The notes under the pieces: generated by a model
What the model saw: the letters and a program-made list of their open reading frames with translations, nothing else
Database searches by the model: none
Told to the model about the DNA's origin: nothing
Program-made: the position numbers and the translations under genes
NCBI RefSeq assembly: GCF_008365315.1
Contig: NZ_CP043508.1
Location: 1 to 64,000 of the forward strand
DNA length: 64,000 nt
Source: Acetobacter vaccinii
Lineage (GTDB): Bacteria; Pseudomonadota; Alphaproteobacteria; Acetobacterales; Acetobacteraceae
Direction: 5' to 3'
Shown here: positions 1 through 64,000 of the stretch, one piece after another
How the letters are laid out: each line of letters opens with the position of its first letter
Position numbering within the stretch: position 1 is the stretch's first letter

Positions 1-1923
1 CCCGCCACCGGCGACTGGTTTCTGGGCTGGGATGACAACACCGGCCAGCAGCTCTGGCTGAGCAACGACGACATGGCCATGCACACCATCCTGCCCGGTT
101 CAACCGGCTGGGGGAAAAGCCAGACCATTTACAGCCTGCTGTGCAATGCCCTCGCCCAGGGCAGCGGCTGCATGATCGTGGACGGCAAAGGCTCGAACAA
201 CCTCGTCTTCTCCGTCAAGATGATGGCCCGGCGCTGGGGGCGCGAGGCTGATGTGCGCGTCATCAACATGCTGGTCTCCAGCGGGGACCGCAAAAGCCAC
301 ACCTGGGGCGCGTTCTCGGGCGTCAATCCCGAAGGGCTGAGTGAGCTGCTGCTCACCATCTTCCTGCCCGAGGACAAAAGCGGTGGGGGTGGCAGTGCGT
401 CGTATTTCCGCGACAGGGCGGACTCCCTCATCCGCGCCATGAGTTATGTCTGGGTCTGGATGCGCGATCATGCGGGCATCCCCATTACATCGGAGAGCAT
501 CCGCGCCAGCCTCTCCACCATCCAGGCGCTCATTGATCTGGTGGGCACACGCTCAGATCCATCGGAAAAGCGTGTGTTCAGCTATTACGATCTCGCCAGC
601 CAGCGCCTCATGACAATGCCGCTGCCCGAGGCCTTCCCGCTGTCTCTGCTCGACCCCGTTCGCGACTACGTCAATGAAACCGGCGGGTTTTCCAGTGGCA
701 AGGGGGGTGTGGACAGTCAGGACAAGGTGCGCGAACAGCACTCCTATGTCGTGGGTGGCTTTGCCAGAGCCTTTACCCAGATGGGCTCGACACTGGGGCA
801 TATCTTCCGCTGCGGCCTGCCCGGTGTCGATTTCCACGATATTTTCTACAACCGCCGCATTCTGGTGGTGGTTCTGCCCTCCCTCGAAAACCATCCCGAG
901 ACCAATGCCTCACTGGGCCGCATGACCATTACCGCCCAGCGGTACGCGCTTGCCCCCGCACTGGGGACATCCCTTGAGGGTGACTATGTCGATCTGGTCG
1001 TCAACCGGCCGTCCTCCGCCCCGACGGTCTATCCGATCGTCCATGACGAAGTCGGGATGTTCCTCACCCGTGGGCTGGATGTGATGATGGCCCAGGCGCG
1101 TGAACTCAATGTCGGCATCACGATTTCTTTCCAGGAGGTCGGGACCATGTATGCCGCCCTGGGCAAGGATCGGGTGGTCCCCCTGCTGGGCAATCCCAAA
1201 CTCAAGATCTTCGGGCAGATCGAAGATTCCGCCCCCACCAAGGAGTGGCTGGAAAGCACGGGCGGCACGATGCAGGTCAGCGTCCTGCCCGGCTATGAAA
1301 GCTCGCCCACCCTTGGGGTTTACAGCGGGGTGGACCGGGCCGATATCCGCGAGGTCAAGCGGATTTCGTGGAGTGATGTGCAGTCGCTGCGCAACGGGCA
1401 GGCCATTATCCTGTTCCGGGGAAAGCGGATCTACACGCGGCTGTTCTATGCGGGGATCAAACCTGCGGGCTACAACCGGCTGCATCCTCTGCTGACGCTG
1501 CATACCGTGCCTGCCGGTCGGGATCATCCCATTGCCCGGGCCATCCGGGGCGGGCAGGATATTCCCGGACGGGCCGCCCACCTGGCACCGGCCGCATCCC
1601 TTGAGGTCATCCACGACAGGATGGCGCGGATTGTTGATACGGATGCGACCGTGCGTGAGGATATCCATGCGCTGTTTGGCGCAGAGCTACCGCGTGCGGA
1701 CACACAGCCTTTTGCAGCCCTGTTCCAGAGCCTGGGCGCCTATACCAGCCCGAAGACAGACCTGCCGGTGACGATGCTGGCCCCCAAAGGCAACGTGGCG
1801 CTCTATGAGGCCATGGTCGCACTGGAGGCCCTCAACTGTGATGCTCAGGGGCAGACCCGCAGCCGTGTGGCCAGCGTCCTCAATACGCTGGCCCGCACGA
1901 CTGTCAGACGGAAAGGGCAATAA
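1..1923 (+). CDS. Type IV coupling ATPase, IcmO/DotL/TrbC-like (5' truncated by window)
   Basis: The reading frame is open from base 1, so the gene begins outside the window; 640 codons are visible. A Walker A motif (GSTGWGKS) lies at about nt 97-120, and a Walker B-like segment (YPIVHDEVGMF) at about nt 1030-1062, followed by QARELNVGITISFQE as in VirD4/TraD-type coupling proteins. The text just before Walker A (DWFLGWD, then a W-L-S-N-D-D segment) resembles IcmO/DotL and IncI TrbC proteins. Such ATPases sit at the inner membrane and pass the relaxosome to the type IV secretion channel. The N-terminal membrane part would be upstream. The next small gene starts 3 nt after the stop, so they are probably co-transcribed. 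The IcmO rather than TraG assignment is by recall, moderately sure. Confidence 0.85.
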   Translation, partial: PATGDWFLGWDDNTGQQLWLSNDDMAMHTILPGSTGWGKSQTIYSLLCNALAQGSGCMIVDGKGSNNLVFSVKMMARRWGREADVRVINMLVSSGDRKSHTWGAFSGVNPEGLSELLLTIFLPEDKSGGGGSASYFRDRADSLIRAMSYVWVWMRDHAGIPITSESIRASLSTIQALIDLVGTRSDPSEKRVFSYYDLASQRLMTMPLPEAFPLSLLDPVRDYVNETGGFSSGKGGVDSQDKVREQHSYVVGGFARAFTQMGSTLGHIFRCGLPGVDFHDIFYNRRILVVVLPSLENHPETNASLGRMTITAQRYALAPALGTSLEGDYVDLVVNRPSSAPTVYPIVHDEVGMFLTRGLDVMMAQARELNVGITISFQEVGTMYAALGKDRVVPLLGNPKLKIFGQIEDSAPTKEWLESTGGTMQVSVLPGYESSPTLGVYSGVDRADIREVKRISWSDVQSLRNGQAIILFRGKRIYTRLFYAGIKPAGYNRLHPLLTLHTVPAGRDHPIARAIRGGQDIPGRAAHLAPAASLEVIHDRMARIVDTDATVREDIHALFGAELPRADTQPFAALFQSLGAYTSPKTDLPVTMLAPKGNVALYEAMVALEALNCDAQGQTRSRVASVLNTLARTTVRRKGQ

Positions 1924-1926
1924 GCC

Positions 1927-2142
1927 ATGGCCTTCTCCACTCCGGCTGCGCCCGGTGCCGCCCCCATGACACGGGCAGAGATGATCGCCTGGTGCCAGGC
2001 ACAGGCCCGTCGGGCCGGGATCACCCGGCCAGTTCCCACGGCGCACGACCTCTACGCGGAGTTCTGCAACGACTGGTGGAAAAAGAGAGGGCGTACCCCG
2101 CCTGGACAGGACGCCCCGGCGCCAGGCGTCCAGAAGGAATGA
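1927..2142 (+). CDS. Small hypothetical protein downstream of coupling ATPase
   Basis: A 71-residue protein whose start lies 3 nt after the coupling ATPase stop, which suggests translational coupling. It has an Ala/Pro-rich N-terminus and then a compact segment (RAEMIAWCQAQARRAG, later LYAEFCNDWWKKR) that looks like two amphipathic helices. No membrane segment or known domain is recognised. Position alone links it to conjugation. The alternative start at Met14 would give a 58-residue protein. Confidence 0.5.
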   Translation: MAFSTPAAPGAAPMTRAEMIAWCQAQARRAGITRPVPTAHDLYAEFCNDWWKKRGRTPPGQDAPAPGVQKE

Positions 2143-2158
2143 CCTCTCAAAACCCGTG

Positions 2159-2701
2159 TCAGGCCGCTGCTCTTTTGGGGCGGCCCCGCCTCTGGGGCTG
2201 GGGTTTTTCATCGGCGGCAGTGGCAGCGTCGGCGTCAACACCCCCCTCACTGCGCGTCTGAGTGGCGGCCGCACTCCGTCCCAGGCCGATTTCCTGGGCA
2301 AGGCGGGAGCGTTGCTCGGCGTAGCTGGGGGCGACCATCGGATAATCCGCAGGCAGACCCCAGCGCTGGCGATACTGTTCCGGTGTCATATCGTAGGCGG
2401 ATTTAAGATGACGCTTGAGCATCTTGAGCTTTTTGCCGTCTTCCAGGCAGACGATATAGTCAGGATAGACAGATTTCTTGATCGGAACCGCAGGGACAAG
2501 GTCCTTGTTGGCAACAGGGGCAGACCCTGTGCTGGTCAGGGCAGTGTAGACAGCCCCGATCAGTCCGGGCAGCTGGTCGGCTGCAATGGTGTTACTGGAC
2601 ACATAGGCCGCCACGATTTCGGTGGTCAGGACATGAAATGCAGAAGCCCCTGAGGGATCGGAAGACGTCGTCATCAATGCTTGCTCCGTAATAGCCGTCA
2701 A
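2159..2701 (-). CDS. MucR/Ros-family transcriptional regulator
   Basis: A 180-residue protein matching the MucR/Ros family, DNA-binding regulators of alphaproteobacteria. The hallmark stretch YIVCLEDGKKLKMLKRHL is followed by MTPEQYRQRWGLPADYPM, the usual core of the prokaryotic zinc finger. The second metal cysteine is Asp here (C-L-E-D) and the distal His positions are altered, as in the zinc-free members known from Mesorhizobium. The C-terminus is a basic, low-complexity tail. Met10 is an alternative start. It converges with the coupling ATPase unit and may control conjugation or surface genes, but its targets cannot be seen. Confidence 0.85.
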   Translation of the reverse strand: MTAITEQALMTTSSDPSGASAFHVLTTEIVAAYVSSNTIAADQLPGLIGAVYTALTSTGSAPVANKDLVPAVPIKKSVYPDYIVCLEDGKKLKMLKRHLKSAYDMTPEQYRQRWGLPADYPMVAPSYAEQRSRLAQEIGLGRSAAATQTRSEGGVDADAATAADEKPQPQRRGRPKRAAA

Positions 2702-2943
2702 AGCGATTATATGCGTAATAGTGACAATACTTGTTCTTCTATCAGATTAATCTTGCGAAAACAAAAAATTATGCAGTGATCTTGAGAATAATCATTCTTA
2801 AAATATAAAACTGCCGTCTGACACTTTTTCCCATAAAATGTCCTGACAATGGACATCAGAACATGCTTCTTGGAAACCGACACTCTGCAGGACAATAGCG
2901 CATTATCTCACAGGGTCTTCTTTGCCATTTACGTAACTGCTGT

Positions 2944-2958
2944 ATTTATCGTATAAAT
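2944..2958. promoter_or_regulatory. Inverted repeat before Phd-type antitoxin (putative operator)
   Basis: ATTTAT-CGT-ATAAAT is a perfect 6-bp inverted repeat 23 nt upstream of the antitoxin start. Phd/YefM antitoxins usually bind such palindromes to repress their own operon. The operator role is inferred from position. Confidence 0.5.
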
Positions 2959-2981
2959 GTTCTACAGTGAAGGAGAACACC

Positions 2982-3236
2982 ATGCTGACATTTTCGACAA
3001 GCGATCTGTCACGCAAATCAGGCGACATCATCGCCAGTGCTTTGCAGGGACCTGTGACAATCAACCAGCGCGGCAAGCCCAGATTGATCATGCTCAGCGT
3101 TGAACAATACGAGAGGCTTACCCGAGAAGCAGACGAGCGCCTTGCAGGTGCGACATCAGAGATGCCTCCTGATCTTGCCCATGAGATTGAAAAAGCGATC
3201 GACGGCTACCTGCTGGATGTTCTGCCGAAGTCATGA
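2982..3236 (+). CDS. Phd/YefM-family antitoxin
   Basis: An 84-residue protein with the Phd/YefM N-terminal DNA-binding fold (FSTSDLSRKSGDIIASAL, then VTINQRGKPRLIMLSVEQYERL). The ATG at 2982 is chosen over a GTG at 2967 because AAGGAG lies about 7 nt before it. The C-terminal, probably disordered toxin-binding part follows residue 60. Its stop overlaps the next gene by 4 nt (ATGA), the usual antitoxin-toxin coupling. It would neutralise the downstream product and repress the operon through the palindrome at 2944-2958. Confidence 0.85.
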   Translation: MLTFSTSDLSRKSGDIIASALQGPVTINQRGKPRLIMLSVEQYERLTREADERLAGATSEMPPDLAHEIEKAIDGYLLDVLPKS

Positions 3237-3646
3237 AAACGGATTTGAGACCAGGAGTGGTCTTGCGATATCCCTATCTGTGGCACTGGCAGGATATTCG
3301 TGGAGAAAGCGAAGGACGCAAAGACCGTCCGACAACCATTGCGGCCGCTTTTATAGCACGGGACAATCGCCACTACGTTCTGTTGCTACCCGTGACAACA
3401 CAGCCACCAGCCCCGGAGCGCATAGCCGTTGAAGTTCCTGCCACAGAGAAAAAACGAGCAGGCCTTGATCTGAACAGGCAACAATGGATTTTGCTTGATG
3501 AGTATAACCTGGACCCGATTGCCACATCATACTACCTACAGGGAAGTCCTCAACTGGGACAGTTCAGTGATGCGTTTATGCGCCTCCTGCTGACACATTT
3601 CAAAAGCCTCTTACCGCAGGCAAAACGCATAACACGTTATCCTTAA
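3233..3646 (+). CDS. Putative PemK/MazF-like toxin partner
   Basis: A 137-residue protein translationally coupled (ATGA overlap) to the Phd-type antitoxin. It starts LRPGVVLRYPYLWHWQ and has KDRPTTIAAAF and YVLLLPVTTQP strands, resembling alphaproteobacterial proteins annotated as PemK-like growth inhibitors (MazF/Kid/CcdB fold, usually RNA-cleaving). Catalytic residues cannot be assigned with confidence. The pairing is unusual because Phd-like antitoxins more often accompany Doc, YoeB or PIN toxins. Toxin identity rests on context plus recall of similar two-gene pairs. Confidence 0.6.
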   Translation: MKTDLRPGVVLRYPYLWHWQDIRGESEGRKDRPTTIAAAFIARDNRHYVLLLPVTTQPPAPERIAVEVPATEKKRAGLDLNRQQWILLDEYNLDPIATSYYLQGSPQLGQFSDAFMRLLLTHFKSLLPQAKRITRYP

Positions 3647-4009
3647 TCTCGATTTCAGTCCAACCAGGACGACCGTGAGAGGAAGTTCGAAAACGTACGA
3701 TAAGCGGCACCGTATCCAAGACGTTGATTTTAAGACCAGTTACGTGACCAGTTTTCGTCTATCTTTGGGTCATCTTGTCGTAGTCACATAAACGCTCGTT
3801 AAAGTGACAACCAGCGGGGAAGATGGCTGTCTTCCACTGCTTTCCTTACCATGCATTTTCTTGGATTACCTTTCCAAACTGCTTCTCACAGCTCCCCAAC
3901 CTTGGCCATGCCCGCTCCGTCATCGAGAGCGGTCCCATCAGAATTATGAATAAAATTTAATTTATTCATCCTATCAACCGTAACGCGCAACTGATATCCC
4001 GCCGTTAAT
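3647..4009. other. Intergenic stretch, no gene seen
   Basis: About 360 nt between the toxin and the TonB receptor control region. No reading frame with coding character was seen on either strand. It becomes AT-rich towards 3940-3970, which may hold the receptor promoter. Confidence 0.5.
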
Positions 4010-4028
4010 AATAATGATTCTCATTACA
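4010..4028. promoter_or_regulatory. Fur box upstream of TonB receptor
   Basis: The 19 bases centred on ATAATGATTCTCATTA match about 15 of 19 positions of the classical Fur box. The site ends about 20 nt before the receptor start, so iron-dependent repression by Fur is expected. Confidence 0.75.
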
Positions 4029-4048
4029 ATTCCTGGTAGGATATTGAT

Positions 4049-6421
4049 GTGACACTCCACCATGTAACCCATCTTCGGGCGGCCGCCCTTCTGGCCTCAA
4101 CGTTCCTTTCTTTAGGAGGAATATCTTCCGTTCAGGCGGAAGATATCGTAAAAAAAACAAATAATGAAAAAGTTATTGAGAGCAAGAAATCAAATAACAA
4201 ACAGTCATCATCAAAAAATACCACAAAACAGAAAAATATAATTAATGTTTCTTCAAAAACTGATGAAAGCATTCTTGTGCGAGCCAGGCGGTGGGACCAT
4301 GGGAGTTATACAGCACCAGAAACAAGTGCTTCCACGGGGTTGCCATTAAGCTTACGGGAAACACCGCAGACCGTCACAGTTATGACGCGGCAGGTGATGG
4401 ATGATCAGCAGATCAATACCCTGGATGACGTTCTGAATACCACTCCTGGCGTTACATCCTATGCAAACGATAATGCAGGGAGAACAACATATCGCGCACG
4501 TGGCTTCGACATTACCAATTACAAGATTGATGGCATGCAGATTGATGCCTCAACAAGCTTTGGCGGTGTTGGATCATCCATGAATATGGACCTGTATGAT
4601 AATGTGCAGATCGTCCGTGGAGCCAACGGTCTTTTGGGCGGGACGGGGGATCCATCCGCAACTATCTACTTGCAACGCAAAGCACCTCAGAGAGAATTTT
4701 CGGCAAATGGTCTCCTAAGACTAGGTAACTGGAACGAGCACCGCGTCATGGCGGACCTCAATACTCCTCTTAATCATTCAGGAACTATTCGCAGTAGATA
4801 TGTGTTTTCGTGGGATGACACCGATACCTTCAGGGTCAGAGAACATGTCAACCGCATTGGGGCTCTTGCAAACTTCACGGCAGACATCTCTTCACGGGAT
4901 ACGCTCAATTTCGGCTTTCAATATGAAAGAACCCGTAATGATGGTGCGTCCTGGGGAACCAATGTTCCTATCTGGTATGCAGATGGCACCAAAACCAATC
5001 TGCCTCGTAGCACCAACCCTGCTGCGGACTGGAGCCAGGCCACGCGTGACCAGTATACAGCGTTTATCAACTACGATCATGATTTCTCAGCAGGCTGGCA
5101 TCTGAAGGCAGGCTACATGCGTACTCAGGGGAGTTCCTATAACAACCTTGGTGTCGCAAAAATCAATAATGCATCACGGGGAACTTATGGGGGTTTTTGG
5201 AATCAGGATGGGACTGGGGCGTATCTGAACGCTCTACATGCTGAGTATGAAGATGCGCGAGATAATGCTGACGTCCATATCTCTGGCCCCATTCATGCTT
5301 TCGGTCGTAAACATCAACTGGTCTTTGGTTTCAATGGATATAATGATGAACTGACACAGTATTCATTCAGTAAGGCTTTAGGAAACTGCTCGATTGCTGG
5401 TGTCACTCCCTATTCAGGGTGTCAGTATCGGGCAACCGGTCTTCCTATTGCTAACTGGCAGACATGGGACGGATCTTACCCTAACTTTGCAACGCACCGC
5501 ACACACGCGCGTGAGGTTGATGTCACTCGAAATTACGGTGCGTATGCCTCTGGTAGGTTTGTGCTAGCCAAGGGGCTTTCCCTTATTCTCGGTGGGCGCA
5601 TGAGCAGTTATCAAGCTTACACCGGCACGTATAATACAGCCAACAAATACTCAGGATCCACCAGTACAGGTCAGCAAAACGCCGTTCTGACCCCTTATGC
5701 CGGTATGGTCTATGACTTTACAAAGACCATGTCGATTTATGGAAGCTACACAAACGTTTACACACCTCAATCAAACCTGCGGGATGCCAACAACAAACCC
5801 CTCGATCCGGTCATGGGAAAAAGCTATGAAACGGGTTTGAAAGGTGCGTTCTTCAAGCAACGTCTTAACACGTCTCTCGCATTCTATCTCAACCGCCAAA
5901 ACAATGTTGCCCAGGCAACTGGCGCAACAAATTCCACCACCGGTGAAGCTATTTATGAGTCTGTCAATGGTGTGAAGACTGAAGGTATTGATTTTGATGC
6001 TTCAGGTGAGCTTCTACCCGGTTGGAACGTATTCTTTGGTTACAGCTATCTCTACGAAAAAGGGTTGAGTTATCGTCAGGATCCGCATCACCTTGTGCGT
6101 CTAACAACAAGTTATACTTTCCCTGGAAAACTCCATCATCTGACTATTGGTGGTGGTGTCTCCAGCCAGTCCAGCACAGAATGGTCCACCAATCCCGGGC
6201 GTCCTCTTGGAAATGGCAAGTATGATTCTTCCAACCTTCGTGTCAAAGGCTACACGCTCATTAATATCATGGCGCGGTATCGTGTTGCCAACTGGCTCGA
6301 TATTGCAGGGAATATTACCAATCTCACAGACCGGACTTACGTACGTCAGGAAGGGTTTTACGATGGCATGATCTATGGCGAGCCACGCACTTTTAGCTTT
6401 ACTCTACGTGGTCATTATTGA
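4049..6421 (+). CDS. TonB-dependent siderophore receptor
   Basis: A 790-residue outer-membrane receptor. The GTG start is preceded by GGTAGG at a good distance. A signal peptide (hydrophobic residues 10-24, cleavage likely after SVQA) is followed by a Lys/Asn/Ser-rich linker of about 40 residues, unusual for this family. The plug domain starts near residue 105 (LRETPQTVTVMTRQVMDD, then LNTTPGVTSY) and includes the IVRGANGLLGGTGDPSA segment typical of siderophore receptors. The rest is beta-barrel, ending in the aromatic signature FSFTLRGHY. It should import a ferric siderophore using TonB energy. The Fur box at 4010-4028 implies iron repression. No TonB, regulator or siderophore biosynthesis gene adjoins it. 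Confidence 0.92.
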   Translation: MTLHHVTHLRAAALLASTFLSLGGISSVQAEDIVKKTNNEKVIESKKSNNKQSSSKNTTKQKNIINVSSKTDESILVRARRWDHGSYTAPETSASTGLPLSLRETPQTVTVMTRQVMDDQQINTLDDVLNTTPGVTSYANDNAGRTTYRARGFDITNYKIDGMQIDASTSFGGVGSSMNMDLYDNVQIVRGANGLLGGTGDPSATIYLQRKAPQREFSANGLLRLGNWNEHRVMADLNTPLNHSGTIRSRYVFSWDDTDTFRVREHVNRIGALANFTADISSRDTLNFGFQYERTRNDGASWGTNVPIWYADGTKTNLPRSTNPAADWSQATRDQYTAFINYDHDFSAGWHLKAGYMRTQGSSYNNLGVAKINNASRGTYGGFWNQDGTGAYLNALHAEYEDARDNADVHISGPIHAFGRKHQLVFGFNGYNDELTQYSFSKALGNCSIAGVTPYSGCQYRATGLPIANWQTWDGSYPNFATHRTHAREVDVTRNYGAYASGRFVLAKGLSLILGGRMSSYQAYTGTYNTANKYSGSTSTGQQNAVLTPYAGMVYDFTKTMSIYGSYTNVYTPQSNLRDANNKPLDPVMGKSYETGLKGAFFKQRLNTSLAFYLNRQNNVAQATGATNSTTGEAIYESVNGVKTEGIDFDASGELLPGWNVFFGYSYLYEKGLSYRQDPHHLVRLTTSYTFPGKLHHLTIGGGVSSQSSTEWSTNPGRPLGNGKYDSSNLRVKGYTLINIMARYRVANWLDIAGNITNLTDRTYVRQEGFYDGMIYGEPRTFSFTLRGHY

Positions 6422-6462
6422 ACCTTCTGAGACTATTCAGTCTTTTACACATGAACTGGAAA

Positions 6463-6492
6463 CTCTAAATGTCTGACCATAGACATTTAGAG
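6463..6492. terminator. 12-bp stem hairpin after TonB receptor
   Basis: CTCTAAATGTCT / AGACATTTAGAG form a perfect 12-bp stem with the 6-nt loop GACCAT, 40 nt after the receptor stop. There is no clear T-run, partly because IS1182 copy 1 begins 3 nt later, so the original downstream sequence is displaced. It may be a terminator or mRNA-stabilising hairpin. Confidence 0.5.
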
Positions 6493-6495
6493 ACC

Positions 6496-8019
6496 GATAG
6501 TGTTGAAAAACTCATGGTGAAGAGTGAAAGTGTTGCCAAGCCACTTCGACATAAGTGCAGCTTTCTTGCCTCAGGTGGATAAGGCAGGCGCTCCGGGAGG
6601 TATCAGTTTCGCCATTTTGCGGAGATTTTGAGCAGCTGCGGCGAGATGGAACTCATCACGGGCACCGTTTGGTCCTCTGAGCCTCAACCGATCGATCTTC
6701 AAAATGCGCTTGAGGTGAGCAAACAGCATTTCAACCTTCTTTCGTTCTCGTCTGGAGATAATATAGGCGTCGGTTAAAGCAATGTCGCGGGCCATATCAC
6801 GAGCGCCTTCATGAATAGAGCGCAGAACCTTACGATTGGGCTGATTGGGGCAGCATTTTGGTTTGAGAGTGCATACGTCGCACGCCAGTTTCGACGAACG
6901 GTATCGAAGTAGGTTGTCGGGAGGGGCATTTGGTTGATCCGAGTTGATCTTGCGCCACTGCTGCTTCAGTTGCTGTCCTCCAGGACAGATGTAAAGATCG
7001 TGCACGTGGTCATATGTGAAATCTCGACGTTCGAAAGTCCCGTCCTGCCGGGCAGATTTGTCGAAGACCGGAATGTGAGGTTCGATGCCACGCTCATGAA
7101 CCAGCCACGCAAGATTTTCAGCGGATCCATAAGCTGTATCCGCCGCAAGCCTTTCGGGCCATATTCCAAATGTTTCCTGCGTACGCTCTATCATTCGGCG
7201 TTGCGCCGTAACCTCGGCCTGCCGGATGGCTGTCGTGGTTTCTACATCCATGATGACAGCCGATTTAAGGTCGATGAGGTAATTTGTGCAGTAGGCATAA
7301 TAAGCAAGGCCACCGCTTGCAGCGTTCCAACGTGCCGCAGGATCGACCGGAGAGATATATTTTGGTTGCACGGGCGTAGCAGACCCAAATGCAGCATCGT
7401 CCAGCACCGAGAAATACTCCCGCACAGCACGTTGGGCTGCCTCGATCGGCAGTTTATCTGGGCCCGGAACACTACGCTGCCGATTAGCGTCAGCCTTGAT
7501 CGTGCTGGCATCGACCGCAAAGCCTTCACCGCCCACCAGTCCCTTGGCGATACACTGCCGGACGGTCATTTCGAACATTTGGCGAAGCAGATCACTCTCC
7601 CGGAAGCGTCCGTGCCGGTTTTTCGAGAATGTCGAATGATCAGGCACAGGGCCGTTGAGACCAAGGCCACAGAACCACCGGTAGGCCAGGTTAAGATGGA
7701 CTTCTTCACATAGCCGTCGCTCGGATCGAATACCCATCACGTAGCCAACGATTAACATCCTGATGATCAGCTCGGGATCGATTGAAGGCCGTCCCGTGCC
7801 GCTGTAAAATGGACGAAGATGCTCACGCAGGCCGTCCAGATCGACAAAGCGATCAATTGAACGCAAAAGATGGCCAGCTGGCACATGGTCTTCAAGACGG
7901 AACTCGTAGAACAGTGCCTCCTGTATTTTCGTTCGATCACCCATCATTTGCAGGTTCCTCCTGCGAAGAGTGAATCAGTGCTTCACTCTCAAAGCAAGCG
8001 CGACTTTTTCAACACTATC
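6496..8019 (-). mobile_element. IS1182-family insertion sequence, copy 1
   Basis: A 1,524-bp element ending in 15-bp inverted repeats (GATAGTGTTGAAAAA at both ends) and flanked by the 4-bp direct repeat GACC (6492-6495 and 8020-8023). The same 1,524-bp element recurs at 20917-22440 and 48381-49904, which fixes the ends. It carries one transposase gene on the minus strand. Confidence 0.95.
6571..7947 (-). CDS. IS1182-family transposase, copy 1
   Basis: A 458-residue DDE transposase. The N-terminal DUF772-type domain (RPSIDPELIIRMLIVGYVMG) precedes the catalytic core (GFAVDASTIKADANRQ for the first Asp, ADTAYGSAENLAWL for the second, RRERKKVEMLFAHLKR around the Glu). A Cys-rich segment (ACDVCTLKPKCCPN) lies before the last motif, as usual in IS1182 members. 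The frame is intact, so the element may be active. The protein is identical in all three copies. Confidence 0.93.
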   Translation of the reverse strand: MMGDRTKIQEALFYEFRLEDHVPAGHLLRSIDRFVDLDGLREHLRPFYSGTGRPSIDPELIIRMLIVGYVMGIRSERRLCEEVHLNLAYRWFCGLGLNGPVPDHSTFSKNRHGRFRESDLLRQMFEMTVRQCIAKGLVGGEGFAVDASTIKADANRQRSVPGPDKLPIEAAQRAVREYFSVLDDAAFGSATPVQPKYISPVDPAARWNAASGGLAYYAYCTNYLIDLKSAVIMDVETTTAIRQAEVTAQRRMIERTQETFGIWPERLAADTAYGSAENLAWLVHERGIEPHIPVFDKSARQDGTFERRDFTYDHVHDLYICPGGQQLKQQWRKINSDQPNAPPDNLLRYRSSKLACDVCTLKPKCCPNQPNRKVLRSIHEGARDMARDIALTDAYIISRRERKKVEMLFAHLKRILKIDRLRLRGPNGARDEFHLAAAAQNLRKMAKLIPPGAPALST

Positions 8020-8029
8020 GACCCATAGA

Positions 8030-8111
8030 AGACATTCTGCTCGCCCCTGATCTACCTGTCCGCTCAATCATATAAAAGCGGACTTTCCGCTTCCGCCTTC
8101 ATCTCGGACAT
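8030..8111. repeat. Palindromic intergenic repeat, copy P1
   Basis: Member of a dispersed repeat family with a head like GACATTCYGCTTACCCCCTGA, a central stem-loop and a tail like CTCATNTCGGACAT. Here the stem is GTCCGCT (8058-8064) / AGCGGAC (8077-8083). It begins 10 nt after IS1182 copy 1 and precedes the recombinase gene. Other members are near 16019, 19358, 22441 (split by IS copy 2) and 49905 (split by IS copy 3). Confidence 0.6.
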
Positions 8112-8228
8112 CAGCACGTTGATATGTGGTTCCGGAAAGCGGACGGTCGGCAATAGTTCTCGTTATCCGCCGATGTCCTCCTCCAGACTTCTGATTGCTG
8201 CATGTGCAGCTGATCAGGAGAAAGTATC

Positions 8229-8867
8229 ATGGAAAAGAAAACGCGTTTTCCATCGCCTACGCTGAAGGCGTCCATGCCTTGGAATGCAGGAAAAATGGTT
8301 GGCGCCAAGCGGGCGCTTAAAGAAAAGCACGTCTGGGCTATTCGGTTTTGGCTGGGGAGCGAACAGCGTATCAGAGACAGAGCTTTGTTTGATCTTGCTC
8401 TCGATAGCAAACTCAGAGGCTGCGATCTTGTCAGCCTTCATATCGGCGACATCGTTACCAGTGGTCAGGTGCGCCACCGAGCCATGGTCGTCCAGCAGAA
8501 AACCCGGCGACCTGTGCAATTCGAAATTACAGAAACAACGCGAGAAAGCGTGCGGGCGTGGCTGGAACATCGAGGTGGTGGCTTGAATGAGTATGTTTTT
8601 CCAAGTCGCCTAAGCGCCAAAGCTCACCTGAGCACAAGGCAATACGCCCGGCTTTTGGATCAATGGGTTCAGGCGGTGGGGCTGATCGCCGGGGAATATG
8701 GAACTCATTCGCTCCGCCGGACTAAGGTTGCCATGATTTACAAACGAACCGGTAATATCCGAGCCGTGCAGATCCTGCTGGGTCATTCAAAACTGGATAG
8801 TACGGTTCGATACCTTGGGGTGGATGTCGAGGACGCTCTGGCTCTGTCGGAAGCCACTGATCTCTGA
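8229..8867 (+). CDS. Short tyrosine recombinase (integrase)
   Basis: A 212-residue site-specific recombinase of the catalytic-domain-only type, similar in size to FimB/FimE. The active-site residues are visible: Arg63 (LRGCDL), His160 and Arg163 (HSLRRTK), His186 (LGHSKLDSTVRY) and the nucleophile Tyr195. There is no N-terminal SAM-like core-binding domain beyond about 50 residues. It stands alone between a palindromic repeat and a toxin-antitoxin pair. It could invert or excise nearby DNA; the palindromic repeats are possible but unproven substrates. The start follows CAGGAGAAAGTATC. Confidence 0.9.
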   Translation: MEKKTRFPSPTLKASMPWNAGKMVGAKRALKEKHVWAIRFWLGSEQRIRDRALFDLALDSKLRGCDLVSLHIGDIVTSGQVRHRAMVVQQKTRRPVQFEITETTRESVRAWLEHRGGGLNEYVFPSRLSAKAHLSTRQYARLLDQWVQAVGLIAGEYGTHSLRRTKVAMIYKRTGNIRAVQILLGHSKLDSTVRYLGVDVEDALALSEATDL

Positions 8868-8903
8868 AACAAACATGCCTCAGGAATTCTCTACCTCCTC
8901 CCT

Positions 8904-8928
8904 ATGTGTACATGTTATGATGACACAT
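8904..8928. promoter_or_regulatory. Inverted repeat before Phd/VapC operon
   Basis: ATGTGT (8904-8909) and ACACAT (8923-8928) form an interrupted palindrome 12 nt before the antitoxin start, in the place of a typical antitoxin-bound operator. Confidence 0.45.
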
Positions 8929-8940
8929 GGGGAGGAGACC

Positions 8941-9213
8941 ATGAGCCAGCATCTTTCAGATAACGCACCATTACCACAGAAAATCGGTGTTCGGGAGTTC
9001 CGGGGAAACCTGACAGCGTATCTGCGTCAGGTCAGGCAGGGCAGTACGATCTTGGTGACGTCTCATGACCAGGTCGTAGCCGAACTGCGGCCACCAGCCT
9101 CTTCCTATCGCCCCCGTCGTCAACCCGGCGCATTGCGCGGACGGATCAGAATAAACGAAGATTTTGATGAGACACCGCCGGATCTTCTTGAAAGCATGGA
9201 ACGCGACCTGTGA
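8941..9213 (+). CDS. Phd/VapB-type antitoxin
   Basis: A 90-residue antitoxin: the KIGVREFRGNLTAYLRQV helix pair and TILVTSHDQVVAEL strand are Phd/YefM-like. The ATG at 8941 is chosen because GGAGGAG lies 4-5 nt before it; in-frame ATGs at 8917 and 8920 have no such site. The tail (residues 60-90, acidic, ending ESMERDL) is the expected toxin-binding segment. It overlaps the PIN toxin by 4 nt (GTGA), so the two are translationally coupled. Confidence 0.85.
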   Translation: MSQHLSDNAPLPQKIGVREFRGNLTAYLRQVRQGSTILVTSHDQVVAELRPPASSYRPRRQPGALRGRIRINEDFDETPPDLLESMERDL

Positions 9214-9593
9214 AGGTTCTGCTTGATACGCATGCGTTGCTGTGGTGGCTTTCGGACTCCGACCGGCTGGGTGAGACTGCACGGGAAATCATCGCAGACC
9301 CGGTTCACGATATTCTGGTGAGTATCGTGTCACTCTGGGAGATTGCGATCAAAATCCGTATCGGAAAGCTGGATGCGGATATGAACGATATTCTGGCAGC
9401 CATTCCTGAAGAAGGTTTCTCTCTATTACAAATACAGCCCGAACACCTGCAGATCCTTATGTCTTTGCCTCTGCATCATCGTGATCCGTTTGACCATCTC
9501 CTTATGGCGCAGGCGCAAGCTGAACACGCCACATTTCTTTCGGAAGACGGACAAATGGATCATTACCCCATCAAGAGAATACGCTGTTCGTGA
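9210..9593 (+). CDS. PIN-domain toxin (VapC family)
   Basis: A 127-residue PIN-domain ribonuclease. Acidic metal-binding residues are in place: Asp6 (LLDTHALLWW), Glu44 (SLWEIAIK), the Asp pair of RDPFDHLLMAQA near residue 95, and the acidic end of FLSEDGQ. The DTHALLWWL start and SLWEIAIKIRIGKL are typical of the VapC subgroup paired with Phd-like antitoxins. It should cleave RNA when the partner antitoxin is lost. Confidence 0.9.
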   Translation: MKVLLDTHALLWWLSDSDRLGETAREIIADPVHDILVSIVSLWEIAIKIRIGKLDADMNDILAAIPEEGFSLLQIQPEHLQILMSLPLHHRDPFDHLLMAQAQAEHATFLSEDGQMDHYPIKRIRCS

Positions 9594-9596
9594 AGC

Positions 9597-9642
9597 AGAA
9601 ACTGCCGTCAGAACAGCCCTCATTTCGGACATTCATACATCA
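9597..9642. repeat. Partial tail of the palindromic repeat family
   Basis: The stretch with CAGCCCTCATTTCGGACATT matches the tail of repeat P3 (GTCGCCCTCATGTCGGTCAT). No stem-loop is kept. It lies just after the PIN toxin gene. Confidence 0.35.
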
Positions 9643-9739
9643 ACTATCAACCTAAAATGATCATTTATCGTCTTTTATCAACCGTCTCCTTGAGTTATGT
9701 GTGATATAATTCCATATTACTTAAATAATTTTTTATTGG

Positions 9740-11470
9740 GTGCCAAAAATGAAAATAGAAGCTGCAGATGTTGATATATCAAAACTATTAAAGATGGGTA
9801 TAATTGTAATACCTAGATTCCAGAGACCATATTCTTGGAAAACCGAAAATATAAGAGATTTTTGGAATGACATAACCAGTTCAGACGAAGGATCGTATTT
9901 CATAGGATCAATGGTTATATACTCCATGAAGCAAGATTTTTTTGGGGTTGTCGATGGGCAGCAAAGGCTTACTACAATAACTATACTTTTGTGCGCAATT
10001 AGAGATCATCTTAAGAACTTAGGTGAGCAGGAATTAGCACAGGGTATTCACAATTATATTGAAACTCGCGATCGAGATAATGTTAAAAGTTTTATACTTA
10101 AAACAGAGACTTCGTTCCCTTATTTGCAGGATAGGATTCAGAGCTTTGAAGACGCAGAATTAGATACTCAGCCTAGAGAAGAAGAGATTCGGCTACAGCA
10201 GGCTTATGACAATCTCAACAAATATGTTGATAAATATCTTCAGCAAAGCACTTCAGGTCTGTTAGACCAAGAAGAAAAAAAGGCTGCAAAAATATCAGCC
10301 TTAAAAGGCTTGAGAGAAATAATATTCAACCTAAAAGTCATTAAAATAGAACTAGATGATGAAGATGATGCTTATATAATATTTGAAACATTAAACACAA
10401 GAGGTCAAGATTTAACTCTTTCTGACCTAATTAAGAATAGTATTGGATCGTTGGTTGAGAAAAATGGGGATATTGATGTGCTAAAAATATTATGGCAAAA
10501 CATAGTTGAAAATATATCGAATTGCGGCGATGCAGTAAAAATAGATAATTTCTTTGTTCATTCTTGGGTCTCTCGCTTTTCTGCTGTTACAAAGCAAAAG
10601 GCTTTCAAAGCCTTTAAGTCGAAGTTGCGAGATAGCATTATTGCTGCAGGAGAAACTTCAGGACGAAGTATCGCGCTGTCTCATTTGAAAGCTTTCGATA
10701 AAGATTCTGAAAGATATTTCAGGATATATCGTCCTGATACCTTGTTTAAAAAATATCAATATATTCTGGTAGACTCTCTGAGGGCTATGAGAATTTTTAA
10801 TGTTGAACAGCAAATACCCTATGTAATGTCCCTATTAAGATCTTTTGATGAGGGAAAAATAGCTTATAAAACGTTAAGAAAGGCCATGAGATCGGTTGAA
10901 AACTTTCATTTCCAATTTAATGCAATTACGTCGCAACGATCTTCTGGCAGTATTGCATCAATGTATGGTAGGGCGGCCAGAAATCTCTACGAAGCTGAAA
11001 GTTCAGATGCTGCTGGCGTAGTTATAGAATCTGTAAAAAATGAACTACGAGAAAGAATACCAAGCAAAGAGGAGTTTGCACTTCATTTTAGAAAGATACA
11101 GTACAACAAGATAATGAGAAGTAATTCTTTAGTTAAGTATATTTTACTGAAGATTTCTGATATAGAAAATATACTTTTTGACGTTAATGTAGATAGATTG
11201 ACTATTGAGCATGTACACGCTCAGTCTAATTTGTCAGAAACATGGCCAGATAATATTATAAATTCTCTTGGAAATTTAATTCTTTTATCTGAAGAACGAA
11301 ATAAAATTCTATCCAACAAAAGTTTTTCACAAAAGAAACAGATCTTTAATAATTGGGGAAATGCTGTTCCAAGTTTTATTGTGGAAAAAAGTGACTGGAC
11401 TCCTGAATATGTAATTTCAAGGGTAAATACAATGGCAGATATGGCATACAATAGAGTTTGGAAAATATAA
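9740..11470 (+). CDS. DUF262/DUF1524 (GmrSD-like) nuclease protein
   Basis: A 576-residue protein with the DUF262 (GmrS-like) signatures IPRFQRPYSWK (residues 24-34) and DGQQRLTT (72-79), a long helical middle, and a C-terminal DUF1524 HNH-type region (LTIEHVHAQSNLSETW, then NSLGNLILLSEERN). In GmrSD systems the first domain binds nucleotide and the second cuts modified phage DNA; single-chain fusions like this are common. The gene is AT-rich compared with the backbone and stands alone, suggesting recent transfer. The start is either GTG at 9740 or ATG at 9749; neither has a strong ribosome site. Confidence 0.85.
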   Translation: MPKMKIEAADVDISKLLKMGIIVIPRFQRPYSWKTENIRDFWNDITSSDEGSYFIGSMVIYSMKQDFFGVVDGQQRLTTITILLCAIRDHLKNLGEQELAQGIHNYIETRDRDNVKSFILKTETSFPYLQDRIQSFEDAELDTQPREEEIRLQQAYDNLNKYVDKYLQQSTSGLLDQEEKKAAKISALKGLREIIFNLKVIKIELDDEDDAYIIFETLNTRGQDLTLSDLIKNSIGSLVEKNGDIDVLKILWQNIVENISNCGDAVKIDNFFVHSWVSRFSAVTKQKAFKAFKSKLRDSIIAAGETSGRSIALSHLKAFDKDSERYFRIYRPDTLFKKYQYILVDSLRAMRIFNVEQQIPYVMSLLRSFDEGKIAYKTLRKAMRSVENFHFQFNAITSQRSSGSIASMYGRAARNLYEAESSDAAGVVIESVKNELRERIPSKEEFALHFRKIQYNKIMRSNSLVKYILLKISDIENILFDVNVDRLTIEHVHAQSNLSETWPDNIINSLGNLILLSEERNKILSNKSFSQKKQIFNNWGNAVPSFIVEKSDWTPEYVISRVNTMADMAYNRVWKI

Positions 11471-11519
11471 TTATTTATATAATATCCTCTACGAAGGGAT
11501 AAGTGGCATGCTGACTTTA

Positions 11520-11820
11520 GGGCCCGGACTCATAACCAGTAGCTGACGGTCGCGACGAGGCAGATGGCGGCGTGGAAGTTAGTAGCATTGAATCGTAACG
11601 TGTTGCGATGCGACGGAAGTCCTTAAGGCGGCTGAACATGCGCTCAATGGCATTTCGCGTCCGATAAAGGACCGACGAAAAGCAGTTCTTCCAGATCCGG
11701 TTGGCCTTGGGCGGGATGTTTGGCGCGGCGCCCTTGTCCTCGATCTGTCAACGCACCGCGTTGGTGTCGTAGCCCTTGTCGCCGTGGATCAGCCGGACGT
11801 TCGAGACTTGCTCCAGTAGC
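11520..11820 (-). pseudogene. IS5-family transposase, C-terminal fragment
   Basis: Reading leftwards, this piece encodes NVRLIHGDKGYDTNAVR and, after an in-frame TGA, QIEDKGAAPNIPPK and RNAIERMFSRLKDFRRIATR. The TGA stands where CGA (Arg) is expected, so there is a nonsense mutation besides the insertions. It ends at the 8-bp IS66 target site. Confidence 0.85.
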
Positions 11821-11851
11821 GTAAGCATCCGGGGAGGACCACGGGTCTGAA

Positions 11852-13270
11852 TCAGGCGACCTGTGTATGATTGGCATGGCGGGTGTTTTTCCAGTTCCAG
11901 GGAAGGAGTTCGTGCAGGCGTGAGACGGGCTGGTCGTTGATCCGGGCGAGAACATCGGCGAGCCAGGCCTGGGGATCGACGTCGTTGAGCTTTGCGGTGA
12001 CGATGAGGGAATACATATCGGCCGAGCGCTGGCCGCCGCGATCGGAGCCAGCGAACAGCCAGGCTTTTCTGCCAAGGGCGATGCCGCGTAGTGCGCGTTC
12101 GGCGGCGTTGTTCGTCAGGCAGATCCGTCCGTCGTGGAGGAACCGGGTAAAAGTCTCCGGCCTGCGCAGGATGTAGGCCATGCCCGCGGCAACGGGTGCC
12201 TTCTTCGACAGGCGGGCGCAATTTTCACGCATCCAGGCCAGCAGGTCATTAACCATGGGCGCGACCCGCTCCTGTCGCACGGCGAGACGCTGCGCCAGCG
12301 TTGCCCCATTGATGGTGCGCTCGGCCTCGAAGATCGCGTCGATCCTGCGCACGGCTTCCACGGCGAGCGGCGCGCGGCCGAGTTCGGCCAGTTTGAACAG
12401 GCCGCGCCGCGCGTGCGCCCAGCACCCCGCCGAGGTGACGGGTGCCGGTTTGCGGTCGGCGTCGAACAGCCGGTTGTAGCCGCCATAGGCGTCGGATTGC
12501 AGGATGCCGCTCCACCCATCGAGATGGTCAGTGGGATGTTCGCCCTTGCGATCACGGGAGTAACGGAACCAGGCAGCGGGGGGCGCTGGTCCGCCGAATG
12601 GCCGGTCATCGCGCACATAGGTCCACAATCGCCCGGTCACGGTGCGGCTTTTGGCCAGCACCGGCACCGTGGTGTCGTCGCCATGCAGCCGTTCTGCCGC
12701 CAGTACATGGGCGCGGACCTGCGCGATCAGCGGCGCCAGGGTGGCGGTACAGGCGCCCACCCAGTCAGCCAGCGTGGAGGTGTCGAGATCGATCCCTTCG
12801 CGGGCAAAGGCCGCGCTCTGGCGGTTCAGCGGCAGGTGATCGGCAAACTTGCCGGTCAGGATCGTCGACAGCAGCCATGGCCCGGCGCGGCCCCGGGCGA
12901 TCGGATGGAAGGGTGCTGGGATAACGATCCTTTCACGCGGCAGAGCCGCAGGGAATGCCCGGCGCGCCGGGCGCTGCCGCTCAACACCTGTTTCCGATGC
13001 CCTGGTCAAGGTCCCTGGCGCGTTGGCGGGATCGTCTTCGGCGATCGCCGTTTCCAGATCCTCGAGTTCAAGTTCCAACTGCTCAAGCAGGCGTCGGCCG
13101 CGCTCAGAAGACGCACCGAAGCGATCCTGCCGCATCTTTGCGATCAGCAATTTCAGATGCGCGACCATCGCCTCGGCACCCGTTGCGCGCCGTTCAGCCT
13201 CCTGACGGGCTACCTCGGACGCTGCCAGGGCCGCCCGCAGGCGATCGATCTCCAATATCCCGGTCTCCAT
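11852..13270 (-). CDS. tnpC: IS66 transposase TnpC
   Basis: A 472-residue IS66 transposase. The N-terminal coiled region (LKLLIAKMRQDRFGASSERG) is the usual TnpC leucine-rich start, followed by DDE motifs: LHGDDTTVPVL (first Asp), QSDAYGGYNRLFD (second Asp) and NNAAERALRGIALGRKAW (Glu), then LFAGSDRGGQRSA. It is a little shorter than the roughly 500-residue average but has all motifs. It is the last gene of the tnpABC operon. Confidence 0.93.
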   Translation of the reverse strand: METGILEIDRLRAALAASEVARQEAERRATGAEAMVAHLKLLIAKMRQDRFGASSERGRRLLEQLELELEDLETAIAEDDPANAPGTLTRASETGVERQRPARRAFPAALPRERIVIPAPFHPIARGRAGPWLLSTILTGKFADHLPLNRQSAAFAREGIDLDTSTLADWVGACTATLAPLIAQVRAHVLAAERLHGDDTTVPVLAKSRTVTGRLWTYVRDDRPFGGPAPPAAWFRYSRDRKGEHPTDHLDGWSGILQSDAYGGYNRLFDADRKPAPVTSAGCWAHARRGLFKLAELGRAPLAVEAVRRIDAIFEAERTINGATLAQRLAVRQERVAPMVNDLLAWMRENCARLSKKAPVAAGMAYILRRPETFTRFLHDGRICLTNNAAERALRGIALGRKAWLFAGSDRGGQRSADMYSLIVTAKLNDVDPQAWLADVLARINDQPVSRLHELLPWNWKNTRHANHTQVA

Positions 13271-13318
13271 CTACCCATGACAGCATGGATCGGCCCTACT
13301 GTGTACCGAAAAATGTGT

Positions 13319-13666
13319 TCAGCCTGCCAGTTCCGGCCGCCATGTGCGTTGCGGGTGCCTCCAGTCAATGCCTTCCAGCAGGTAACCCAGCTGTGCGGGT
13401 GATAGCGCAACAACGCCCTCTGCGGGCGATGGCCAGATGAAGCGGCCTTTCTCCAGCCGTTTGGCGTAGAGCGACATGCCCAGTCCATCGTGCCAGAGCA
13501 CTTTCAGCAGATCTCCGCGCCGCCCCCGGAAGGCAAACAGGTCCCCCGTATGAGGATTGCGCCCCAGGGCCTCCTGAACCTTCAGGGCCAGACCCGGCAT
13601 GCCGAGCCGCATGTCGGTCGCACCCGTTGCCAGCCAGACCTGGACACCGGAAGGAACCGGGATCAT
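13319..13666 (-). CDS. tnpB: IS66 accessory protein TnpB
   Basis: A 115-residue TnpB (Orf2) of IS66: MIPVPSGVQVWLATGATDMR, KVQEALGRNPHTGDLFAF and KVLWHDGLGMSLYAKRLEKG are hallmark segments. The protein is needed with TnpA for IS66 transposition; its mechanism is not well defined. It overlaps the tnpA stop by 4 nt. Confidence 0.93.
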   Translation of the reverse strand: MIPVPSGVQVWLATGATDMRLGMPGLALKVQEALGRNPHTGDLFAFRGRRGDLLKVLWHDGLGMSLYAKRLEKGRFIWPSPAEGVVALSPAQLGYLLEGIDWRHPQRTWRPELAG

Positions 13667-14079
13667 GGCCGCAGCAGCATGATCAGGCGTTCAACCCTCT
13701 CGGGTGGAACATCGTGACCAAAACGCAGGATGCTGCCATCGCGGAATGTAATTTCCATCTGGCCTGGTGCCTGAGTTTCCTGCGCAACCTGTTCTTCCAG
13801 TCTGACAGGCACAAGGGATCCCTCTTCAGGCCGTCTGCTGCGCCGACGGCAGTCCTGCCGCCAGCGATAGAGAAGGCTGACATGGATCCCATGCTGGCGG
13901 GCCACTTCACGAACGGGAAAGCCACTTTCAAAAGAGGCTTTTACAACCCGGGAGCGAAAGGCCGACGTATAGGCCCGGCGGCGTTCCCCCACAATCTCGA
14001 TTGCTGCATGGTTTCTCCGGGCAGTCGCTGCGACATTCGCTGCGACCGTCTCGTGTTCATTCTCGATAAAATCGTCCAT
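13663..14079 (-). CDS. tnpA: IS66 accessory protein TnpA
   Basis: A 138-residue TnpA of IS66 with a helix-turn-helix (YTSAFRSRVVKASFESGF, then REVARQHGIHVSLLYRWRQD). It probably binds the element ends. The gene overlaps tnpB by 4 nt and lies next to the element's outer end at 14138. Confidence 0.9.
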   Translation of the reverse strand: MDDFIENEHETVAANVAATARRNHAAIEIVGERRRAYTSAFRSRVVKASFESGFPVREVARQHGIHVSLLYRWRQDCRRRSRRPEEGSLVPVRLEEQVAQETQAPGQMEITFRDGSILRFGHDVPPERVERLIMLLRP

Positions 14080-14138
14080 GCACAGAAGAAGATACCCGGT
14101 CCTATCAGTCTACAAGGCGGCTTTTACCGGATGCTTAC

Positions 14139-14269
14139 CCAGTAGCGGGGCCGCTGCCGTGCAATCCGCGACGTTGCCGCCGGTCAACACGAAGGCGACC
14201 GGCCGGCAGGCGGCATCCGTCAGCGCGTGGATCTTGGTCGTGCGCCCGCCACGTGATCGGCCGATGGCC
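14139..14269 (-). pseudogene. IS5-family transposase, central fragment
   Basis: Between the IS66 and IS3 insertions, the minus strand encodes GAIQAIGRSRGGRTTKIHAL and TDAACRPVAFVLTGGNVADC, the central part of the IS427-group transposase. The first 8 bases are the IS66 target duplicate. Confidence 0.85.
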
Positions 14270-14323
14270 TGAATTGCCCCGGGTTTTGTGGAGACAGAAC
14301 GACCCGTGAGGTAAGAAAAATTC

Positions 14324-14647
14324 ATGAGCAACAAATCGAAGCGTTTTCCGCCTGAATTTCGCGAACGTGCAGCCTGCATGGTTCTGGAGGAAGAGAAGAA
14401 CCATCCATCACGCTGGTCCGCAGTGATGATGATAGCGCCAAAGCTGGATATTCATCCTGACACGCTGTCAAAATGGACCCGTATGCATGAGCGGGCCAAT
14501 GCGCCTGCGGTGAGTGACCTGCCAGATCAAGAGAAGATCAGGCAACTGGAGCGAGAGAACCGCGAATTGCGGCAGGCTAACGAAATCCTGCGCAAGGCAT
14601 CGGCATATTTTGCCCAAGCGGAGCTCGACCGCATCTTCAGACCATGA
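14324..14647 (+). CDS. IS3-family OrfA (helix-turn-helix)
   Basis: A 107-residue IS3 OrfA: the HTH region (KRFPPEFRERAACMVLEEE, then LDIHPDTLSKWTR) is followed by a leucine-zipper-like stretch (IRQLERENRELRQANEILRK). It overlaps orfB by 4 nt (ATGA), so OrfB may be made by re-initiation as well as by frameshift to a fusion transposase. Confidence 0.92.
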   Translation: MSNKSKRFPPEFRERAACMVLEEEKNHPSRWSAVMMIAPKLDIHPDTLSKWTRMHERANAPAVSDLPDQEKIRQLERENRELRQANEILRKASAYFAQAELDRIFRP

Positions 14648-15534
14648 CACGCTTCATTGAGGAGCATCGGCAGACATATGGTGTCGGGTCAATCTGCAGG
14701 GTTCTGTCGATTGCACCATCTGCCTATTATGCTTATCGGGCGAGACAGAAAAATCCTTGTATGCGTAGCCAGAAAGACAAAGAGCTGTGCGATGACATCC
14801 GTAGAGTGTGGAATGATAATTTCTGCGTCTACGGAGTGCGCAAGGTCTGGCATCAGCTCAGACGTGAAGGTCTGGATGTCGCCCGCTGCACGGTAGAGCG
14901 GCTGATGCGCCGGATGGGACTGAAAGGCGTCATTCGTGGTAAGGGTGTCAGAACCACACGGCCTGATCCGGCGCGGCCCTGTCCACAGGATCTGGTACAG
15001 CGACAGTTTCATGCACCAGCCCCCAACAGACTGTGGGTTTCGGATTTCACGTATGTTTCCACCTGGCAGGGCTTTGTTTATGTGGCCTTCATCATTGATG
15101 TGTTTGCCCGCGTGATTGTAGGCTGGCGCGTCTCGTCCACTGCCCATACCGACTTCGTGCTGGATGCTCTTGAACAGGCTCTGTGCCAGAGGCGGCCTGA
15201 GGGAAAAGTGACCCACCATTCCGACCGCGGCTGTCAATATGTGTCCATTCGCTACACGCAAAGACTGGCTGAAGCGGGCCTTGTTGCTTCTGTCGGCAGT
15301 GTTGGGGATTCCTATGATAACGCCCTGGCGGAGACCATTAACGGACTTTACAAAACCGAACTGATCTATCGGCAAGGGCCATGGAAAAACAGGGACGCTG
15401 TTGAGCTGGCAACACTTAAATGGGTCGACTGGTTCAATAATCGGCGGCTCCTGTCCTCCATTGGAAACATTCCGCCAGCAGAAGCTGAGGCACGCTTTTA
15501 CGCACAACAGAAATCACATGCGTTAGCCGCTTAA
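14644..15534 (+). CDS. IS3-family OrfB transposase (integrase core)
   Basis: A 296-residue DDE integrase-core protein. The HTH_21 region (YGVRKVWHQLRREG) precedes catalytic motifs LWVSDFTYVST (Asp), VTHHSDRGCQYVS (Asp) and SYDNALAETINGLYKTE (Glu). The C-terminal WVDWFNNRRLLSSIGNIPPA segment is typical. The frame is complete and both ends of the element are perfect, so it may be active. Confidence 0.93.
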   Translation: MTRFIEEHRQTYGVGSICRVLSIAPSAYYAYRARQKNPCMRSQKDKELCDDIRRVWNDNFCVYGVRKVWHQLRREGLDVARCTVERLMRRMGLKGVIRGKGVRTTRPDPARPCPQDLVQRQFHAPAPNRLWVSDFTYVSTWQGFVYVAFIIDVFARVIVGWRVSSTAHTDFVLDALEQALCQRRPEGKVTHHSDRGCQYVSIRYTQRLAEAGLVASVGSVGDSYDNALAETINGLYKTELIYRQGPWKNRDAVELATLKWVDWFNNRRLLSSIGNIPPAEAEARFYAQQKSHALAA

Positions 15535-15574
15535 ATCAGATAAAAAACGTCTCCACAAAACCCGGGGCAATTCA

Positions 15575-15993
15575 GCCTGGTGTCGCTCCTCCTTTTTCCA
15601 CCGGAGGCGCAGCGATGGGCCTTCACGGCAGAACTGTCGATCAGAAGTTCGGCAGGCGGTTCACCGCTCTGCGCCAGCGCCTCGAACAGGCGCGCCCAGA
15701 CGCCTTTCGTAGTCCAGCGCCGAAACCGATTGTAGAGCGTCTTGCGCGGGCCATACGCGGACGGCGCATCTTTCCGCCGCGCGCCCCGGACAGCATGATC
15801 TGAATGATGCCACTGATCACACGTCGATCATCCACACGCGGCTCGCTACGCGTATCGGTGGGCAGATGCGGCGCAATCCGCGCAAACTGTCGATCCAAAA
15901 GCCAGAAAAGGTCAGCGTCCATCGCTCATCTCCATTCAGAGACAGCGAATCACAGGCTGCTCGTAATGGGAATCCCTTTATAGGTCCGGGCCC
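15575..15993 (-). pseudogene. IS5-family transposase, N-terminal fragment
   Basis: The minus strand from 15922 encodes MDADLFWLLDRQFARIAPHL and continues to IIQIMLSGAR, then shifts frame: one base seems lost at the expected SGAR-W-R-K-D-A-P site, after which the family sequence continues in another frame to the IS3 insertion. The outer inverted repeat closes the element at 15993. Confidence 0.85.
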
Positions 15994-16407
15994 TAATAGC
16001 GTTCTCAACAGAAAAGTCGACATTCCGCTTACCCCCTGATCCGCCTGTCTGCTCAGTGATACAGGAGCAGACAGGCGGCAGTCGCCTCAAAATAATCATT
16101 GCGCGTCTCTGGAGGGCTTCCCGATAACGGACACTGGAGGAAAAGGATAGGATCGGAATCGAAATGTCCCCCCGCCATTCGGGCATCTACAATACGGGAG
16201 GCGTCCATCTTTCTTCGGTTCGATGCCGACGTATTCTCGGCCACGCAGCCGCTATAGCTGCTGGCCGAAGTGACCTTGGTACCTGCAAATCCGCGGTGGT
16301 TAAAGGATTTTAGCCTTCGTAAAGGCTTGAAAGATTTCGCATCCGATGAACTGTTGGATCGTCCGTTGTTACAGGGGCAAGCGGAATATTGGGATTGCCA
16401 CGTGCTA
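15994..16407. other. Intergenic region between two IS5-family elements
   Basis: About 410 nt with palindromic repeat P2 at its left end. Nothing else convincing was found: short frames exist on both strands but none has a recognisable protein or ribosome site. It is the only unique sequence left between two IS elements and so may hold remnants of an interrupted gene. Confidence 0.4.
16019..16088. repeat. Palindromic intergenic repeat, copy P2
   Basis: The best-preserved member. The head CGACATTCCGCTTACCCCCT is followed by a perfect 14-bp stem CCGCCTGTCTGCTC (16041-16054) / GAGCAGACAGGCGG (16065-16078) with the 10-nt loop AGTGATACAG, and the tail CAGTCGCC. Confidence 0.7.
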
Positions 16408-16414
16408 GGGCCTG

Positions 16415-17026
16415 TTAGCACTTGATCCAGTTTGCAGCAGCAGCGATGTGGATGACCGCGAGGAATGACGTTGCTGTTTTTTCGTATCTGGTTGCGACTG
16501 CACGCCACTCCTTGAGGCGCGCCCAGAGGTTCTCGACCAGGTGCCGACACCGATAGGCCCATTTGGGACAGGCAACTGGCGCATCGCGTCGTTTTGCGGG
16601 AATGGCCGGTCGGGCTCCCATGTCCCATATCCGCTCACGGAAGGCATCCGATGCATAGCCCTTGTCCGCCACCACCCACAGAGGAATGGCGGCGAGGCTA
16701 TCGAGCATGGCTGGCGCCAGTGGCAGTTCATGGGCCTGACCGGGTGCCAGGGCAAAACCGAGGGCTTTTCCATGTCCATCTGCGATCACGCAGACTTTTG
16801 TGCCGTAGCCGCCGCGAGAGCGGCCAAGTGCTTCACGATGGTCTCGCTCTTCGAAAGAGGCCCCTTTTTTTGGGCTCCCGCTGCCTTGTGGTGAGCCCTG
16901 ATGTTTGTGCCATCCAGAAAAGTCATGCCGAGCGCCACTCCCTGTTGTTCCTGAACCCGTTCGAGCAGGCGTTCCCATACGCCGAGTTTCGCCCAGCGGA
17001 TGAAAAGCTGTGCTGCCCGCCACCAC
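16415..17026 (-). CDS. IS5-family transposase, downstream frame
   Basis: This frame (203 codons from its first possible start) supplies the catalytic core: GRSRGGYGTKVCVIADGHGK, VVADKGYASDAFRERI (Asp), PKWAYRCRHLVENLWARLKE (Glu region) and the end VATRYEKTATSFLAVIHIAA. The first 60 or so codons overlap the upstream frame and are probably not used; translation would enter by frameshifting from it. Confidence 0.8.
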   Translation of the reverse strand: MVAGSTAFHPLGETRRMGTPARTGSGTTGSGARHDFSGWHKHQGSPQGSGSPKKGASFEERDHREALGRSRGGYGTKVCVIADGHGKALGFALAPGQAHELPLAPAMLDSLAAIPLWVVADKGYASDAFRERIWDMGARPAIPAKRRDAPVACPKWAYRCRHLVENLWARLKEWRAVATRYEKTATSFLAVIHIAAAANWIKC

Positions 17027-17151
17027 GGACCCAGTTCAGCCGGGATACTCCGCCATTTCGCGCCATTCTCATGGCGCCAGAAAATCGCTGCTATCGTGCG
17101 CCGCAGATCATGGGGCGGCGTCTTGCCTTGTGGGCGAACCGCCTCAATCAA
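16786..17151 (-). CDS. IS5-family transposase, upstream frame
   Basis: This frame provides the N-terminal domain: LRRTIAAIFWRHENGAKWRS, IPAELGPWWRAAQLFIRWAK and GMTFLDGTNIRAHHKAAGAQ (the last includes the first catalytic Asp). The family frame stays open upstream of 17151 (TGTFTDETWAIWEPL) with no clear ATG, so the true start is uncertain. It overlaps the downstream frame near an A/G-rich run, a likely frameshift site. Confidence 0.75.
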   Translation of the reverse strand: MIEAVRPQGKTPPHDLRRTIAAIFWRHENGAKWRSIPAELGPWWRAAQLFIRWAKLGVWERLLERVQEQQGVALGMTFLDGTNIRAHHKAAGAQKKGPLSKSETIVKHLAALAAATAQKSA

Positions 17152-17411
17152 AGGTTCCCAGATCGCCCATGTCTCGTCCGTAAAAGTGCCTGTTCCGTCT
17201 CCTTCTTCCTTCCCTACAATATGGGAAGAATTTCAAGTTCTAACAGACCCTACACTTACGGCAGCTTCGCGATCCATGATTTCAAAATCTGCATAAAATA
17301 TAATGATATATGCAGAATATTCACAAAAAGAAAAATGCGGTGGATGTTTCCACATTGCTAATTTACAATTATTCTTATTCATATCTTTTTGTGAAATGGA
17401 AGGCCAATACA

Positions 17412-19211
17412 ATGTATCTAACTAGACTTAAGCTCAATAATACTGGTCCTATCGACCACGCAGATATTGTTTTGAAATTCAATAGTGATGGTTCTCCTAA
17501 GCCCATTATTTTTGTCGGACAAAATGGCGCAGGAAAGAGTGTAGCTACAGCATATATAGTAAACGCTTTGATTGCAGCACATGGAACTATTTTCGAAGAT
17601 TCTGATGTTGAAAAAGGGAAAGTCTATAAATTAAGAAGTCCAACTTACATTCGGAATGGAGCGACATATTCGACCGCAGAACTGGATTTTTCGAATGGGT
17701 TTCGTGTTTGCGAAGGTCAGTTTTTAAAACAAAAAAATCAATATGAAGCACCATTCCCTAATTATTCGAAATGGAATGAAGTTCCAGAAGATGAGACTTC
17801 ACACTATTCGACAAATTTCCATGAACGAATAAATGAACTCAGAAAAGAGCTAAATAATAATACTCATATTTTCTTTCCGCCGAATAGATTTGAGGAACCT
17901 GCCTGGCTAAATGAGTTGAACCTTCGCAACAAGGCAAACTATGCTTCGTTAAAGAATTATAAAAACTACTCAAATCGTCCAGTTATTATCTATGCACCAA
18001 TGCGGGATCTACAAAATTGGCTTCTTGATTTAATATATGACAGCAACGCGCTTGAAACAAAGACAGTTATCGTTCCTGCAAATCAGATAATAGGAAAGCA
18101 GGGGGTGCCCTTGAAGGAATTAACGATTCAAAATGGCCCGGCAACGTCAATTTTAACATCGATTTCTGTATTTTTAAAAAAATTATTCGAAAAGGATGGA
18201 AATTTACAGTGGAGTGTTGGTAGGAGGAATATAAGAAACGTTGGAATATTTATTGATAATGAAAGTATCACGCAAAACTTATTCCAGCTTTCAACTGGAC
18301 AGGCAATACTTCTCGATCTTTTCCTTTCTATAGTTAGAGATTTTGATTTAGGTCATTCGAATATTAATGAGCTAAGCGATATTTCCGGTATAGTTGTTGT
18401 CGATGAGATTGACCTTCATTTGCATACTGATTTCCAGCATGATCTTTTGCCAAATCTAATTCGCCTATTCCCTAAAATTCAGTTTATTCTAACTACTCAT
18501 TCGCCTCTGTTTTTAATTGGTATGGAAAAGACGTTTACATCAGAAGGTTTCCAACTCGTTGAACTTCCTTATGGTAAAGAGATTGAGGTTGAGCGCTTCT
18601 CCGAATTCGAAGCAGCATATAGACATATGTGCGATAGTGCACGTTTCCAAGCCGATGTTCAGGCTAGAATAGAAGATAGTAAGAAACCTGTTATTTATCT
18701 AGAAGGCACAACAGATATAGATTATATAAAAAAAGCAGCAAATATTTTAGGTAAAGAATATATTATTGATCAATTTGACTTAGTAGACGCTGTGGGCTGC
18801 TCTCACCTAAACAAAATTTGGGATACTTACAAAACACATTTAGGCGAAACTATAAAGCAAAAATGGATATTATTATATGATTGTGATGTGAACAAGACTT
18901 CTAGCCAGTCTGGAAATTTGTTCCGCAGAACAATTCCGCAGCAAGAGCATAAAATTTCATCTGGTATAGAAAATTTATTCACGGATAATACAATTCAAAG
19001 AGCAATAGAATATAAATCTGCTTTTGTAGATATAAGCGGTGAACATACAATTACAGACAGAGGCGTTAAAAAAATAGTTCCTGAAGAGTGGAAAATTAAT
19101 AAAGATGAAAAAAGAAACTTATGTGACTGGATATGTGAAAATTCAGAAAAAAATGACTTTAATAAATTTTTGATTGTATTTGATATATTGGAAAATATTC
19201 TATCACTTTGA
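17412..19211 (+). CDS. OLD-like AAA ATPase with TOPRIM domain
   Basis: A 599-residue protein starting MYLTRLKLNNTGPI; this ATG is preferred over one 34 codons upstream because TGGAAGG lies about 8 nt before it. Walker A is GQNGAGKS (residues 36-43), Walker B is GIVVVDEIDLHLH and the switch TTHSPLFL follows. After the ATPase comes a TOPRIM-type region: VIYLEGTTDIDYI (Glu) and ILLYDCDVNK (Asp-x-Asp). This AAA-TOPRIM order is that of OLD-family nucleases, several of which are anti-phage proteins. The gene is strongly AT-rich, stands alone after an IS5 element, and has no obvious partner such as Gabija GajB. The substrate is unknown. Confidence 0.8.
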   Translation: MYLTRLKLNNTGPIDHADIVLKFNSDGSPKPIIFVGQNGAGKSVATAYIVNALIAAHGTIFEDSDVEKGKVYKLRSPTYIRNGATYSTAELDFSNGFRVCEGQFLKQKNQYEAPFPNYSKWNEVPEDETSHYSTNFHERINELRKELNNNTHIFFPPNRFEEPAWLNELNLRNKANYASLKNYKNYSNRPVIIYAPMRDLQNWLLDLIYDSNALETKTVIVPANQIIGKQGVPLKELTIQNGPATSILTSISVFLKKLFEKDGNLQWSVGRRNIRNVGIFIDNESITQNLFQLSTGQAILLDLFLSIVRDFDLGHSNINELSDISGIVVVDEIDLHLHTDFQHDLLPNLIRLFPKIQFILTTHSPLFLIGMEKTFTSEGFQLVELPYGKEIEVERFSEFEAAYRHMCDSARFQADVQARIEDSKKPVIYLEGTTDIDYIKKAANILGKEYIIDQFDLVDAVGCSHLNKIWDTYKTHLGETIKQKWILLYDCDVNKTSSQSGNLFRRTIPQQEHKISSGIENLFTDNTIQRAIEYKSAFVDISGEHTITDRGVKKIVPEEWKINKDEKRNLCDWICENSEKNDFNKFLIVFDILENILSL

Positions 19212-19552
19212 GGGATCGAAGAACCGCTGATTGATGCGCTTGGCACGTGATTTAGAGCCTGAATCAGAAAGCTCTCCGAAAGGGCGGGGGCCTTCTCGGT
19301 AACCGTATCAACGTAGGCACTGTTAATGTCTGTTTTCGGTCATCCCTTCCCGAACACAGACATTCTCCTACCCCCCTCTGATCTGCGTGTCTGCTCCTGC
19401 ATCACTGAGTAGACAGGCAGCAGTCGCCCTCATGTCGGTCATATAATTTGGATGTTTCAATAATCATTAGCGGACATCTGATTTGATGAATAAATTTTTT
19501 GAGTATAGGTTGATTTATAATTTAATGTGCAGGCAAAATTTGGAGGAAAATT
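19212..19552. other. Intergenic region with repeat P3
   Basis: About 340 nt between the OLD-like gene and the RelA/SpoT-domain gene. Besides repeat P3 no coding frame is evident. The last 70 nt are AT-rich and probably hold the promoter of the downstream gene. Confidence 0.45.
19358..19447. repeat. Palindromic intergenic repeat, copy P3
   Basis: The head AGACATTCTCCTACCCCCC is followed by a stem GCGTGTCTGCTC / GAGTAGACAGGC and the tail CAGTCGCCCTCATGTCGGTC. The 10-nt loop CTGCATCACT is the reverse complement, with one mismatch, of the P2 loop AGTGATACAG. Confidence 0.65.
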
Positions 19553-20821
19553 ATGACGATCTCGAAAAGTCGAATAGATAAAGCAGGTCGAAATCTGGCA
19601 TATCCGGCAGAGTTAACTATCGAATCGATGGCGCTTGAAGAAGATTTCGATGATTACCGAATTTCTCACCTTGAACCTCTTTCAAGTATTACATTAGAGA
19701 TCCAAGGTTGGCTTCATGACTACGGAGGAGGCTATTACATAGCTCAAAGGGTTAAGCGTAAGCCACAGATCATACGAAAATTGCGTAGACTAAGTGTTCG
19801 CCTCACACAGCTTCAGGATATTGGAGGCTGTCGCATAATCGTTGAGAAAAATGAGAGTGTAGACCGCCTGATCGACTTCATCAAAAAGAATGTAAAGAAC
19901 AATGCGTCATTCGAATTGAAGCGTGTAACAGATTACCGAGTGCAAGGCCGCGATCTAACAGGCTATCGCTCTGCGCACCTTCTTTTGCAGCGTGATGGTC
20001 GTTCTATTGAACTTCAGATTCGGAGTCGGATACAGCATTACTGGTCTGAATCAATAGAAAGAACATCAGTAATTTACGGAAAACACTTAAAGGAGCAAGA
20101 AGGCAACCCTGTAGTTATTAACTACTTCAAGCATCTTTCTGATATTTTCTATGAAATCGAAAGTGGGCGTGACCCAAGCGTTCAAGATAAAGTTAAACTG
20201 GATCAAATGCGCGAGCAGGCACAGACCATTATCTATGATGCTGATCGCAACCGTATATTCGACAGTAATATCAATGAAGATATAGTGCGGACTCTTGCAG
20301 CTACGCAGGGGTACGAAGGCAATCTAACGAACTGGATTATGGTATTTAACTGGAACTCTGGTGAATTTGTAACCTGGGATGTTGTTGGTCGAAACGCTGA
20401 AAGTGCTAAAGAAAAATACACTCATTATGAAAATCAGTTTAGTTCCGATTTGGGGTTTGAGGTCGTTATGATTGGAGCCTCCGATATTGCTACAATTCGA
20501 CAGACTCACAGCCATTATTTCGGAATAGAAAAATTTGATGATATTCTTGAAAATCTTGATCAATCTATAATTGGATTTAAGACAAGGATGGATATTGACG
20601 TGGGTGCACGGAAAATACTGGAACTTTTAGTAAGAAAGAAGTATTGGGGTCGAAAAAGTATCTCCGAAGGAACTTTGAAAAATCATTTTACAAGAAGTGT
20701 AAATACATTTGATACATCAATAAATACGCTGCGCGACTTAGGTCTTCTTACAGTTGGTGAGCAATATGCAACTATATCGCTCAATTTGAAAAAAAAATCT
20801 GAGATCGAACGCTATCTTTAA
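19553..20821 (+). CDS. RelA/SpoT-domain protein with C-terminal extension
   Basis: A 422-residue protein with a ribosome site (GGAGGA) 6 nt before its ATG. Residues about 60-170 form a RelA/SpoT nucleotidyltransferase domain: KRKPQIIRKLRRL, LQDIGGCRIIV, and GYRSAHLLLQRDGRSIELQI followed by RSRIQHYWSE. No HD hydrolase domain is present. The C-terminal 200 residues hold an alpha/beta segment (NWIMVFNWNSGEFVTWDVVG) and a helix-rich end (TLKNHFTRSVNTFDTSINTL, then LGLLTVGEQY) that looks like a winged helix. Small alarmone synthetase toxins (toxSAS, CapRel) share this kind of domain and can pyrophosphorylate tRNA or make (p)ppApp. Toxin or defence function is inferred from context; there is no separate antitoxin gene. 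Confidence 0.75.
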   Translation: MTISKSRIDKAGRNLAYPAELTIESMALEEDFDDYRISHLEPLSSITLEIQGWLHDYGGGYYIAQRVKRKPQIIRKLRRLSVRLTQLQDIGGCRIIVEKNESVDRLIDFIKKNVKNNASFELKRVTDYRVQGRDLTGYRSAHLLLQRDGRSIELQIRSRIQHYWSESIERTSVIYGKHLKEQEGNPVVINYFKHLSDIFYEIESGRDPSVQDKVKLDQMREQAQTIIYDADRNRIFDSNINEDIVRTLAATQGYEGNLTNWIMVFNWNSGEFVTWDVVGRNAESAKEKYTHYENQFSSDLGFEVVMIGASDIATIRQTHSHYFGIEKFDDILENLDQSIIGFKTRMDIDVGARKILELLVRKKYWGRKSISEGTLKNHFTRSVNTFDTSINTLRDLGLLTVGEQYATISLNLKKKSEIERYL

Positions 20822-20884
20822 AGATTTGAATCTACAGTAAGCAGGCGTCGTGATAATTATGAAAAAGTCCGGTTCCATAGAATT

Positions 20885-20916
20885 TCAGCCTAACTGCGGA
20901 CTTTCCGCTGCCCCCC
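20885..20916. repeat. Palindromic repeat P4, left part (split by IS1182 copy 2)
   Basis: GCGGACTTTCCGCTGCCCCC is the head of the repeat family; the rest continues at 22441 on the other side of IS1182 copy 2. Confidence 0.6.
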
Positions 20917-22440
20917 GATAGTGTTGAAAAACTCATGGTGAAGAGTGAAAGTGTTGCCAAGCCACTTCGACATAAGTGCAGCTTTCTTGCCTCAGGTGGA
21001 TAAGGCAGGCGCTCCGGGAGGTATCAGTTTCGCCATTTTGCGGAGATTTTGAGCAGCTGCGGCGAGATGGAACTCATCACGGGCACCGTTTGGTCCTCTG
21101 AGCCTCAACCGATCGATCTTCAAAATGCGCTTGAGGTGAGCAAACAGCATTTCAACCTTCTTTCGTTCTCGTCTGGAGATAATATAGGCGTCGGTTAAAG
21201 CAATGTCGCGGGCCATATCACGAGCGCCTTCATGAATAGAGCGCAGAACCTTACGATTGGGCTGATTGGGGCAGCATTTTGGTTTGAGAGTGCATACGTC
21301 GCACGCCAGTTTCGACGAACGGTATCGAAGTAGGTTGTCGGGAGGGGCATTTGGTTGATCCGAGTTGATCTTGCGCCACTGCTGCTTCAGTTGCTGTCCT
21401 CCAGGACAGATGTAAAGATCGTGCACGTGGTCATATGTGAAATCTCGACGTTCGAAAGTCCCGTCCTGCCGGGCAGATTTGTCGAAGACCGGAATGTGAG
21501 GTTCGATGCCACGCTCATGAACCAGCCACGCAAGATTTTCAGCGGATCCATAAGCTGTATCCGCCGCAAGCCTTTCGGGCCATATTCCAAATGTTTCCTG
21601 CGTACGCTCTATCATTCGGCGTTGCGCCGTAACCTCGGCCTGCCGGATGGCTGTCGTGGTTTCTACATCCATGATGACAGCCGATTTAAGGTCGATGAGG
21701 TAATTTGTGCAGTAGGCATAATAAGCAAGGCCACCGCTTGCAGCGTTCCAACGTGCCGCAGGATCGACCGGAGAGATATATTTTGGTTGCACGGGCGTAG
21801 CAGACCCAAATGCAGCATCGTCCAGCACCGAGAAATACTCCCGCACAGCACGTTGGGCTGCCTCGATCGGCAGTTTATCTGGGCCCGGAACACTACGCTG
21901 CCGATTAGCGTCAGCCTTGATCGTGCTGGCATCGACCGCAAAGCCTTCACCGCCCACCAGTCCCTTGGCGATACACTGCCGGACGGTCATTTCGAACATT
22001 TGGCGAAGCAGATCACTCTCCCGGAAGCGTCCGTGCCGGTTTTTCGAGAATGTCGAATGATCAGGCACAGGGCCGTTGAGACCAAGGCCACAGAACCACC
22101 GGTAGGCCAGGTTAAGATGGACTTCTTCACATAGCCGTCGCTCGGATCGAATACCCATCACGTAGCCAACGATTAACATCCTGATGATCAGCTCGGGATC
22201 GATTGAAGGCCGTCCCGTGCCGCTGTAAAATGGACGAAGATGCTCACGCAGGCCGTCCAGATCGACAAAGCGATCAATTGAACGCAAAAGATGGCCAGCT
22301 GGCACATGGTCTTCAAGACGGAACTCGTAGAACAGTGCCTCCTGTATTTTCGTTCGATCACCCATCATTTGCAGGTTCCTCCTGCGAAGAGTGAATCAGT
22401 GCTTCACTCTCAAAGCAAGCGCGACTTTTTCAACACTATC
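20917..22440 (-). mobile_element. IS1182-family insertion sequence, copy 2
   Basis: The same 1,524-bp element as copy 1, with GATAGTGTTGAAAAA ends. It sits inside a run of C, with at least a CCCC duplication on both sides (20913-20916 and 22441-22444). It splits palindromic repeat P4. Confidence 0.95.
20992..22368 (-). CDS. IS1182-family transposase, copy 2
   Basis: 458 residues, the same protein as copy 1, with intact DDE motifs (see the entry at 6571-7947). Confidence 0.93.
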   Translation of the reverse strand: MMGDRTKIQEALFYEFRLEDHVPAGHLLRSIDRFVDLDGLREHLRPFYSGTGRPSIDPELIIRMLIVGYVMGIRSERRLCEEVHLNLAYRWFCGLGLNGPVPDHSTFSKNRHGRFRESDLLRQMFEMTVRQCIAKGLVGGEGFAVDASTIKADANRQRSVPGPDKLPIEAAQRAVREYFSVLDDAAFGSATPVQPKYISPVDPAARWNAASGGLAYYAYCTNYLIDLKSAVIMDVETTTAIRQAEVTAQRRMIERTQETFGIWPERLAADTAYGSAENLAWLVHERGIEPHIPVFDKSARQDGTFERRDFTYDHVHDLYICPGGQQLKQQWRKINSDQPNAPPDNLLRYRSSKLACDVCTLKPKCCPNQPNRKVLRSIHEGARDMARDIALTDAYIISRRERKKVEMLFAHLKRILKIDRLRLRGPNGARDEFHLAAAAQNLRKMAKLIPPGAPALST

Positions 22441-22520
22441 CCCCCTAAACAGCCTGTCGGCTCAGCAGAAACAGAGCAAACAGGCAGCAATCGCCTTTGT
22501 AGCGGACATAAGGTATTTTG
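22441..22520. repeat. Palindromic repeat P4, right part
   Basis: The stem GCCTGT-cg-GCTC (22452-22463) / GAGC-aa-ACAGGC (22474-22485) encloses a 10-nt loop AGCAGAAACA, followed by the tail CAGCAATCGCC and a GCGGACATA motif. The stem has two mismatches compared with P2. Confidence 0.6.
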
Positions 22521-22641
22521 AGTAGCGTTCCTAGAGCAGGCATAATCAATCCATCTGGAAATGGACGATCCGGGTTGATATAAGCCTATATAAATCATAG
22601 TTATACAGCCCTCTCTTGTGAGGAGACTGTGTAAGCAATAA

Positions 22642-22688
22642 TTCCGGCACGGTACAACCCGGCACGCTTCATGATTGCAATGCCGGAA
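22642..22688. terminator. Inverted repeat downstream of GTPase operon
   Basis: TTCCGGCA (22642-22649) and TGCCGGAA (22681-22688) could form a stem 24 nt beyond the stop of the minus-strand GTPase gene. The 31-nt loop is long and no T-run follows, so intrinsic termination is only possible. Confidence 0.35.
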
Positions 22689-22711
22689 CTTTGCGGGCCT
22701 TCAAAACTTGG

Positions 22712-24355
22712 TCAGTAATTATACTGTTCAAGCGTCTGTTTGGCGGTCAAGAAGAGCGTGCGGTCCTCCCTGAGCGCGGTATTCTCTTGACTAATTTCCT
22801 TCAGACGGACACGGACATTAGTCTCGAGCACTTCAAATGCCTGCTGGGCCTGCTGGGAAATCCATAGCATGGCATCCTGCCTGTATTTTGAGAGGAAATC
22901 GTCTGCGGCATCGGCTATGGCACGCGCTTGGCGCTCTGCCTCCCGACGCGCTTTCAGTTCATTATGAATGGCCATCCCAAAACCGATAACGGTAGAAATT
23001 ACCGTCAATGCCGGTCCAAGGAATTTGCCATATTTGGCTGCGACGGCGCCAAGCCTGACCGCGCCCTTCATATGATAAAGGGGCTTGAGAACCGACCCGA
23101 CACTGGTTTTTGACACGTCCTTGCCAAACATGAGAACAGATTTCAAAAGAGTTGTCGACTGCTCGGCAGGAAGTGCCGATAACCCTGAGCTAAGGTTTTG
23201 GCCGAGTTCAGCGAAATGCTTTCCAAACACACTGCTTTTCTGCTCATCTCCTGTTTCAAGGTTGATGTTGGTTTGGGAAATTTTCGACTTGATGAGTTCG
23301 GCCAGTTTTTCGACGTCAGCGTCAAGGCCACGGTATTCTTCCGCGATTTGTGCCTCCATATGAGACCACAAATCCTGTTCCATGCCATCCGCGATTTCCG
23401 TCAGGTCGCTTTCCGGCACGTTTGGGTCACCTATCTTATTGCGGCAGTAGGCCAAAACTCTGGGGCGGGAGGAGCCAATAATGGTGTCGAGACGTGCTCG
23501 CGCCTTCACAAGCACTCTTTCCCTGCTTTTGCGAACTGTCCGGTCAAGCTCATCGACACAACGGCTCTCATCATTCCCCGCTCTTTCCTCCAAAACCGCA
23601 GAGGCCTTATCGACCAGGTCAAGAACGTCTCTTGCAGCGGAGCGGCAGACAACCGAATAATCACAGTCCTCAAGGAACTGAAAGAGCTTGCGCTCCAACT
23701 CATCAAGACCACTATTTCTGACTAGGGCCGATTTGTTTTCCATTCGCCCCTTCAGAGCAGAACGTGCATTTACAACGCAGAGATCGACCTGATCGAGAAT
23801 ATTTTTTATGCCTGCCGTCCCAGCGGAATTTTGGAGATGGGCCCGCGCGCTATCAATGACGACCACATACTCCTCGCCGTCACGCTCGAGGGACATCTTG
23901 TCGTTAATGACGAGCAGAAGACGGCGGCCGCGACGCAGTATGTCGATGAGAGCATTCCATGTTTCCCCCTCTGCCGCGACACCACCGGCAGCAACGATAA
24001 AAAGGATGACATCGCTCCTGTTGAGGGAGCTTTCGGTAACTGCCTCATGCTCGATAGGGGCATCAATGCCGGGCGTATCGAGCAACGTATATCCTCGCCA
24101 GTCATACCCTTTAATCTCGGCCGTCTCCGGCCTGTCGGCCATGGCGGCCTGCTCCGAACCAAGCAGCGCGTTGAGCAATGTGCTCTTGCCCGCGTTATAG
24201 ACGCCATAGACCATGATACGCGGTCGATCCGTCTCAGCCCGGGCTCGCAGGGCAGATGCCATTTCAGCACTCGCATTTTGGCCAAGCCAGCGGTCTATGA
24301 CCGGAGACACCGTGTTGAATGTCTCGTTAATGGGTGCGAAATCAGGCAGCAACAT
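22712..24355 (-). CDS. Dynamin-like GTPase, second gene of pair
   Basis: A 547-residue GTPase: G1 is GVYNAGKST (residues 51-59), G3 is LLDTPGID (Asp93), and LLLVINDKMS (N151-D152-K153) stands at the G4 position. The rest is helical, with a small hydrophobic segment (LGPALTVISTVIGFGMAIH) near residue 450 that may be a membrane paddle. It overlaps the upstream GTPase gene by 14 nt, so the pair is one operon. Paired dynamin-like GTPases resemble the LeoA/LeoBC (Eleos) defence genes and bacterial dynamin pairs. The link to defence is inference from architecture and island context. Confidence 0.8.
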   Translation of the reverse strand: MLLPDFAPINETFNTVSPVIDRWLGQNASAEMASALRARAETDRPRIMVYGVYNAGKSTLLNALLGSEQAAMADRPETAEIKGYDWRGYTLLDTPGIDAPIEHEAVTESSLNRSDVILFIVAAGGVAAEGETWNALIDILRRGRRLLLVINDKMSLERDGEEYVVVIDSARAHLQNSAGTAGIKNILDQVDLCVVNARSALKGRMENKSALVRNSGLDELERKLFQFLEDCDYSVVCRSAARDVLDLVDKASAVLEERAGNDESRCVDELDRTVRKSRERVLVKARARLDTIIGSSRPRVLAYCRNKIGDPNVPESDLTEIADGMEQDLWSHMEAQIAEEYRGLDADVEKLAELIKSKISQTNINLETGDEQKSSVFGKHFAELGQNLSSGLSALPAEQSTTLLKSVLMFGKDVSKTSVGSVLKPLYHMKGAVRLGAVAAKYGKFLGPALTVISTVIGFGMAIHNELKARREAERQARAIADAADDFLSKYRQDAMLWISQQAQQAFEVLETNVRVRLKEISQENTALREDRTLFLTAKQTLEQYNY

Positions 24356-26219
24356 GGTTTAATTCCTCTTCTAGGTTCTCAATTATTGTGTTGAATGCCT
24401 TCTTGTATTTTTCTGTCACGACACAAAGCTCATTAACGCACTGAATAGTATTCGGTGAAACCCAGTCGTTTACCCACTTTTCGATTGGTCCAGACACTTC
24501 TGTCATCCAGACCTCGAACAGTCTGTTCGCATTAGCGGCAACAACGGCACGGTTATCTCCTATCAGGACTTTCGTTTCGCTCTCGCCATCAAACAGACTT
24601 CCCCCAATAGCACCGACGAAAGAGCCAACCGCGCCGCCTATCATCGCCCCGATGGGCCCTCCCATCAAACCGATAGCGCCTCCAATTGCCGTTCCTGCAG
24701 TCGAACCTACGCCTTTTCCCATAGAACTTTCACGCATAGTCGTAGAATAGATATTCTCGTATTCAGGAATACTCTTCATACTTGAGCACATAAATTTTGT
24801 CTTAATTGGGTCTGTAAGGCCAAATTTATTTGCCACAATTGTCCAGAAAAAGTTCGTAGAAGATGTTCTGTGTTTTTTTAATATAGCATGAAAGGCTTCG
24901 TTTTTTTTCTCTGCAGCCATTTCTTGAGTGCTAGCGCAAATTGCATCCGTTTTCATCGAAGCTATTTCGTGAGCAGCATTCCGGCAGTATTCCCCCAATT
25001 TCTTTTTGAATGACACGATATCTTTCGAGAAGGCCTCGTTCACTGCATCAATTTTGACAAAGGTTGCCATCATCTCTTTCATGCAGTCTCTAATATCACG
25101 CAGCGATGTCACCATGCGTGCGCACTCACCTTGGGCCTCCAATATCTGACCCATGGTTGTGAAGAAGTTTTGCATGCCACTCTGGTACCATAACGTCTCC
25201 GGAGAGCCTTTTCTTTCACACGCAAACCGTGCAGAAACAGACACTACCGAGAATTCATAGAGACCAACCTCTTGGGGTTCGAAACCACTTTCGATGAAAG
25301 CACGCAGACCCTCACACTGTTCCTGCCTCACAGAATCAGATTTCATAGTCAGGGTACGGATGATATTCCCATCAGCGTCTTCATCTTCGTCCATCGTATC
25401 AGAGGCTGTTATAACCAATAAAAGTGGCTTGCCACTGCGTAGGAATGACAAAATTTTGGTCCTGTCGGACTCACGTTGGGGGCTGCTGGAATTCAGCGTA
25501 TAAATGATGAGATCGGAAGCATCGACATACTGATAGGCTAAATCCCCATTGGAAGCGTTCACGGAATCAACACCTGGTGTATCTACCCAAGTGAAACCCG
25601 GAAGGCTGAAGCCCTGAATGGAAGATGTGGTCTCGGCAATGCCGATACCAAATGCCCTTTGTCTCGCCATGATTTCAGGGGACATCTTTTCATTCAGGCC
25701 GCTGCTTGTCTCGTAAAAGAAGGTTGGCTGCGGCGAAACGCTTTTGATGGCGTGGGCGTCCGGTGAGATGGCCTCATAGGCGACAAAGTTTCCTAGGGAT
25801 GACTTGCCAGCCTTGACCTTACCAAAGACGCAAGCCATGCGGCCTTGTCCATATTTCAACGAGAAGTGGTTTCGGCGTTGATATTCCTCAATTTTACTGA
25901 CTATATTTTTATGATAGGAAGTAATAGCTGAAACCCATGTTTTACGTTCATTGTATAGGGCGGGTAGGCCCATCTCTTCCAGACCATCGTCACTGTCTAA
26001 TTTCGCCTTTCGGGCCGCGACAACAGATCGGACCTGATTTTCCATTGTATGAGTTGCCTGGTCGATGTGTCCAAAAACCTCGTCCAAGTCTTTCTTCATC
26101 TGGTAAAGCGCGTGTTCTGCTCTAGCAATGTTTTTATTGCGACTCTCGCTCTCCAATGCTGAAACAAAGTTCAGAAAATCATTACGGCTTTTAAATTTTT
26201 GGCAACTAAGAGGAATCAT
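24342..26219 (-). CDS. Dynamin-like GTPase, first gene of pair
   Basis: A 625-residue GTPase. An N-terminal helical region of about 125 residues, partly coiled coil, precedes G1 FGKVKAGKSS (residues 132-141) and G3 WVDTPGVDS (Asp213). A G4-like LLLVITASDTMD follows. Near residues 505-550 there is a Gly-rich hydrophobic stretch (GTAIGGAIGLMGGPIGAMIG and onward), a glycine-zipper type that can insert in or deform membranes. The downstream GTPase overlaps it by 14 nt. It lies beside the mobilisation backbone and starts at an AT-rich spacer. Membrane remodelling on phage attack is the likely role by analogy with Eleos; untested here. Confidence 0.8.
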   Translation of the reverse strand: MIPLSCQKFKSRNDFLNFVSALESESRNKNIARAEHALYQMKKDLDEVFGHIDQATHTMENQVRSVVAARKAKLDSDDGLEEMGLPALYNERKTWVSAITSYHKNIVSKIEEYQRRNHFSLKYGQGRMACVFGKVKAGKSSLGNFVAYEAISPDAHAIKSVSPQPTFFYETSSGLNEKMSPEIMARQRAFGIGIAETTSSIQGFSLPGFTWVDTPGVDSVNASNGDLAYQYVDASDLIIYTLNSSSPQRESDRTKILSFLRSGKPLLLVITASDTMDEDEDADGNIIRTLTMKSDSVRQEQCEGLRAFIESGFEPQEVGLYEFSVVSVSARFACERKGSPETLWYQSGMQNFFTTMGQILEAQGECARMVTSLRDIRDCMKEMMATFVKIDAVNEAFSKDIVSFKKKLGEYCRNAAHEIASMKTDAICASTQEMAAEKKNEAFHAILKKHRTSSTNFFWTIVANKFGLTDPIKTKFMCSSMKSIPEYENIYSTTMRESSMGKGVGSTAGTAIGGAIGLMGGPIGAMIGGAVGSFVGAIGGSLFDGESETKVLIGDNRAVVAANANRLFEVWMTEVSGPIEKWVNDWVSPNTIQCVNELCVVTEKYKKAFNTIIENLEEELNHVAA

Positions 26220-26319
26220 TATTCTATATCATTAATAAATTTAAAATGAATATTATGATATATTATATTACTTTTTTATGCAAGGGCTTACAATTGAATC
26301 CCAATTCGCCCCCACGCCC
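26220..26319. promoter_or_regulatory. AT-rich promoter region of GTPase operon
   Basis: About 100 nt, extremely AT-rich from 26221 to 26280, lie just upstream of the minus-strand GTPase operon and downstream of the truncated umuC. It is the only space for a promoter of the pair. The composition changes sharply at about 26290, marking the junction of island and backbone. Confidence 0.45.
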
Positions 26320-27057
26320 TCAGAACGTCACAGCCTCCATGATCTCGGACAGCTGTGTGGTGTAGCGCGGGGAGCGCATCTGCTGGCGGGACTTCCAGCG
26401 GGGTTCCAACCCCGCCCCCAGCAGTTGCAGACTACCCTGTCCGAACTTCCGGTTCACGGCATCCATGGCCTGCGAGGCTTTCAGCCCACGGGTATCATTC
26501 CCCCCGAACAGAGCCGTCTGCCGGTTGCATGGCGCCAGGTCGTTCAGCGTGACACCGGCCTTCGTATAGCGGTAGCCCTCTTTCCACACGGTGCGCAGCA
26601 GTGTCCGCGCATGCCCCAGCAGCGTGAACGTATCCTGGGTCGGCCCCCAGCCAACACAGGTCGGGATTTTTGTGACCTGCTCCACCGTCCGCCGCAAATC
26701 CCGGCAGCGCCCCAAAAGATCACCCTCAAGCCCGCCCAGATCCAGAAACATCTCGTCGATCGAATAGACCTCCACTGAGGGCACATGCTCCTGAAGAACC
26801 TGGCACACCCGGCGCGACATATCGGCATAGAGCGGATAATTGCTCGAATACCATGCCACCCCCGCCAGACGGGGCTGCCCCCGCACCAGATACCAGGCCT
26901 CTCCCATGCCGATCCCCAGCGCTTTCGCCTCGGCCGTGCGCGAGATCGCACAGCCGTCGTTATTGCTCAGCACGACAACAGGCTGATGCTTCAGGGAAGG
27001 ATCAAAGGCCCGCTGGCAGGAACAGTAGAATGCGTTGCAGTCGATCAGGCCATACAT
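26320..27057 (-). pseudogene. umuC: UmuC (DNA polymerase V) with internal in-frame deletion
   Basis: A 245-codon frame. The N-terminal half is a Y-family polymerase: MYGLIDCNAFYCSCQRAFDP, VVVLSNNDGCAISRTAEAKA and the catalytic VYSIDEMFLDL. It then passes directly from CVGWGPTQDTFTLLGHARTL to the UmuC C-terminus (LLRTVWKEGYRYTKAGVTLN, FGQGSLQLLGAGLEPRWKSR). Full-length UmuC is about 420 residues, so roughly 170 residues of the thumb and little-finger region are missing although the frame is kept. It starts 3 nt after the umuD remnant under a LexA box. It is very unlikely to be an active polymerase. Confidence 0.85.
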
Positions 27058-27060
27058 GGC

Positions 27061-27425
27061 TCAGTCCTCCGTACGGACCAGACCCACCACATGGCCCCAG
27101 ATGTCCACATCCTGGGAGGGGTCAACCCGCAGGGCCTGCCGTGTAGCGTCGCCCGAGACCAGAACCCAGCCGGTGTCCTGCCGCCGGAGTTCCGCCAGCA
27201 GGATCTGCCCCCCGGCACTGGCAATGACCAGCCTGCCTGAACGCGGCAGAGCCGCCGTATCGGCAATCAGGATATCCCCGTCCAGGACGCCCCTGCCACC
27301 CGCACGGGATAACGACCGGGCGCCGTCAGGGAAAGCACGGCGGCAAGATCAATCGGCCCTTCCACAGCCCCGGTCGCCGGGCTGGCAAAGCCTGTCGTGC
27401 GCGCCCCCGTATAGGCCGCCATCAT
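27061..27425 (-). pseudogene. umuD: UmuD-like peptidase, frame-disrupted
   Basis: From 27425 the minus strand reads MMAAYTGARTTGFASPATGA, then EGPIDLAAVLSL and VRVAG, matching the UmuD N-terminus and cleavage region. It then meets a stop, while the next frame continues GVLDGDILIADTAALPRSGR and ends DVDIWGHVVGLVRTED, the UmuD C-terminus. The G-D-S-M segment with the catalytic Ser is missing at the break, so both the frame and the active site are lost. It is directly upstream of umuC. Confidence 0.8.
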
Positions 27426-27450
27426 CCACTCCCTCCCCATGCGTTACATA

Positions 27451-27465
27451 GAACATAGTGAGAAC
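27451..27465. promoter_or_regulatory. LexA box (SOS operator) of umuDC
   Basis: GAAC-ATAGTGA-GAAC matches the alphaproteobacterial LexA consensus GTTC-N7-GTTC, read on the minus strand. It lies 26 nt upstream of the umuD start at 27425, so the decayed operon still has its SOS control. Confidence 0.85.
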
Positions 27466-27502
27466 ATGACGGCCGATAAATTTCAAGCGCTTTTCGTCCC
27501 CT

Positions 27503-27817
27503 TCAGCGCCGCCAGCCTTTGAGACCCTGCCACGCCTCGCTCAGCACCGCCCCGGCAACAGCCCGATCGGACACCGACCCACGCAACGCAGGGTGTGCCA
27601 CCACCATACTGTGGAGGTCCTGCATATCCGCCAGGCTCAACGTCTCGCGGGCATCGACCTCGGCTTTCAGGGCCGCCAGAACCCGGGCGTTCAAGACCGC
27701 ATGCCGTTCCCGGAAGGCGGCATAGTCCTCTGCACTCTGCAGACCTTCAGCCTCCCGCTCCGCCACGACCAGGGGCATCAGGATCTGCAGCAGTGTCTCA
27801 CTCACTGTGTCTTTCAT
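27503..27817 (-). CDS. Small hypothetical protein downstream of relaxase
   Basis: A 104-residue, mostly helical protein (LLQILMPLVVAEREAEGLQS, YAAFRERHAVLNARVLAALK). It follows the relaxase gene by 27 nt in the same direction and is probably in its operon. No domain is recognised. Possible roles are in the relaxosome or mating regulation, by position only. Confidence 0.6.
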   Translation of the reverse strand: MKDTVSETLLQILMPLVVAEREAEGLQSAEDYAAFRERHAVLNARVLAALKAEVDARETLSLADMQDLHSMVVAHPALRGSVSDRAVAGAVLSEAWQGLKGWRR

Positions 27818-27844
27818 GGTCTCTCCTGTTCTCTGTCTGTTGAC

Positions 27845-30800
27845 TTAGTGTCCCGGCGTGGCCGAGGGGGTGGGCCGGTGGCTCCGCTCACGCTCAGTCT
27901 TCACCCGCGCCGCTTCGCGCTGCGCCTCTGCCTCCCGGCGGCGGAGCGCCTCATCAACCTGCCTGTTGATCCGCTCCGCAATGTTCTGGGTCTCATAAGC
28001 CCGCTTGCGCATGGTGCGGCTGATGTCATCCCAGCGCTCACCCGGAATGGCCCGTAGCCCCTGAGTCGCCTTACGGGCCCGCCACGCTCCACCGGGAGAC
28101 TGCCCCGCCTGCGTCATGGCCTCCACCGTGTGGCTCTGCCTGATCCAGCGTTCGGTCTGCGCCTCAAAAGCCAGCCGCCGCTTCATCAGGTCAATCCCGA
28201 CCGTCTTGTAGGGATGCCTGCCCAGGTCAGCGGCAATCCGGGTCAGAAGGTCCTCCTGTGTCACCGGGGTCGTATCCCCCAGAGGGCGCGAGAACTGCTC
28301 GGCCTCACGCACGGGAGCCTCCGCAATCCGGGTCCAGCAGGTCTGCACATGGCGGCTTTCCGCCACATAGGCGGTAAAGCCCGTCATGGCCGCAGTCCCC
28401 CGGGGCATGGCGTTGATATGCTCATCCGAGGTGATCCCCTGGGCTGCGTCAATGGTCATGGCATGACCGAAGCCCAGACGCGTGCGCCCGCTCTGCCGGT
28501 CCGCCAGCCGTTCCCAGGGCACGAACCCGTCCAGCCCCCGGCTGTTGGCCAGCCGCAGTCCCGCCGCATCCCACCCCGTCACCGACACGATATCCCCGTT
28601 GGAGCCCAGGTGCCGCCAGCGCAGTCCGTGCGGCGTACGCACCTGGGCCTGCACGCGGTCAAACAGACGCACCCGATCCCCAACCGACAGCGGCAGTTCA
28701 TAGGCTTCCCCACGCTGGTCCATCGCCGGGCGGAGGATCTCGGCCTCACCAATCTCGCCACGGGCCCGCAGGCGGCTGCGCACGGCCATGCTCAACGCCA
28801 TAACATCCTCATTGGTCGGGGCCGACATCGTAATCCCGCGCCGGGACCCCGCTGCGGCCAGCATGTCGCGCCGCCTGAGATAGAAATCCGCAATCTCATC
28901 GACCACCTGGCTGTGATCACCCCCGATCAGACGAAACGTCCCATCCCGGCTTTTCATGGCAATGGCTTCGCGCGCACGCTCGGCGTCCTTCTCGAGCTGC
29001 TCCGCCTCCGACAGTGCCGGATCGCGCCCCTGACTGCGGAACAGCCCCGCGATGGCCCGCCCCCGGGCCGAGGCCTGCCGGATGGTGGACAGTAGTTCGG
29101 GGGCTGCCTCGGCGGGCAGGACACGCCTGAGGATGGCCAGGCTGTCCCCGGCCTCAATCGCCTGCGCCTGTTCCCGATCTCCCAGAAGCCGCATGGAAAA
29201 CCCGATCGTCTCCTGCAGTTCCAGCAGCCGCAGCATCTGGCGGGGGCCGATCTGGCTGACCTCGTCCAGCACCAGCACGGTCTGACGGGTCAGCCCATGC
29301 TCGCCGGTCTCAATGTCATGCAGCAGCTTCGCCAGTGCAAAACTCTGGCTGATCCCCGTATCGCGCAGGGCATCAGCCTGCCGCCAGGCCATGGCGGCCC
29401 CGATGACCTGACGGCCCTCCTCTTTCCAGGCCGAGACCAGCGGTGCGAGCAGGGCCGTCTTGCCCGCCCCCGCAACACCGGTCAGAAAGCCCAGCCCCCC
29501 GGCCCGACCCATGGCGAAGATCGCCGCTTTCTGGGCCCGGCCATGGTCAGGCTCGCGCTCAAAGTCCAGGGAGGAAGCCGCAATGGCACGGGCAATCACC
29601 GCATCGTCCAGACTGCCCTCACGGGTCCGGGCCGCCAGCCCGGCCAGACGCCCCATCTCCGTCTCGACCCGGATCTGCTCGCTGGTCGTGACCTGTACCC
29701 GTCCCTGCGCCATTCCCTGCAGGAAATGCACCCGCTCGCCACGGATCTCGATCCCACGCTCCAGAATCATCTCGGCCACCCGGTCGATATCCTGTGGCCC
29801 ATCCAGACCCGTCGCAATCAGCCCGTGAGCCGCGTGCATCCGAAACGCATCCCGGTCGATCACCGCCTGGGTTTCAAACTCCTCGGCCAGAAGGCGCGAC
29901 GCAATGGCACAGGCCTGCTCGTAGCGCTGCCGGGGGTCCATGGGGGCTGTCGCCGCCCCATCCTCCAGAACGCTGTGGTGCGACCAGCCCAGAGCCCGGG
30001 CCTCCTCGCGCCAGATCTCGCGGTCATTGGTCCCGTCGTATTTCTTCGAACGATACGCCAGATTGGCCTGGTGCAGCACCTTGAACTTCTGCTCGGCCGA
30101 CAACGTATCCCAGTTCCCGCCCTGTCGTTTGACGAAGGCCTTGGCCTGCTGCTCCGCCTGTCGGCTGCGCTTGGAGAACGCCTCGCAGACATCACGGGGG
30201 ATGGCCTCAATGACGATGGCGCGGCCGCGCTCATCCGGCCGGACACGCACCCCCATACTGCGCAACTGCTGGCCCAGCTCGGCCTGGAAGTAGGCACCGA
30301 ACAGATGCGATGTCATCTTCGTCACCCGGGCCGTGTCCAGAGACCCCAGATGGCCGTCTTCCGTCGCAACGGCATTGAACACCGCATTATGGATATGGGC
30401 CTGTGGATCACCCGGCACGGGAATTTCCACCGAAGCGGTCGGCCCGTTGAGCCCATCCTGGATATGCATGGCCGGGCGGGCCGTATAATGCCGGAACGAC
30501 ACCCAGGCCACCTCCCCCGCCTCATGCTCCCCCTGACCGCCCTGCCCCCGGCGGGCCACGCCGATCTCGCGGCCAATCAGCGCCAGGGCACGGTCGTTGG
30601 CCTGCTGGATGGCGTGCCAGATCAGCGCCTGTTCGGCCGTAGTCGCGGCAAACTCGGCGGCCAGCGTCACGGACTTATCGGGGGAGGCCGTGAAGTCGAT
30701 CCCCGAGATGGTCCTGTTGGCATGCGCCCCCGGCCAGTCCGCCCCATCCGAGGCGCGCTTGCACTCGAACAGCCGGATCAGTTCCTCATCCGTGGGAGGC

Positions 30801-31027
30801 CGGGAGATGTCCAGCCCCAGGGCATCCGCGATCAGCGGCCCGATATCGGGTGCCCAGGACCCCTGGCCATCCCGGCCGGTGAAATAGCTGTTCAGACGCC
30901 CACCGGCCTCTGCGGTCTGGCTGGCCGTGTGGTCCCCGACCGGACCGGGCCTGAGCTGATGCTCCCGCATATAGGCGACCAGAAGCCTGCCCACGCCGTT
31001 GGCCGAGAGCTTGCGATAGGTAATCAT
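27845..31027 (-). CDS. MobF-family relaxase-helicase (TraA/TrwC-like)
   Basis: A 1,060-residue conjugative relaxase. The N-terminal TrwC domain starts MITYRKLSANGVGRLL, has ISGIDFTASPDKSVTLAAEF and the metal-binding region PQAHIHNAVFNAVATEDGHL (His motif III). An AAA/RecD-like helicase follows, with Walker A GFLTGVAGAGKTALL near residue 545, TVLVLDEVSQIGPRQML as Walker B, and the helicase end AMTIDAAQGITSD. It would nick oriT, stay covalently bound to the strand and unwind it. It starts in a 4-nt overlap with the small gene at 31024. The probable oriT lies about 130 nt beyond that gene. Confidence 0.93.
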   Translation of the reverse strand: MITYRKLSANGVGRLLVAYMREHQLRPGPVGDHTASQTAEAGGRLNSYFTGRDGQGSWAPDIGPLIADALGLDISRPPTDEELIRLFECKRASDGADWPGAHANRTISGIDFTASPDKSVTLAAEFAATTAEQALIWHAIQQANDRALALIGREIGVARRGQGGQGEHEAGEVAWVSFRHYTARPAMHIQDGLNGPTASVEIPVPGDPQAHIHNAVFNAVATEDGHLGSLDTARVTKMTSHLFGAYFQAELGQQLRSMGVRVRPDERGRAIVIEAIPRDVCEAFSKRSRQAEQQAKAFVKRQGGNWDTLSAEQKFKVLHQANLAYRSKKYDGTNDREIWREEARALGWSHHSVLEDGAATAPMDPRQRYEQACAIASRLLAEEFETQAVIDRDAFRMHAAHGLIATGLDGPQDIDRVAEMILERGIEIRGERVHFLQGMAQGRVQVTTSEQIRVETEMGRLAGLAARTREGSLDDAVIARAIAASSLDFEREPDHGRAQKAAIFAMGRAGGLGFLTGVAGAGKTALLAPLVSAWKEEGRQVIGAAMAWRQADALRDTGISQSFALAKLLHDIETGEHGLTRQTVLVLDEVSQIGPRQMLRLLELQETIGFSMRLLGDREQAQAIEAGDSLAILRRVLPAEAAPELLSTIRQASARGRAIAGLFRSQGRDPALSEAEQLEKDAERAREAIAMKSRDGTFRLIGGDHSQVVDEIADFYLRRRDMLAAAGSRRGITMSAPTNEDVMALSMAVRSRLRARGEIGEAEILRPAMDQRGEAYELPLSVGDRVRLFDRVQAQVRTPHGLRWRHLGSNGDIVSVTGWDAAGLRLANSRGLDGFVPWERLADRQSGRTRLGFGHAMTIDAAQGITSDEHINAMPRGTAAMTGFTAYVAESRHVQTCWTRIAEAPVREAEQFSRPLGDTTPVTQEDLLTRIAADLGRHPYKTVGIDLMKRRLAFEAQTERWIRQSHTVEAMTQAGQSPGGAWRARKATQGLRAIPGERWDDISRTMRKRAYETQNIAERINRQVDEALRRREAEAQREAARVKTERERSHRPTPSATPGH

Positions 31028-31305
31028 CCCTGGCGGTGCTCCTCAGGCGCGCACAGGCGGCCAAGGCTGGCCTCCACCCTCTGGAGCACCTCAGTCTGTT
31101 CGGCAACACACGCCGCCAGCTGCTGCAGGGCATCCGCGATCCGGTTGGCCTCATCGTCCTCGGCGGGCATCACCACCTCAAGGATCTTGTGCAGGAGATC
31201 GAGCGCCTGCTTCTGGCCGCTATCGAGCTGCGCCAGCCCCCTGGACAGCACGTTCGCAAGATCGGCGGATGACGCGGTTTTCTCTGTCGGCATTCCTCTG
31301 CTCAC
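31024..31305 (-). CDS. Small relaxosome-associated hypothetical protein
   Basis: A 93-residue helical protein (LANVLSRGLAQLDSGQKQAL, then IADALQQLAACVAEQTEVLQ) first in the relaxase operon and overlapping it by 4 nt. In R388 the same place holds trwA, a small oriT-binding protein, but no ribbon-helix-helix signature is evident here. The start may instead be the ATG at 31293. Function is inferred from position. Confidence 0.6.
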   Translation of the reverse strand: MSRGMPTEKTASSADLANVLSRGLAQLDSGQKQALDLLHKILEVVMPAEDDEANRIADALQQLAACVAEQTEVLQRVEASLGRLCAPEEHRQG

Positions 31306-31430
31306 TTCCTGAATGGATGAAAGTGACCAGTCTCAGCCAACCCGTTGTGGGTGCGAACAACCCGGCCGCAGGCCGCGTCACAGCGTGACAGCGCTTCTCC
31401 GTCTTCCGGACAGCCTGTGCCCCCGCAGGG

Positions 31431-31460
31431 GGCGCACCCGCAAGGGTGCATTTGTATATG
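31431..31460. other. oriT: Probable origin of transfer (nic region)
   Basis: GCGCACCC-GCAA-GGGTGC followed by ATTTGTATATGG has the same plan as the R388 nic region (hairpin GCGCACC-GAAA-GGTGC followed by GTATTG/TCTATAG). The hairpin arms are 31434-31439 and 31444-31449, and a nick would be expected near 31454/31455. It sits between the relaxase operon and a divergent operon, as in R388. Recognised by comparison from memory. Confidence 0.65.
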
Positions 31461-31626
31461 GTCTTTTCTTAAAACCTGTCCCGCTTCTGTCTTCTGTCTA
31501 TCGCGAAGCGAGGGCGAAGCCGAGGCGGAGCCATGCCAAAGTTGACTCGCAAAAGCGACAGGGGTAGCAAGAGCAAAGACCGGCACCACCGCCGTCTGCG
31601 GGCCTGAGAGAGGGGGAGGAGTGACA

Positions 31627-32541
31627 ATGAGCGCAACCACGGTCCCCGATATCGGACAGTTCCTCGACCTTGTCGGCGGAGCCTGGGAACACTCCGCTCT
31701 GTTCCGCTTTCTGCGTGAGCACCATGACGCCATTCTGGAGCGTCAGAATGGCGAACGGATGAACTGGCGGGCTCTGTGTGCGTATTTCGGGCAGTGTGGT
31801 CTGACGAACGTTAAGGGCGAAGCCCCCAGCATCTCCTGTGCCCGCAAGACATGGTACCGTGTGCGCCGGAGCTTCAGCCTGCTGCGCGCACGCCGTGACG
31901 CAGAGACGGCAGAACGCGAGGCCCAGCGCGAGCAGGCCAGGATCGACGCTCTGGCCCGCAAACAGGCGCAGGCGGCAGAAAAAGCGGATATCCGCCAGAA
32001 AATGGCGCAGGCCGAGCAGGAATTTCAGGCCCGGCAACTGGCTCAGGCCAGACGAAACAGCCCCTCGGTGCTGTATCCCCAGGGCTATGAGACACCCGCA
32101 CCACTGGCGCAGACGTTTGCTCCGGCTGTGGCGAGCGTAGCTGCGGCGCCCGTCGTGCCCCAGGACAACACCACAGATGATGACCAGCCACGCGTGCGTA
32201 TCGGAGAAGTCGCGCATTTCGTGCAGATGAAGACCCAGGCCCCGCGCTACGGTCATGAGCGTGACATTCCGCTGCCTCCGCCCTATGTCGGGCCGCGCCC
32301 GGCAGGGATGCCCGAAGACCTCCCGCTTGAAGCCCTGATGCCTCTGGATGCCAGCGGTCGCGATGAAAACGGGAATTATGATTTTCTACAGATGCCCGGT
32401 CAGCCCCGGCGGTCGTTCTACGACAACAAGAGGATCTGGGCGCTGGACTGTCTTCCCATGATCGAAGCTATCCCGCCTCGTGAACGCCCCCCTGCGCTAA
32501 AATCAATGCGTGTCTGGCTGACTATGGTTCTTGGACAGTAA
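31627..32541 (+). CDS. First gene of stb-like operon, predicted DNA-binding protein
   Basis: A 304-residue protein; ATG 31627 is chosen because GGAGGA ends 6 nt before it. Residues about 45-85 (MNWRALCAYFGQCGLTNVKG, then CARKTWYRVRRSF) look like a small DNA-binding domain. A long charged helix (RARRDAETAEREAQREQARI onward) gives a coiled coil to about residue 145, followed by a Pro-rich linker and an unrecognised C-terminal part. It diverges from the relaxase operon across oriT, where R388 has stbA, although StbA is much smaller. It may bind the intergenic region and help plasmid positioning. Confidence 0.65.
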   Translation: MSATTVPDIGQFLDLVGGAWEHSALFRFLREHHDAILERQNGERMNWRALCAYFGQCGLTNVKGEAPSISCARKTWYRVRRSFSLLRARRDAETAEREAQREQARIDALARKQAQAAEKADIRQKMAQAEQEFQARQLAQARRNSPSVLYPQGYETPAPLAQTFAPAVASVAAAPVVPQDNTTDDDQPRVRIGEVAHFVQMKTQAPRYGHERDIPLPPPYVGPRPAGMPEDLPLEALMPLDASGRDENGNYDFLQMPGQPRRSFYDNKRIWALDCLPMIEAIPPRERPPALKSMRVWLTMVLGQ

Positions 32542-32627
32542 TCCGACGGGCAAGAACCGCACCCACAACAGCCTTCCTTACACTTGGCCTCGTCGCAACA
32601 GAGCGACTGTTCTGAGTGTAAGGATTT

Positions 32628-33443
32628 TTGATGACAGCCAAGACGAACACCTCTGGAACTGTTCCCGCTGACACAGCGGCGACGACGCCAGACCTCTCTC
32701 CCCGCGCCCTGGTCAAAGCCGGGCGTGGCAATCTGGGTGGCACAACCGCTCTGGCAATCCTCAGTGAAATTGCCCTGCATGACGGGCGCAGGGTGCTGAT
32801 GGCCGATGGTGATGTCCGCAATCCGGGTATTTCACAGTTCAAGGCGATTTATGGGAAACGGGGGTTTCCTCGCCCTGACAGCGAAGACATTGCCCATCTC
32901 AAGGAATGGTACACGAACGCCTTCGCCGCAGCCCTGCAGAATGAGGCGTCACTGGTCATGGATGTGGGCGGTGGTGACCGGACACTTGAAGAATGGGCAT
33001 CGGAAGACAGCCTTGTCGATGCAGCCGATGCCATGGGTCTGCCGGTAACAGGTCTGTTCATGTGTGGGCCACAGGCGGGTGATATCGACTATCTGCTCAA
33101 GCTTTGGAAAACAGGGCTGTTTCTGCCACATCGTGGCGTTATCATTCTCAACGACTGGAGCATTCCGGTCGGTCACAAGCCCGATACGCTCTTTACTCCT
33201 TTGTGCATGGATCAGCGTCTGACCACTGTCAGCGGCATGGAAACAGCCATCCTGCGCATTCCCAAGCTGAGCTGCATGAACGAGGTGCTCGCCAGCGGCC
33301 TGACGTTCCATGATGCGGCCGAGGGTAAGGCAGGGGCCTCGGGCCGTCCTCTGGACCCGATGCGCCGTTGGCAGGTCGGAAACTGGATCAGCAAGATCCG
33401 TGAAAACATTGCCAATGAAGGCATTGAAGCGTGGCTGCCATGA
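32628..33443 (+). CDS. ParA/StbB-like ATPase-fold protein with degenerate P-loop
   Basis: A 271-residue protein with deviant-Walker ParA features: GRGNLGGTTALAILSEIALH at the P-loop place, VLMADGDVRNPG like the switch I region, and SLVMDVGGGDRT like Walker B. The P-loop lacks the usual Lys residues (GGTT for GKST), so nucleotide hydrolysis is doubtful. R388 StbB, which governs conjugation versus stability, is a ParA-like protein in the same position. A second Met start lies one codon in. The stop overlaps the next gene by 4 nt. Confidence 0.7.
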   Translation: MMTAKTNTSGTVPADTAATTPDLSPRALVKAGRGNLGGTTALAILSEIALHDGRRVLMADGDVRNPGISQFKAIYGKRGFPRPDSEDIAHLKEWYTNAFAAALQNEASLVMDVGGGDRTLEEWASEDSLVDAADAMGLPVTGLFMCGPQAGDIDYLLKLWKTGLFLPHRGVIILNDWSIPVGHKPDTLFTPLCMDQRLTTVSGMETAILRIPKLSCMNEVLASGLTFHDAAEGKAGASGRPLDPMRRWQVGNWISKIRENIANEGIEAWLP

Positions 33444-34171
33444 GCGGCCTCAACACGCCCCCCGTCTCAGGCGGGGGGAACCTCCCCCGGCCTGAGAGTG
33501 AATCCTCCTACGCGGCGCTGCGTGCGGCGGGTCAGGAACTCATGGAGATTGCGCTTCAGGAAGGGATTGATAGCCACGCCCCGCTTGGCCACTGGATCAG
33601 AACCCTCAAGGGGGCGATGGATGCGCAGGCACTGCTCTGTCTTGCTGTCTCACGCGAAACCCGTGAGGCCAACACAGTGGCCGATAGCAGTCTCGCGGCC
33701 CGTACGAAGGATCTCGAAACCCGTGAACAGGTCATGCAGGATCTGACTGCGCAGTTGACGCAGAGTTTTGAGGCGGTCCGCACTCTGCATCTCTCGACGG
33801 AAAACCGGATCACGGAGCATGAACGCAGGCTGGACGATCAGTATGCGCGGATGGTGGACAAGAGTGTCACCTCGGTGATGAAGGATCTGAAAGAGCAGGT
33901 CTTTGACGCACTGCGCCAGCGGCTGCCTCTTCAGGAGGGTGCGTTCTACTACATGGCGCGCTGGCACTTTTTCATGAAGCTGACGCTGGGCATCCTGTTT
34001 TTTGTTCTGCTGGGGTCTGGCCTGACGGCCGTCGCGGGCTGGCATGCGTATTCGCGTGGCGTTTACTGTTTTGGACACACGTTGCGCAATGAGCAGGGGC
34101 AGGCGTGGTGTGCGCTGGATCCGCTGTTCAATCACACAGCGGAGCGGACGGAGACGGACCAGGAGAAATAG
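33440..34171 (+). CDS. Coiled-coil membrane protein, third gene of stb-like operon
   Basis: A 243-residue protein; ATG 33440 overlaps the previous stop (ATGA) and is preferred to GTG 33431. Residues 70-160 are charged helix (TKDLETREQVMQDLTAQLTQ onward), then one membrane helix (FFMKLTLGILFFVLLGSGLT) near residue 180 and a short Cys-containing tail, probably periplasmic. It is translationally coupled to the ParA-like gene and could anchor a nucleoprotein complex to the membrane. Its place matches R388 stbC, but similarity is not shown. Confidence 0.7.
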   Translation: MSGLNTPPVSGGGNLPRPESESSYAALRAAGQELMEIALQEGIDSHAPLGHWIRTLKGAMDAQALLCLAVSRETREANTVADSSLAARTKDLETREQVMQDLTAQLTQSFEAVRTLHLSTENRITEHERRLDDQYARMVDKSVTSVMKDLKEQVFDALRQRLPLQEGAFYYMARWHFFMKLTLGILFFVLLGSGLTAVAGWHAYSRGVYCFGHTLRNEQGQAWCALDPLFNHTAERTETDQEK

Positions 34172-34433
34172 GGCGTCGCAGCTGTCCGCGCGTTATCCAT
34201 GCAATCCAGCCCGCCAGGGCCGGAGCGCTTTGCGCGGAGCAGATTATCCCCCGGATAAGCGCGCCCCAGAGCGCAGGCGTTCCGGGGGATAACCTGTGGC
34301 TGGCCGGGGCAACACAGAGCCAGCGCACACCTGCCCGAGCCCCCCGGTGCAGCCCGCGAGAAAATGCCCTCATCTCAACTTTCAAGCCTCTGCCGCGTTC
34401 GTGGCCGAAGGCGCAACAGAACAAGAAAACAAC
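34172..34433. other. Intergenic region with inverted repeat
   Basis: About 260 nt. The arms TTATCCCCCGG (34244-34254) and CCGGGGGATAA (34282-34292) form an 11-bp inverted repeat with a 27-nt loop. TTATCCATG at about 34191 resembles a DnaA box. It may be a terminator of the stb-like operon or part of a replication region; nothing decides between these. Confidence 0.4.
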
Positions 34434-34715
34434 ATGCCTGAAAAACCCTGTCTCACCCTCAGCCCACCTGCGCAGACCCAGACGGCCTGTGAACGGCTGT
34501 TTGCCCTGCGACTGGACAATGACCCGCCGGGGCCATCGAAAATTGCCCTGAACCGGGCAGGCTGGCGCTACGACGCCAACCGGGGGGAATGGCGCAGCAC
34601 CTGCAATGCACTGCCTCTGGAACTGGAAGTCTATCGTCCCCGGATCACGGCACGCGCCCCATTCCATTCGCAAGAGACTGAACAGGTGGCCTGCTCTGCA
34701 TCGGGTGTGGGGTGA
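34434..34715 (+). CDS. Small hypothetical protein
   Basis: A 93-residue protein; the ATG at 34434 gives a compact product, while the frame could also start upstream at 34296. The core CERLFALRLDNDPPGPSKIA followed by LNRAGWRYDANRGEWRS looks like a folded small domain. No family is recognised and the ribosome site is weak. Confidence 0.45.
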   Translation: MPEKPCLTLSPPAQTQTACERLFALRLDNDPPGPSKIALNRAGWRYDANRGEWRSTCNALPLELEVYRPRITARAPFHSQETEQVACSASGVG

Positions 34716-34823
34716 GGGTGCACCCCGGAAGGCGCGTGGCGGTTGTCTGAAAAGACCGGCCAGAGCCTGCACTCTGGCGTGGCATGGAGCGTGCCAGGCA
34801 CAAAGCCGTGGCTGTCCATAAAT

Positions 34824-34901
34824 CCACAGGAGGGACCCAAGGGCTGCGCGACGCGACCGTCAAGAGTCAGGCGGCGCGCAGCCCTTGGGAGGTGCCTGTG
34901 G
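34824..34901. repeat. 78-bp interrupted palindrome (possible cruciform)
   Basis: The inner arms CCCAAGGGCTGCGCG (34836-34850) and CGCGCAGCCCTTGGG (34875-34889) pair perfectly over 15 bp around a 24-nt loop. After a symmetrical 5-nt internal bulge, outer arms CCACAGG (34824-34830) and CCTGTGG (34895-34901) pair again. It lies in a 300-nt region without genes. Confidence 0.7.
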
Positions 34902-35011
34902 AGTTGTGGGCAGCCCGCCGGGAGGTAAGATTGCCTGCCTCTTTGACCAGTAGGCAGAACTTTACGCTGGATATGACGCGGGCGGCCTCTGACAGGCCAC
35001 CCGGCTGGCTT

Positions 35012-35143
35012 TCAGGTGCGTTCGAGCGCCTGCCGCCATTTGGCAAGACGGTTTGCAACAGGGCCAAGTGCCAGCGCGAACAGGGTCACAGACACAAGAA
35101 ACGGCAACAGAAGCAGGAGCATGGTTTTTGTAAGATCACTCAT
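35012..35143 (-). CDS. 43-residue single-pass membrane protein
   Basis: From the ATG at 35143 the minus strand encodes MSDLTKTMLLLLLPFLVSVT, then LFALALGPVANRL and a basic end AKWRQALERT. One clear membrane helix precedes a positively charged tail. The start overlaps the stop of the gene at 35136-35423 (ATGAGTGA), implying translational coupling. No family is recognised. Confidence 0.45.
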   Translation of the reverse strand: MSDLTKTMLLLLLPFLVSVTLFALALGPVANRLAKWRQALERT

Positions 35144-35423
35144 TGTCCTGTTCCTCCTTGTCCTTAGGATATGGGATATACATCAACAGAGTCAAAGAAA
35201 TTACCTCTGCCAGACTGGCGGAAACCCCGATCAGCACAAGGTGGGTGCGGCTGATACTCTGGGTTGAGGACAGAACCGGAGTGAAGATGCCGACACCCAG
35301 AAGACTCATGGCGGTTGTCTGGAAAAGACCCGCCAAAGCCTTCAATCTGTCTTCAAGATGTTTTGGCGTCTGGCTTGGTGGGAGCAAAACCCGCAAAATG
35401 GGGTGGGGTTGTTTCGTTGTCAT
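35136..35423 (-). CDS. Small membrane protein
   Basis: A 95-residue protein with a basic N-terminus (LRVLLPPSQTPKHLEDRLKA) and two predicted membrane helices (FQTTAMSLLGVGIFTPVL and THLVLIGVSASLAEVISLTL), ending in a charged tail (KDKEEQDNE). It is followed by the overlapping 43-residue membrane protein. Function unknown; small membrane pairs like this occur on many conjugative elements. Confidence 0.55.
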   Translation of the reverse strand: MTTKQPHPILRVLLPPSQTPKHLEDRLKALAGLFQTTAMSLLGVGIFTPVLSSTQSISRTHLVLIGVSASLAEVISLTLLMYIPYPKDKEEQDNE

Positions 35424-35477
35424 GCGTTCTCTGTCGCGTTCAGGATTGCCGGGCCTTTCGGCCCGGCTGGTTGCTGT

Positions 35478-36155
35478 TTAGATGCCTAGCGCGTCATCAA
35501 GCGCGGCGGCAGCCTCCTGTGTCAGGCTACGGCGGTTAGCACGGGGCTGGTAGGGTTCCCACGCTTCGCCCATCAGTTCCGCATAAGCGGCGCAAGCTCC
35601 GCTGGCGATGCACGCAAGGGCGTATGCCTTTGCGCCATGTTCAGCGGCGATCCGCACCAGCACATCGCTATGGTTTTCTCCGCCGTCAATGCCCATGTGG
35701 TCTTCGTCGCGTTGCTCGTTCTTCCACGCGTCCTTTGCATCCTTGGCAATCTGGCGGCGGGATTCAAAAAAGTTCGCGGCACCATAGGCAGACCGCACAA
35801 ACGCATCGACAATGCGATCAAGGTGCATCTTGAGACCCCGGAAGTCGTCTTCGCCCCGGTAGTGAGAAACCAGAATGGGGCGCAGGGCAGTGTATTGGTC
35901 ACGAATAGCGCTATCACCCAGCCCGACCAGTTCGTCCGGGTCACCGCCGTCCAAGCCAAACCCGCTACGGATTTTTGCCATGCGGCTATCATCGGGGGCC
36001 AGCCGCAGCACATCTGCCAGCGTGGGAGCAGACAGTGCCTTCATACGCTGTTCCGTCTCATGGAACTGGCGGGCGCGGGCAGGAGATACGGAACCGGCCG
36101 CGTCACCCTTGCGGGAAGAGCTGGCCTTGCGTACGGTGCTTTTAACGTCGGACAT
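35478..36155 (-). CDS. Hypothetical protein
   Basis: A 225-residue soluble protein; ATG 36155 is chosen as AGAGGTAG lies upstream and the frame before it has no coding look. The N-terminus is basic (SDVKSTVRKASSSRKGDAAG). The body is helical, with FRGLKMHLDRIVDAFVRSAY and DVLVRIAAEHGAKAYALACI. No known domain. It stands upstream of the small membrane gene pair and may be transcribed with it. Confidence 0.6.
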   Translation of the reverse strand: MSDVKSTVRKASSSRKGDAAGSVSPARARQFHETEQRMKALSAPTLADVLRLAPDDSRMAKIRSGFGLDGGDPDELVGLGDSAIRDQYTALRPILVSHYRGEDDFRGLKMHLDRIVDAFVRSAYGAANFFESRRQIAKDAKDAWKNEQRDEDHMGIDGGENHSDVLVRIAAEHGAKAYALACIASGACAAYAELMGEAWEPYQPRANRRSLTQEAAAALDDALGI

Positions 36156-36231
36156 GAAACTACCTCTTTCAGTTCTGGCGCAGTCCCGGTCTGGTGTTAC
36201 CGCACCGACCGGGGCGCTCTGTTGTTTGGGC

Positions 36232-36315
36232 TTATTCCCTCTCAACAAATAAAGAATAGTACAAACCCGCCCCAATGACAAGCATAAACCCGCAGAAAAC
36301 AGCCAAAAACGGCAT
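36232..36315 (-). CDS. Possible 27-residue membrane peptide
   Basis: The minus strand from 36315 encodes MPFLAVFCGFMLVIGAGLYY then SLFVERE and a stop, one hydrophobic helix with a charged end. It lies in the upstream region of the gene at 35478-36155. No clear ribosome site, so it may be chance. Confidence 0.25.
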   Translation of the reverse strand: MPFLAVFCGFMLVIGAGLYYSLFVERE

Positions 36316-36383
36316 TTTTTATTTTGTTTTTAGCATAATTATTTCTTGCGCGGAGACTATACTTCCTGTTACTTCCACTCTTC

Positions 36384-36479
36384 ATGAGCAAAGGCCACGT
36401 CCGGGCACAAGGTCGGTCCCACGGCAGAGCGAGCGCAGAGCGGGAGCCGCGTAGCGCGCCGAAGGCGTCTGGCCGTCAG
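36384..36479. repeat. 96-bp direct repeat, copy A
   Basis: Same sequence as 47743-47839; the right-hand 60 bp (36420-36479, beginning ACGGCAGAGCGAGCGCAGAG from 36421) are identical. It overlaps the stop of the gene at 36476-37240. The two copies bracket an 11-kb gene block. Confidence 0.75.
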
Positions 36480-37240
36480 AACGGAATAGCCACATCCTCC
36501 CACAGATCGAGAGACAGGGTCTCTGACGGCGGAGAAGGCACAGGCTCCTGCTCCCGCAGAACATCCGCCAGTTCCGGGTAGTCCCGCTCCAGATCAGACC
36601 GGAGCACTGGCGAACAGCGCGCCACAGCGCCATCACCGTGAACCCCGCAACACAGCCACAGCGAGAAACCCCGCATGATGACCGCAAGCCTGCGCCGGGG
36701 CTCCACGGCCAGCCTTGTCTGCCCGCAGGCATCCCACACACACCGCCATGCCCCGCACTCAGGCTCCTGTGCCGCTAAGCGCCACACCCATGCCCGTTGT
36801 CCCCGACACTGGGCCAGAGCCCTGTTCACGGCCGATGCCTCGTAAAGGCAGACCTGCGACATGGCCCGCAGATGGCCTGCGAGCCGCCAGTCCACCCATG
36901 TGAACAGTGGACGCCACGCACAGTCCCAGACCCGCTGGCCAGCCTTCCAGAAAGTATAGTCGTGCTCGCTCGCACCCCACGGTGGAATGAGAGAGTGCCG
37001 GGCCAGAAAGTTCAGCCGGGGCCACATCCGGGCCAGAACCGGCAGGCAGGCCTGCCGCTGCGGAAGCCTGAAAGGATCAAACGCGACCGTGAACACTGCC
37101 CGTGTCATCTCCATGCCGTCGATGGCCCCGGCAAAACTCCGGCCAAGGGCCGCATCACGCCGCAGGCGGGCTTGCAGCGCAGCCCTGTCACGGGCCGGAC
37201 CCGTGACGCGCAGCGTCAGGGTGATCTCGATCTCTCTCAT
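36476..37240 (-). CDS. Hypothetical protein
   Basis: A 254-residue protein, rich in Trp, Arg and Cys, coupled by overlap (stop at 37237-37239 against ATG 37240) to the upstream gene. The start REIEITLTLRVTGPARDRAA suggests a beta strand then helix. A middle segment (ASEHDYTFWKAGQRVWDCAW) is aromatic. No family recognised. Its last codons run into the direct repeat at 36384-36479. Confidence 0.55.
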   Translation of the reverse strand: MREIEITLTLRVTGPARDRAALQARLRRDAALGRSFAGAIDGMEMTRAVFTVAFDPFRLPQRQACLPVLARMWPRLNFLARHSLIPPWGASEHDYTFWKAGQRVWDCAWRPLFTWVDWRLAGHLRAMSQVCLYEASAVNRALAQCRGQRAWVWRLAAQEPECGAWRCVWDACGQTRLAVEPRRRLAVIMRGFSLWLCCGVHGDGAVARCSPVLRSDLERDYPELADVLREQEPVPSPPSETLSLDLWEDVAIPF

Positions 37241-37797
37241 GCTGCGTCCCTGATCCAGGTGTCACCCGGCACATCCAGCCCCTCCCAGCGCAGCAGGAAC
37301 CAGTGGCGGTACCACTCGGCATGGATATCCGCCGCATTGAGCGCATCCGCCTGACGCTGCGCCTCCTCGCAACTGGCCATGGGCTCTGTCAGTTCATTGG
37401 CCAGCGTGCCATCCACCACGATCCATGCCCCCGCATGCTCACCATAGGTCTGCGGATCATCCGCAAGCTGCCAGACCACAGCCTCCAGAGGAGGCGGGGG
37501 TGCATCACACTGGGCACAGTCGGCCAGACGGCCCGGATAGGCCGCTTCAACCAGCGGCCTGAAGCGGGAACGCCAGAACCCCCGGGCCATGGCGCAGCGG
37601 GCCGGGACAGGCATCACCCGCATGATTTCATCGAGCAGGCGTTCGCGGGCATTATCATTGAGGTCTTCGGGAGCGATGGAGACGCTGATCAGCGCCCCAT
37701 CCGCGCCACGGGCCTGCACCGGGGCTGGCATGAGGCTGGCATGAGGCTGGCATGAGGCTGGCATGAGGCTGGCATGAGGCTGGCCCGCCCGCGCCAC
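37237..37797 (-). CDS. Hypothetical protein with 11-bp tandem repeat at start
   Basis: 186 codons at most; the first 22 come from the 11-bp tandem repeat at 37723-37777 and give the repeat peptide PHASLMPASCQPHASLMPA. A better start may be the ATG at 37731, giving 164 residues beginning MPAPVQARGADGALISVSIA. The body holds a C-x-x-C motif (ADCAQCDAPPP) and an acidic/aromatic end (AEWYRHWFLLRWEGLDVPGD). Every repeat unit contains an ATG, and 11 is not a multiple of 3, so starts occur in all frames. Function unknown. Confidence 0.55.
   Translation of the reverse strand: MARAGQPHASLMPASCQPHASLMPAPVQARGADGALISVSIAPEDLNDNARERLLDEIMRVMPVPARCAMARGFWRSRFRPLVEAAYPGRLADCAQCDAPPPPLEAVVWQLADDPQTYGEHAGAWIVVDGTLANELTEPMASCEEAQRQADALNAADIHAEWYRHWFLLRWEGLDVPGDTWIRDAA
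37723..37777. repeat. Five 11-bp tandem repeats (GGCTGGCATGA)
   Basis: GGCTGGCATGA occurs five times in perfect tandem, with a sixth partial unit at 37778. It covers the translation start region of the minus-strand gene ending at 37237. Confidence 0.9.
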
Positions 37798-37929
37798 AGC
37801 GGCGTGAGCACAGGAACAGGACTACTACGGACTGGTGTCATGATCATTCCTTCAAGCTGCTGCCGGGCTTACGCCCACAACACGCCGCGATAGGCTGGAG
37901 TGTGTTTTTTTGTCTGGATGGAGACCTGC

Positions 37930-38265
37930 ATGCCCCTCGCCCGTACCCGACAGTACGCCCGCCGCCTTGTCTGGATCGGCCTGTATGGCTGTATCGCCTA
38001 CTGCACCGCACTTGCGGTTCTCAGCGGGCTTTGCCTGCTTGCGGGCGACCTGCTGGTCCACGCCATGCTGCAACGCAGCGCGTGGACACTCCCCGCCCTC
38101 TACTGGCTCGATCATCATGACGGAGCATGGCTGCTGGCTCATGGGATGCAGGGGCTCCACCAGAGCGAACAGATCCTGCGGGTGAGCGCGCTCGTCCCCG
38201 CAGGTCTGGCCCTTGTGTGGAAACTCTCGCGCCCTCAGGCGGCAAGAGCCAGATCAGGCGCCTGA
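37930..38265 (+). CDS. Small membrane protein
   Basis: A 111-residue protein; the ATG at 37930 has GGAG 7 nt before it, better than the upstream in-frame start. Membrane helices are VWIGLYGCIAYCTALAVL with SGLCLLAGDLLVHAML, and a weaker one near ILRVSALVPAGLALVW. The C-terminus is basic. Its 3' end overlaps the convergent ArdC-like gene by 31 nt. Function unknown. Confidence 0.55.
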   Translation: MPLARTRQYARRLVWIGLYGCIAYCTALAVLSGLCLLAGDLLVHAMLQRSAWTLPALYWLDHHDGAWLLAHGMQGLHQSEQILRVSALVPAGLALVWKLSRPQAARARSGA

Positions 38266-39182
38266 AGGCTGTCGTCACCCTCTTGATGGCCCGCGCATTT
38301 CAGGAGATAGTCCACGGCAGCCGAAGCCTGCGAGGCAGCGGTAAAGATTGCCCGCCGGTCTGACTTCATCAGGCTGACCCACGACTGGATGTAAGCAGCA
38401 TGCCGCAGGCTGGGGGCAATGCCCATCACCGCGCAGAGCTGGGCGGCTGAAATCTCGGCTACCAGCTCTTCCATCTGGTAAGCAGAATCCCCAAAGCGCT
38501 TGCCAAAAGTGCGGTTAAGCCGGTGCTCTGCGCCCGTCCAATGCGCCAGTTCGTGTGCCTGAACCCCGAACATGGCCTCCGGGCTGGAGAAGGCGGCAGG
38601 AGGCGGGCACTGGATATAATCGAAACGGGGATGGTAATAGGCCTCGTTCCCACCAAAGCGCATCTCGGCACCTGTTGCCTGCACAAAAGCCTCCAGGGCG
38701 GCATTGGTGGCATGAGGGGGCTCGACTGGGGCAAGACCACAGACCGCCTCGGGCAACCCGTCAATCTGCGCCACATTAAAGACCGTAAACCGTTTGAGGA
38801 AGGCAATGCCAAATGCCTCTTCCCCACTGGCCTCCGCCCGCTCCTGTTCCGCACGTGGGACATAGGTGCTGGCGTAGACAAGGCTCACCCCTTTTTCACC
38901 ACGGCGGACCTGACCGCCCACGGCCGCCGCCTGTCGATAGGTGAGCCAGCGGGACTGCCCGTAGCCACTGGCCGAGGCCGCAAGCCAGAGCAGCAGCACG
39001 TTGATCCCGCTGTAACGCGCATTGGTCGTGGCATTCACCGGCAGTCCTGAGGGGCCTGTGGTCGTACTCCAGGGCCGGGTCCACGGCAGGGTACCGCTTT
39101 CCACCTCGGCGATGATCCGATTGGTGACTTCGGTGTAGATATCCTGTCTGTTTGTCTTCGCCTGTGCCTGATGCTGTGCCAT
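38235..39182 (-). CDS. ardC: ArdC-like antirestriction protein
   Basis: A 315-residue protein (start MAQHQAQAKTNRQDIYTEVT chosen where the family begins). The N-terminal ssDNA-binding domain includes SGTLPWTRPW, NARYSGINVLLLWLAASASG and GEKGVSLVYA; the C-terminal metallopeptidase-like domain carries FGVQAHELAHWTGAEHRLNR (zinc HExxH) and MEELVAEISAAQLC (Glu). ArdC proteins protect incoming plasmid DNA from host restriction in the recipient. Its place on the mobilisation backbone fits this. Confidence 0.9.
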   Translation of the reverse strand: MAQHQAQAKTNRQDIYTEVTNRIIAEVESGTLPWTRPWSTTTGPSGLPVNATTNARYSGINVLLLWLAASASGYGQSRWLTYRQAAAVGGQVRRGEKGVSLVYASTYVPRAEQERAEASGEEAFGIAFLKRFTVFNVAQIDGLPEAVCGLAPVEPPHATNAALEAFVQATGAEMRFGGNEAYYHPRFDYIQCPPPAAFSSPEAMFGVQAHELAHWTGAEHRLNRTFGKRFGDSAYQMEELVAEISAAQLCAVMGIAPSLRHAAYIQSWVSLMKSDRRAIFTAASQASAAVDYLLKCAGHQEGDDSLQAPDLALAA

Positions 39183-39448
39183 GTCCTGTTTTTCCTTTTC
39201 GGACCGTGCTGCCACCCGGGGGTGGCCGATAACGACCGGCAGGGGGTGCATGAGGCGGGCGTTGCATGCGCAGCACCGCAGCACAGCGGAGGACCTGGCT
39301 GTGCCAGGTTGCCACGCACGACGGCACCCCCAGACCGGCGTTTCGGCCGCCCCAGGGTGCTGTGCGCTCCTCTGCTTTTTTCTGTTTTTGTGTTTCCTGC
39401 CTTGTCTGTGACTGACGTCAGTCTGGATTATCTGGCCTGCCAGTTCTA
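39183..39448. other. Intergenic region between ardC and Phd/VapC
   Basis: About 270 nt with divergent promoters presumably on each side. The frame upstream of ardC stays open but does not look like part of the protein. No other gene is seen. Confidence 0.4.
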
Positions 39449-39470
39449 TTTGTAGTAACGTATCTACAAA
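39449..39470. promoter_or_regulatory. Inverted repeat operator of Phd/VapC operon
   Basis: TTTGTAG-N8-CTACAAA is a perfect 7-bp inverted repeat ending 15 nt before the antitoxin start, in the usual place for autorepression. Confidence 0.6.
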
Positions 39471-39485
39471 GGGGAGGGTCAGGCC

Positions 39486-39740
39486 ATGACGATCACCACA
39501 GTTTCAAGCCGGGAATTCAACCAGGATACGGGCCGGGCCAAAAGAGCCTCGCTGGATGGGCCTGTCTTCATCACGGACAGGGGCAAACCGGCTCATGTCC
39601 TGCTGACGATTGAAGAGTACAGAAAACTCACGGGTCAGCCGGACAGGATTGCCGATGCTCTGGCCATGCCCGGGATCGAAGACGTGGACTTTGATCCGTC
39701 CCCCCTCACCCTGGGTCTGCGCCCGGCTGATTTCTCCTGA
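39486..39740 (+). CDS. Phd/YefM-family antitoxin (second Phd/VapC pair)
   Basis: An 84-residue antitoxin: TTVSSREFNQDTGRAKRASL and VFITDRGKPAHVLLTIEEYR are the Phd/YefM signature. The GGGGAGGG run upstream may serve as ribosome site. The acidic C-terminus (MPGIEDVDFDPS) would block the PIN toxin. Its stop overlaps the toxin start (TGATG). Sequence differs from the other two Phd-like antitoxins in the window. Confidence 0.9.
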   Translation: MTITTVSSREFNQDTGRAKRASLDGPVFITDRGKPAHVLLTIEEYRKLTGQPDRIADALAMPGIEDVDFDPSPLTLGLRPADFS

Positions 39741-40168
39741 TGTTCGTCCTCGACACAAATGTCGTCTCGGAACTGCGTAAGGTCCGTTCGGGCAAAGCCA
39801 ACCCGGCCGTTGCCCTCTGGGCCGATCGTGTGGCCGCGGGCAGCCTCTATCTCTGCGCCATCACGGTCATGGAGCTTGAAGTGGGCATCCTGCGCGTCGA
39901 ACGCAGGGATGCCCGGCAGGGAGAAATGCTCAGGCACTGGATGGATCACCATGTCATGCCTGCGTTCAGGGACCGTATCCTGCCGGTGGATACTGCTGTT
40001 GCCCTGCGTTGCGCCCGGCTTCACGTTCCTGATCCCAGGGCTGAGCGCGACACCCTGATCGCCGCGACCGCCCTGGTTCATGGGATGACAGTCGTCACCC
40101 GCAATAGTGACGATTTCCGGTTCACGGGTGTGCCACTGCTCAACCCCTGGCTTTTCTCAGAGGGTTGA
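39740..40168 (+). CDS. PIN-domain toxin, FitB/VapC-like
   Basis: A 142-residue PIN ribonuclease: Asp5 in FVLDTNVVSELRK, Glu near residue 49 (VMELEVGILRVERRD), Asp in ERDTLIAATALVHGMTVVTR and the terminal NSDDFRFTGVPLLNPW. The VVSELRK and LNPW features are typical of FitB-like VapC toxins. Coupled to the antitoxin by a one-base stop-start overlap. Likely stabilises the element after segregation failure. Confidence 0.92.
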   Translation: MFVLDTNVVSELRKVRSGKANPAVALWADRVAAGSLYLCAITVMELEVGILRVERRDARQGEMLRHWMDHHVMPAFRDRILPVDTAVALRCARLHVPDPRAERDTLIAATALVHGMTVVTRNSDDFRFTGVPLLNPWLFSEG

Positions 40169-40384
40169 GCCGCTTTGTGTCCCGCCCCTGGCGGCCCTGC
40201 GTTCCACCCGGCGCATCTGCGCCCTGAGATTGCGCCCCGCCCGCCAGTCCCCTGGGGTGGAGGCTCCAAACACAAAAGCCCCGCTCCGGTGCCGCCAGCA
40301 CAGATGCCCCCCACGGGTCAGTTCAACCCGCCAGTCCGCATCCCCCATCCGGGCCCTGAGTTCACGCACATGATGTCGGCTCAT
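40157..40384 (-). CDS. Small HicA-like protein
   Basis: A 75-residue protein; ATG 40384 has GGGGAG 7 nt upstream, better than GTG 40408. The pattern VRELRARMGDADWRVELTRG then GHLCWRHRSGAFVFGAST and TPGDWRAGRNL resembles the dsRBD-like HicA fold (helix, strands with G-H, T-P-x-D-x-R). The His that HicA toxins use appears in GGHLCW. No HicB partner follows. It is the last gene of the long minus-strand operon and overlaps the 3' end of the PIN toxin gene. Confidence 0.55.
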   Translation of the reverse strand: MSRHHVRELRARMGDADWRVELTRGGHLCWRHRSGAFVFGASTPGDWRAGRNLRAQMRRVERRAARGGTQSGSTL

Positions 40385-40404
40385 GATCTGCTCCCCCGTC
40401 ACCC

Positions 40405-40713
40405 TCACATGCCCAGGGCACGGCGATAGATATCCAGCAGGGTCTCCTGCTCCTCGACCTCGGCCGGTTCCTGCCTGCGCAGACGGATGATCTGGCGGAT
40501 CACCTTCACATCAAACCCGGCCGACTTCGCTTCCGTAAAAATATCCCTGATGTCGCCACTGAGCGCTTTGCGCTCTTCTTCCAGCCGCTCGACACGTTCA
40601 ATGATACTGCGCAGCCTGTCGGCCGCGATCCCGCCCACCTGTGTCTGGCTGTCCTCGTGATCAGCCTCATGCCCGGCCTCGCCGGGTCTGTAGAATGTGC
40701 CATCAGCCATCAT
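40405..40713 (-). CDS. gapR: GapR-like DUF2312 nucleoid protein
   Basis: A 102-residue protein clearly of the DUF2312/GapR family: AADRLRSIIERVERLEEERK, ALSGDIRDIFTEAKSAGFDV and VKVIRQIIRLRRQEPAEVEE, ending LLDIYRRALGM. GapR of Caulobacter binds overtwisted AT-rich DNA and supports replication. The first 20 residues differ from chromosomal copies. Being encoded in a mobile-element operon next to DUF1173 and a UvrD-type helicase, it may serve the element's own replication or transfer. Confidence 0.92.
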   Translation of the reverse strand: MMADGTFYRPGEAGHEADHEDSQTQVGGIAADRLRSIIERVERLEEERKALSGDIRDIFTEAKSAGFDVKVIRQIIRLRRQEPAEVEEQETLLDIYRRALGM

Positions 40714-40742
40714 GTCTGTTCCTCTGGAGATACGGTCGGGCC

Positions 40743-41246
40743 TCAGGGCCGTGACCAGGTCAGGTGTCCGTCTTCAAGGTGGTCCAGCCAGCGCGACCGA
40801 CGCGGATCAAGCCGCTCACCACGCTCCAGCAGCCGTCTCAGATGGGTCCGATGCTCCCCCATGCGCTCAGCAAGCACACGCTCGGACCAGCCAATGACAA
40901 GGCAGGCGCGGGCCACCTCCCGCGGGCCCATGGGCGGGCGGTTCCCACCCATCCGTACGGAGGCACTCAGGGGAGAGGGATACTGGCGGTGCAGCGCCCT
41001 GAGCGCGCACAGCCAGACCCGGACCTCGACCGGCATGGCGGCCTGCCCCCGCGCCCAGCACCGGAACTCGCTCCGGGGGATGCCCGAGCGCCGCTCCAGC
41101 TGCATAAGGGTCCAGCCCATGGTCTGACGGCACGAGGCCAGCAGCAGACCAGCACTGTGTCCCTGCTCCCCGTTATTCCCCGGCTCACCCCGGGGTTCTC
41201 CACAGCCCTGTCCACTATTTTGGTGGATAACTGCCCTCTCAGCCAT
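40743..41246 (-). CDS. Predicted HTH DNA-binding protein
   Basis: A 167-residue protein from ATG 41246 (a GTG/ATG six codons upstream is possible). Two HTH-like units can be seen: LASCRQTMGWTLMQLERRSG with PRSEFRCWARGQ, and REVARACLVIGWSERVLAER then EHRTHLRRLLERG. Its start overlaps the end of the DUF1173 gene. It probably regulates or marks the element; the target is unknown. Confidence 0.6.
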   Translation of the reverse strand: MAERAVIHQNSGQGCGEPRGEPGNNGEQGHSAGLLLASCRQTMGWTLMQLERRSGIPRSEFRCWARGQAAMPVEVRVWLCALRALHRQYPSPLSASVRMGGNRPPMGPREVARACLVIGWSERVLAERMGEHRTHLRRLLERGERLDPRRSRWLDHLEDGHLTWSRP

Positions 41247-42576
41247 GCGGCGGCCCCCCGACACGGGCCGGGAAGTCGGGGATCAGATCCGGCTGGGCGA
41301 CGGCATTCCAGCACCACCAGCGGTCCTGCCCGTAGACTGCGGTGTAATAGGCGCATTTCTGTGCCCGCCGGGCGGCATAGGCCTCGTCGTCACGGCCAAA
41401 CACCTCCATAGGCGTGCCCCGGGCCTCACCGGTATCGGTCAGCACAAAATCAGGGTGGACGACGTCACGCGTGGCATCAAAACGCAGGGGTTTGATAAAG
41501 CTGCGGCCCTGCGCCACAAGCCGCGTGGCCACCACCAGTTCGTGGCTGCTGGCCACGGGGATCAGGGTCTCGGGCGTCACCTCCATGAGAACCATGTCCG
41601 CAACACGGCACCCCATCGTCACACGCTCGCCATCGCACCCCACCCGGACACTGGCAATCGCCAGTCCGACCACCCTGATCCGGCGCTGCGCACGCGCAAG
41701 GCCGAGTGCGCGCAGCGCCATCGGGAAGCGCCGTGTCAGACGCTCATGCAGGGCGGCATCCCCCGTCACCCGCAGGCCATAGGCCTGCGCGCCATCGAAA
41801 CGCACCGCCGTGAAGCGGCCTCCTGCCCCCTGGCGGAGATCAATCCCGTCCACCACCCCCAGCAGCAGGAGCCGCCACTCCTGCCCGCAGCTCCGCGCGG
41901 TCTCGCGCAACAGGGCCGGACCCTCTTCATCGCCATAGCCGATCATCGCCAGACGATCGGCCAGGCTGGCCCCCCGGGCAGGCAGGATGGCCGAGGCCGC
42001 CCCCTCAAGGGCATGGCGCACCCCCGTCCACCACAGACGCCGCCGTCCCACCGCCGGGGACCAGCAGTTCAGCCCCGCACGTTCCCACAGCAGATGCACC
42101 AGACCCAGACTGCTCATCCGGCTCTGTCCACCCCCGCCCTGTCCGGCAGCCCCTGGCTCACGTCCGGCCCTGGGCGGGGTCTCGCCCTGGGCACGGGCCA
42201 TGATCCTGAGGGGCTGGTCGAGGCTGACACGCAGGCGGCCATCCGCCTGCTCCTCGATCACACCAGCCTCATACCCACCCCGGCCACTGCGGGCCGGATC
42301 GGGGTCGTGGAACGGGCAGCCCGGCGCATGCCAGTCCCCCTGCCCCGGGAAACGCGCCAGATGGAACGCCTCCACGGCCCGGCCATCCTGCTGGCGCACC
42401 CGCCGCCGCACCACAAGGGGCACAGGCTCCCCCTGCCAGAGGCAGTCGCAATGCGGGCGCATGTCCTGTCCGTGGCACGCCTGCAGCAGGGCCTGCCAGC
42501 GCCCGGCCAGTCGCGCCTCACCATCCCACGACAGCCGCCCGCGTGTCCCGTTGGGGAAGCTCACCCAGTCACTCAT
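41239..42576 (-). CDS. DUF1173 family protein
   Basis: A 445-residue protein from ATG 42576, which overlaps the upstream stop (ATGAGTGA). Family features of DUF1173 include the Cys/His-containing start (HCDCLWQGEPVPLVVRRR, then WHAPGCPFHDPDP), LGLVHLLWERAGLNCWSP and the C-terminal FIKPLRFDATRDVVHPDFVL followed by GTPMEVFGRDDEAY, which looks like a restriction-endonuclease-type fold (Asp, Glu). DUF1173 proteins are common on proteobacterial conjugative elements; their function is not established. The end overlaps the HTH gene. Confidence 0.8.
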   Translation of the reverse strand: MSDWVSFPNGTRGRLSWDGEARLAGRWQALLQACHGQDMRPHCDCLWQGEPVPLVVRRRVRQQDGRAVEAFHLARFPGQGDWHAPGCPFHDPDPARSGRGGYEAGVIEEQADGRLRVSLDQPLRIMARAQGETPPRAGREPGAAGQGGGGQSRMSSLGLVHLLWERAGLNCWSPAVGRRRLWWTGVRHALEGAASAILPARGASLADRLAMIGYGDEEGPALLRETARSCGQEWRLLLLGVVDGIDLRQGAGGRFTAVRFDGAQAYGLRVTGDAALHERLTRRFPMALRALGLARAQRRIRVVGLAIASVRVGCDGERVTMGCRVADMVLMEVTPETLIPVASSHELVVATRLVAQGRSFIKPLRFDATRDVVHPDFVLTDTGEARGTPMEVFGRDDEAYAARRAQKCAYYTAVYGQDRWWCWNAVAQPDLIPDFPARVGGPPHG

Positions 42577-43150
42577 CGCCCACCTCGTCGCACAGGCCAG
42601 GCGCCTCATGGCTGGCGACATCGGCAAACACCCGCTCACGGGCACCCCGGCGGATATGTGAGGCCATACGCGGACTGGCCGGACGATACTGGCCTGCCCC
42701 CCGACCCGGCTCGATCAGCCCCATCGTCTCCAGACTGGCCAGGGCCGCATGCACCTGGGCGTGGGTCAGGGCCAGCGCCTGCGCCAGCTGCGCGACCGTA
42801 TGGCCCGGTTTGGTCGTATCCGCCAGGGTCGCCAGCACCAGATCGGCCAGGGGAGAGGCCTGCACCGGGATCGTCTGGGGCATCCAGGGCACCTGCACAT
42901 AGACCCCATGGCCGATGGAGGCGATTTCACCAGCATGAACCATCTCTTCGAGGATGACGTGGAAGGCGCCGAGCATGGGCAGAGGAATATCGCGTCTGAG
43001 TTCGAGAACCGCATGCGGGCCACGCTGCAGACACTCGCGGATATGCGCGCGCACCGTATGCCGGGCCATGGCCCGCGCAGGGGCGGACATCCGGGCGTAA
43101 AGCGGGGGACGCGAGAGTGTGCGGGCCGCTGAAGGTTTACGAGGGGGCAT
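42569..43150 (-). CDS. Winged-helix protein of the mobile-element operon
   Basis: A 193-residue basic protein. Residues 30-90 (RAHIRECLQRGPHAVLELRR, EMVHAGEIASIGHGVYVQVP) and 105-160 (LADTTKPGHTVAQLAQALAL, AALASLETMGLIEPGRGAGQ) look like two winged-helix units. It overlaps the HD-GYP gene by one base and the DUF1173 gene by 8. Likely DNA-binding; role unknown. Confidence 0.65.
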   Translation of the reverse strand: MPPRKPSAARTLSRPPLYARMSAPARAMARHTVRAHIRECLQRGPHAVLELRRDIPLPMLGAFHVILEEMVHAGEIASIGHGVYVQVPWMPQTIPVQASPLADLVLATLADTTKPGHTVAQLAQALALTHAQVHAALASLETMGLIEPGRGAGQYRPASPRMASHIRRGARERVFADVASHEAPGLCDEVGDE

Positions 43151-43818
43151 CAGCCTTCTCCTTGCTGGTCACAATGCTGACCAGTGTAGGAGGGGCTGTT
43201 GTGGGCGCGGACATGCCCCCGGACGCGCAGCAGGACGGGGTAGTTGGCCAGGGCGCGATCCACGAGGGCCGGATCGAACATCACCCCCCGCTGATGCGCC
43301 AGCATGTCCCGCACGACAGGAGGAGACAGCGCGGGTTTGTAGGCGCGCGGGCTGAGCAGGGCATCGACAAAATCGGCAATGGCCACCAGACGGGCCGCTA
43401 CAGGAATGGCCTCACGCCGCAGGCCGCCGGGATAGCCTGTGCCGTCCCAGCGTTCGTGATGGAGTAACACGCACTGGAAGACGACCGGGGAGGCCTGAGG
43501 CGCCAGGCGGTGGACCAGTGCTGCACCATCGAGCACATGGCGCTGCATGACCCACCAGTCTGGCGGGGTCAGCCGTCCGGGGGCATGAAGGATGGATGGG
43601 GGCGTCAGCAGTTTGCCGACATCGTGCAGACGCGCCCCCGCGTCCAGATCCGCCTCTGCCAGGCGGGAAGGCAGGCCGCCTGGCAGAAGGGCGCAGGCCA
43701 TGGCGGCAACACGGTTGCCATGCCCCTCAAGGGCCGCACCCACCGTACGGGCAAGGGCCTCCAGAGACAGCGAGGGCGAGCGGGTCAGACCACGCCCCCC
43801 CCTCGGAGAAGGATCCAT
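43150..43818 (-). CDS. HD-GYP domain phosphodiesterase-like protein
   Basis: A 222-residue protein with the HD-GYP core: ARLHDVGKLLTPPSILHAPG, WVMQRHVLDGAALVHRL, VLLHHERWDGTGYPGGL (HH and GYP) and IPVAARLVAIADFVDALLSP. Metal ligands of the HD site are present. HD-GYP proteins hydrolyse cyclic-di-GMP or other cyclic nucleotides. No receiver or sensor domain is attached. It is unusual inside a plasmid operon and suggests control of transfer or a cyclic nucleotide signal. Confidence 0.85.
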   Translation of the reverse strand: MDPSPRGGRGLTRSPSLSLEALARTVGAALEGHGNRVAAMACALLPGGLPSRLAEADLDAGARLHDVGKLLTPPSILHAPGRLTPPDWWVMQRHVLDGAALVHRLAPQASPVVFQCVLLHHERWDGTGYPGGLRREAIPVAARLVAIADFVDALLSPRAYKPALSPPVVRDMLAHQRGVMFDPALVDRALANYPVLLRVRGHVRAHNSPSYTGQHCDQQGEG

Positions 43819-43876
43819 AGAAAGTCATGGACCCAGTCTGGCTCAGCCCGTTGTGAGCGCGGACCGGACCACCCTG

Positions 43877-45877
43877 TCAGACTGGCTCCAGACCCCGCGA
43901 TGGCAGGTCATGCGCCGGGCTGCGCCGCCAGCCCCTGTGCAGGCTGGCCGGGGGAATATCCTCCACAAAACCGGACACACCACTGGCCCGCCCATTGCGC
44001 CAGCGGCACCAGGTGATACTGACCCGGCGCCGCCCGCGTGTCAGCGCGACATAGGCCAGACGGCGTTCCTCATCGGGATTGGCTGTCCCCGGCGCGGGGA
44101 AAAGCGTCTCCTCCCAGCCCATCAGAAAGACATGGGCATATTCGAGACCCTTGGCGGCATGGATGGTCATCAGCCTGACCCGCCCGACCTCCTGCGCACC
44201 GGCCGGGGCGGAGCCCAGGGCCGCATGGTCCATCAGCGCTTCCACCGTGGCGAAGCCATCGGCCAGACCGTAAAGCTCTTCAAGATTCTCAAGACCGGCG
44301 CTGCCGTCCTCTCCTGCCAGCCGCAGCATCGGCAAGTAGCCTGAGCGCTCGCCCAGACCACGCAGCCGTGCCCCAAGGCTCGCCTCACCCCCCAGTCCTT
44401 CGCGGCGGATCAGCATCAGGAACGCCCGCACCCCCTGAGCCCCCTGCCCGCTCGCCCGGTCATACAGATCCTCGGCCGCGGCAAACAGAGACAGGGCCCG
44501 CGCCTGAGCCAGGGCTTCGATTTTCGCCAGTGTCTTCGCCCCCACACCCCGGGCGGGAACATTGATCACACGCCGAAACGCCTCATCACTCTGAGGATCA
44601 TCGGGGCATTCCGCCAGGCGCAGCAGGGCCAGTGCGTCGCGAATGCACGCGCGTTGCCAGAAGCCGGTATCGTTGACAAGTTCGTAGGGGATTTTCAGGC
44701 GGAGCAGCTGTTCTTCAAGCTGGCGGGAGAGAAAATTGTAGCGATAGAGGATGGCGATCTCCTGCGGAGGCACACCCGCCAGAAGACGACGGCCGATCTC
44801 AAGCCCGATCCCCTGGGCCTCATCCTGCGCGCCGGTAAAGGCCACAATCTCGACCGGCTCCCCGGCACCGGCACGGGTGAACAGGGTTTTTTCAAGACGC
44901 TCGGGATCATGCGCAATCACCGCATTCGCAGCAGCCAGAATATGGCCTGTGGAACGGAAGTTCTCTTCCAGGGCAATCAGCCGCGCACCGGGAAACTCCC
45001 GACTGAAATGACGGATGAAGCCCACATGCGCCCCACGCCAGGAATAGATGCTCTGCGCGTCATCGCCAGTTGAGAATATCTGGCCATGGTCACGGCTGAG
45101 CAGTTTGAGCCACAGGAACTGCAGGCGGTTCACGTCCTGGAATTCATCGGCCAGCAGGGCATCGAACCGGGCCGCCCAGTCGCGGCGATAGGCGTCATCG
45201 CGCATCATGGCCACCGTCGGGTAGAGCAGCAGGTCCCCGAAATCGGCCCGGTTGGTTTCGCGCAGCACCGCCTGATAGGATGCGTAAAGGGCGGCCGCCA
45301 TCTGCCACAGGCTCTGGTCCTCGGCATCAGCCTGTCCGTAACGCGCCACAAATGTCTGCACGACCCCCATCGCCTGCTCGGGCAGGACCAGATCATCCTT
45401 GAACAGCGCAATCCGGGTTGTAATCCCCTTGACGCGTTTGCGCAGCACCTCGGCCCCGCTCTCCTCCAGCGCCCCGGCCTGCATGGCCTCGCCCAGAAGG
45501 CGTCTGATGATCCGCCGACTATCTTCGGCATCACAGATGTCAAAGCCATCACGCAGCCCGGCAATCCCGGGATCCTGCCGGAGCTGGCGCCGACCATGCC
45601 CGTGGAAAGTGCCAATCCACGACGGGGTGTTGCCTGCACCCAGGGCCTGGGCAATCCGGACACGCATTTCGTCAGCGGCACGGTTCGTAAACGTCACGGC
45701 CAGGATGCGGGATGGAGGAATACCCCGACGACGCACCCGGTCCACGACCCCGGCCACCAGTGTGCGGGTCTTGCCCGTGCCGGCACCCGCCAGAACCACG
45801 ACCGCCCCGTCCTGACGGGCCGCCTCCTGTTGTGCCGCCGTCAGCCCGGTCGTGTCAGCGTCGGCGGCTGAGCTCAT
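43877..45877 (-). CDS. UvrD/PcrA-like superfamily 1 helicase
   Basis: A 666-residue helicase from ATG 45877. Motifs: LTAAQQEAARQ (Q motif), VVLAGAGTGKTRTLV (I), AVTFTNRAADEMR (Ia), LLADEFQDVNRLQ (II), STGDDAQSIYSWRGA (III), IALEENFRSTG (IV), LMTIHAAKGLEYAHVFLMGW (V) and LAYVALTRGRRRV (VI). The C-terminal tail seen in PcrA is short. It overlaps the upstream gene by 23 nt. In this operon a role in element replication or recombination is more likely than general repair. Confidence 0.9.
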   Translation of the reverse strand: MSSAADADTTGLTAAQQEAARQDGAVVVLAGAGTGKTRTLVAGVVDRVRRRGIPPSRILAVTFTNRAADEMRVRIAQALGAGNTPSWIGTFHGHGRRQLRQDPGIAGLRDGFDICDAEDSRRIIRRLLGEAMQAGALEESGAEVLRKRVKGITTRIALFKDDLVLPEQAMGVVQTFVARYGQADAEDQSLWQMAAALYASYQAVLRETNRADFGDLLLYPTVAMMRDDAYRRDWAARFDALLADEFQDVNRLQFLWLKLLSRDHGQIFSTGDDAQSIYSWRGAHVGFIRHFSREFPGARLIALEENFRSTGHILAAANAVIAHDPERLEKTLFTRAGAGEPVEIVAFTGAQDEAQGIGLEIGRRLLAGVPPQEIAILYRYNFLSRQLEEQLLRLKIPYELVNDTGFWQRACIRDALALLRLAECPDDPQSDEAFRRVINVPARGVGAKTLAKIEALAQARALSLFAAAEDLYDRASGQGAQGVRAFLMLIRREGLGGEASLGARLRGLGERSGYLPMLRLAGEDGSAGLENLEELYGLADGFATVEALMDHAALGSAPAGAQEVGRVRLMTIHAAKGLEYAHVFLMGWEETLFPAPGTANPDEERRLAYVALTRGRRRVSITWCRWRNGRASGVSGFVEDIPPASLHRGWRRSPAHDLPSRGLEPV

Positions 45878-46577
45878 CGGCCCTGTCCCCCTCCACCAGC
45901 ATCTCGATATGGCTGGCCTGACCGGCATCGAGGTCCAGCAGCCTGCCATCAGAGCGCAGCAGGGTAATCACGGTGGAGAAATCCCAGGCCCCGTCGTCGT
46001 CCATCGTGCCGTCAACCACCAGACCCCGCTGGACATCCCCCCCGAAGTTCAGGGACACAAACATATCGGGGAACGCCTCTTCTCCCCGGATGGCGGCAAA
46101 GCGCGCCCACTGTGCCACCAGAGCGCGGTCGCCTGCCCAGAGCCCCGTCAGGCAACTGACTTCGCGCAGCAGGGCGCGGGCATCAGGCCGTTTCTCACCC
46201 AGGCCCGGGAAGACGCAGCTGATCCGCAGAGCTGTCGTCGCCCCGTCAAGGGTGAAGAACATCTCCCCTGCGGGCCGGTCCGGGGCAAACAGCATCAGCG
46301 TACCCGTTGTCGTCCAGCTGCGGCCCTCATGCGCGCCCCCGACGACCAGAGCCGCATGATACTCTGCCCCCTGCCGGTAGCTGACCGAGGCCCAGGGCAG
46401 GGTGTAGCCCAGCGCGGGGGTGCGGTTCTGCCAGATCCCGTAATCGGGATGGGACAGAAAACTCTCGATCAGCGCTTCAAGGGCTTCGCCCGCGTTGGTG
46501 AGCAGGGACATTTCATAGTCCGCGCGCTTGCGACGGGCCTGCTCATCTTCAGGAGGTGTGGGGGTCGGTGCGGTCAT
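45855..46577 (-). CDS. Hypothetical protein of the helicase operon
   Basis: A 240-residue soluble protein with no recognised domain. The N-terminus is Pro/charged; later YTLPWASVSYRQGAEYHAAL, TGTLMLFAPDRPAGEMFFTL and SHIEMLVEGDRADELSRRR suggest a mixed alpha/beta fold. It lies between the DUF3991/TOPRIM gene (12 nt gap) and the helicase (overlap), so co-expression is expected. Confidence 0.6.
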   Translation of the reverse strand: MTAPTPTPPEDEQARRKRADYEMSLLTNAGEALEALIESFLSHPDYGIWQNRTPALGYTLPWASVSYRQGAEYHAALVVGGAHEGRSWTTTGTLMLFAPDRPAGEMFFTLDGATTALRISCVFPGLGEKRPDARALLREVSCLTGLWAGDRALVAQWARFAAIRGEEAFPDMFVSLNFGGDVQRGLVVDGTMDDDGAWDFSTVITLLRSDGRLLDLDAGQASHIEMLVEGDRADELSRRR

Positions 46578-46589
46578 GGTCAGATCCTT

Positions 46590-47561
46590 TCAGGCGGCCT
46601 GTGCGGCCATGTTCTTGAGTGTCTGGTTGAAATCTTTGGCCCGATCGGGAGGCAGGCGGCGCAGAACCGCCACCCCGGCTGCATCGGCGAGGTCGTAGAG
46701 GATGTCGGCAAACCCGTCGCCGCCCTCATCATCATCCGTGCCGATCTCCAGCACGGCACCGGGCACCTGGCTGAGGGCGGCCAGTGTGCTTTTCAGGGCG
46801 GCCAGCGTTTCCGGCCCCATGCCCCCGGCGGTGGACACGTAGAGTGCGTCCAGTCCCCGGCGGCCATCCAGAGCCGCGCAGGACAGCGCATCAATCGCGG
46901 CTTCGCACACCACCAGCCTGCGGACATCGCGCGCACTGCCGGGCTGGAAACGGAACAGGGTCTTGGTGCTGCCTCCCAGGCAGATGTGTGTCTCGGGGCC
47001 ACGCAGTTCGACCCCGCAGACCTGCCCCTGCGCATCGGTATGGGCAAACCAGGCCGCATGATACCCGTCACGCACGCAGCCCGTGGTCATGGCCCGGCGC
47101 ACGATCCAGTCGGGCAGGCACCGCTCCTGCGTCAGATAGGTCCAGACCTTGCCATTGCGGTAAAGCGGCTTCTTCTCGGCCCAGCGTTCAGCCGGACTGC
47201 GCATATCGTCACGCGGGGCACGCTCCTTGACGAACACAGCCCCGGCCGGTTCCACACCCACGTAGCGGCCCAGTGTCTGGCAGACTTCAAACCATCTGAG
47301 ATCAGGTTCCAGAAACCGCAGCAGGGTAAAGGCATCACCACTGCCTTCAGGGGTGCCGCGTGACGCCCCCGGGTTCCACCAGCCCTTGCCCTGATGGGTG
47401 ATGATGATGTGGGTGTCATCCTTACGGTATTTCAGGCTGTTGCGCGTGCTCTTCTCCTTCACCAGGAGAAACCCGTGGTCTTCGAGTAGGCTGGCGCAGG
47501 ACACGCCCCCCAGAATGGTCTGGCGATCCTGCTCTGTCAGTTCGAAACGCTGGTAGGCCAT
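46590..47561 (-). CDS. DUF3991/TOPRIM domain protein
   Basis: A 323-residue protein; ATG 47561 has AGGAGA 7 nt upstream. The N-terminal DUF3991-like region (CASLLEDHGFLLVKEKSTRN, GWWNPGASRGTPEGSGDAFT) resembles the zinc-free part of plasmid primases. A TOPRIM_2 domain follows: RRLVVCEAAIDALSCAAL (Glu) and AVLEIGTDDDEGGDGFADIL (Asp cluster). Such proteins are frequent on mobile elements and may be primase-like. It is the first gene of the minus-strand operon that runs down to 40157. Confidence 0.8.
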   Translation of the reverse strand: MAYQRFELTEQDRQTILGGVSCASLLEDHGFLLVKEKSTRNSLKYRKDDTHIIITHQGKGWWNPGASRGTPEGSGDAFTLLRFLEPDLRWFEVCQTLGRYVGVEPAGAVFVKERAPRDDMRSPAERWAEKKPLYRNGKVWTYLTQERCLPDWIVRRAMTTGCVRDGYHAAWFAHTDAQGQVCGVELRGPETHICLGGSTKTLFRFQPGSARDVRRLVVCEAAIDALSCAALDGRRGLDALYVSTAGGMGPETLAALKSTLAALSQVPGAVLEIGTDDDEGGDGFADILYDLADAAGVAVLRRLPPDRAKDFNQTLKNMAAQAA

Positions 47562-47981
47562 GGCGGTGTCTCCTGAATACTTCAAGTCATACCATGTCTT
47601 CTGTCTTTACTTGTAGCACAGGCCGCCAATACATCAAAGAAAAACATTGTATTTATAGCAATAAAAACACGATATTTATTATGTCATTCAAGGCGAATAT
47701 TACATTGACGCACAAGAAAGACCCTGCAACCGTCCCCTTCCTGAGCAGAAAGGCCCTGTCCCGGCACAAGGGCCGTCCCCACGGCAGAGCGAGCGCAGAG
47801 CGGGAGCCGCGTAGCGCGCCGAAGGCGTCTGGCCGTCAGCGCACAGGCTCACGCCCGCGTCCTCACGGCCGTCATGGGAAATATGTGGTGTACAGACAGC
47901 CATTGACCGGCTATCGTCGGTCTCTGCCCGGATGGCAGAGATTGCGCCAGAAGACGCCAAGCCCTGATCAGGAGCCTGCCC
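47562..47981. other. Non-coding region with direct repeat copy B
   Basis: About 420 nt between two divergent genes. The AT-rich stretch 47640-47700 is the likely promoter zone of the large minus-strand operon. The right half carries the 97-bp direct repeat. No further gene seen. Confidence 0.5.
47743..47839. repeat. 97-bp direct repeat, copy B
   Basis: The partner of 36384-36479; 60 bp (47780-47839) are identical and the left 37 bp differ by a few substitutions and single-base gaps. Both copies are in the same orientation, 11.3 kb apart. Confidence 0.75.
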
Positions 47982-48326
47982 GTGCCGATGTCATGCTCTG
48001 CCCAGTTAGCCATGTTCCCGACAAGCGCCCGGTTGCAGCGCATCCGGCCTGATCGTAATGAATGGCGCTGGTATGCGCTCTCCATCCAGCCCGACCTCTT
48101 TGGAGGCGCGGCCCTCGTCCGGCGCTGGGGACGCCTGGGCACAGCAGGACAGATGCGTCTGGACCTTCACGACAATGAAGGGGCGGCAGCAAATGCTCTC
48201 AGCCGCCTGATCCGCCATCGGCTCAGGCGTGGCTATATGATGATGCAGCCCGACCAGGCCATCACCCCGGCAGAGGTCCCAGCCTCCCTGCTGTCACGCA
48301 GAAAGGCGGGACAACCCAGGCCGTGA
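47982..48326 (+). CDS. WGR domain protein
   Basis: A 114-residue protein built mostly of one WGR domain: LQRIRPDRNEWRWYALSIQP and LVRRWGRLGTAGQ (the W-G-R motif), then ANALSRLIRHRLRRGY. WGR domains bind nucleic acid and occur in PARPs and in small plasmid proteins of alphaproteobacteria. GTG 47982 has GGAG 7 nt before it; ATG 47988 or 48012 are alternatives. It is transcribed away from the large operon. Confidence 0.75.
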   Translation: MPMSCSAQLAMFPTSARLQRIRPDRNEWRWYALSIQPDLFGGAALVRRWGRLGTAGQMRLDLHDNEGAAANALSRLIRHRLRRGYMMMQPDQAITPAEVPASLLSRRKAGQPRP

Positions 48327-48380
48327 GGGATCAGTCCGAAAGAGGATTCCTTGCCCGGCAGGAAACGACGGCAATGGGGG

Positions 48381-49904
48381 GATAGTGTTGAAAAACTCAT
48401 GGTGAAGAGTGAAAGTGTTGCCAAGCCACTTCGACATAAGTGCAGCTTTCTTGCCTCAGGTGGATAAGGCAGGCGCTCCGGGAGGTATCAGTTTCGCCAT
48501 TTTGCGGAGATTTTGAGCAGCTGCGGCGAGATGGAACTCATCACGGGCACCGTTTGGTCCTCTGAGCCTCAACCGATCGATCTTCAAAATGCGCTTGAGG
48601 TGAGCAAACAGCATTTCAACCTTCTTTCGTTCTCGTCTGGAGATAATATAGGCGTCGGTTAAAGCAATGTCGCGGGCCATATCACGAGCGCCTTCATGAA
48701 TAGAGCGCAGAACCTTACGATTGGGCTGATTGGGGCAGCATTTTGGTTTGAGAGTGCATACGTCGCACGCCAGTTTCGACGAACGGTATCGAAGTAGGTT
48801 GTCGGGAGGGGCATTTGGTTGATCCGAGTTGATCTTGCGCCACTGCTGCTTCAGTTGCTGTCCTCCAGGACAGATGTAAAGATCGTGCACGTGGTCATAT
48901 GTGAAATCTCGACGTTCGAAAGTCCCGTCCTGCCGGGCAGATTTGTCGAAGACCGGAATGTGAGGTTCGATGCCACGCTCATGAACCAGCCACGCAAGAT
49001 TTTCAGCGGATCCATAAGCTGTATCCGCCGCAAGCCTTTCGGGCCATATTCCAAATGTTTCCTGCGTACGCTCTATCATTCGGCGTTGCGCCGTAACCTC
49101 GGCCTGCCGGATGGCTGTCGTGGTTTCTACATCCATGATGACAGCCGATTTAAGGTCGATGAGGTAATTTGTGCAGTAGGCATAATAAGCAAGGCCACCG
49201 CTTGCAGCGTTCCAACGTGCCGCAGGATCGACCGGAGAGATATATTTTGGTTGCACGGGCGTAGCAGACCCAAATGCAGCATCGTCCAGCACCGAGAAAT
49301 ACTCCCGCACAGCACGTTGGGCTGCCTCGATCGGCAGTTTATCTGGGCCCGGAACACTACGCTGCCGATTAGCGTCAGCCTTGATCGTGCTGGCATCGAC
49401 CGCAAAGCCTTCACCGCCCACCAGTCCCTTGGCGATACACTGCCGGACGGTCATTTCGAACATTTGGCGAAGCAGATCACTCTCCCGGAAGCGTCCGTGC
49501 CGGTTTTTCGAGAATGTCGAATGATCAGGCACAGGGCCGTTGAGACCAAGGCCACAGAACCACCGGTAGGCCAGGTTAAGATGGACTTCTTCACATAGCC
49601 GTCGCTCGGATCGAATACCCATCACGTAGCCAACGATTAACATCCTGATGATCAGCTCGGGATCGATTGAAGGCCGTCCCGTGCCGCTGTAAAATGGACG
49701 AAGATGCTCACGCAGGCCGTCCAGATCGACAAAGCGATCAATTGAACGCAAAAGATGGCCAGCTGGCACATGGTCTTCAAGACGGAACTCGTAGAACAGT
49801 GCCTCCTGTATTTTCGTTCGATCACCCATCATTTGCAGGTTCCTCCTGCGAAGAGTGAATCAGTGCTTCACTCTCAAAGCAAGCGCGACTTTTTCAACAC
49901 TATC
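48381..49904 (-). mobile_element. IS1182-family insertion sequence, copy 3
   Basis: The third 1,524-bp copy with GATAGTGTTGAAAAA ends, placed in a run of G: GGGG at 48377-48380 and 49905-49908. It lies at the boundary of mobile backbone and the regulator-rich region. Confidence 0.95.
48456..49832 (-). CDS. IS1182-family transposase, copy 3
   Basis: 458 residues, the same protein as copies 1 and 2, with intact DDE motifs (see the entry at 6571-7947). Confidence 0.93.
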   Translation of the reverse strand: MMGDRTKIQEALFYEFRLEDHVPAGHLLRSIDRFVDLDGLREHLRPFYSGTGRPSIDPELIIRMLIVGYVMGIRSERRLCEEVHLNLAYRWFCGLGLNGPVPDHSTFSKNRHGRFRESDLLRQMFEMTVRQCIAKGLVGGEGFAVDASTIKADANRQRSVPGPDKLPIEAAQRAVREYFSVLDDAAFGSATPVQPKYISPVDPAARWNAASGGLAYYAYCTNYLIDLKSAVIMDVETTTAIRQAEVTAQRRMIERTQETFGIWPERLAADTAYGSAENLAWLVHERGIEPHIPVFDKSARQDGTFERRDFTYDHVHDLYICPGGQQLKQQWRKINSDQPNAPPDNLLRYRSSKLACDVCTLKPKCCPNQPNRKVLRSIHEGARDMARDIALTDAYIISRRERKKVEMLFAHLKRILKIDRLRLRGPNGARDEFHLAAAAQNLRKMAKLIPPGAPALST

Positions 49905-49930
49905 GGGGGAAAGCAGAATGTCCGCAAAGG
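49905..49930. repeat. Palindromic repeat family head, inverted (P6, partial)
   Basis: Read on the minus strand, GCGGACATTCTGCTTTCCCC is the head of the repeat family seen at 8030, 16019, 19358 and 20885. The body on the other side of IS1182 copy 3 is not well conserved, so only the head is claimed. Confidence 0.5.
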
Positions 49931-49933
49931 AAT

Positions 49934-50084
49934 GATTGTGTTGAAAAAGTCAGCTTAAGGTATTCGACCTTGATTTCGTATGTAATACGGAATGAAAATC
50001 ACACATGATTACAACACTCTATATGTTACTTTTTCGAACCGAAATTTCAGGCAGAGGGTCGGGCGAGACTTTTCCAACACAATC
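49934..50084. mobile_element. 151-bp MITE with IS1182-like ends
   Basis: The ends GATTGTGTTGAAAAAGTC (left) and GATTGTGTTGGAAAAGTC (right, minus strand) are inverted repeats with 17 of 18 matches and closely resemble the IS1182 end GATAGTGTTGAAAAAGTC. GAAT flanks it on both sides (49930-49933 and 50085-50088), a 4-bp duplication like that of the IS1182 copies. No coding capacity. It probably moved by an IS1182-type transposase. Confidence 0.85.
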
Positions 50085-50121
50085 GAATAGAACGAGGTGA
50101 ACAGCAGACATAATGCCAGCC

Positions 50122-51009
50122 CTAGAGGAAAGACCAACCCCTTTCCTGGTCGGACGTCATCACTCTTCCAGCCGATGTTATCGGAAAATGCGATGTGAAT
50201 AATGCCGCATCGTGTTCGACAGCGTAATTCAAAGCCCATTTGCGTGATATGATGGCTGTCTGAGGGTCTGCATCAAAGACAGCACTCCACTCCGGAAAAC
50301 ACACCTGAATGGGGTGATGCATGACATCACCCGTGAAGAGCGCACGCTCCATCCCTGATTTCAGCACTACAGATGCATGATGTGGCGTATGCCCAGGTGT
50401 GGGATGAAAGGAAATTCCTTCAAGAACTTCGGATCCGTCTACGTCAATCTGATCTGCGAGACCCACCGAGATAATCGGATCAACGCTATCAATGCGTGTC
50501 ATGAAACTGGTTTTATTGCGGATGCTATCATGAACCGGATTGCTAAAAAAATCATATTCGGCCCTAGAAAAGACATATCGGGCATTTGGGAAGGTCGGAA
50601 CCCAGATCCCATTTTGCAGGCATGTGTTCCACCCCACGTGATCAACATGCAGATGGGTGAGAAGAACAAAATCGATATCTTCTGGCCGGACGCCAGCGCG
50701 CATCAGATTTTCAAGCCACACGGTGTGCAAGTGATCGAAATACAGAGCAGCAGGTCGAGCCTTGCTATTCCCGGCCCCCGTATCCACAAGAATGTTCCGA
50801 CCGCGATCCTTGATGAGCCAGCTATGAACGCTCAAAAGGATTTTCGTTTCTGAAGCATCCAGCGTTTCAGACAGATCAGGATAGACCTGAAGTGCCGTTG
50901 CATCATCCCAGTCAGGAAGCAAGTGTTCTGGAGTGAGTGCTGCCAGCGTCAGATCCTGTATTTTTAGTATGCGGGCATCCCCTACAGTATACCACTGAAG
51001 ATCGTTCAT
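50122..51009 (-). CDS. MBL-fold metallo-hydrolase
   Basis: A 295-residue metallo-beta-lactamase fold protein. The zinc motif THLHVDHVGWN, the preceding ILVDTGAGN strand, the later PTPGHTPHHAS and ALFTGDVMHHP, and the final SHFPITSAGRV are all in order. Such proteins hydrolyse lactones or other esters; the split is similar to AHL-lactonase-like family members but the substrate is unknown. It ends close to the MITE. The YciI-like gene lies upstream in the same direction. Confidence 0.88.
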   Translation of the reverse strand: MNDLQWYTVGDARILKIQDLTLAALTPEHLLPDWDDATALQVYPDLSETLDASETKILLSVHSWLIKDRGRNILVDTGAGNSKARPAALYFDHLHTVWLENLMRAGVRPEDIDFVLLTHLHVDHVGWNTCLQNGIWVPTFPNARYVFSRAEYDFFSNPVHDSIRNKTSFMTRIDSVDPIISVGLADQIDVDGSEVLEGISFHPTPGHTPHHASVVLKSGMERALFTGDVMHHPIQVCFPEWSAVFDADPQTAIISRKWALNYAVEHDAALFTSHFPITSAGRVMTSDQERGWSFL

Positions 51010-51061
51010 AATCCCAAGGCTCTCTTTTCGTTTTTATTTCTCAAAAAACACAGCGCTGTCG

Positions 51062-51394
51062 TCATGAAGGGAAAAGAGACTTCAATTCTTGCGGGAGTGC
51101 GCCTGTTGCATGGTTTGATAGGCACCCGAATAGTGGGTCCCATTCTTCAATCCGCAGATCACAAATCAAACCTTCGGATGCAAAGGGATCACCGGCAATC
51201 ATCGCGTCAATCTCCTGCCGATTGGCGCCTTTCATAATCAGAAAGCCGGAGCGCAATGGGGTACCTTTCAACGGACCGGAGGCCAGCAGGCTGCCTTCCT
51301 GAATAAGGCGCCTGAGATACAACACGTGGGCTGCGACATGCTGTCCCCATCCCTCGCCGTCAGGGTGGTCCATGCGCACAAGATAAACAGGCAT
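51062..51394 (-). CDS. YciI-like protein
   Basis: A 110-residue protein of the YCII family (ferredoxin-like alpha/beta): MPVYLVRMDHPDGEGWGQHV, LYLRRLIQEGSLLASGPLKG and GFLIMKGANRQEIDAMIAGD, then DPFASEGLICDLRIEEW. ATG 51394 fits the family start; an upstream Met at 51427 is less likely. The conserved His and Asp of the family are visible (HV..YL and DPF). It precedes the MBL gene by 52 nt, probably one operon, divergent from the LysR gene. Confidence 0.85.
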   Translation of the reverse strand: MPVYLVRMDHPDGEGWGQHVAAHVLYLRRLIQEGSLLASGPLKGTPLRSGFLIMKGANRQEIDAMIAGDPFASEGLICDLRIEEWDPLFGCLSNHATGALPQELKSLFPS

Positions 51395-51509
51395 TTCGAA
51401 AGTCTCCACCAGAACTGGACTTGCCAATCACTCGAAGCCTTCAGCATATTCCTATTTTTCGCTGGATAAATTGTCGATACGAGACATCAGTCACAACTGA
51501 GGATGATGA

Positions 51510-52430
51510 ATGCTTGACCGGTTAACCAGCATGAAGATTTTTATCAAGGTCGTGGAATTGGGGTCCTTTGCTGCGGCCTCCCAGCATCTGACTTTGTCGC
51601 CGCAGATGGTCGCCAAGCATATAGAGGCTCTGGAGCATCACCTTGGTGCTCGCCTGTTGCATCGAACGACACGTCGGCAAAGTCTGACTGAAACAGGACG
51701 GCTCTATTGCGAGCAATGTCGGCTTGTTCTGCAGGCTGCTGAACGAGCTGACAGTCTGGCAGCCAATACGCTTGGCACACCGCGCGGCACATTATCTGTC
51801 AGCGTCCCAGTCACCTTCGGGCGAACGGTATTTCTATCATTTATTCACAGTTTTCAAAAAAGATACCCAGAAATTCAAGTGCATTTATCCCTGACAGACC
51901 AACTGGTTCACCCCACAATGGATGGTCATGAGGCTGTGATCCGAATTGGTGAACTGGAGACGGACCTTACAGCGGTCAGTCGTCCTTTGACGGCCTATCG
52001 TCGGGTCATCTGCGCGGCTCAAACCTATCTGGAAAAACACGGTTTTCCAGGGCAGCCCGAAGATCTGATGCGCCACGAGTGTCTCCTATATGAAAACTCC
52101 GGCGGCCCTGTAACCACGTGGCACCTTTCTCAGGGGAGCGTTACGCGACCTGTCACCGTGTCCGGGAAGATAATCAGTAATGATTCAAGTGTTCTGCATT
52201 CTGCAGCTCTTGGTGGCGATGGCATTCTGCTGGGATATGAGCAGGCTCTGCTTCCAGATATTAAAAGCAAACGGCTTGTCCGGCTTATGCCCAGGTGGAA
52301 AGTTCCGGACAGGCCCATGCACCTGCTCTATAACGCAGGTCCGGTTATGACACCAAAGCTGCGGGTCTTTGTGACCGAGCTTCAAGAGGCTTTCCAGCCT
52401 GAAGCCTCTTTTCGACGGAAGGGTGCCTGA
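51510..52430 (+). CDS. LysR-family transcriptional regulator
   Basis: A 306-residue LysR protein: N-terminal HTH (MKIFIKVVELGSFAAASQHL, LSPQMVAKHIEALEHHLGAR, LLHRTTRRQSLTETG) and a C-terminal effector domain from about residue 90 (GTLSVSVPVTFGRTVFLSFI). It resembles the subgroup that controls oxidoreductase and detoxification genes. It diverges from the YciI and MBL genes across 115 nt and probably controls them and itself. Confidence 0.9.
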   Translation: MLDRLTSMKIFIKVVELGSFAAASQHLTLSPQMVAKHIEALEHHLGARLLHRTTRRQSLTETGRLYCEQCRLVLQAAERADSLAANTLGTPRGTLSVSVPVTFGRTVFLSFIHSFQKRYPEIQVHLSLTDQLVHPTMDGHEAVIRIGELETDLTAVSRPLTAYRRVICAAQTYLEKHGFPGQPEDLMRHECLLYENSGGPVTTWHLSQGSVTRPVTVSGKIISNDSSVLHSAALGGDGILLGYEQALLPDIKSKRLVRLMPRWKVPDRPMHLLYNAGPVMTPKLRVFVTELQEAFQPEASFRRKGA

Positions 52431-52461
52431 CTCCTAAGCTCAGTTGGCAATCAGTTCCTGT

Positions 52462-53208
52462 TCACCATCCCTGTTCAGTCGGAAGAACAAACAGTTCTGC
52501 AACATCCATACGTGCAGGTGATTTCAGAGCAAAAAGGATACTGTCTGCTATGTCCTCGCCCTCGAGAAAGGTCATGGACGCTGCAAGGTCATCCATCTGT
52601 TTGCGGTAATCAGCATCTGTAATGTGATCGTAAAGCTCTGATTTTACGGCTCCCGGCTGAATGCAGGTAACGCGGATATTATGCTTTGGTCCGATCTCCA
52701 TTCTTAGGCCGTCTGAAAACGCTGTCACCGCAGCCTTGGTGGCACAATAAACGGCGAGACCCGTAAAGACCTTCCGGCCTGCAATCGAGGACATGTTGAA
52801 AATATGACCCGAATGCTGTGCGATCATCTGCGGAAGAACGGCTGCCGTTGCATTGAGAGCACCGGATATATTGACGTCCACCATCTGCTGCCATTCGTCC
52901 ACTTTCAGGCTGTCAACGCTGGATAGGGGCATTAGGCCCGCGTTGTTGACCAGAACATCAATCCTTCCAAATTGGGCGATCAAGCTCTTTGCCGCTTCTT
53001 GACACGAGACAAGATCAGTAACGTCCGTCACCAGAGGAATAGCGTGACCGCCAGCCTTGGTAATCTCACTGACAAGCGTTTCCAGGCGATCATGACGACG
53101 TGCCGCCAGACCAACTGTGATTCCTTCTGTTGCGAGTTTGCGCGCTGTTGCCGCACCAATGCCACTGGATGCTCCGGTCACCAGAGCAACTTTTCCTGCA
53201 ATATTCAT
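52462..53208 (-). CDS. Short-chain dehydrogenase/reductase (YdfG-like)
   Basis: A 248-residue SDR enzyme from ATG 53208, which has GGAG 6-7 nt upstream. Cofactor motif [23 protein letters not shown], catalytic Ser ([11 protein letters not shown]), and Tyr-x-x-x-Lys (YCATKAAV), with AARRHDRLE suggesting NADP(H). The family reduces carbonyl compounds or oxidises hydroxy acids; the substrate is unknown. It diverges from an AraC regulator, the likely controller. Confidence 0.92.
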
Positions 53209-53357
53209 AATCTTCTCCACACGACGAGCCTTCAATCGGCCTTCATTGTCGAAGGACATGTAAATTATGCCAGAAGATATCTCTCATGGCTTCTTGCTGA
53301 AACTATCGCGATTTTGCGCTATAGATAGTCGCGCATGGAAATGAGAGAGTGTAGCAG

Positions 53358-54287
53358 ATGGTTTTGTCCTGCCTTCCTTCTCGGCGTGCTGCCAGTTTGA
53401 CACTGGAGCAACTTCTCCCCGGGAAGAAAGTCGCGCAAAGTGAAGGGGATGTCTGGAAGGATGTTGACGTCCAGATATTCACTCGCCCGGTACAAGAAGA
53501 CGAAATTCTTGTACCTGCCGTCGCAGAACCCCTGCTTGTTTGGGTTCTCCGCGGAGAAGCAAATATTGAAGAGCGTGAACTGACAGGGCCTTGGGAACAG
53601 AGCAAGGCAAGAGCAGGAACATTTTACCTCACGCAGACGGACACACCCTATCTGATGCGGTGGCAGGGCAAGGGAAACACTTGTTTTGAAGTGTTGCATC
53701 TCTATCTTGGACTTGAGCTTATTAACCGAGCCGCCATGTCATTAAATCTGAACTCCTCACGTATTCGAATGCGGGATGTCTCGGGAGGACAGGACGTTTT
53801 TATATCAGGCATTTTGAGTGGTCTGGTAGCTGAAATGCAATCTCCCGCCATTGCAAATCCCTTATTTGTAAATGGTCTTCTGGAAAGTCTAACAGTTCAT
53901 CTACTAAGACAGTATGCTGACACCAAAAGTGAGACAAAGCCAAGATCCACCCTCTTGCCGACATGGAAACTTCGCAGAGTTCTTGAGCATATGGAAGCAC
54001 ATCTGGCTGAACCATTTGATTTGGATGCCCTCGCTGCGCTGTGTAGGATGAGCCGTTTTCATTTCAGTCGTTCATTCCGTGCAACCACAGCACAAACCCC
54101 GTCTGGCTGGTTCATGCAGCACCGCGTCCAGAAGGCATCAGAAATGCTTCGCAAGACCAGTCTTTCCATTATCGAGATTGCCTTGGAAACTGGATACGAA
54201 AGCCCAAGTCATTTTGCTCAGGTCTTCCGCAGAGTAACCGGTCTCAGTCCTCGTAATTATAGAAAAATGCACTCATTAAATAAATAA
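53358..54287 (+). CDS. AraC-family regulator with N-terminal cupin domain
   Basis: A 309-residue regulator. Residues about 15-150 form a cupin-type sensor (LVWVLRGEANIEERELTGPW, AGTFYLTQTDTPYLMRWQGK). The C-terminal double HTH follows: HMEAHLAEPFDLDALAALCR, MSRFHFSRSFRATTAQTPSG and the AraC signature IEIALETGYESPSHFAQVFR with RVTGLSPRNYRK. It is divergent from the SDR gene, a pairing usual for aldehyde-responsive control. Confidence 0.92.
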   Translation: MVLSCLPSRRAASLTLEQLLPGKKVAQSEGDVWKDVDVQIFTRPVQEDEILVPAVAEPLLVWVLRGEANIEERELTGPWEQSKARAGTFYLTQTDTPYLMRWQGKGNTCFEVLHLYLGLELINRAAMSLNLNSSRIRMRDVSGGQDVFISGILSGLVAEMQSPAIANPLFVNGLLESLTVHLLRQYADTKSETKPRSTLLPTWKLRRVLEHMEAHLAEPFDLDALAALCRMSRFHFSRSFRATTAQTPSGWFMQHRVQKASEMLRKTSLSIIEIALETGYESPSHFAQVFRRVTGLSPRNYRKMHSLNK

Positions 54288-54291
54288 AGGT

Positions 54292-54774
54292 TCAAAAAAG
54301 ACTTTGGTAGAACAGTTCACCTAAATACAAGCCAATTCCGAAAACGGCATGAGCGCTGATGCTGAGAAATAGTCCTTTTTCAGGATTGGGAGCCCTAAGT
54401 CCGAAAAAACCGCCGCCCAAAGCAGGTTTCATAAACAGAAATGGCGCTAAAAGCGTAATCAGTCCGAAGATCAGACCATTCAACAATGTGGGGACTGTCT
54501 CTGCTATGACAGTCACAAAACTGAGATACAGTGCAGCATAAATAGCACCAATCAGATAATGAAATGCCCAGCCGACAACTGCCTCTCCTTTCAGGATGGG
54601 TCTTTTTCCAATCATTGGATCATAGATCCTGCCGTCGCGCCACCCTATGACCCAGCGGCCCGTGACAGGCCAGTTGGCTGCAGGAATTCCAGTCAATGGT
54701 TTCTGGGCTTGTTGCCAGATATCGGATGCGGCAGTCGCCACGACGCCGACTGTCAGAATTTCGAGCAAATTCAT
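54292..54774 (-). CDS. DUF2938 membrane protein
   Basis: A 160-residue inner-membrane protein of the DUF2938 family: MNLLEILTVGVVATAASDIW, WPVTGRWVIGWRDGRIYDP and GWAFHYLIGAIYAALYLSFV, then NGLIFGLITLLAPFLFMKPA and FGIGLYLGELFYQ. Four membrane segments are visible. ATG 54774 has GAGGA upstream. Function of the family is unknown; it is often beside an Rrf2-type regulator, as here. Confidence 0.88.
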   Translation of the reverse strand: MNLLEILTVGVVATAASDIWQQAQKPLTGIPAANWPVTGRWVIGWRDGRIYDPMIGKRPILKGEAVVGWAFHYLIGAIYAALYLSFVTVIAETVPTLLNGLIFGLITLLAPFLFMKPALGGGFFGLRAPNPEKGLFLSISAHAVFGIGLYLGELFYQSLF

Positions 54775-54877
54775 ACAGCATGTCCTCGAAGTAAGAGTGT
54801 TCTCACACACCTTCATGTCACTTTTCGAGTTTCATGATATACTAACGAAATCGCACTCTAGCAACACAAGAAGTTAC

Positions 54878-55330
54878 ATGAGACAAGATAACAGATTATC
54901 CTGTGTGCTCCACGTACTCCTGCATATGGCAGAAGCAGGTGGTCCCATGACGTCAGAAGCCCTGGCTCGCGCCCTTAACACTAATCCCGTGGTTGTGCGA
55001 CGTCTTATGGGTGGTCTGCGTGAGCATGGATATGTGCACTCCGAGAAAGGTCATGGCGGGGGGTGGACGCTTTCATGCCAGTTGGATCAGGTAACGCTGC
55101 GAGATATCTACGAGGCTCTTGATGGCCCAAGATTATTCGCCATAGGGAACCGAAGTGAAAAGACTGAATGCCTTGTTGAGGAAGCCGTTAACGACGCAAT
55201 GAGCGGCGTCCTTGCGGATGTTAAGGCCCAACTTCTCGCGCGTTTTGGCCAGATTACACTTGCAGCACTTCATGCCGACTTCCATCAGAGGCTTGCAGCG
55301 CACCATGCTCCGGCCACGCTCTGCAAGTAA
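54878..55330 (+). CDS. Rrf2-family transcriptional regulator
   Basis: A 150-residue Rrf2 protein: RLSCVLHVLLHMAEAGGPMT, LNTNPVVVRRLMGGLREHGY and the wing SEKGHGGGWTLSC, then VTLRDIYEALDGPRLFAIGN. Only one Cys (near residue 105) follows the HTH, so no Fe-S cluster of the IscR type is expected; it is closer to the YwnA group. It diverges from DUF2938 with 103 nt between, presumably controlling it. Confidence 0.9.
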   Translation: MRQDNRLSCVLHVLLHMAEAGGPMTSEALARALNTNPVVVRRLMGGLREHGYVHSEKGHGGGWTLSCQLDQVTLRDIYEALDGPRLFAIGNRSEKTECLVEEAVNDAMSGVLADVKAQLLARFGQITLAALHADFHQRLAAHHAPATLCK

Positions 55331-55404
55331 ACCAAGGGCTGATGGTTAGGATTGATGCTGACCTTGTGCCTCCCGGAATTAAGATGTCGCAAACAGTGAG
55401 TGGT

Positions 55405-56331
55405 TTAAGCTACAAGACTTTGCTGGTGTTTTAGCCAGGTCATGACGTCGGTTACTTCAATGCCCTGTAAAGCGTTGAAAGTCTGCTTCTTGTCCCATGC
55501 CACGCCAGTATCGCGTGCGAACGCAAGACGATATTTCCGTATTCCGTCATCAGGGTGTGCGGCGACTTCTGCGCGTAGCCTATCCATATCCCACAGTTCC
55601 CGAATGACAGGGCGGCCAAAATAGTGCTCCATTTTTTCGGCGAGTTGAGCGTAGGAGAACGTATCCCCGGCAACGTAAACCACCTCGTTCTGGATCGGCG
55701 GTTTATGGGCGAGGATGCTCGCTGTAAGTCGTCCTATATCTTCGGAAGTGGTCACCGTCAGACGGTTATCCCAACTGCCAAGTGCGCGAACCTTGGCACC
55801 TTGAAGATCCACCAAACCGAAAGCTTGCTCAAACAGAAAGCTGGTGAAGATTCCTGTCGAAACGATTATCCATCGGGTCGCAGATTGACCGCGCAGCAGG
55901 TCCCTTACGTCTGATTGCTCATCAAATACTGGCTGCCCGCTGCCACGTCCAACAACATCGTAATCGACACCAAACTGCCACGGCACATAACGGTCCACCC
56001 CAGCTTTAAGGACAGCACTGGTAATTTTACGCTGTGTACCGGAACCACCAACAAACCCGGTACAACATATAACCGTATTGAACTTGGCGAAGAGGACGGA
56101 GAGGCCATCTACCGTTTCCGTCGCGAGATCGGCATAAACGATCTTCAGGCCTTTTTGCTTTAATTGTCGCGCAATATCTGTTCTGGTGCTTCCGCTTGAT
56201 GGTCTGAGAAGAACGCTGATTGACCGAGTGCATTCCGGGTTCTGTTCAAGCAGGCCGGTGATGACGGTCTGACCAAGCTCTCCGGCGCCGATGACAAGGG
56301 TTTCAATGACAGGGGTCTTCATCGCTGGCAT
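55405..56331 (-). CDS. NmrA/isoflavone-reductase-like NAD(P)-binding protein
   Basis: A 308-residue Rossmann protein: ETLVIGAGELGQTVITGLLE (G-x-G-x-x-G), SVLLRPSS at the NADP-selecting place, VICCTGFVGGSGTQRKITSA and RYVPWQFGVDYDVVGRGSGQ. It belongs to the NmrA-like family of reductases or redox sensors. Met4 is an alternative start. It diverges from the HxlR gene at 56371, a typical quinone or electrophile-responsive pairing. Confidence 0.88.
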   Translation of the reverse strand: MPAMKTPVIETLVIGAGELGQTVITGLLEQNPECTRSISVLLRPSSGSTRTDIARQLKQKGLKIVYADLATETVDGLSVLFAKFNTVICCTGFVGGSGTQRKITSAVLKAGVDRYVPWQFGVDYDVVGRGSGQPVFDEQSDVRDLLRGQSATRWIIVSTGIFTSFLFEQAFGLVDLQGAKVRALGSWDNRLTVTTSEDIGRLTASILAHKPPIQNEVVYVAGDTFSYAQLAEKMEHYFGRPVIRELWDMDRLRAEVAAHPDDGIRKYRLAFARDTGVAWDKKQTFNALQGIEVTDVMTWLKHQQSLVA

Positions 56332-56370
56332 CAGGAATTCCTTATGGTTATGAAGTTAAAATAAGACGCG

Positions 56371-56949
56371 ATGTGGGAAAACGAAGAAGGTACACGAGTG
56401 ATACCGTTCGATAATCTGGACTTCGATGCCGTGATGGCTCAGTCGCAGGCAGCCTGTGCTGCTCTCAGTGACGATGATGGCGGGTTGAAGCGAGAAGTGC
56501 TTGCGCATGCCGGCAACAGATGGTCACTCGGTATTGTCCATATTCTCGGTGTTGCTGGTACTCTCCGGCACGCAGAGCTGGCGCGGCGGCTTGATGGGGT
56601 TACGCAGCGTATGTTGACGCGCTCTCTTCGTCAGTTAGAACGCGACGGTCTTATTATTCGCCGTGATTATGGTGAGGTTCCGCCACGGGTGGATTATACT
56701 CTCACTCCGTTGGGAAAGGGGCTGCTCGTAGGAATGATGCCTCTTTGGCGGTGGATTATTGACAACGCTGCAGCATTCAGAACGGCACGCGATCGGTTCG
56801 ATAGTGAGAGGAATAGCACTTTCGTTGAGCCTCGTGACGGTCTGAATCAGCAACAGTGTTTGAGCGGCGGAGCTAATGCGCCATGGCACTCCGCTTTTGA
56901 GGATAGCGTTGGTGATTGTGACGAGAGGCCGCTCAAACACAGTTGCTAG
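56371..56949 (+). CDS. HxlR-family regulator with altered C-terminus
   Basis: A 192-residue HxlR protein: HAGNRWSLGIVHILGVAGTL, HAELARRLDGVTQRMLTRSL and RQLERDGLIIRRDYGEVPPR, then VDYTLTPLGKGLLVGMMPLW. Family members are usually 110-160 residues; the final 40 residues look unrelated and may come from fusion to downstream DNA where a hydrolase remnant begins. It likely senses electrophiles and controls the divergent NmrA-like gene. GTG at 56398 or the ATG at 56434 are later possible starts. Confidence 0.88.
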   Translation: MWENEEGTRVIPFDNLDFDAVMAQSQAACAALSDDDGGLKREVLAHAGNRWSLGIVHILGVAGTLRHAELARRLDGVTQRMLTRSLRQLERDGLIIRRDYGEVPPRVDYTLTPLGKGLLVGMMPLWRWIIDNAAAFRTARDRFDSERNSTFVEPRDGLNQQQCLSGGANAPWHSAFEDSVGDCDERPLKHSC

Positions 56950-57112
56950 CCGCCCGGGACGCCATCGCCCTGGAAAGCCATCTGGTCGAGTGCCCTGGCA
57001 ACGCCGACATCCAGTTGGACCTGACCTCCTGCTGAACTACGCCTCCAACGTGGTCATGTACCCGCAATTCCAAGCCTACTTGCACCGGTGGTGCGGAGCC
57101 TTCGTCGACTGG
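56944..57112 (+). pseudogene. Alpha/beta-hydrolase C-terminal remnant
   Basis: One frame reads AARDAIALESHLVECPGNAD then IQLDLTS and a stop; a second frame continues LLLNYASNVVMYPQFQAYLH. Together they resemble the end of an epoxide-hydrolase-like alpha/beta hydrolase (catalytic His lies after this segment and is not seen). At least one frameshift, and no N-terminus. It may be the relic of a gene that HxlR once controlled. Confidence 0.6.
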
Positions 57113-57140
57113 CGCAGCAAAGAACCCAGCAAGTGCGGGG

Positions 57141-58007
57141 CTACGACTGCCCCAGTCCTCCGGCGGTACTCGCCAGAATCTCGGCCAGGGAACATGGCGT
57201 GCCTCCGGTCAAACGCACGATGTCACCGCTGACGATGTCGTAGGCGCCACGCGCCTGCCGCGCCTTCATCGATACCACGGCATCGGCAACCACGTCAGGC
57301 AGACCCGTTTTGAGCAACCCGGCTCGCAACACCTCGGCGGGCATAACGTTCAAGGCAAAGGGCCGCTGGATCTGCTGCGCGACCAGTCTGCAGACCGCTT
57401 CACCACGCAGGGCTTCAGAGCCTGTCAGCTGATATATGGCGCCCTCGTGGCCCTCGCTGGTCAATGCGGCGGCGGCAGCTTTGGCCACGTCGCCGCGCGA
57501 AACGAAACTGACGCGGCTGTCCTCAAGCATCGCAAGCCCGCCTGCCGTCAAAGACATCCGCACCTCTTCGACCAGCGTCTCGGAAAAATAGCTCATACGC
57601 AGTATCGTCCATGCGGGGATCGCGCTCTTGATCAACGCCTGCTCACTGTGCCAATACGCCGCCCCAACGGCGGACTCCCCCTCACGCTGCGTCCCGGTTG
57701 CCGACAACAGGAAGACGTGACCGACCTCGGCCTGTGCAGCGGCATCCACGGCCGCCAACATCTGGCGCGAACGAATCCCCGGCCGCAGATCAGCCCCCGG
57801 AATCAACAACAGGCGATCCAGGCCCTGATAGGCCGCCACCAATGTCTCGGATTGGTCGTAGTCGCCTAAGCGACCTGCGTAGGTTCGATCGGTCTTGGGG
57901 GTGCGCGAAATCGCCACCAAGTTTTCGGCCGCAACCGTTTCCGCCAACGCCTGAACAACTGCGCTACCGAGCTGGCCGCTGGCACCGCTCACACCTATTT
58001 TCATCAT
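57141..58007 (-). CDS. QorB-like NAD(P)H quinone oxidoreductase
   Basis: A 288-residue Rossmann protein: MMKIGVSGASGQLGSAVVQA (G-x-x-G-x-x-G), VAISRTPKT for NADP, GDYDQSETLVAAYQGLDRLL and HVFLLSATGT. This is the pattern of QorB/YtfG (QOR2) quinone reductases. It diverges from a small HxlR regulator, exactly as ytfG and ytfH (qorR) do in E. coli. It likely reduces quinones. Confidence 0.88.
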   Translation of the reverse strand: MMKIGVSGASGQLGSAVVQALAETVAAENLVAISRTPKTDRTYAGRLGDYDQSETLVAAYQGLDRLLLIPGADLRPGIRSRQMLAAVDAAAQAEVGHVFLLSATGTQREGESAVGAAYWHSEQALIKSAIPAWTILRMSYFSETLVEEVRMSLTAGGLAMLEDSRVSFVSRGDVAKAAAAALTSEGHEGAIYQLTGSEALRGEAVCRLVAQQIQRPFALNVMPAEVLRAGLLKTGLPDVVADAVVSMKARQARGAYDIVSGDIVRLTGGTPCSLAEILASTAGGLGQS

Positions 58008-58122
58008 CAGATTCCATGGTTATTTATGGTTCTTTAGGATAAATTTGTTCCTATAAGCTAACAAGTACGCATGAATTCATGCGTCAGGAACACCCAGGTT
58101 CCTGTCGGCCCAAGGAGTAGCA

Positions 58123-58476
58123 ATGGAAAATGTAGAAGCGGAATGTCGCGGCCTGGCAGAGGTGATTGCACGCATTGGCGACAAGTGGACGGTCATGGTC
58201 TGTGGCCATCTCTCAGAAGGCACCCATCGTTTCAATGCGTTGAAGCACCGCATCCCCGGCATCTCGCACCGGATGCTGACCATCACTCTGCGCGGGCTCG
58301 AACGCGATGGACTGGTGGCTCGCAAAGCCTATGCTACCGTCCCGCCGAAGGTTGAGTACTGTCTGACCCCATTGGGGCAAAGCCTGACAGGACCTCTGGC
58401 AGCCCTGGCAAGTTGGGCCCGTCCCGCCCTTGAACAGGCCCGCGCCGCATTTGATCGTCGTGCCGCGCAGGACTGA
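58123..58476 (+). CDS. HxlR-family regulator (YtfH/QorR-like)
   Basis: A 117-residue HxlR protein: ARIGDKWTVMVCGHLSEGTH, NALKHRIPGISHRMLTITLR and GLERDGLVARKAYATVPPKV, then EYCLTPLGQSLTGPLAAL. The conserved Cys8 in EAECRGLAEV is where YtfH-like regulators sense quinones or electrophiles. It is divergent from the QorB-like gene and probably represses it. Confidence 0.92.
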   Translation: MENVEAECRGLAEVIARIGDKWTVMVCGHLSEGTHRFNALKHRIPGISHRMLTITLRGLERDGLVARKAYATVPPKVEYCLTPLGQSLTGPLAALASWARPALEQARAAFDRRAAQD

Positions 58477-58873
58477 ACTGGCGTTGAGGTGTGATGAAGC
58501 GCGCCGTCAATCAGCGGCGCATGCGGGGCATCATTCCATCAAGTTGAACCACTTAACCATGCGCTCGCTCAGGTGTTTGTCCAGAGATGTCGGTTCATTT
58601 TGCTACAGTATAATTACCAATATGCGCAGCATCGTGAGGCACATGAGCGGAAATTACTGGCAGACGGGAACAACGGTGACGGCATACGCGAGTATGTCGG
58701 ACTTGCCACGCGCACATGTCCGGTTTTGGAAATCTTTATCGCGCCTTGTATGTCGAGGATGAGGCGGAAGCCGCCGCTGCGCATCTCGCACTTCGCAAGT
58801 GCGGCCGATCTCTCGCGCCGTCAGTCGAAGGACGCATCACACCGGGAGAGTGTGGCTTCGTCTCCGGTTCGCA
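58477..58873. other. Region of about 400 nt without a convincing gene
   Basis: A short open stretch ending at about 58880 reads FGNLYRALYVEDEAEAAAAH then LALRKCGRSLAPS, which has coding-like composition but no start or family match. It may be a gene fragment. Nothing else is visible. Confidence 0.35.
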
Positions 58874-59533
58874 TTAGCGTGTCTTTCCATCCGTTGCGCT
58901 GTCTGAACCGCGCCGGAACGGCGCCAGCCTGTCGGAAAGATAAAGTCGGTTCATCCGCCGCAACTCATCGGGCGCGCCCGACGTCGTGGGCGCGTCGTTC
59001 GCGAGCATGCCGCGCAAGACTTTCATGGTGTTCAGAACGACCGCCGCGATGTCTTTCGCCAGCGCCTCATCCAGTCCCGGCGTACACACGCGCAGCGCCG
59101 CCGCAATTCCGGCCACGGCATGACCTCGCGCGCGGTCGCGGATCTCCATCTTGTCAGTCCGCGCCTCCATCAGGGCGGACAGCGATTTCACACGCGGATG
59201 AAGCGTGACAAGCAGTTCGATCAGGATATCCGCCAACGCTTCCGGCGAAAGCGTGGCCGCACGTTTGGCAAGTGCTGCGTATTCGTCTTCCAGAATGGCG
59301 ATATGCCGCTGCACCAGAGCGTCCGCCACAGCCTCCTTGTTCGGAAAGAAGCGATAGAGCGAGCCGATCTTCGCCCCGGCGCGCGCGGCGATCTCCGCCA
59401 TGGTCGTCGCCTCGTAACCGCGTTCCGCCATCAGGTCGGACGCAGCCGCGAGCAGTTCCTCGACGCGCTGGCGTCCAGCCGAGCGTAGCGGCTGAAGAGG
59501 TGTCCGTTTTGCTCTTGACGTATTTGAGTCCAT
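58874..59533 (-). CDS. TetR-family transcriptional regulator
   Basis: A 219-residue TetR protein starting MDSNTSRAKRTPLQPLRSAG (ATG 59533). The HTH is RVEELLAAASDLMAERGYEA, TTMAEIAARAGAKIGSLYRF with FPNKEAVADAL. The ligand domain is helical with a C-terminus typical of the TetR_C_17-like group. Operators are expected at the palindromes 59521-59542 and 59552-59568. It diverges from a hydrolase and a DHA2 exporter and probably represses both. Confidence 0.9.
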   Translation of the reverse strand: MDSNTSRAKRTPLQPLRSAGRQRVEELLAAASDLMAERGYEATTMAEIAARAGAKIGSLYRFFPNKEAVADALVQRHIAILEDEYAALAKRAATLSPEALADILIELLVTLHPRVKSLSALMEARTDKMEIRDRARGHAVAGIAAALRVCTPGLDEALAKDIAAVVLNTMKVLRGMLANDAPTTSGAPDELRRMNRLYLSDRLAPFRRGSDSATDGKTR

Positions 59534-59568
59534 CCTCAAATAATGCTCCTGTTTGAGTATCTGCTCAA
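59521..59568. promoter_or_regulatory. Two palindromic TetR-type operators
   Basis: TATTTGAG-N6-CTCAAATA (59521-59542) and TTTGAG-N6-CTCAA (59552-59568) share the half-site TTTGAG with the same 6-nt spacing. They lie at the start of the TetR gene and before the divergent hydrolase-exporter genes, so one protein may bind both. Confidence 0.65.
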
Positions 59569-59641
59569 CTTCTAACGGTTCCGTGCGGTCTGGACAACGC
59601 TTCGGGACGGTCGCGCGAACGTCAACAGGGAAGCTCACGCC

Positions 59642-60208
59642 ATGATTTCACTTCCGCCCACCCGGACGGCCCTCGTCCTGATCGATCTCCAGAAGGGAAT
59701 CACGGGACTGCCTTTGGCCCCGATACCGGGGGCCACGATCGTCGAACGATCGAAAGAACTCGCGGCGCGTTTCCGGGCCGCCGGTGCTCCCGTCATTCTG
59801 GTGAATGTCGCGTTCGCGCCCGATTTCGCGGACGCGGTGCATGCGGTCGTCGATCGCTCCTTTTCGCCGCCCGGAGGCTTTGCTCCCGACTGGACCGAAC
59901 TGGTTGACGGGCTCGCCAGACCGAATGATCTGCGTATCACGAAACGGCAATGGGGTGCCTTCTACGGCACGGATCTCGACCTTCAGTTGCGGCGGCGCGG
60001 CATCACCACCATCGTCCTGGGCGGAATCGCGACCAATCTGGGCGTGGAGTCCACCGCTAGGGGGGCTCATGAGCATGGATACAACGTCGTGCTCGCCGAG
60101 GATGTTATGTCCACATTCACCGAAGAGATGCAGCGCTTTGCCTGCGAGGAGATTTTTCCTCGTCTTGGCCGCGTGACGACCAGCGAGGCGATTGCCTTGG
60201 ATGCGTGA
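59642..60208 (+). CDS. Isochorismatase-like hydrolase lacking the usual Cys
   Basis: A 188-residue cysteine-hydrolase fold protein: TALVLIDLQKGI (Asp), LRITKRQWGAFYGT (Lys) and IVLGGIATNLGVESTARGAH. In most of the family the last motif is T-N-x-C-V-E-S-T-A-R; here Gly replaces the nucleophilic Cys, though V-E-S-T-A-R is kept. It may therefore be a non-canonical or binding-only member. It lies between the TetR gene and the DHA2 exporter, so it could act on the exported drug or its derivative. Confidence 0.85.
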   Translation: MISLPPTRTALVLIDLQKGITGLPLAPIPGATIVERSKELAARFRAAGAPVILVNVAFAPDFADAVHAVVDRSFSPPGGFAPDWTELVDGLARPNDLRITKRQWGAFYGTDLDLQLRRRGITTIVLGGIATNLGVESTARGAHEHGYNVVLAEDVMSTFTEEMQRFACEEIFPRLGRVTTSEAIALDA

Positions 60209-60256
60209 GCGAATGGCGGACATCTGCGCGTCTCGCGGTTCCCGGCGAGATCATTC

Positions 60257-61681
60257 ATGAACGCCGGAACGTCGTTGCCAGCCCAAGGCTCGGATCAACT
60301 GCCTCCCGGAATCTGGAAAATCGTGAGCGTCGCGGCGATCGGGTCTTTCATGGCGCAACTGGACGCCACGATCGTCAACGTGTCGCTCCCCGATCTCGTT
60401 AGGACCCTGCACGCGCCGTTTTCAAGCGTTCAATGGGTGGTCAGCGGTTATCTGCTGGCACTAGCCCTGACGTTGCCGCTGAACGGATGGCTCGTAAGCC
60501 GCCTCGGGGGGCGAGCGGTCTATTTATGGTGCTTCGGTGCTTTCACGCTGACATCAGGCTTCTGCGCGCTGGCATGGTCGGCACCGTCCCTGATCGCGTT
60601 CCGCCTGCTGCAAGGCATGGCTGGCGGCCTGCTTGCTCCCATGGCGCAGATGACGGTCGCCCGTGTGGCGGGCCGACAGATGCCGAGGGTTGCGAGTGCG
60701 ATGACGGCACCCGTTCTGCTCGCGCCGCTTCTCGGACCCGTTGTCGCGGGAGCCATTCTCTCCGTCGCGTCGTGGCGCTGGATCTTTCTTCTCAATGTGC
60801 CGGTCGGGCTGGCGGCCTTTGTCCTCGCCGTCCTGTTTCTCCCGGACGACAGAGCGGGCGCGCGTGCCCGTCCGCTTGATCTGACAGGGCTCGGGCTGCT
60901 CGGGCCTGCCCTGGTGTTGTTTCTCTACGGCATGGATCACATCGCCCGACCTTACGGGCAGGCGACCCTGAGCGCATCCCTTGTGCTGTTCGTCCTGTAT
61001 ATCCGATCCGCGCGACGCAAGGGCGACGATGCGCTGATCGACCTGCGCCTGTTGCGTGCGCCCGCCTTTTCGGTGTCGGCGATCATCATGTTTCTGACGA
61101 ACGGGGTGTCGTTCGCTGGTCAGATGCTTCTACCCGTATGGCTGATCCACGCCTGCGGTGTCTCGCCCGAGCGGACGGGCCTGCTCATGGCCCCGCTGGG
61201 CCTGGGAATGATGTGCGTCTATCCGCTCATTGGTCGTCTGAGTGACCGGTTTGACGCGCGCGATCTGACCGGTTGCGGCGCGCTGCTTTCGCTGGTTGGA
61301 ACACTGATTCTGGCTGTGCTCGCCTATAACGGTCTAAACGCCGCCCTGCTCAGCGTCGCCCTGCTTCTGCGCGGTGGTGGCGGAGGAGCCGTGGGCATTC
61401 CGGCGATGAGCGCGGGGTATGCGTCGATCGCTCGGGACGATATTCCCATGGCAACGACTGCGCTGAACATCATGCAAAGGATCGGGGGGCCGACGTTGAC
61501 CACGGTGTGCGCCACATTCCTTGGATGGCGGCTCGCGACAATCGGTCCGTCTCATATCCCATCAGAGGCTTTTGCTGAAGCATTTGGAGTGCTCGCGTTA
61601 TTTCATGGCGTTCTGCTGCTCACGACGCGCTTCATCAACCACTCAGAAAACAACCGCGAAACTCGGCAACCTTCGACGTGA
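60257..61681 (+). CDS. DHA2-family MFS drug exporter (EmrB/QacA-like)
   Basis: A 474-residue transporter with about 14 membrane helices. Markers: VSVAAIGSFMAQLDATIVNV (motif D1 of the family), WLVSRLGGRAVYLWCFG (motif A), LLQGMAGGLLAPMAQMTVAR (motif B), LLAPLLGPVVAGAILSVASW (motif C) and FLLNVPVGLAAF. It should export drugs with proton antiport. It follows the hydrolase by 48 nt, under the divergent TetR repressor. Confidence 0.92.
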   Translation: MNAGTSLPAQGSDQLPPGIWKIVSVAAIGSFMAQLDATIVNVSLPDLVRTLHAPFSSVQWVVSGYLLALALTLPLNGWLVSRLGGRAVYLWCFGAFTLTSGFCALAWSAPSLIAFRLLQGMAGGLLAPMAQMTVARVAGRQMPRVASAMTAPVLLAPLLGPVVAGAILSVASWRWIFLLNVPVGLAAFVLAVLFLPDDRAGARARPLDLTGLGLLGPALVLFLYGMDHIARPYGQATLSASLVLFVLYIRSARRKGDDALIDLRLLRAPAFSVSAIIMFLTNGVSFAGQMLLPVWLIHACGVSPERTGLLMAPLGLGMMCVYPLIGRLSDRFDARDLTGCGALLSLVGTLILAVLAYNGLNAALLSVALLLRGGGGGAVGIPAMSAGYASIARDDIPMATTALNIMQRIGGPTLTTVCATFLGWRLATIGPSHIPSEAFAEAFGVLALFHGVLLLTTRFINHSENNRETRQPST

Positions 61682-61771
61682 CTGTACTTTGAGCGGTCAC
61701 CAAAAAAAACAAATCAGGCAAGCTCTGCTGAATTTTTCTGCTTTGAGGCGAAAGCCGACTAAGGCTTTCTC

Positions 61772-62077
61772 TCAGAAACCAGTCAAAAGCAGATCAATAG
61801 CTTGGGTGATTTCATCCTGAGAGAGAGACAATGAAGTCACGACTTTTTTCAGATCACGTCCAGGCACAGCAGCCATAAACTGTGTCATCATAACGAACGA
61901 CTGGTCATCGATTACGAAAACCGGATTCAGTCTCTTTGCTGGCTTGGGTGCCACTTTCTGAGATAAGAGTGGTACCACGATGCGGGTGCCCAACTCGTCA
62001 AGTATATCTGCCTGCACATCTAAAACGAAACGCGCGTCACCTCGTCCGGCCAAACGATACACATCAAAACGGGCCAT
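61772..62077 (-). CDS. ccdB: CcdB toxin
   Basis: A 101-residue CcdB gyrase-poison toxin: MARFDVYRLAGRGDARFVLD, LDELGTRIVVPLLS and the C-terminal LSLSQDEITQAIDLLLTGF. CcdB proteins usually end with W-G-I, here L-T-G-F, so gyrase contact may differ. It abuts ccdA without a gap (stop 62078, start 62077), so translation is coupled. Confidence 0.92.
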   Translation of the reverse strand: MARFDVYRLAGRGDARFVLDVQADILDELGTRIVVPLLSQKVAPKPAKRLNPVFVIDDQSFVMMTQFMAAVPGRDLKKVVTSLSLSQDEITQAIDLLLTGF

Positions 62078-62323
62078 TCAGAAGTTCCGATAATCCGCGA
62101 GAGGAAGACCATTCTCTTCGACATACTGCCGGGATGCTTCAAGGGAGGAGCGATTTTCTGCGAGCCATTGTTGAGCACGGATTGAAGCGATCGCTGACTT
62201 CAACCCCTGTTCGCAGGCTTGCGATATGTTGAGGTCAAGCGATTTGGCTTCTTCGAGTAACTGAGCCGGTAACGTCACATTAGTCGGACGACGTGATGGG
62301 CTGGTAGAATGCAGGCGAACCAT
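62078..62323 (-). CDS. ccdA: CcdA antitoxin
   Basis: An 81-residue CcdA: a basic ribbon-helix-helix N-terminus (RPTNVTLPAQLLEEAKSLDL, NISQACEQGLKSA) and the CcdB-binding tail (AENRSSLEASRQYVEENGLP, LADYRNF). The gene is directly upstream of ccdB. It should repress the operon by binding the palindrome at 62365-62388. Confidence 0.92.
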   Translation of the reverse strand: MVRLHSTSPSRRPTNVTLPAQLLEEAKSLDLNISQACEQGLKSAIASIRAQQWLAENRSSLEASRQYVEENGLPLADYRNF

Positions 62324-62364
62324 AGCTTTACTCCAAGTCCTAGAAACCGGAACTTAGCACATAT

Positions 62365-62388
62365 ATATGCGCATTTCTATGTGCATAT
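62365..62388. promoter_or_regulatory. Operator-like palindrome of ccdAB
   Basis: ATATGCGCAT-TTCT-ATGTGCATAT is a near-perfect inverted repeat (9 of 10) 42 nt upstream of ccdA, in an otherwise plain spacer. Autoregulation by CcdA is likely. Confidence 0.6.
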
Positions 62389-62452
62389 TATCATCTCGAG
62401 TTATGGCTGGTTTCCGAACACTCACGCAATTCTCCTTACGTCTGACATGAGC

Positions 62453-63343
62453 CTATCCCAGCACTAGATGGTCGACTAGAAAATCAACGAACAAACGAGT
62501 CTTGGGTAGCATGTAACGGTTCGCCGGCCACAACACCCTGAATGATCCCGCATCGTGGAGCATACCATCGAGAAGCGGGACCAGCGTGCCGGCCTCGATT
62601 TTCCTGTTCACCGCGAATGGCGGAAGGCAGGCAACGCCCAAACCTTGTTCAGCAAGATAGAGGAGCGGTTCGATCGTGCTGACGACTGCTGTCTCCGGCA
62701 GATCGAGTTTCAGATCCACGCCATTCCGCATAAGCGGCCACGGCTCTAGCCTTCCGTTGTTCATGTAGCGGTGATGCAGGCAGGCATGATTTAACAGGTC
62801 TTCCGGGGTAAGCGGTGTGCCGTGCTGTGCCAAATAGGCAGGCGATGCGACAATGCGGTGTCGAAAGACGCCCAGTTTGCGGTGCATCAAGCGAGTATCG
62901 GCGATCTCGCCGGTTCGGATCACCGCGTCGAAACCTTCCTCGATCACCGCGACCATCCGATCGGTGAAATCGATGTCCATCCGGATGTCTGGCCATGTTT
63001 TCATAAATGCAGCAATCACGGGCATCAAAAGCATGCCCGCGATCGGCAGGCTTACCCGGAGCACCCCCGAGGGCGTGTCACTGGCCTGGAACAGCATTGC
63101 CTCGGCGGCATCGACTTCCTCAAAGATTCGCCGACAATGATCGAGGAAGGTTCTGCCTTCGGCCGTCAAAGTCATGCTGCGGGTGCTGCGATGGAGCAGC
63201 CGGACGCCCAACCGCTCTTCCAGACGCGCGATGGCCTTGCCCACAGCCGAAGCGGAAATGCCGAGATCGCGGCCTGTAGCAACGAAGCTGCGGGTCTCGG
63301 CGGCGCGCATAAAGGCGTTGAGAGCGCCAAGCCGGTCCATCAT
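62453..63343 (-). CDS. LysR-family transcriptional regulator
   Basis: A 296-residue LysR protein: LGALNAFMRAAETRSFVATG, RDLGISASAVGKAIARLEER and LGVRLLHRSTRSMTLTAEGR, then a C-terminal effector domain (GVLRVSLPIAGMLLMPVIAA). It resembles regulators adjacent to MFS exporters in proteobacteria. It diverges from the MFS gene at 63467 over 123 nt and probably controls it. Confidence 0.92.
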   Translation of the reverse strand: MMDRLGALNAFMRAAETRSFVATGRDLGISASAVGKAIARLEERLGVRLLHRSTRSMTLTAEGRTFLDHCRRIFEEVDAAEAMLFQASDTPSGVLRVSLPIAGMLLMPVIAAFMKTWPDIRMDIDFTDRMVAVIEEGFDAVIRTGEIADTRLMHRKLGVFRHRIVASPAYLAQHGTPLTPEDLLNHACLHHRYMNNGRLEPWPLMRNGVDLKLDLPETAVVSTIEPLLYLAEQGLGVACLPPFAVNRKIEAGTLVPLLDGMLHDAGSFRVLWPANRYMLPKTRLFVDFLVDHLVLG

Positions 63344-63466
63344 TCAAGCCTCACATTGCGGACAATGATGTCCTGACTATTCGGAACTGTAGCTGATTTT
63401 TCTGTAATTGTATTGAGCTTACTGTTGGCCCTGCCGAGCCCTTCATCGATTTGCAGGACGATTTTA

Positions 63467-64000
63467 ATGCAGCTTGAACAAATATCACTGGCCTGCGAGG
63501 CCAATGCAGAGCGAGAGCGCCTACCTCTCACCAGCCTACTCGCATTGGCAGCCGCGGGATTCCTCACCATCCTCACCGAGACGCTACCCGCTGGTCTTCT
63601 TCCGCAGATCAGCGACGGCCTGCACATTTCACAGGAGTTAGCCGGTCAATTGGTGACGGTTTATGCGATCGGCTCGCTGGTTGCAGCCATTCCGCTGACA
63701 AGTGCGACCCAGCGTATGCGGCGACGCCCGTTGCTGCTTATGGCAATCGCCGGTTTCGCCGTCGCCAATGTCGTCACAGCCATCGCGTCCTCTTATGCGG
63801 TCGTCGTGGCCGCGCGTCTGCTGGCTGGGGTATCGGCCGGACTACTCTGGGCGCTGCTCGCAGGCTATGCCTCCCGTATGGTCGTCCCGCATCTGGAAGG
63901 ACGCGCGATCGCTGTCGCCATGGTTGGCACTCCGCTCGCTCTATCGATCGGCGTACCGGCTGGCACGTTTCTGGGTGCTTGGGTGGGTTGGCGGTTCAGC
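63467..64000 (+). CDS. MFS transporter (3' truncated by window end)
   Basis: 178 codons are visible from ATG 63467 (CAGGACG upstream) to the window end. The protein reads MQLEQISLACEANAERERLP then LTSLLALAAAGFLTILTETL, PAGLLPQISDGL and LVTVYAIGSLVAAIPLTSAT, RMRRRPLLLMAIAGFAVANV, with motif B-like ARLLAGVSAGLLWALLAGYA. This is the DHA1 exporter family related to AraJ/YdhP. About five membrane helices are seen. It diverges from a LysR gene. Confidence 0.85.
   Translation, partial: MQLEQISLACEANAERERLPLTSLLALAAAGFLTILTETLPAGLLPQISDGLHISQELAGQLVTVYAIGSLVAAIPLTSATQRMRRRPLLLMAIAGFAVANVVTAIASSYAVVVAARLLAGVSAGLLWALLAGYASRMVVPHLEGRAIAVAMVGTPLALSIGVPAGTFLGAWVGWRFS

Follow-up and report, generated by a model that had tools for sequence, protein, structure and literature searches.

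The region 31419-31461 of the analyzed DNA is very probably, as judged from its sequence, the origin of transfer (oriT) of a MOBF plasmid. The analyzed stretch of 64,000 bp, herein referred to as the window, comprises bases 1-64000 of contig C3 (102,624 bp) of Acetobacter vaccinii, whose genome of 3.08 Mb is represented by 3 contigs. The adjacent genes A, B, and C and the repeats preceding them likely form a stb-like plasmid-positioning system. The predicted oriT is strongly supported by a covarying hairpin, a nic-like core, an adjoining MobF relaxase with the HUH residues, and one plan in five genera. The features are listed below, with gene starts corrected to the in-frame ATG common to relatives.

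1-1923, + strand: TrbC/DotL-like coupling protein, incomplete at the window start, where the contig ends
27845-31027, - strand: MobF relaxase-helicase, 1060 aa, left of the oriT
31024-31305, - strand: 93-aa ORF between MobF and the oriT, at the trwA position
31419-31433, + strand: distal hairpin GCCCCC-GCA-GGGGGC, directly 5' of the proximal hairpin, at the position of R388 IR1
31434-31449, + strand: proximal hairpin GCACCC-GCAA-GGGTGC, perfect stem with compensatory changes, at the position of R388 IR2
31450-31461, + strand: nic core ATTTGTAT^ATGG, with the nick predicted at 31457^31458 of this strand
31473-31549, + strand: about seven imperfect repeats with a period of 11 bp, lying between nic and gene A and predicted to be bound by A
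31627-32541, + strand: gene A, 304 aa, with a StbA-like HTH at about 18-85, a long helix at 69-144, a low-confidence stretch at 148-188, and a C-terminal module from 192
32631-33443, + strand: gene B, 270 aa, ParA/MipZ fold, lysine-free P-loop GRGNLGGTT at residues 31-39
33440-34171, + strand: gene C, 243 aa, a single hydrophobic stretch; two Cys in a short C-terminal tail

The site consists of two tandem hairpins, arranged head to tail, and the nic core. The proximal hairpin and the core together read GCACCC-GCAA-GGGTGC-ATTTGTATATGG (31434-31461), and ATTTGTATATGG itself occupies 31450-31461. When both strands of the 64 kb window were scanned for NNTNGTNT[AG]T preceded by a perfect 6-bp stem (loop of 3-4 bases), a single occurrence was found. 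The corresponding region of plasmid R388 (IncW, MOBF11, MPF_T; L007, NC_028464) is GCACC-GAAA-GGTGC-GTATTGTCT^ATAG, with the core aligned to the window as TATTGTCT^ATAG. Both plasmids have two inverted repeats 5' of nic, a GNAA loop, and T-G-T-N-T followed by the nick and a purine. The distance from stem to nic is 8 nt in the window; for R388, one account gives 9 nt from 5-bp arms (PMC4176350), which becomes 8 nt with the next C-G pair counted. The same account reports that a purine is required directly after nic (PMC4176350), and the window site combines this purine with the inverted repeat beside nic and the R388-shaped core of an R388-type MOBF oriT. The preliminary description had likened the hairpin-GCAA-GGGTGC plan to the R388 hairpin-nic region and had proposed a comparison with the oriTs of MobF plasmids. 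This comparison upheld the likeness: the window hairpin and core can be aligned to the R388 oriT. The nick previously placed at ATTTG/TATATGG is probably three bases too early, the R388 alignment pointing to ATTTGTAT^ATGG. No Rfam match at gathering scores was found in 30900-34500, no promoter was found by a scan of 31280-31700, and no tRNA was found in the window. A search of open-licence papers retrieved no description of this oriT site.

The distribution of the site was analyzed with the pattern CCATATACAAATGCAN{9,13}TGC in one genome per species (84,980 species). In total, 61 loci with the motif were found: 25 from acetic acid bacteria, assigned by record title to Acetobacter, Gluconobacter, Komagataeibacter, Neokomagataea, or Asaia, and 36 scattered over other groups. 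The core is fixed by the search pattern, so its constancy among these loci is not itself a count. Two of the 25 loci (L028 and L067) lie at the ends of different contigs in a single assembly and possibly represent one site. Immediately 5' of the core, 23 of the 25 loci from acetic acid bacteria have a perfect stem (at least 6 bp, loop 3-5), versus none of the 36 others. The two loci missing it, L050 and L058, share one bulged stem; L031, one of the 36 others, has a shorter stem (5 bp, loop of 7 bases) and no match to MobF or A-C. Between plasmids, the stem covaries in five arm types: GCACCC/GGGTGC, GCACCCG/CGGGTGC, GCAAACG/CGTTTGC, GCAAACC/GGTTTGC, and GCAAACT/AGTTTGC. The distal hairpin is less constant, inverted repeat arms of at least 4 bp being found in 17 of the 25 loci.

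MobF was found on the left in 16 of these 25 loci, gene A on the right in 21, and at least one of them in 24, the exception being L050. These counts are restricted to the orientation seen in the window; in an unrestricted search, every listed match to MobF and A was so oriented. Several of the missing neighbors fall at contig ends, L058 and L084 extend more than 2.5 kb leftward without MobF, and in pGOX1 MobF is located about 17 kb from the site. In a family-wide sample, the exact pattern was found in 10 of 397 genomes, and a backward control pattern gave 0 in every row. At the site, stretches from genomes of the same genus are identical to Acetobacter records (L009 and L044, A. suratthaniensis; L010 and L035, A. 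peroxydans). Contig C2 (165,009 bp) of the same A. vaccinii genome contains a 94% copy of most of the site, together with an operon copy identical by 91.5% for A, 98.9% for B, and 91.9% for C. One arrangement of oriT, relaxase, and A-B-C recurs on many plasmids of acetic acid bacteria in five genera.

Related sites were found in sister lineages by eye. These are GCACC-AAC-GGTGC-AATGGTCT^ATGA in L097, the same stem with AATGGTGT^ATGA in L093, and GCACTGAGGGTGC-AATGGTGT^ATGA in L092 and L098. The Roseomonas locus L112 has GCACC-TTA-GGTGC-AATGGTGT^ATGG. The sequence T-N-G-T-N-T^A-T is common to the sites of R388, the sister lineages, and L112. In a third lineage (L089, L090, and L095), TTGGTCT^GTAG was identified, again by eye. 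A hairpin-plus-nic scan of seven distant plasmid loci yielded candidates in L112 and L117 and none in the other five.

For the relaxase operon previously described on one side of the oriT, profile searches confirmed MobF, on the left and on the minus strand. MobF matches NF041492 with 180.3 bits (cut-off 100) and PF08751 with 165 bits (cut-off 25), as a MOBF relaxase should, and shares 31% identity with TrwC across 270 aligned columns. The metal-site residues of TrwC (three His and Asp) are kept in all 14 MobF relatives and the first Tyr in 12 of the 14; the other two, with long N-terminal insertions, are probably misaligned. An ORF resembling the 93-aa ORF is located upstream of MobF in several relatives, and a Pfam search with the 93-aa ORF gave nothing over the cut-off. 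Insertions between this ORF and the oriT are present at about the same spot in C2 (44119-44847) and in L001 (9240-9838); the latter, in A. orientalis, contains genes annotated as a death-on-curing toxin and its antidote.

Other genes in the window were noted in passing. Two dynamin-like GTPase genes lie beside the relaxase operon (22712-26219, minus strand), with PADLOC matches to LeoA (3.9e-39) and LeoBC. A possible defence cluster includes a GmrSD-type restriction gene, a PtuA-like ATPase, and a RelA/SpoT-domain protein with a PDC-S33 match (9740-11470, 17310-19211, and 19553-20821). Three transposase genes of equal length and with the same Pfam scores (6571-7947, 20992-22368, and 48456-49832) probably represent three copies of one insertion sequence.

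A three-gene operon, divergent from the relaxase operon, lies on the 3' side of nic, as in R388. Its previously proposed correspondence in place to R388 stbABC agrees with this position and with the 11-bp period of the repeats, which is common to R388 and the window lineage. For analysis of the repeats, 31 loci were collapsed to 19 non-redundant ones, with R388 kept apart. In the 150 bp after the core, self-match is strongest at lag 11, with a mean of 0.388, compared with 0.352 at lag 22 and no more than 0.305 at any remaining lag from 5 to 30. With single-base shuffling, the lag-11 signal has p < 0.05 in 18 of the 19 loci (two of them at 0.046 and 0.049), and L001 has p 0.077. The same test gave a lag-11 self-match of 0.41 for R388, whose stbDRs are described as 9-bp units two bases apart (PMC3098194). 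The repeats of the window itself are weaker (lag-11 p 0.015, with lag 6 higher), and they precede the first gene as direct repeats with an 11-bp period, as expected for a stbABC operon. The repeat unit varies among plasmids; for example, L076 contains AATGCTACACT three times running and a fourth, altered copy. In L089 and L090, a repeat period of 12 bp was seen by eye between MobF and B, and B of this lineage retains the lysine.

The N-terminus of A weakly resembles the DNA-binding domain of StbA by two methods, one of them a second look with VIA-align, consistent with the earlier proposal of A as a DNA-binding candidate. No Foldseek match for A was found at E 0.001 and no Pfam match for the window protein at E 0.1, with scattered weak matches in single relatives. 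PDB sequence matches of A to ribosomal L24 appeared to reflect helix composition and were not used. As noted before, A (304 aa) is much larger than R388 StbA (141 aa); the excess would be accounted for if A combines a weakly StbA-like domain with a long helix and a distinct C-terminal module paired with B.

The two ends of A were compared with their presumed partners in 21 loci with A and B, near-copies being left out by hand and three of the B proteins being short or cut. Distances of A residues 1-85 track those of the repeats (r 0.72) and distances of A from residue 192 track those of B (r 0.87), while the two halves of A are hardly correlated with each other (r 0.16). Similar values were obtained with 19 loci after removal of further near-copies and in a 20-locus set. 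Linkage was rejected as the cause of the pairing between the N-terminus and the repeats: the 42-base spacer, located nearer to A, gives 0.27 against the A N-terminus, and the hairpins give 0.17 against the repeats. Given the spacer, the correlation between the N-terminus and the repeats is 0.69, the control stretches being short and noisy and the comparison imperfect. Individual pairs of loci have the same pattern. In K. melaceti, L074 and L084 are identical by 100% in the A N-terminus and 95% in the repeats versus 18% in the A C-terminus and 22% in B. Conversely, L082 and L009, both from A. suratthaniensis, are identical by 95% in both the A C-terminus and B versus 32% in the A N-terminus and 36% in the repeats, and L082 and L013 are identical by 95% in the A N-terminus and 86% in the repeats. 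Thus, A looks like a two-part adaptor with halves swapped in nature.

B was previously described as a ParA-like ATPase-fold protein. The fold holds, being that of the ParA/MinD/MipZ superfamily, but the catalytic lysine of the deviant Walker A motif is missing. Unlike MipZ and ParF, B has glycine in place of the Walker A lysine and arginine in place of the signature lysine. The lysine is replaced by glycine in 27 of the 28 members of one B clade and in 27 of 40 homologues; L089 and L092 are examples of lysine-bearing homologues. The B tree requires two changes in the P-loop; a single change is possible and was found in 20% of bootstrap trees. A Skermanella row (GRGFGGKS) lies inside the lysine-free clade of this tree, where long branches meet (tool warning). 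Profile comparison of B with StbB gave no match (prob 0.6%), and the P-loop GRGNLGGTT does not fit the StbB motif KGGXXK[T/S] or SGXXGK[T/S]. Membership of B in the StbB family is not supported, on these two grounds. In A. orientalis pAOF1 (L001, 11000-11897), B is frame-broken, and A and C are open.

The start ATG of gene C overlaps the B stop. C is a predicted membrane protein, the mean of its hydrophobic stretch being 2.18 in the window and 1.3-2.3 in relatives; R388 StbC likewise has one hydrophobic stretch, with a mean of 2.08. The two Cys of the C tail are invariant in 13 aligned proteins. The stb-type reading of the operon stands as a likeness in working, given its place, repeats, weak StbA-like domain, ParA/MipZ fold, and hydrophobic C, but not as membership of B in the StbB family. 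R388 also has a ParA-like second protein, from which B differs by the missing P-loop lysine and the absence of a sequence match, as A differs from StbA by its extra C-terminal module. RP4 TraK/TraL and other stb-like operons are described as also combining a DNA-binding and a ParA-like protein in the leading region (PMC3098194). The ParA-like proteins of such operons keep KGGXXK[T/S] or SGXXGK[T/S] in that account (PMC3098194); the sequence comparison here covered R388 and close relatives. R388-type relatives of StbA (43%) and StbB (76%) were found in a metagenome assembly named Acidiphilium (P0048 and P0074), and both kinds are present in Acetobacteraceae.

Other explanations of the site and the operon were considered. 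A terminator scan flags 31434-31449, yet the proximal hairpin is very unlikely to serve as a rho-independent terminator or operator instead of belonging to an oriT. It is flanked by ATTTGTATATGG and not by a T-run, and this flank, itself part of the search pattern, stays while the stem and loop vary; the same core is present on plasmids without MobF or A-C, and in sister lineages this position is taken by a different core with the same shape. For the operon, the ParA/MipZ/ParF fold of B and the par-like plan of a DNA-binding adaptor with phased repeats would fit an ordinary partition system, with A as a ParB-like centromere binder and B as ParA, located beside the oriT by chance. This is unlikely: the contig has its own RepB/ParB and ParA, ParA motors require the Walker A lysine that B does not have, the operon stays beside this oriT across genera, and a membrane protein as the third gene is no usual par feature.

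Still less likely is a role of A-B-C in fertility control or entry exclusion, with early expression in the recipient and B serving as a switch protein rather than a motor. The leading-region position of A-B-C, the lysine-free P-loop, and the conserved two-cysteine tail of C agree with such a role, but the phased repeats and the pairing of the A ends with the repeats and with B would be left unexplained.

In the preferred reading, a positioning system, A-B-C probably hold the plasmid in place. By homology with R388, MobF would bind the 3' arm of the proximal hairpin and cut at the predicted nick, and the repeats and genes A, B, and C would enter the recipient first. The N-terminal domain of A would read the repeats and its C-terminal module would recruit B, with C as the probable membrane anchor; each protein is presumed to be needed. 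By analogy with R388, repeat-bound A would act as a tether for the plasmid, and its delivery to the transfer machine would fall to B together with membrane-bound C. The system may thereby govern whether the plasmid lies on the nucleoid or at the membrane, close to the transfer apparatus, and the balance between maintenance and transfer. In R388, StbA is reported to favor stability and hold transfer down, and StbB to counteract StbA (PMC3098194). The lysine-free P-loop leads to the speculation that B may act as a non-cycling clamp; alternatively, a catalytic residue could possibly be supplied by another protein.

The coupling protein matches PF10412 over the cut-off and NF041447 with 234 bits, below the cut-off of 800; DNA matching its missing start was found at the other end of the contig. 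In C2, genes for PilS, shufflon PilV, T4SS TraI, and DotM-like proteins were found over Pfam cut-offs, as well as a DotB/TraJ-like ATPase beside C2's own coupling protein. Of the C2 region 5000-24000, C3 has retained the coupling protein along with a portion of the ATPase region (L105, 7251-12153) but not L105 1-7250. No VirB4/VirD4-type families PF03135, PF02534, or PF19044 were found in the same genome. Plasmid pGOX1, which has the same site, is typed in PLSDB as MOBF and MPF_I. Because of this typing and the gene content of C2 and C3, MOBF with type IVB is a likely pairing. Unlike in R388, the T4SS is likely of MPF_I type and the coupling protein lies outside the relaxase operon. Since the window plasmid retains only the coupling protein and an incomplete MPF_I (type IVB) neighbor, its mobilization probably depends on C2, a sister plasmid with a larger share of this system.

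The core and repeats were also found on four plasmids and the Asaia contig L050 with no tblastn match (E 1e-3) to MobF, the 93-aa ORF, A, B, or C. All four plasmids are typed as non-mobilizable:

K. saccharivorans p3050, 3,050 bp: two core copies on opposite strands
G. oxydans pGOX4, 13,223 bp: strain 621H, together with pGOX1
G. oxydans ATCC 9937, two plasmids: oriT core and repeats

The cores are located in L106 at 1900 (+) and 1413 (-), and the sites at about 10563-10660 in L107, 3575-3670 in L108, 5656-5750 in L109, and 3671-3780 in L050. In all five loci, TAGCACTAGTGC upstream of the core replaces the distal hairpin. The repeats have p 0.005 in the three mutually similar G. oxydans copies, 0.001 and 0.084 in the two p3050 copies, and 0.005 in L050. 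A Neokomagataea tanensis plasmid, also typed as non-mobilizable (L111, 6000-7386), contains the oriT, A, and a 60-aa piece of B, with no MobF in the 12 kb examined.

Staphylococcal oriT mimics are a described precedent for mobilization in trans (PMC8136818). As in the account of the pWBG749 SmpO/oriT mimics (PMC8136818), where an accessory protein gives specificity, relaxase-free plasmids here have an oriT of conjugative type; unlike that system as described, the host group and accessory family are different and the copies include the 11-bp repeat array. A broader reading is possible and is offered tentatively. The positioning system would use a ParA-fold protein long lysine-free, acting as a clamp without hydrolysis or relying on a different catalytic residue, a state predating the split of the MOBF lineages of Acetobacteraceae and methylotrophic Hyphomicrobiales; modular adaptor ends would have been exchanged between plasmids of one assembly, and the oriT-plus-repeat address copied by small relaxase-free plasmids.

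The lysine-free P-loop raises the question of how a ParA-fold protein works without this residue, and the two ends of A provide a natural separation of two adaptor contacts, repeat reading and partner binding. The site gives a large plasmid group of acetic acid bacteria, industrial ones among them, an oriT that can be put to the test, and its presence on relaxase-free replicons suggests that some plasmids listed as non-mobilizable move.
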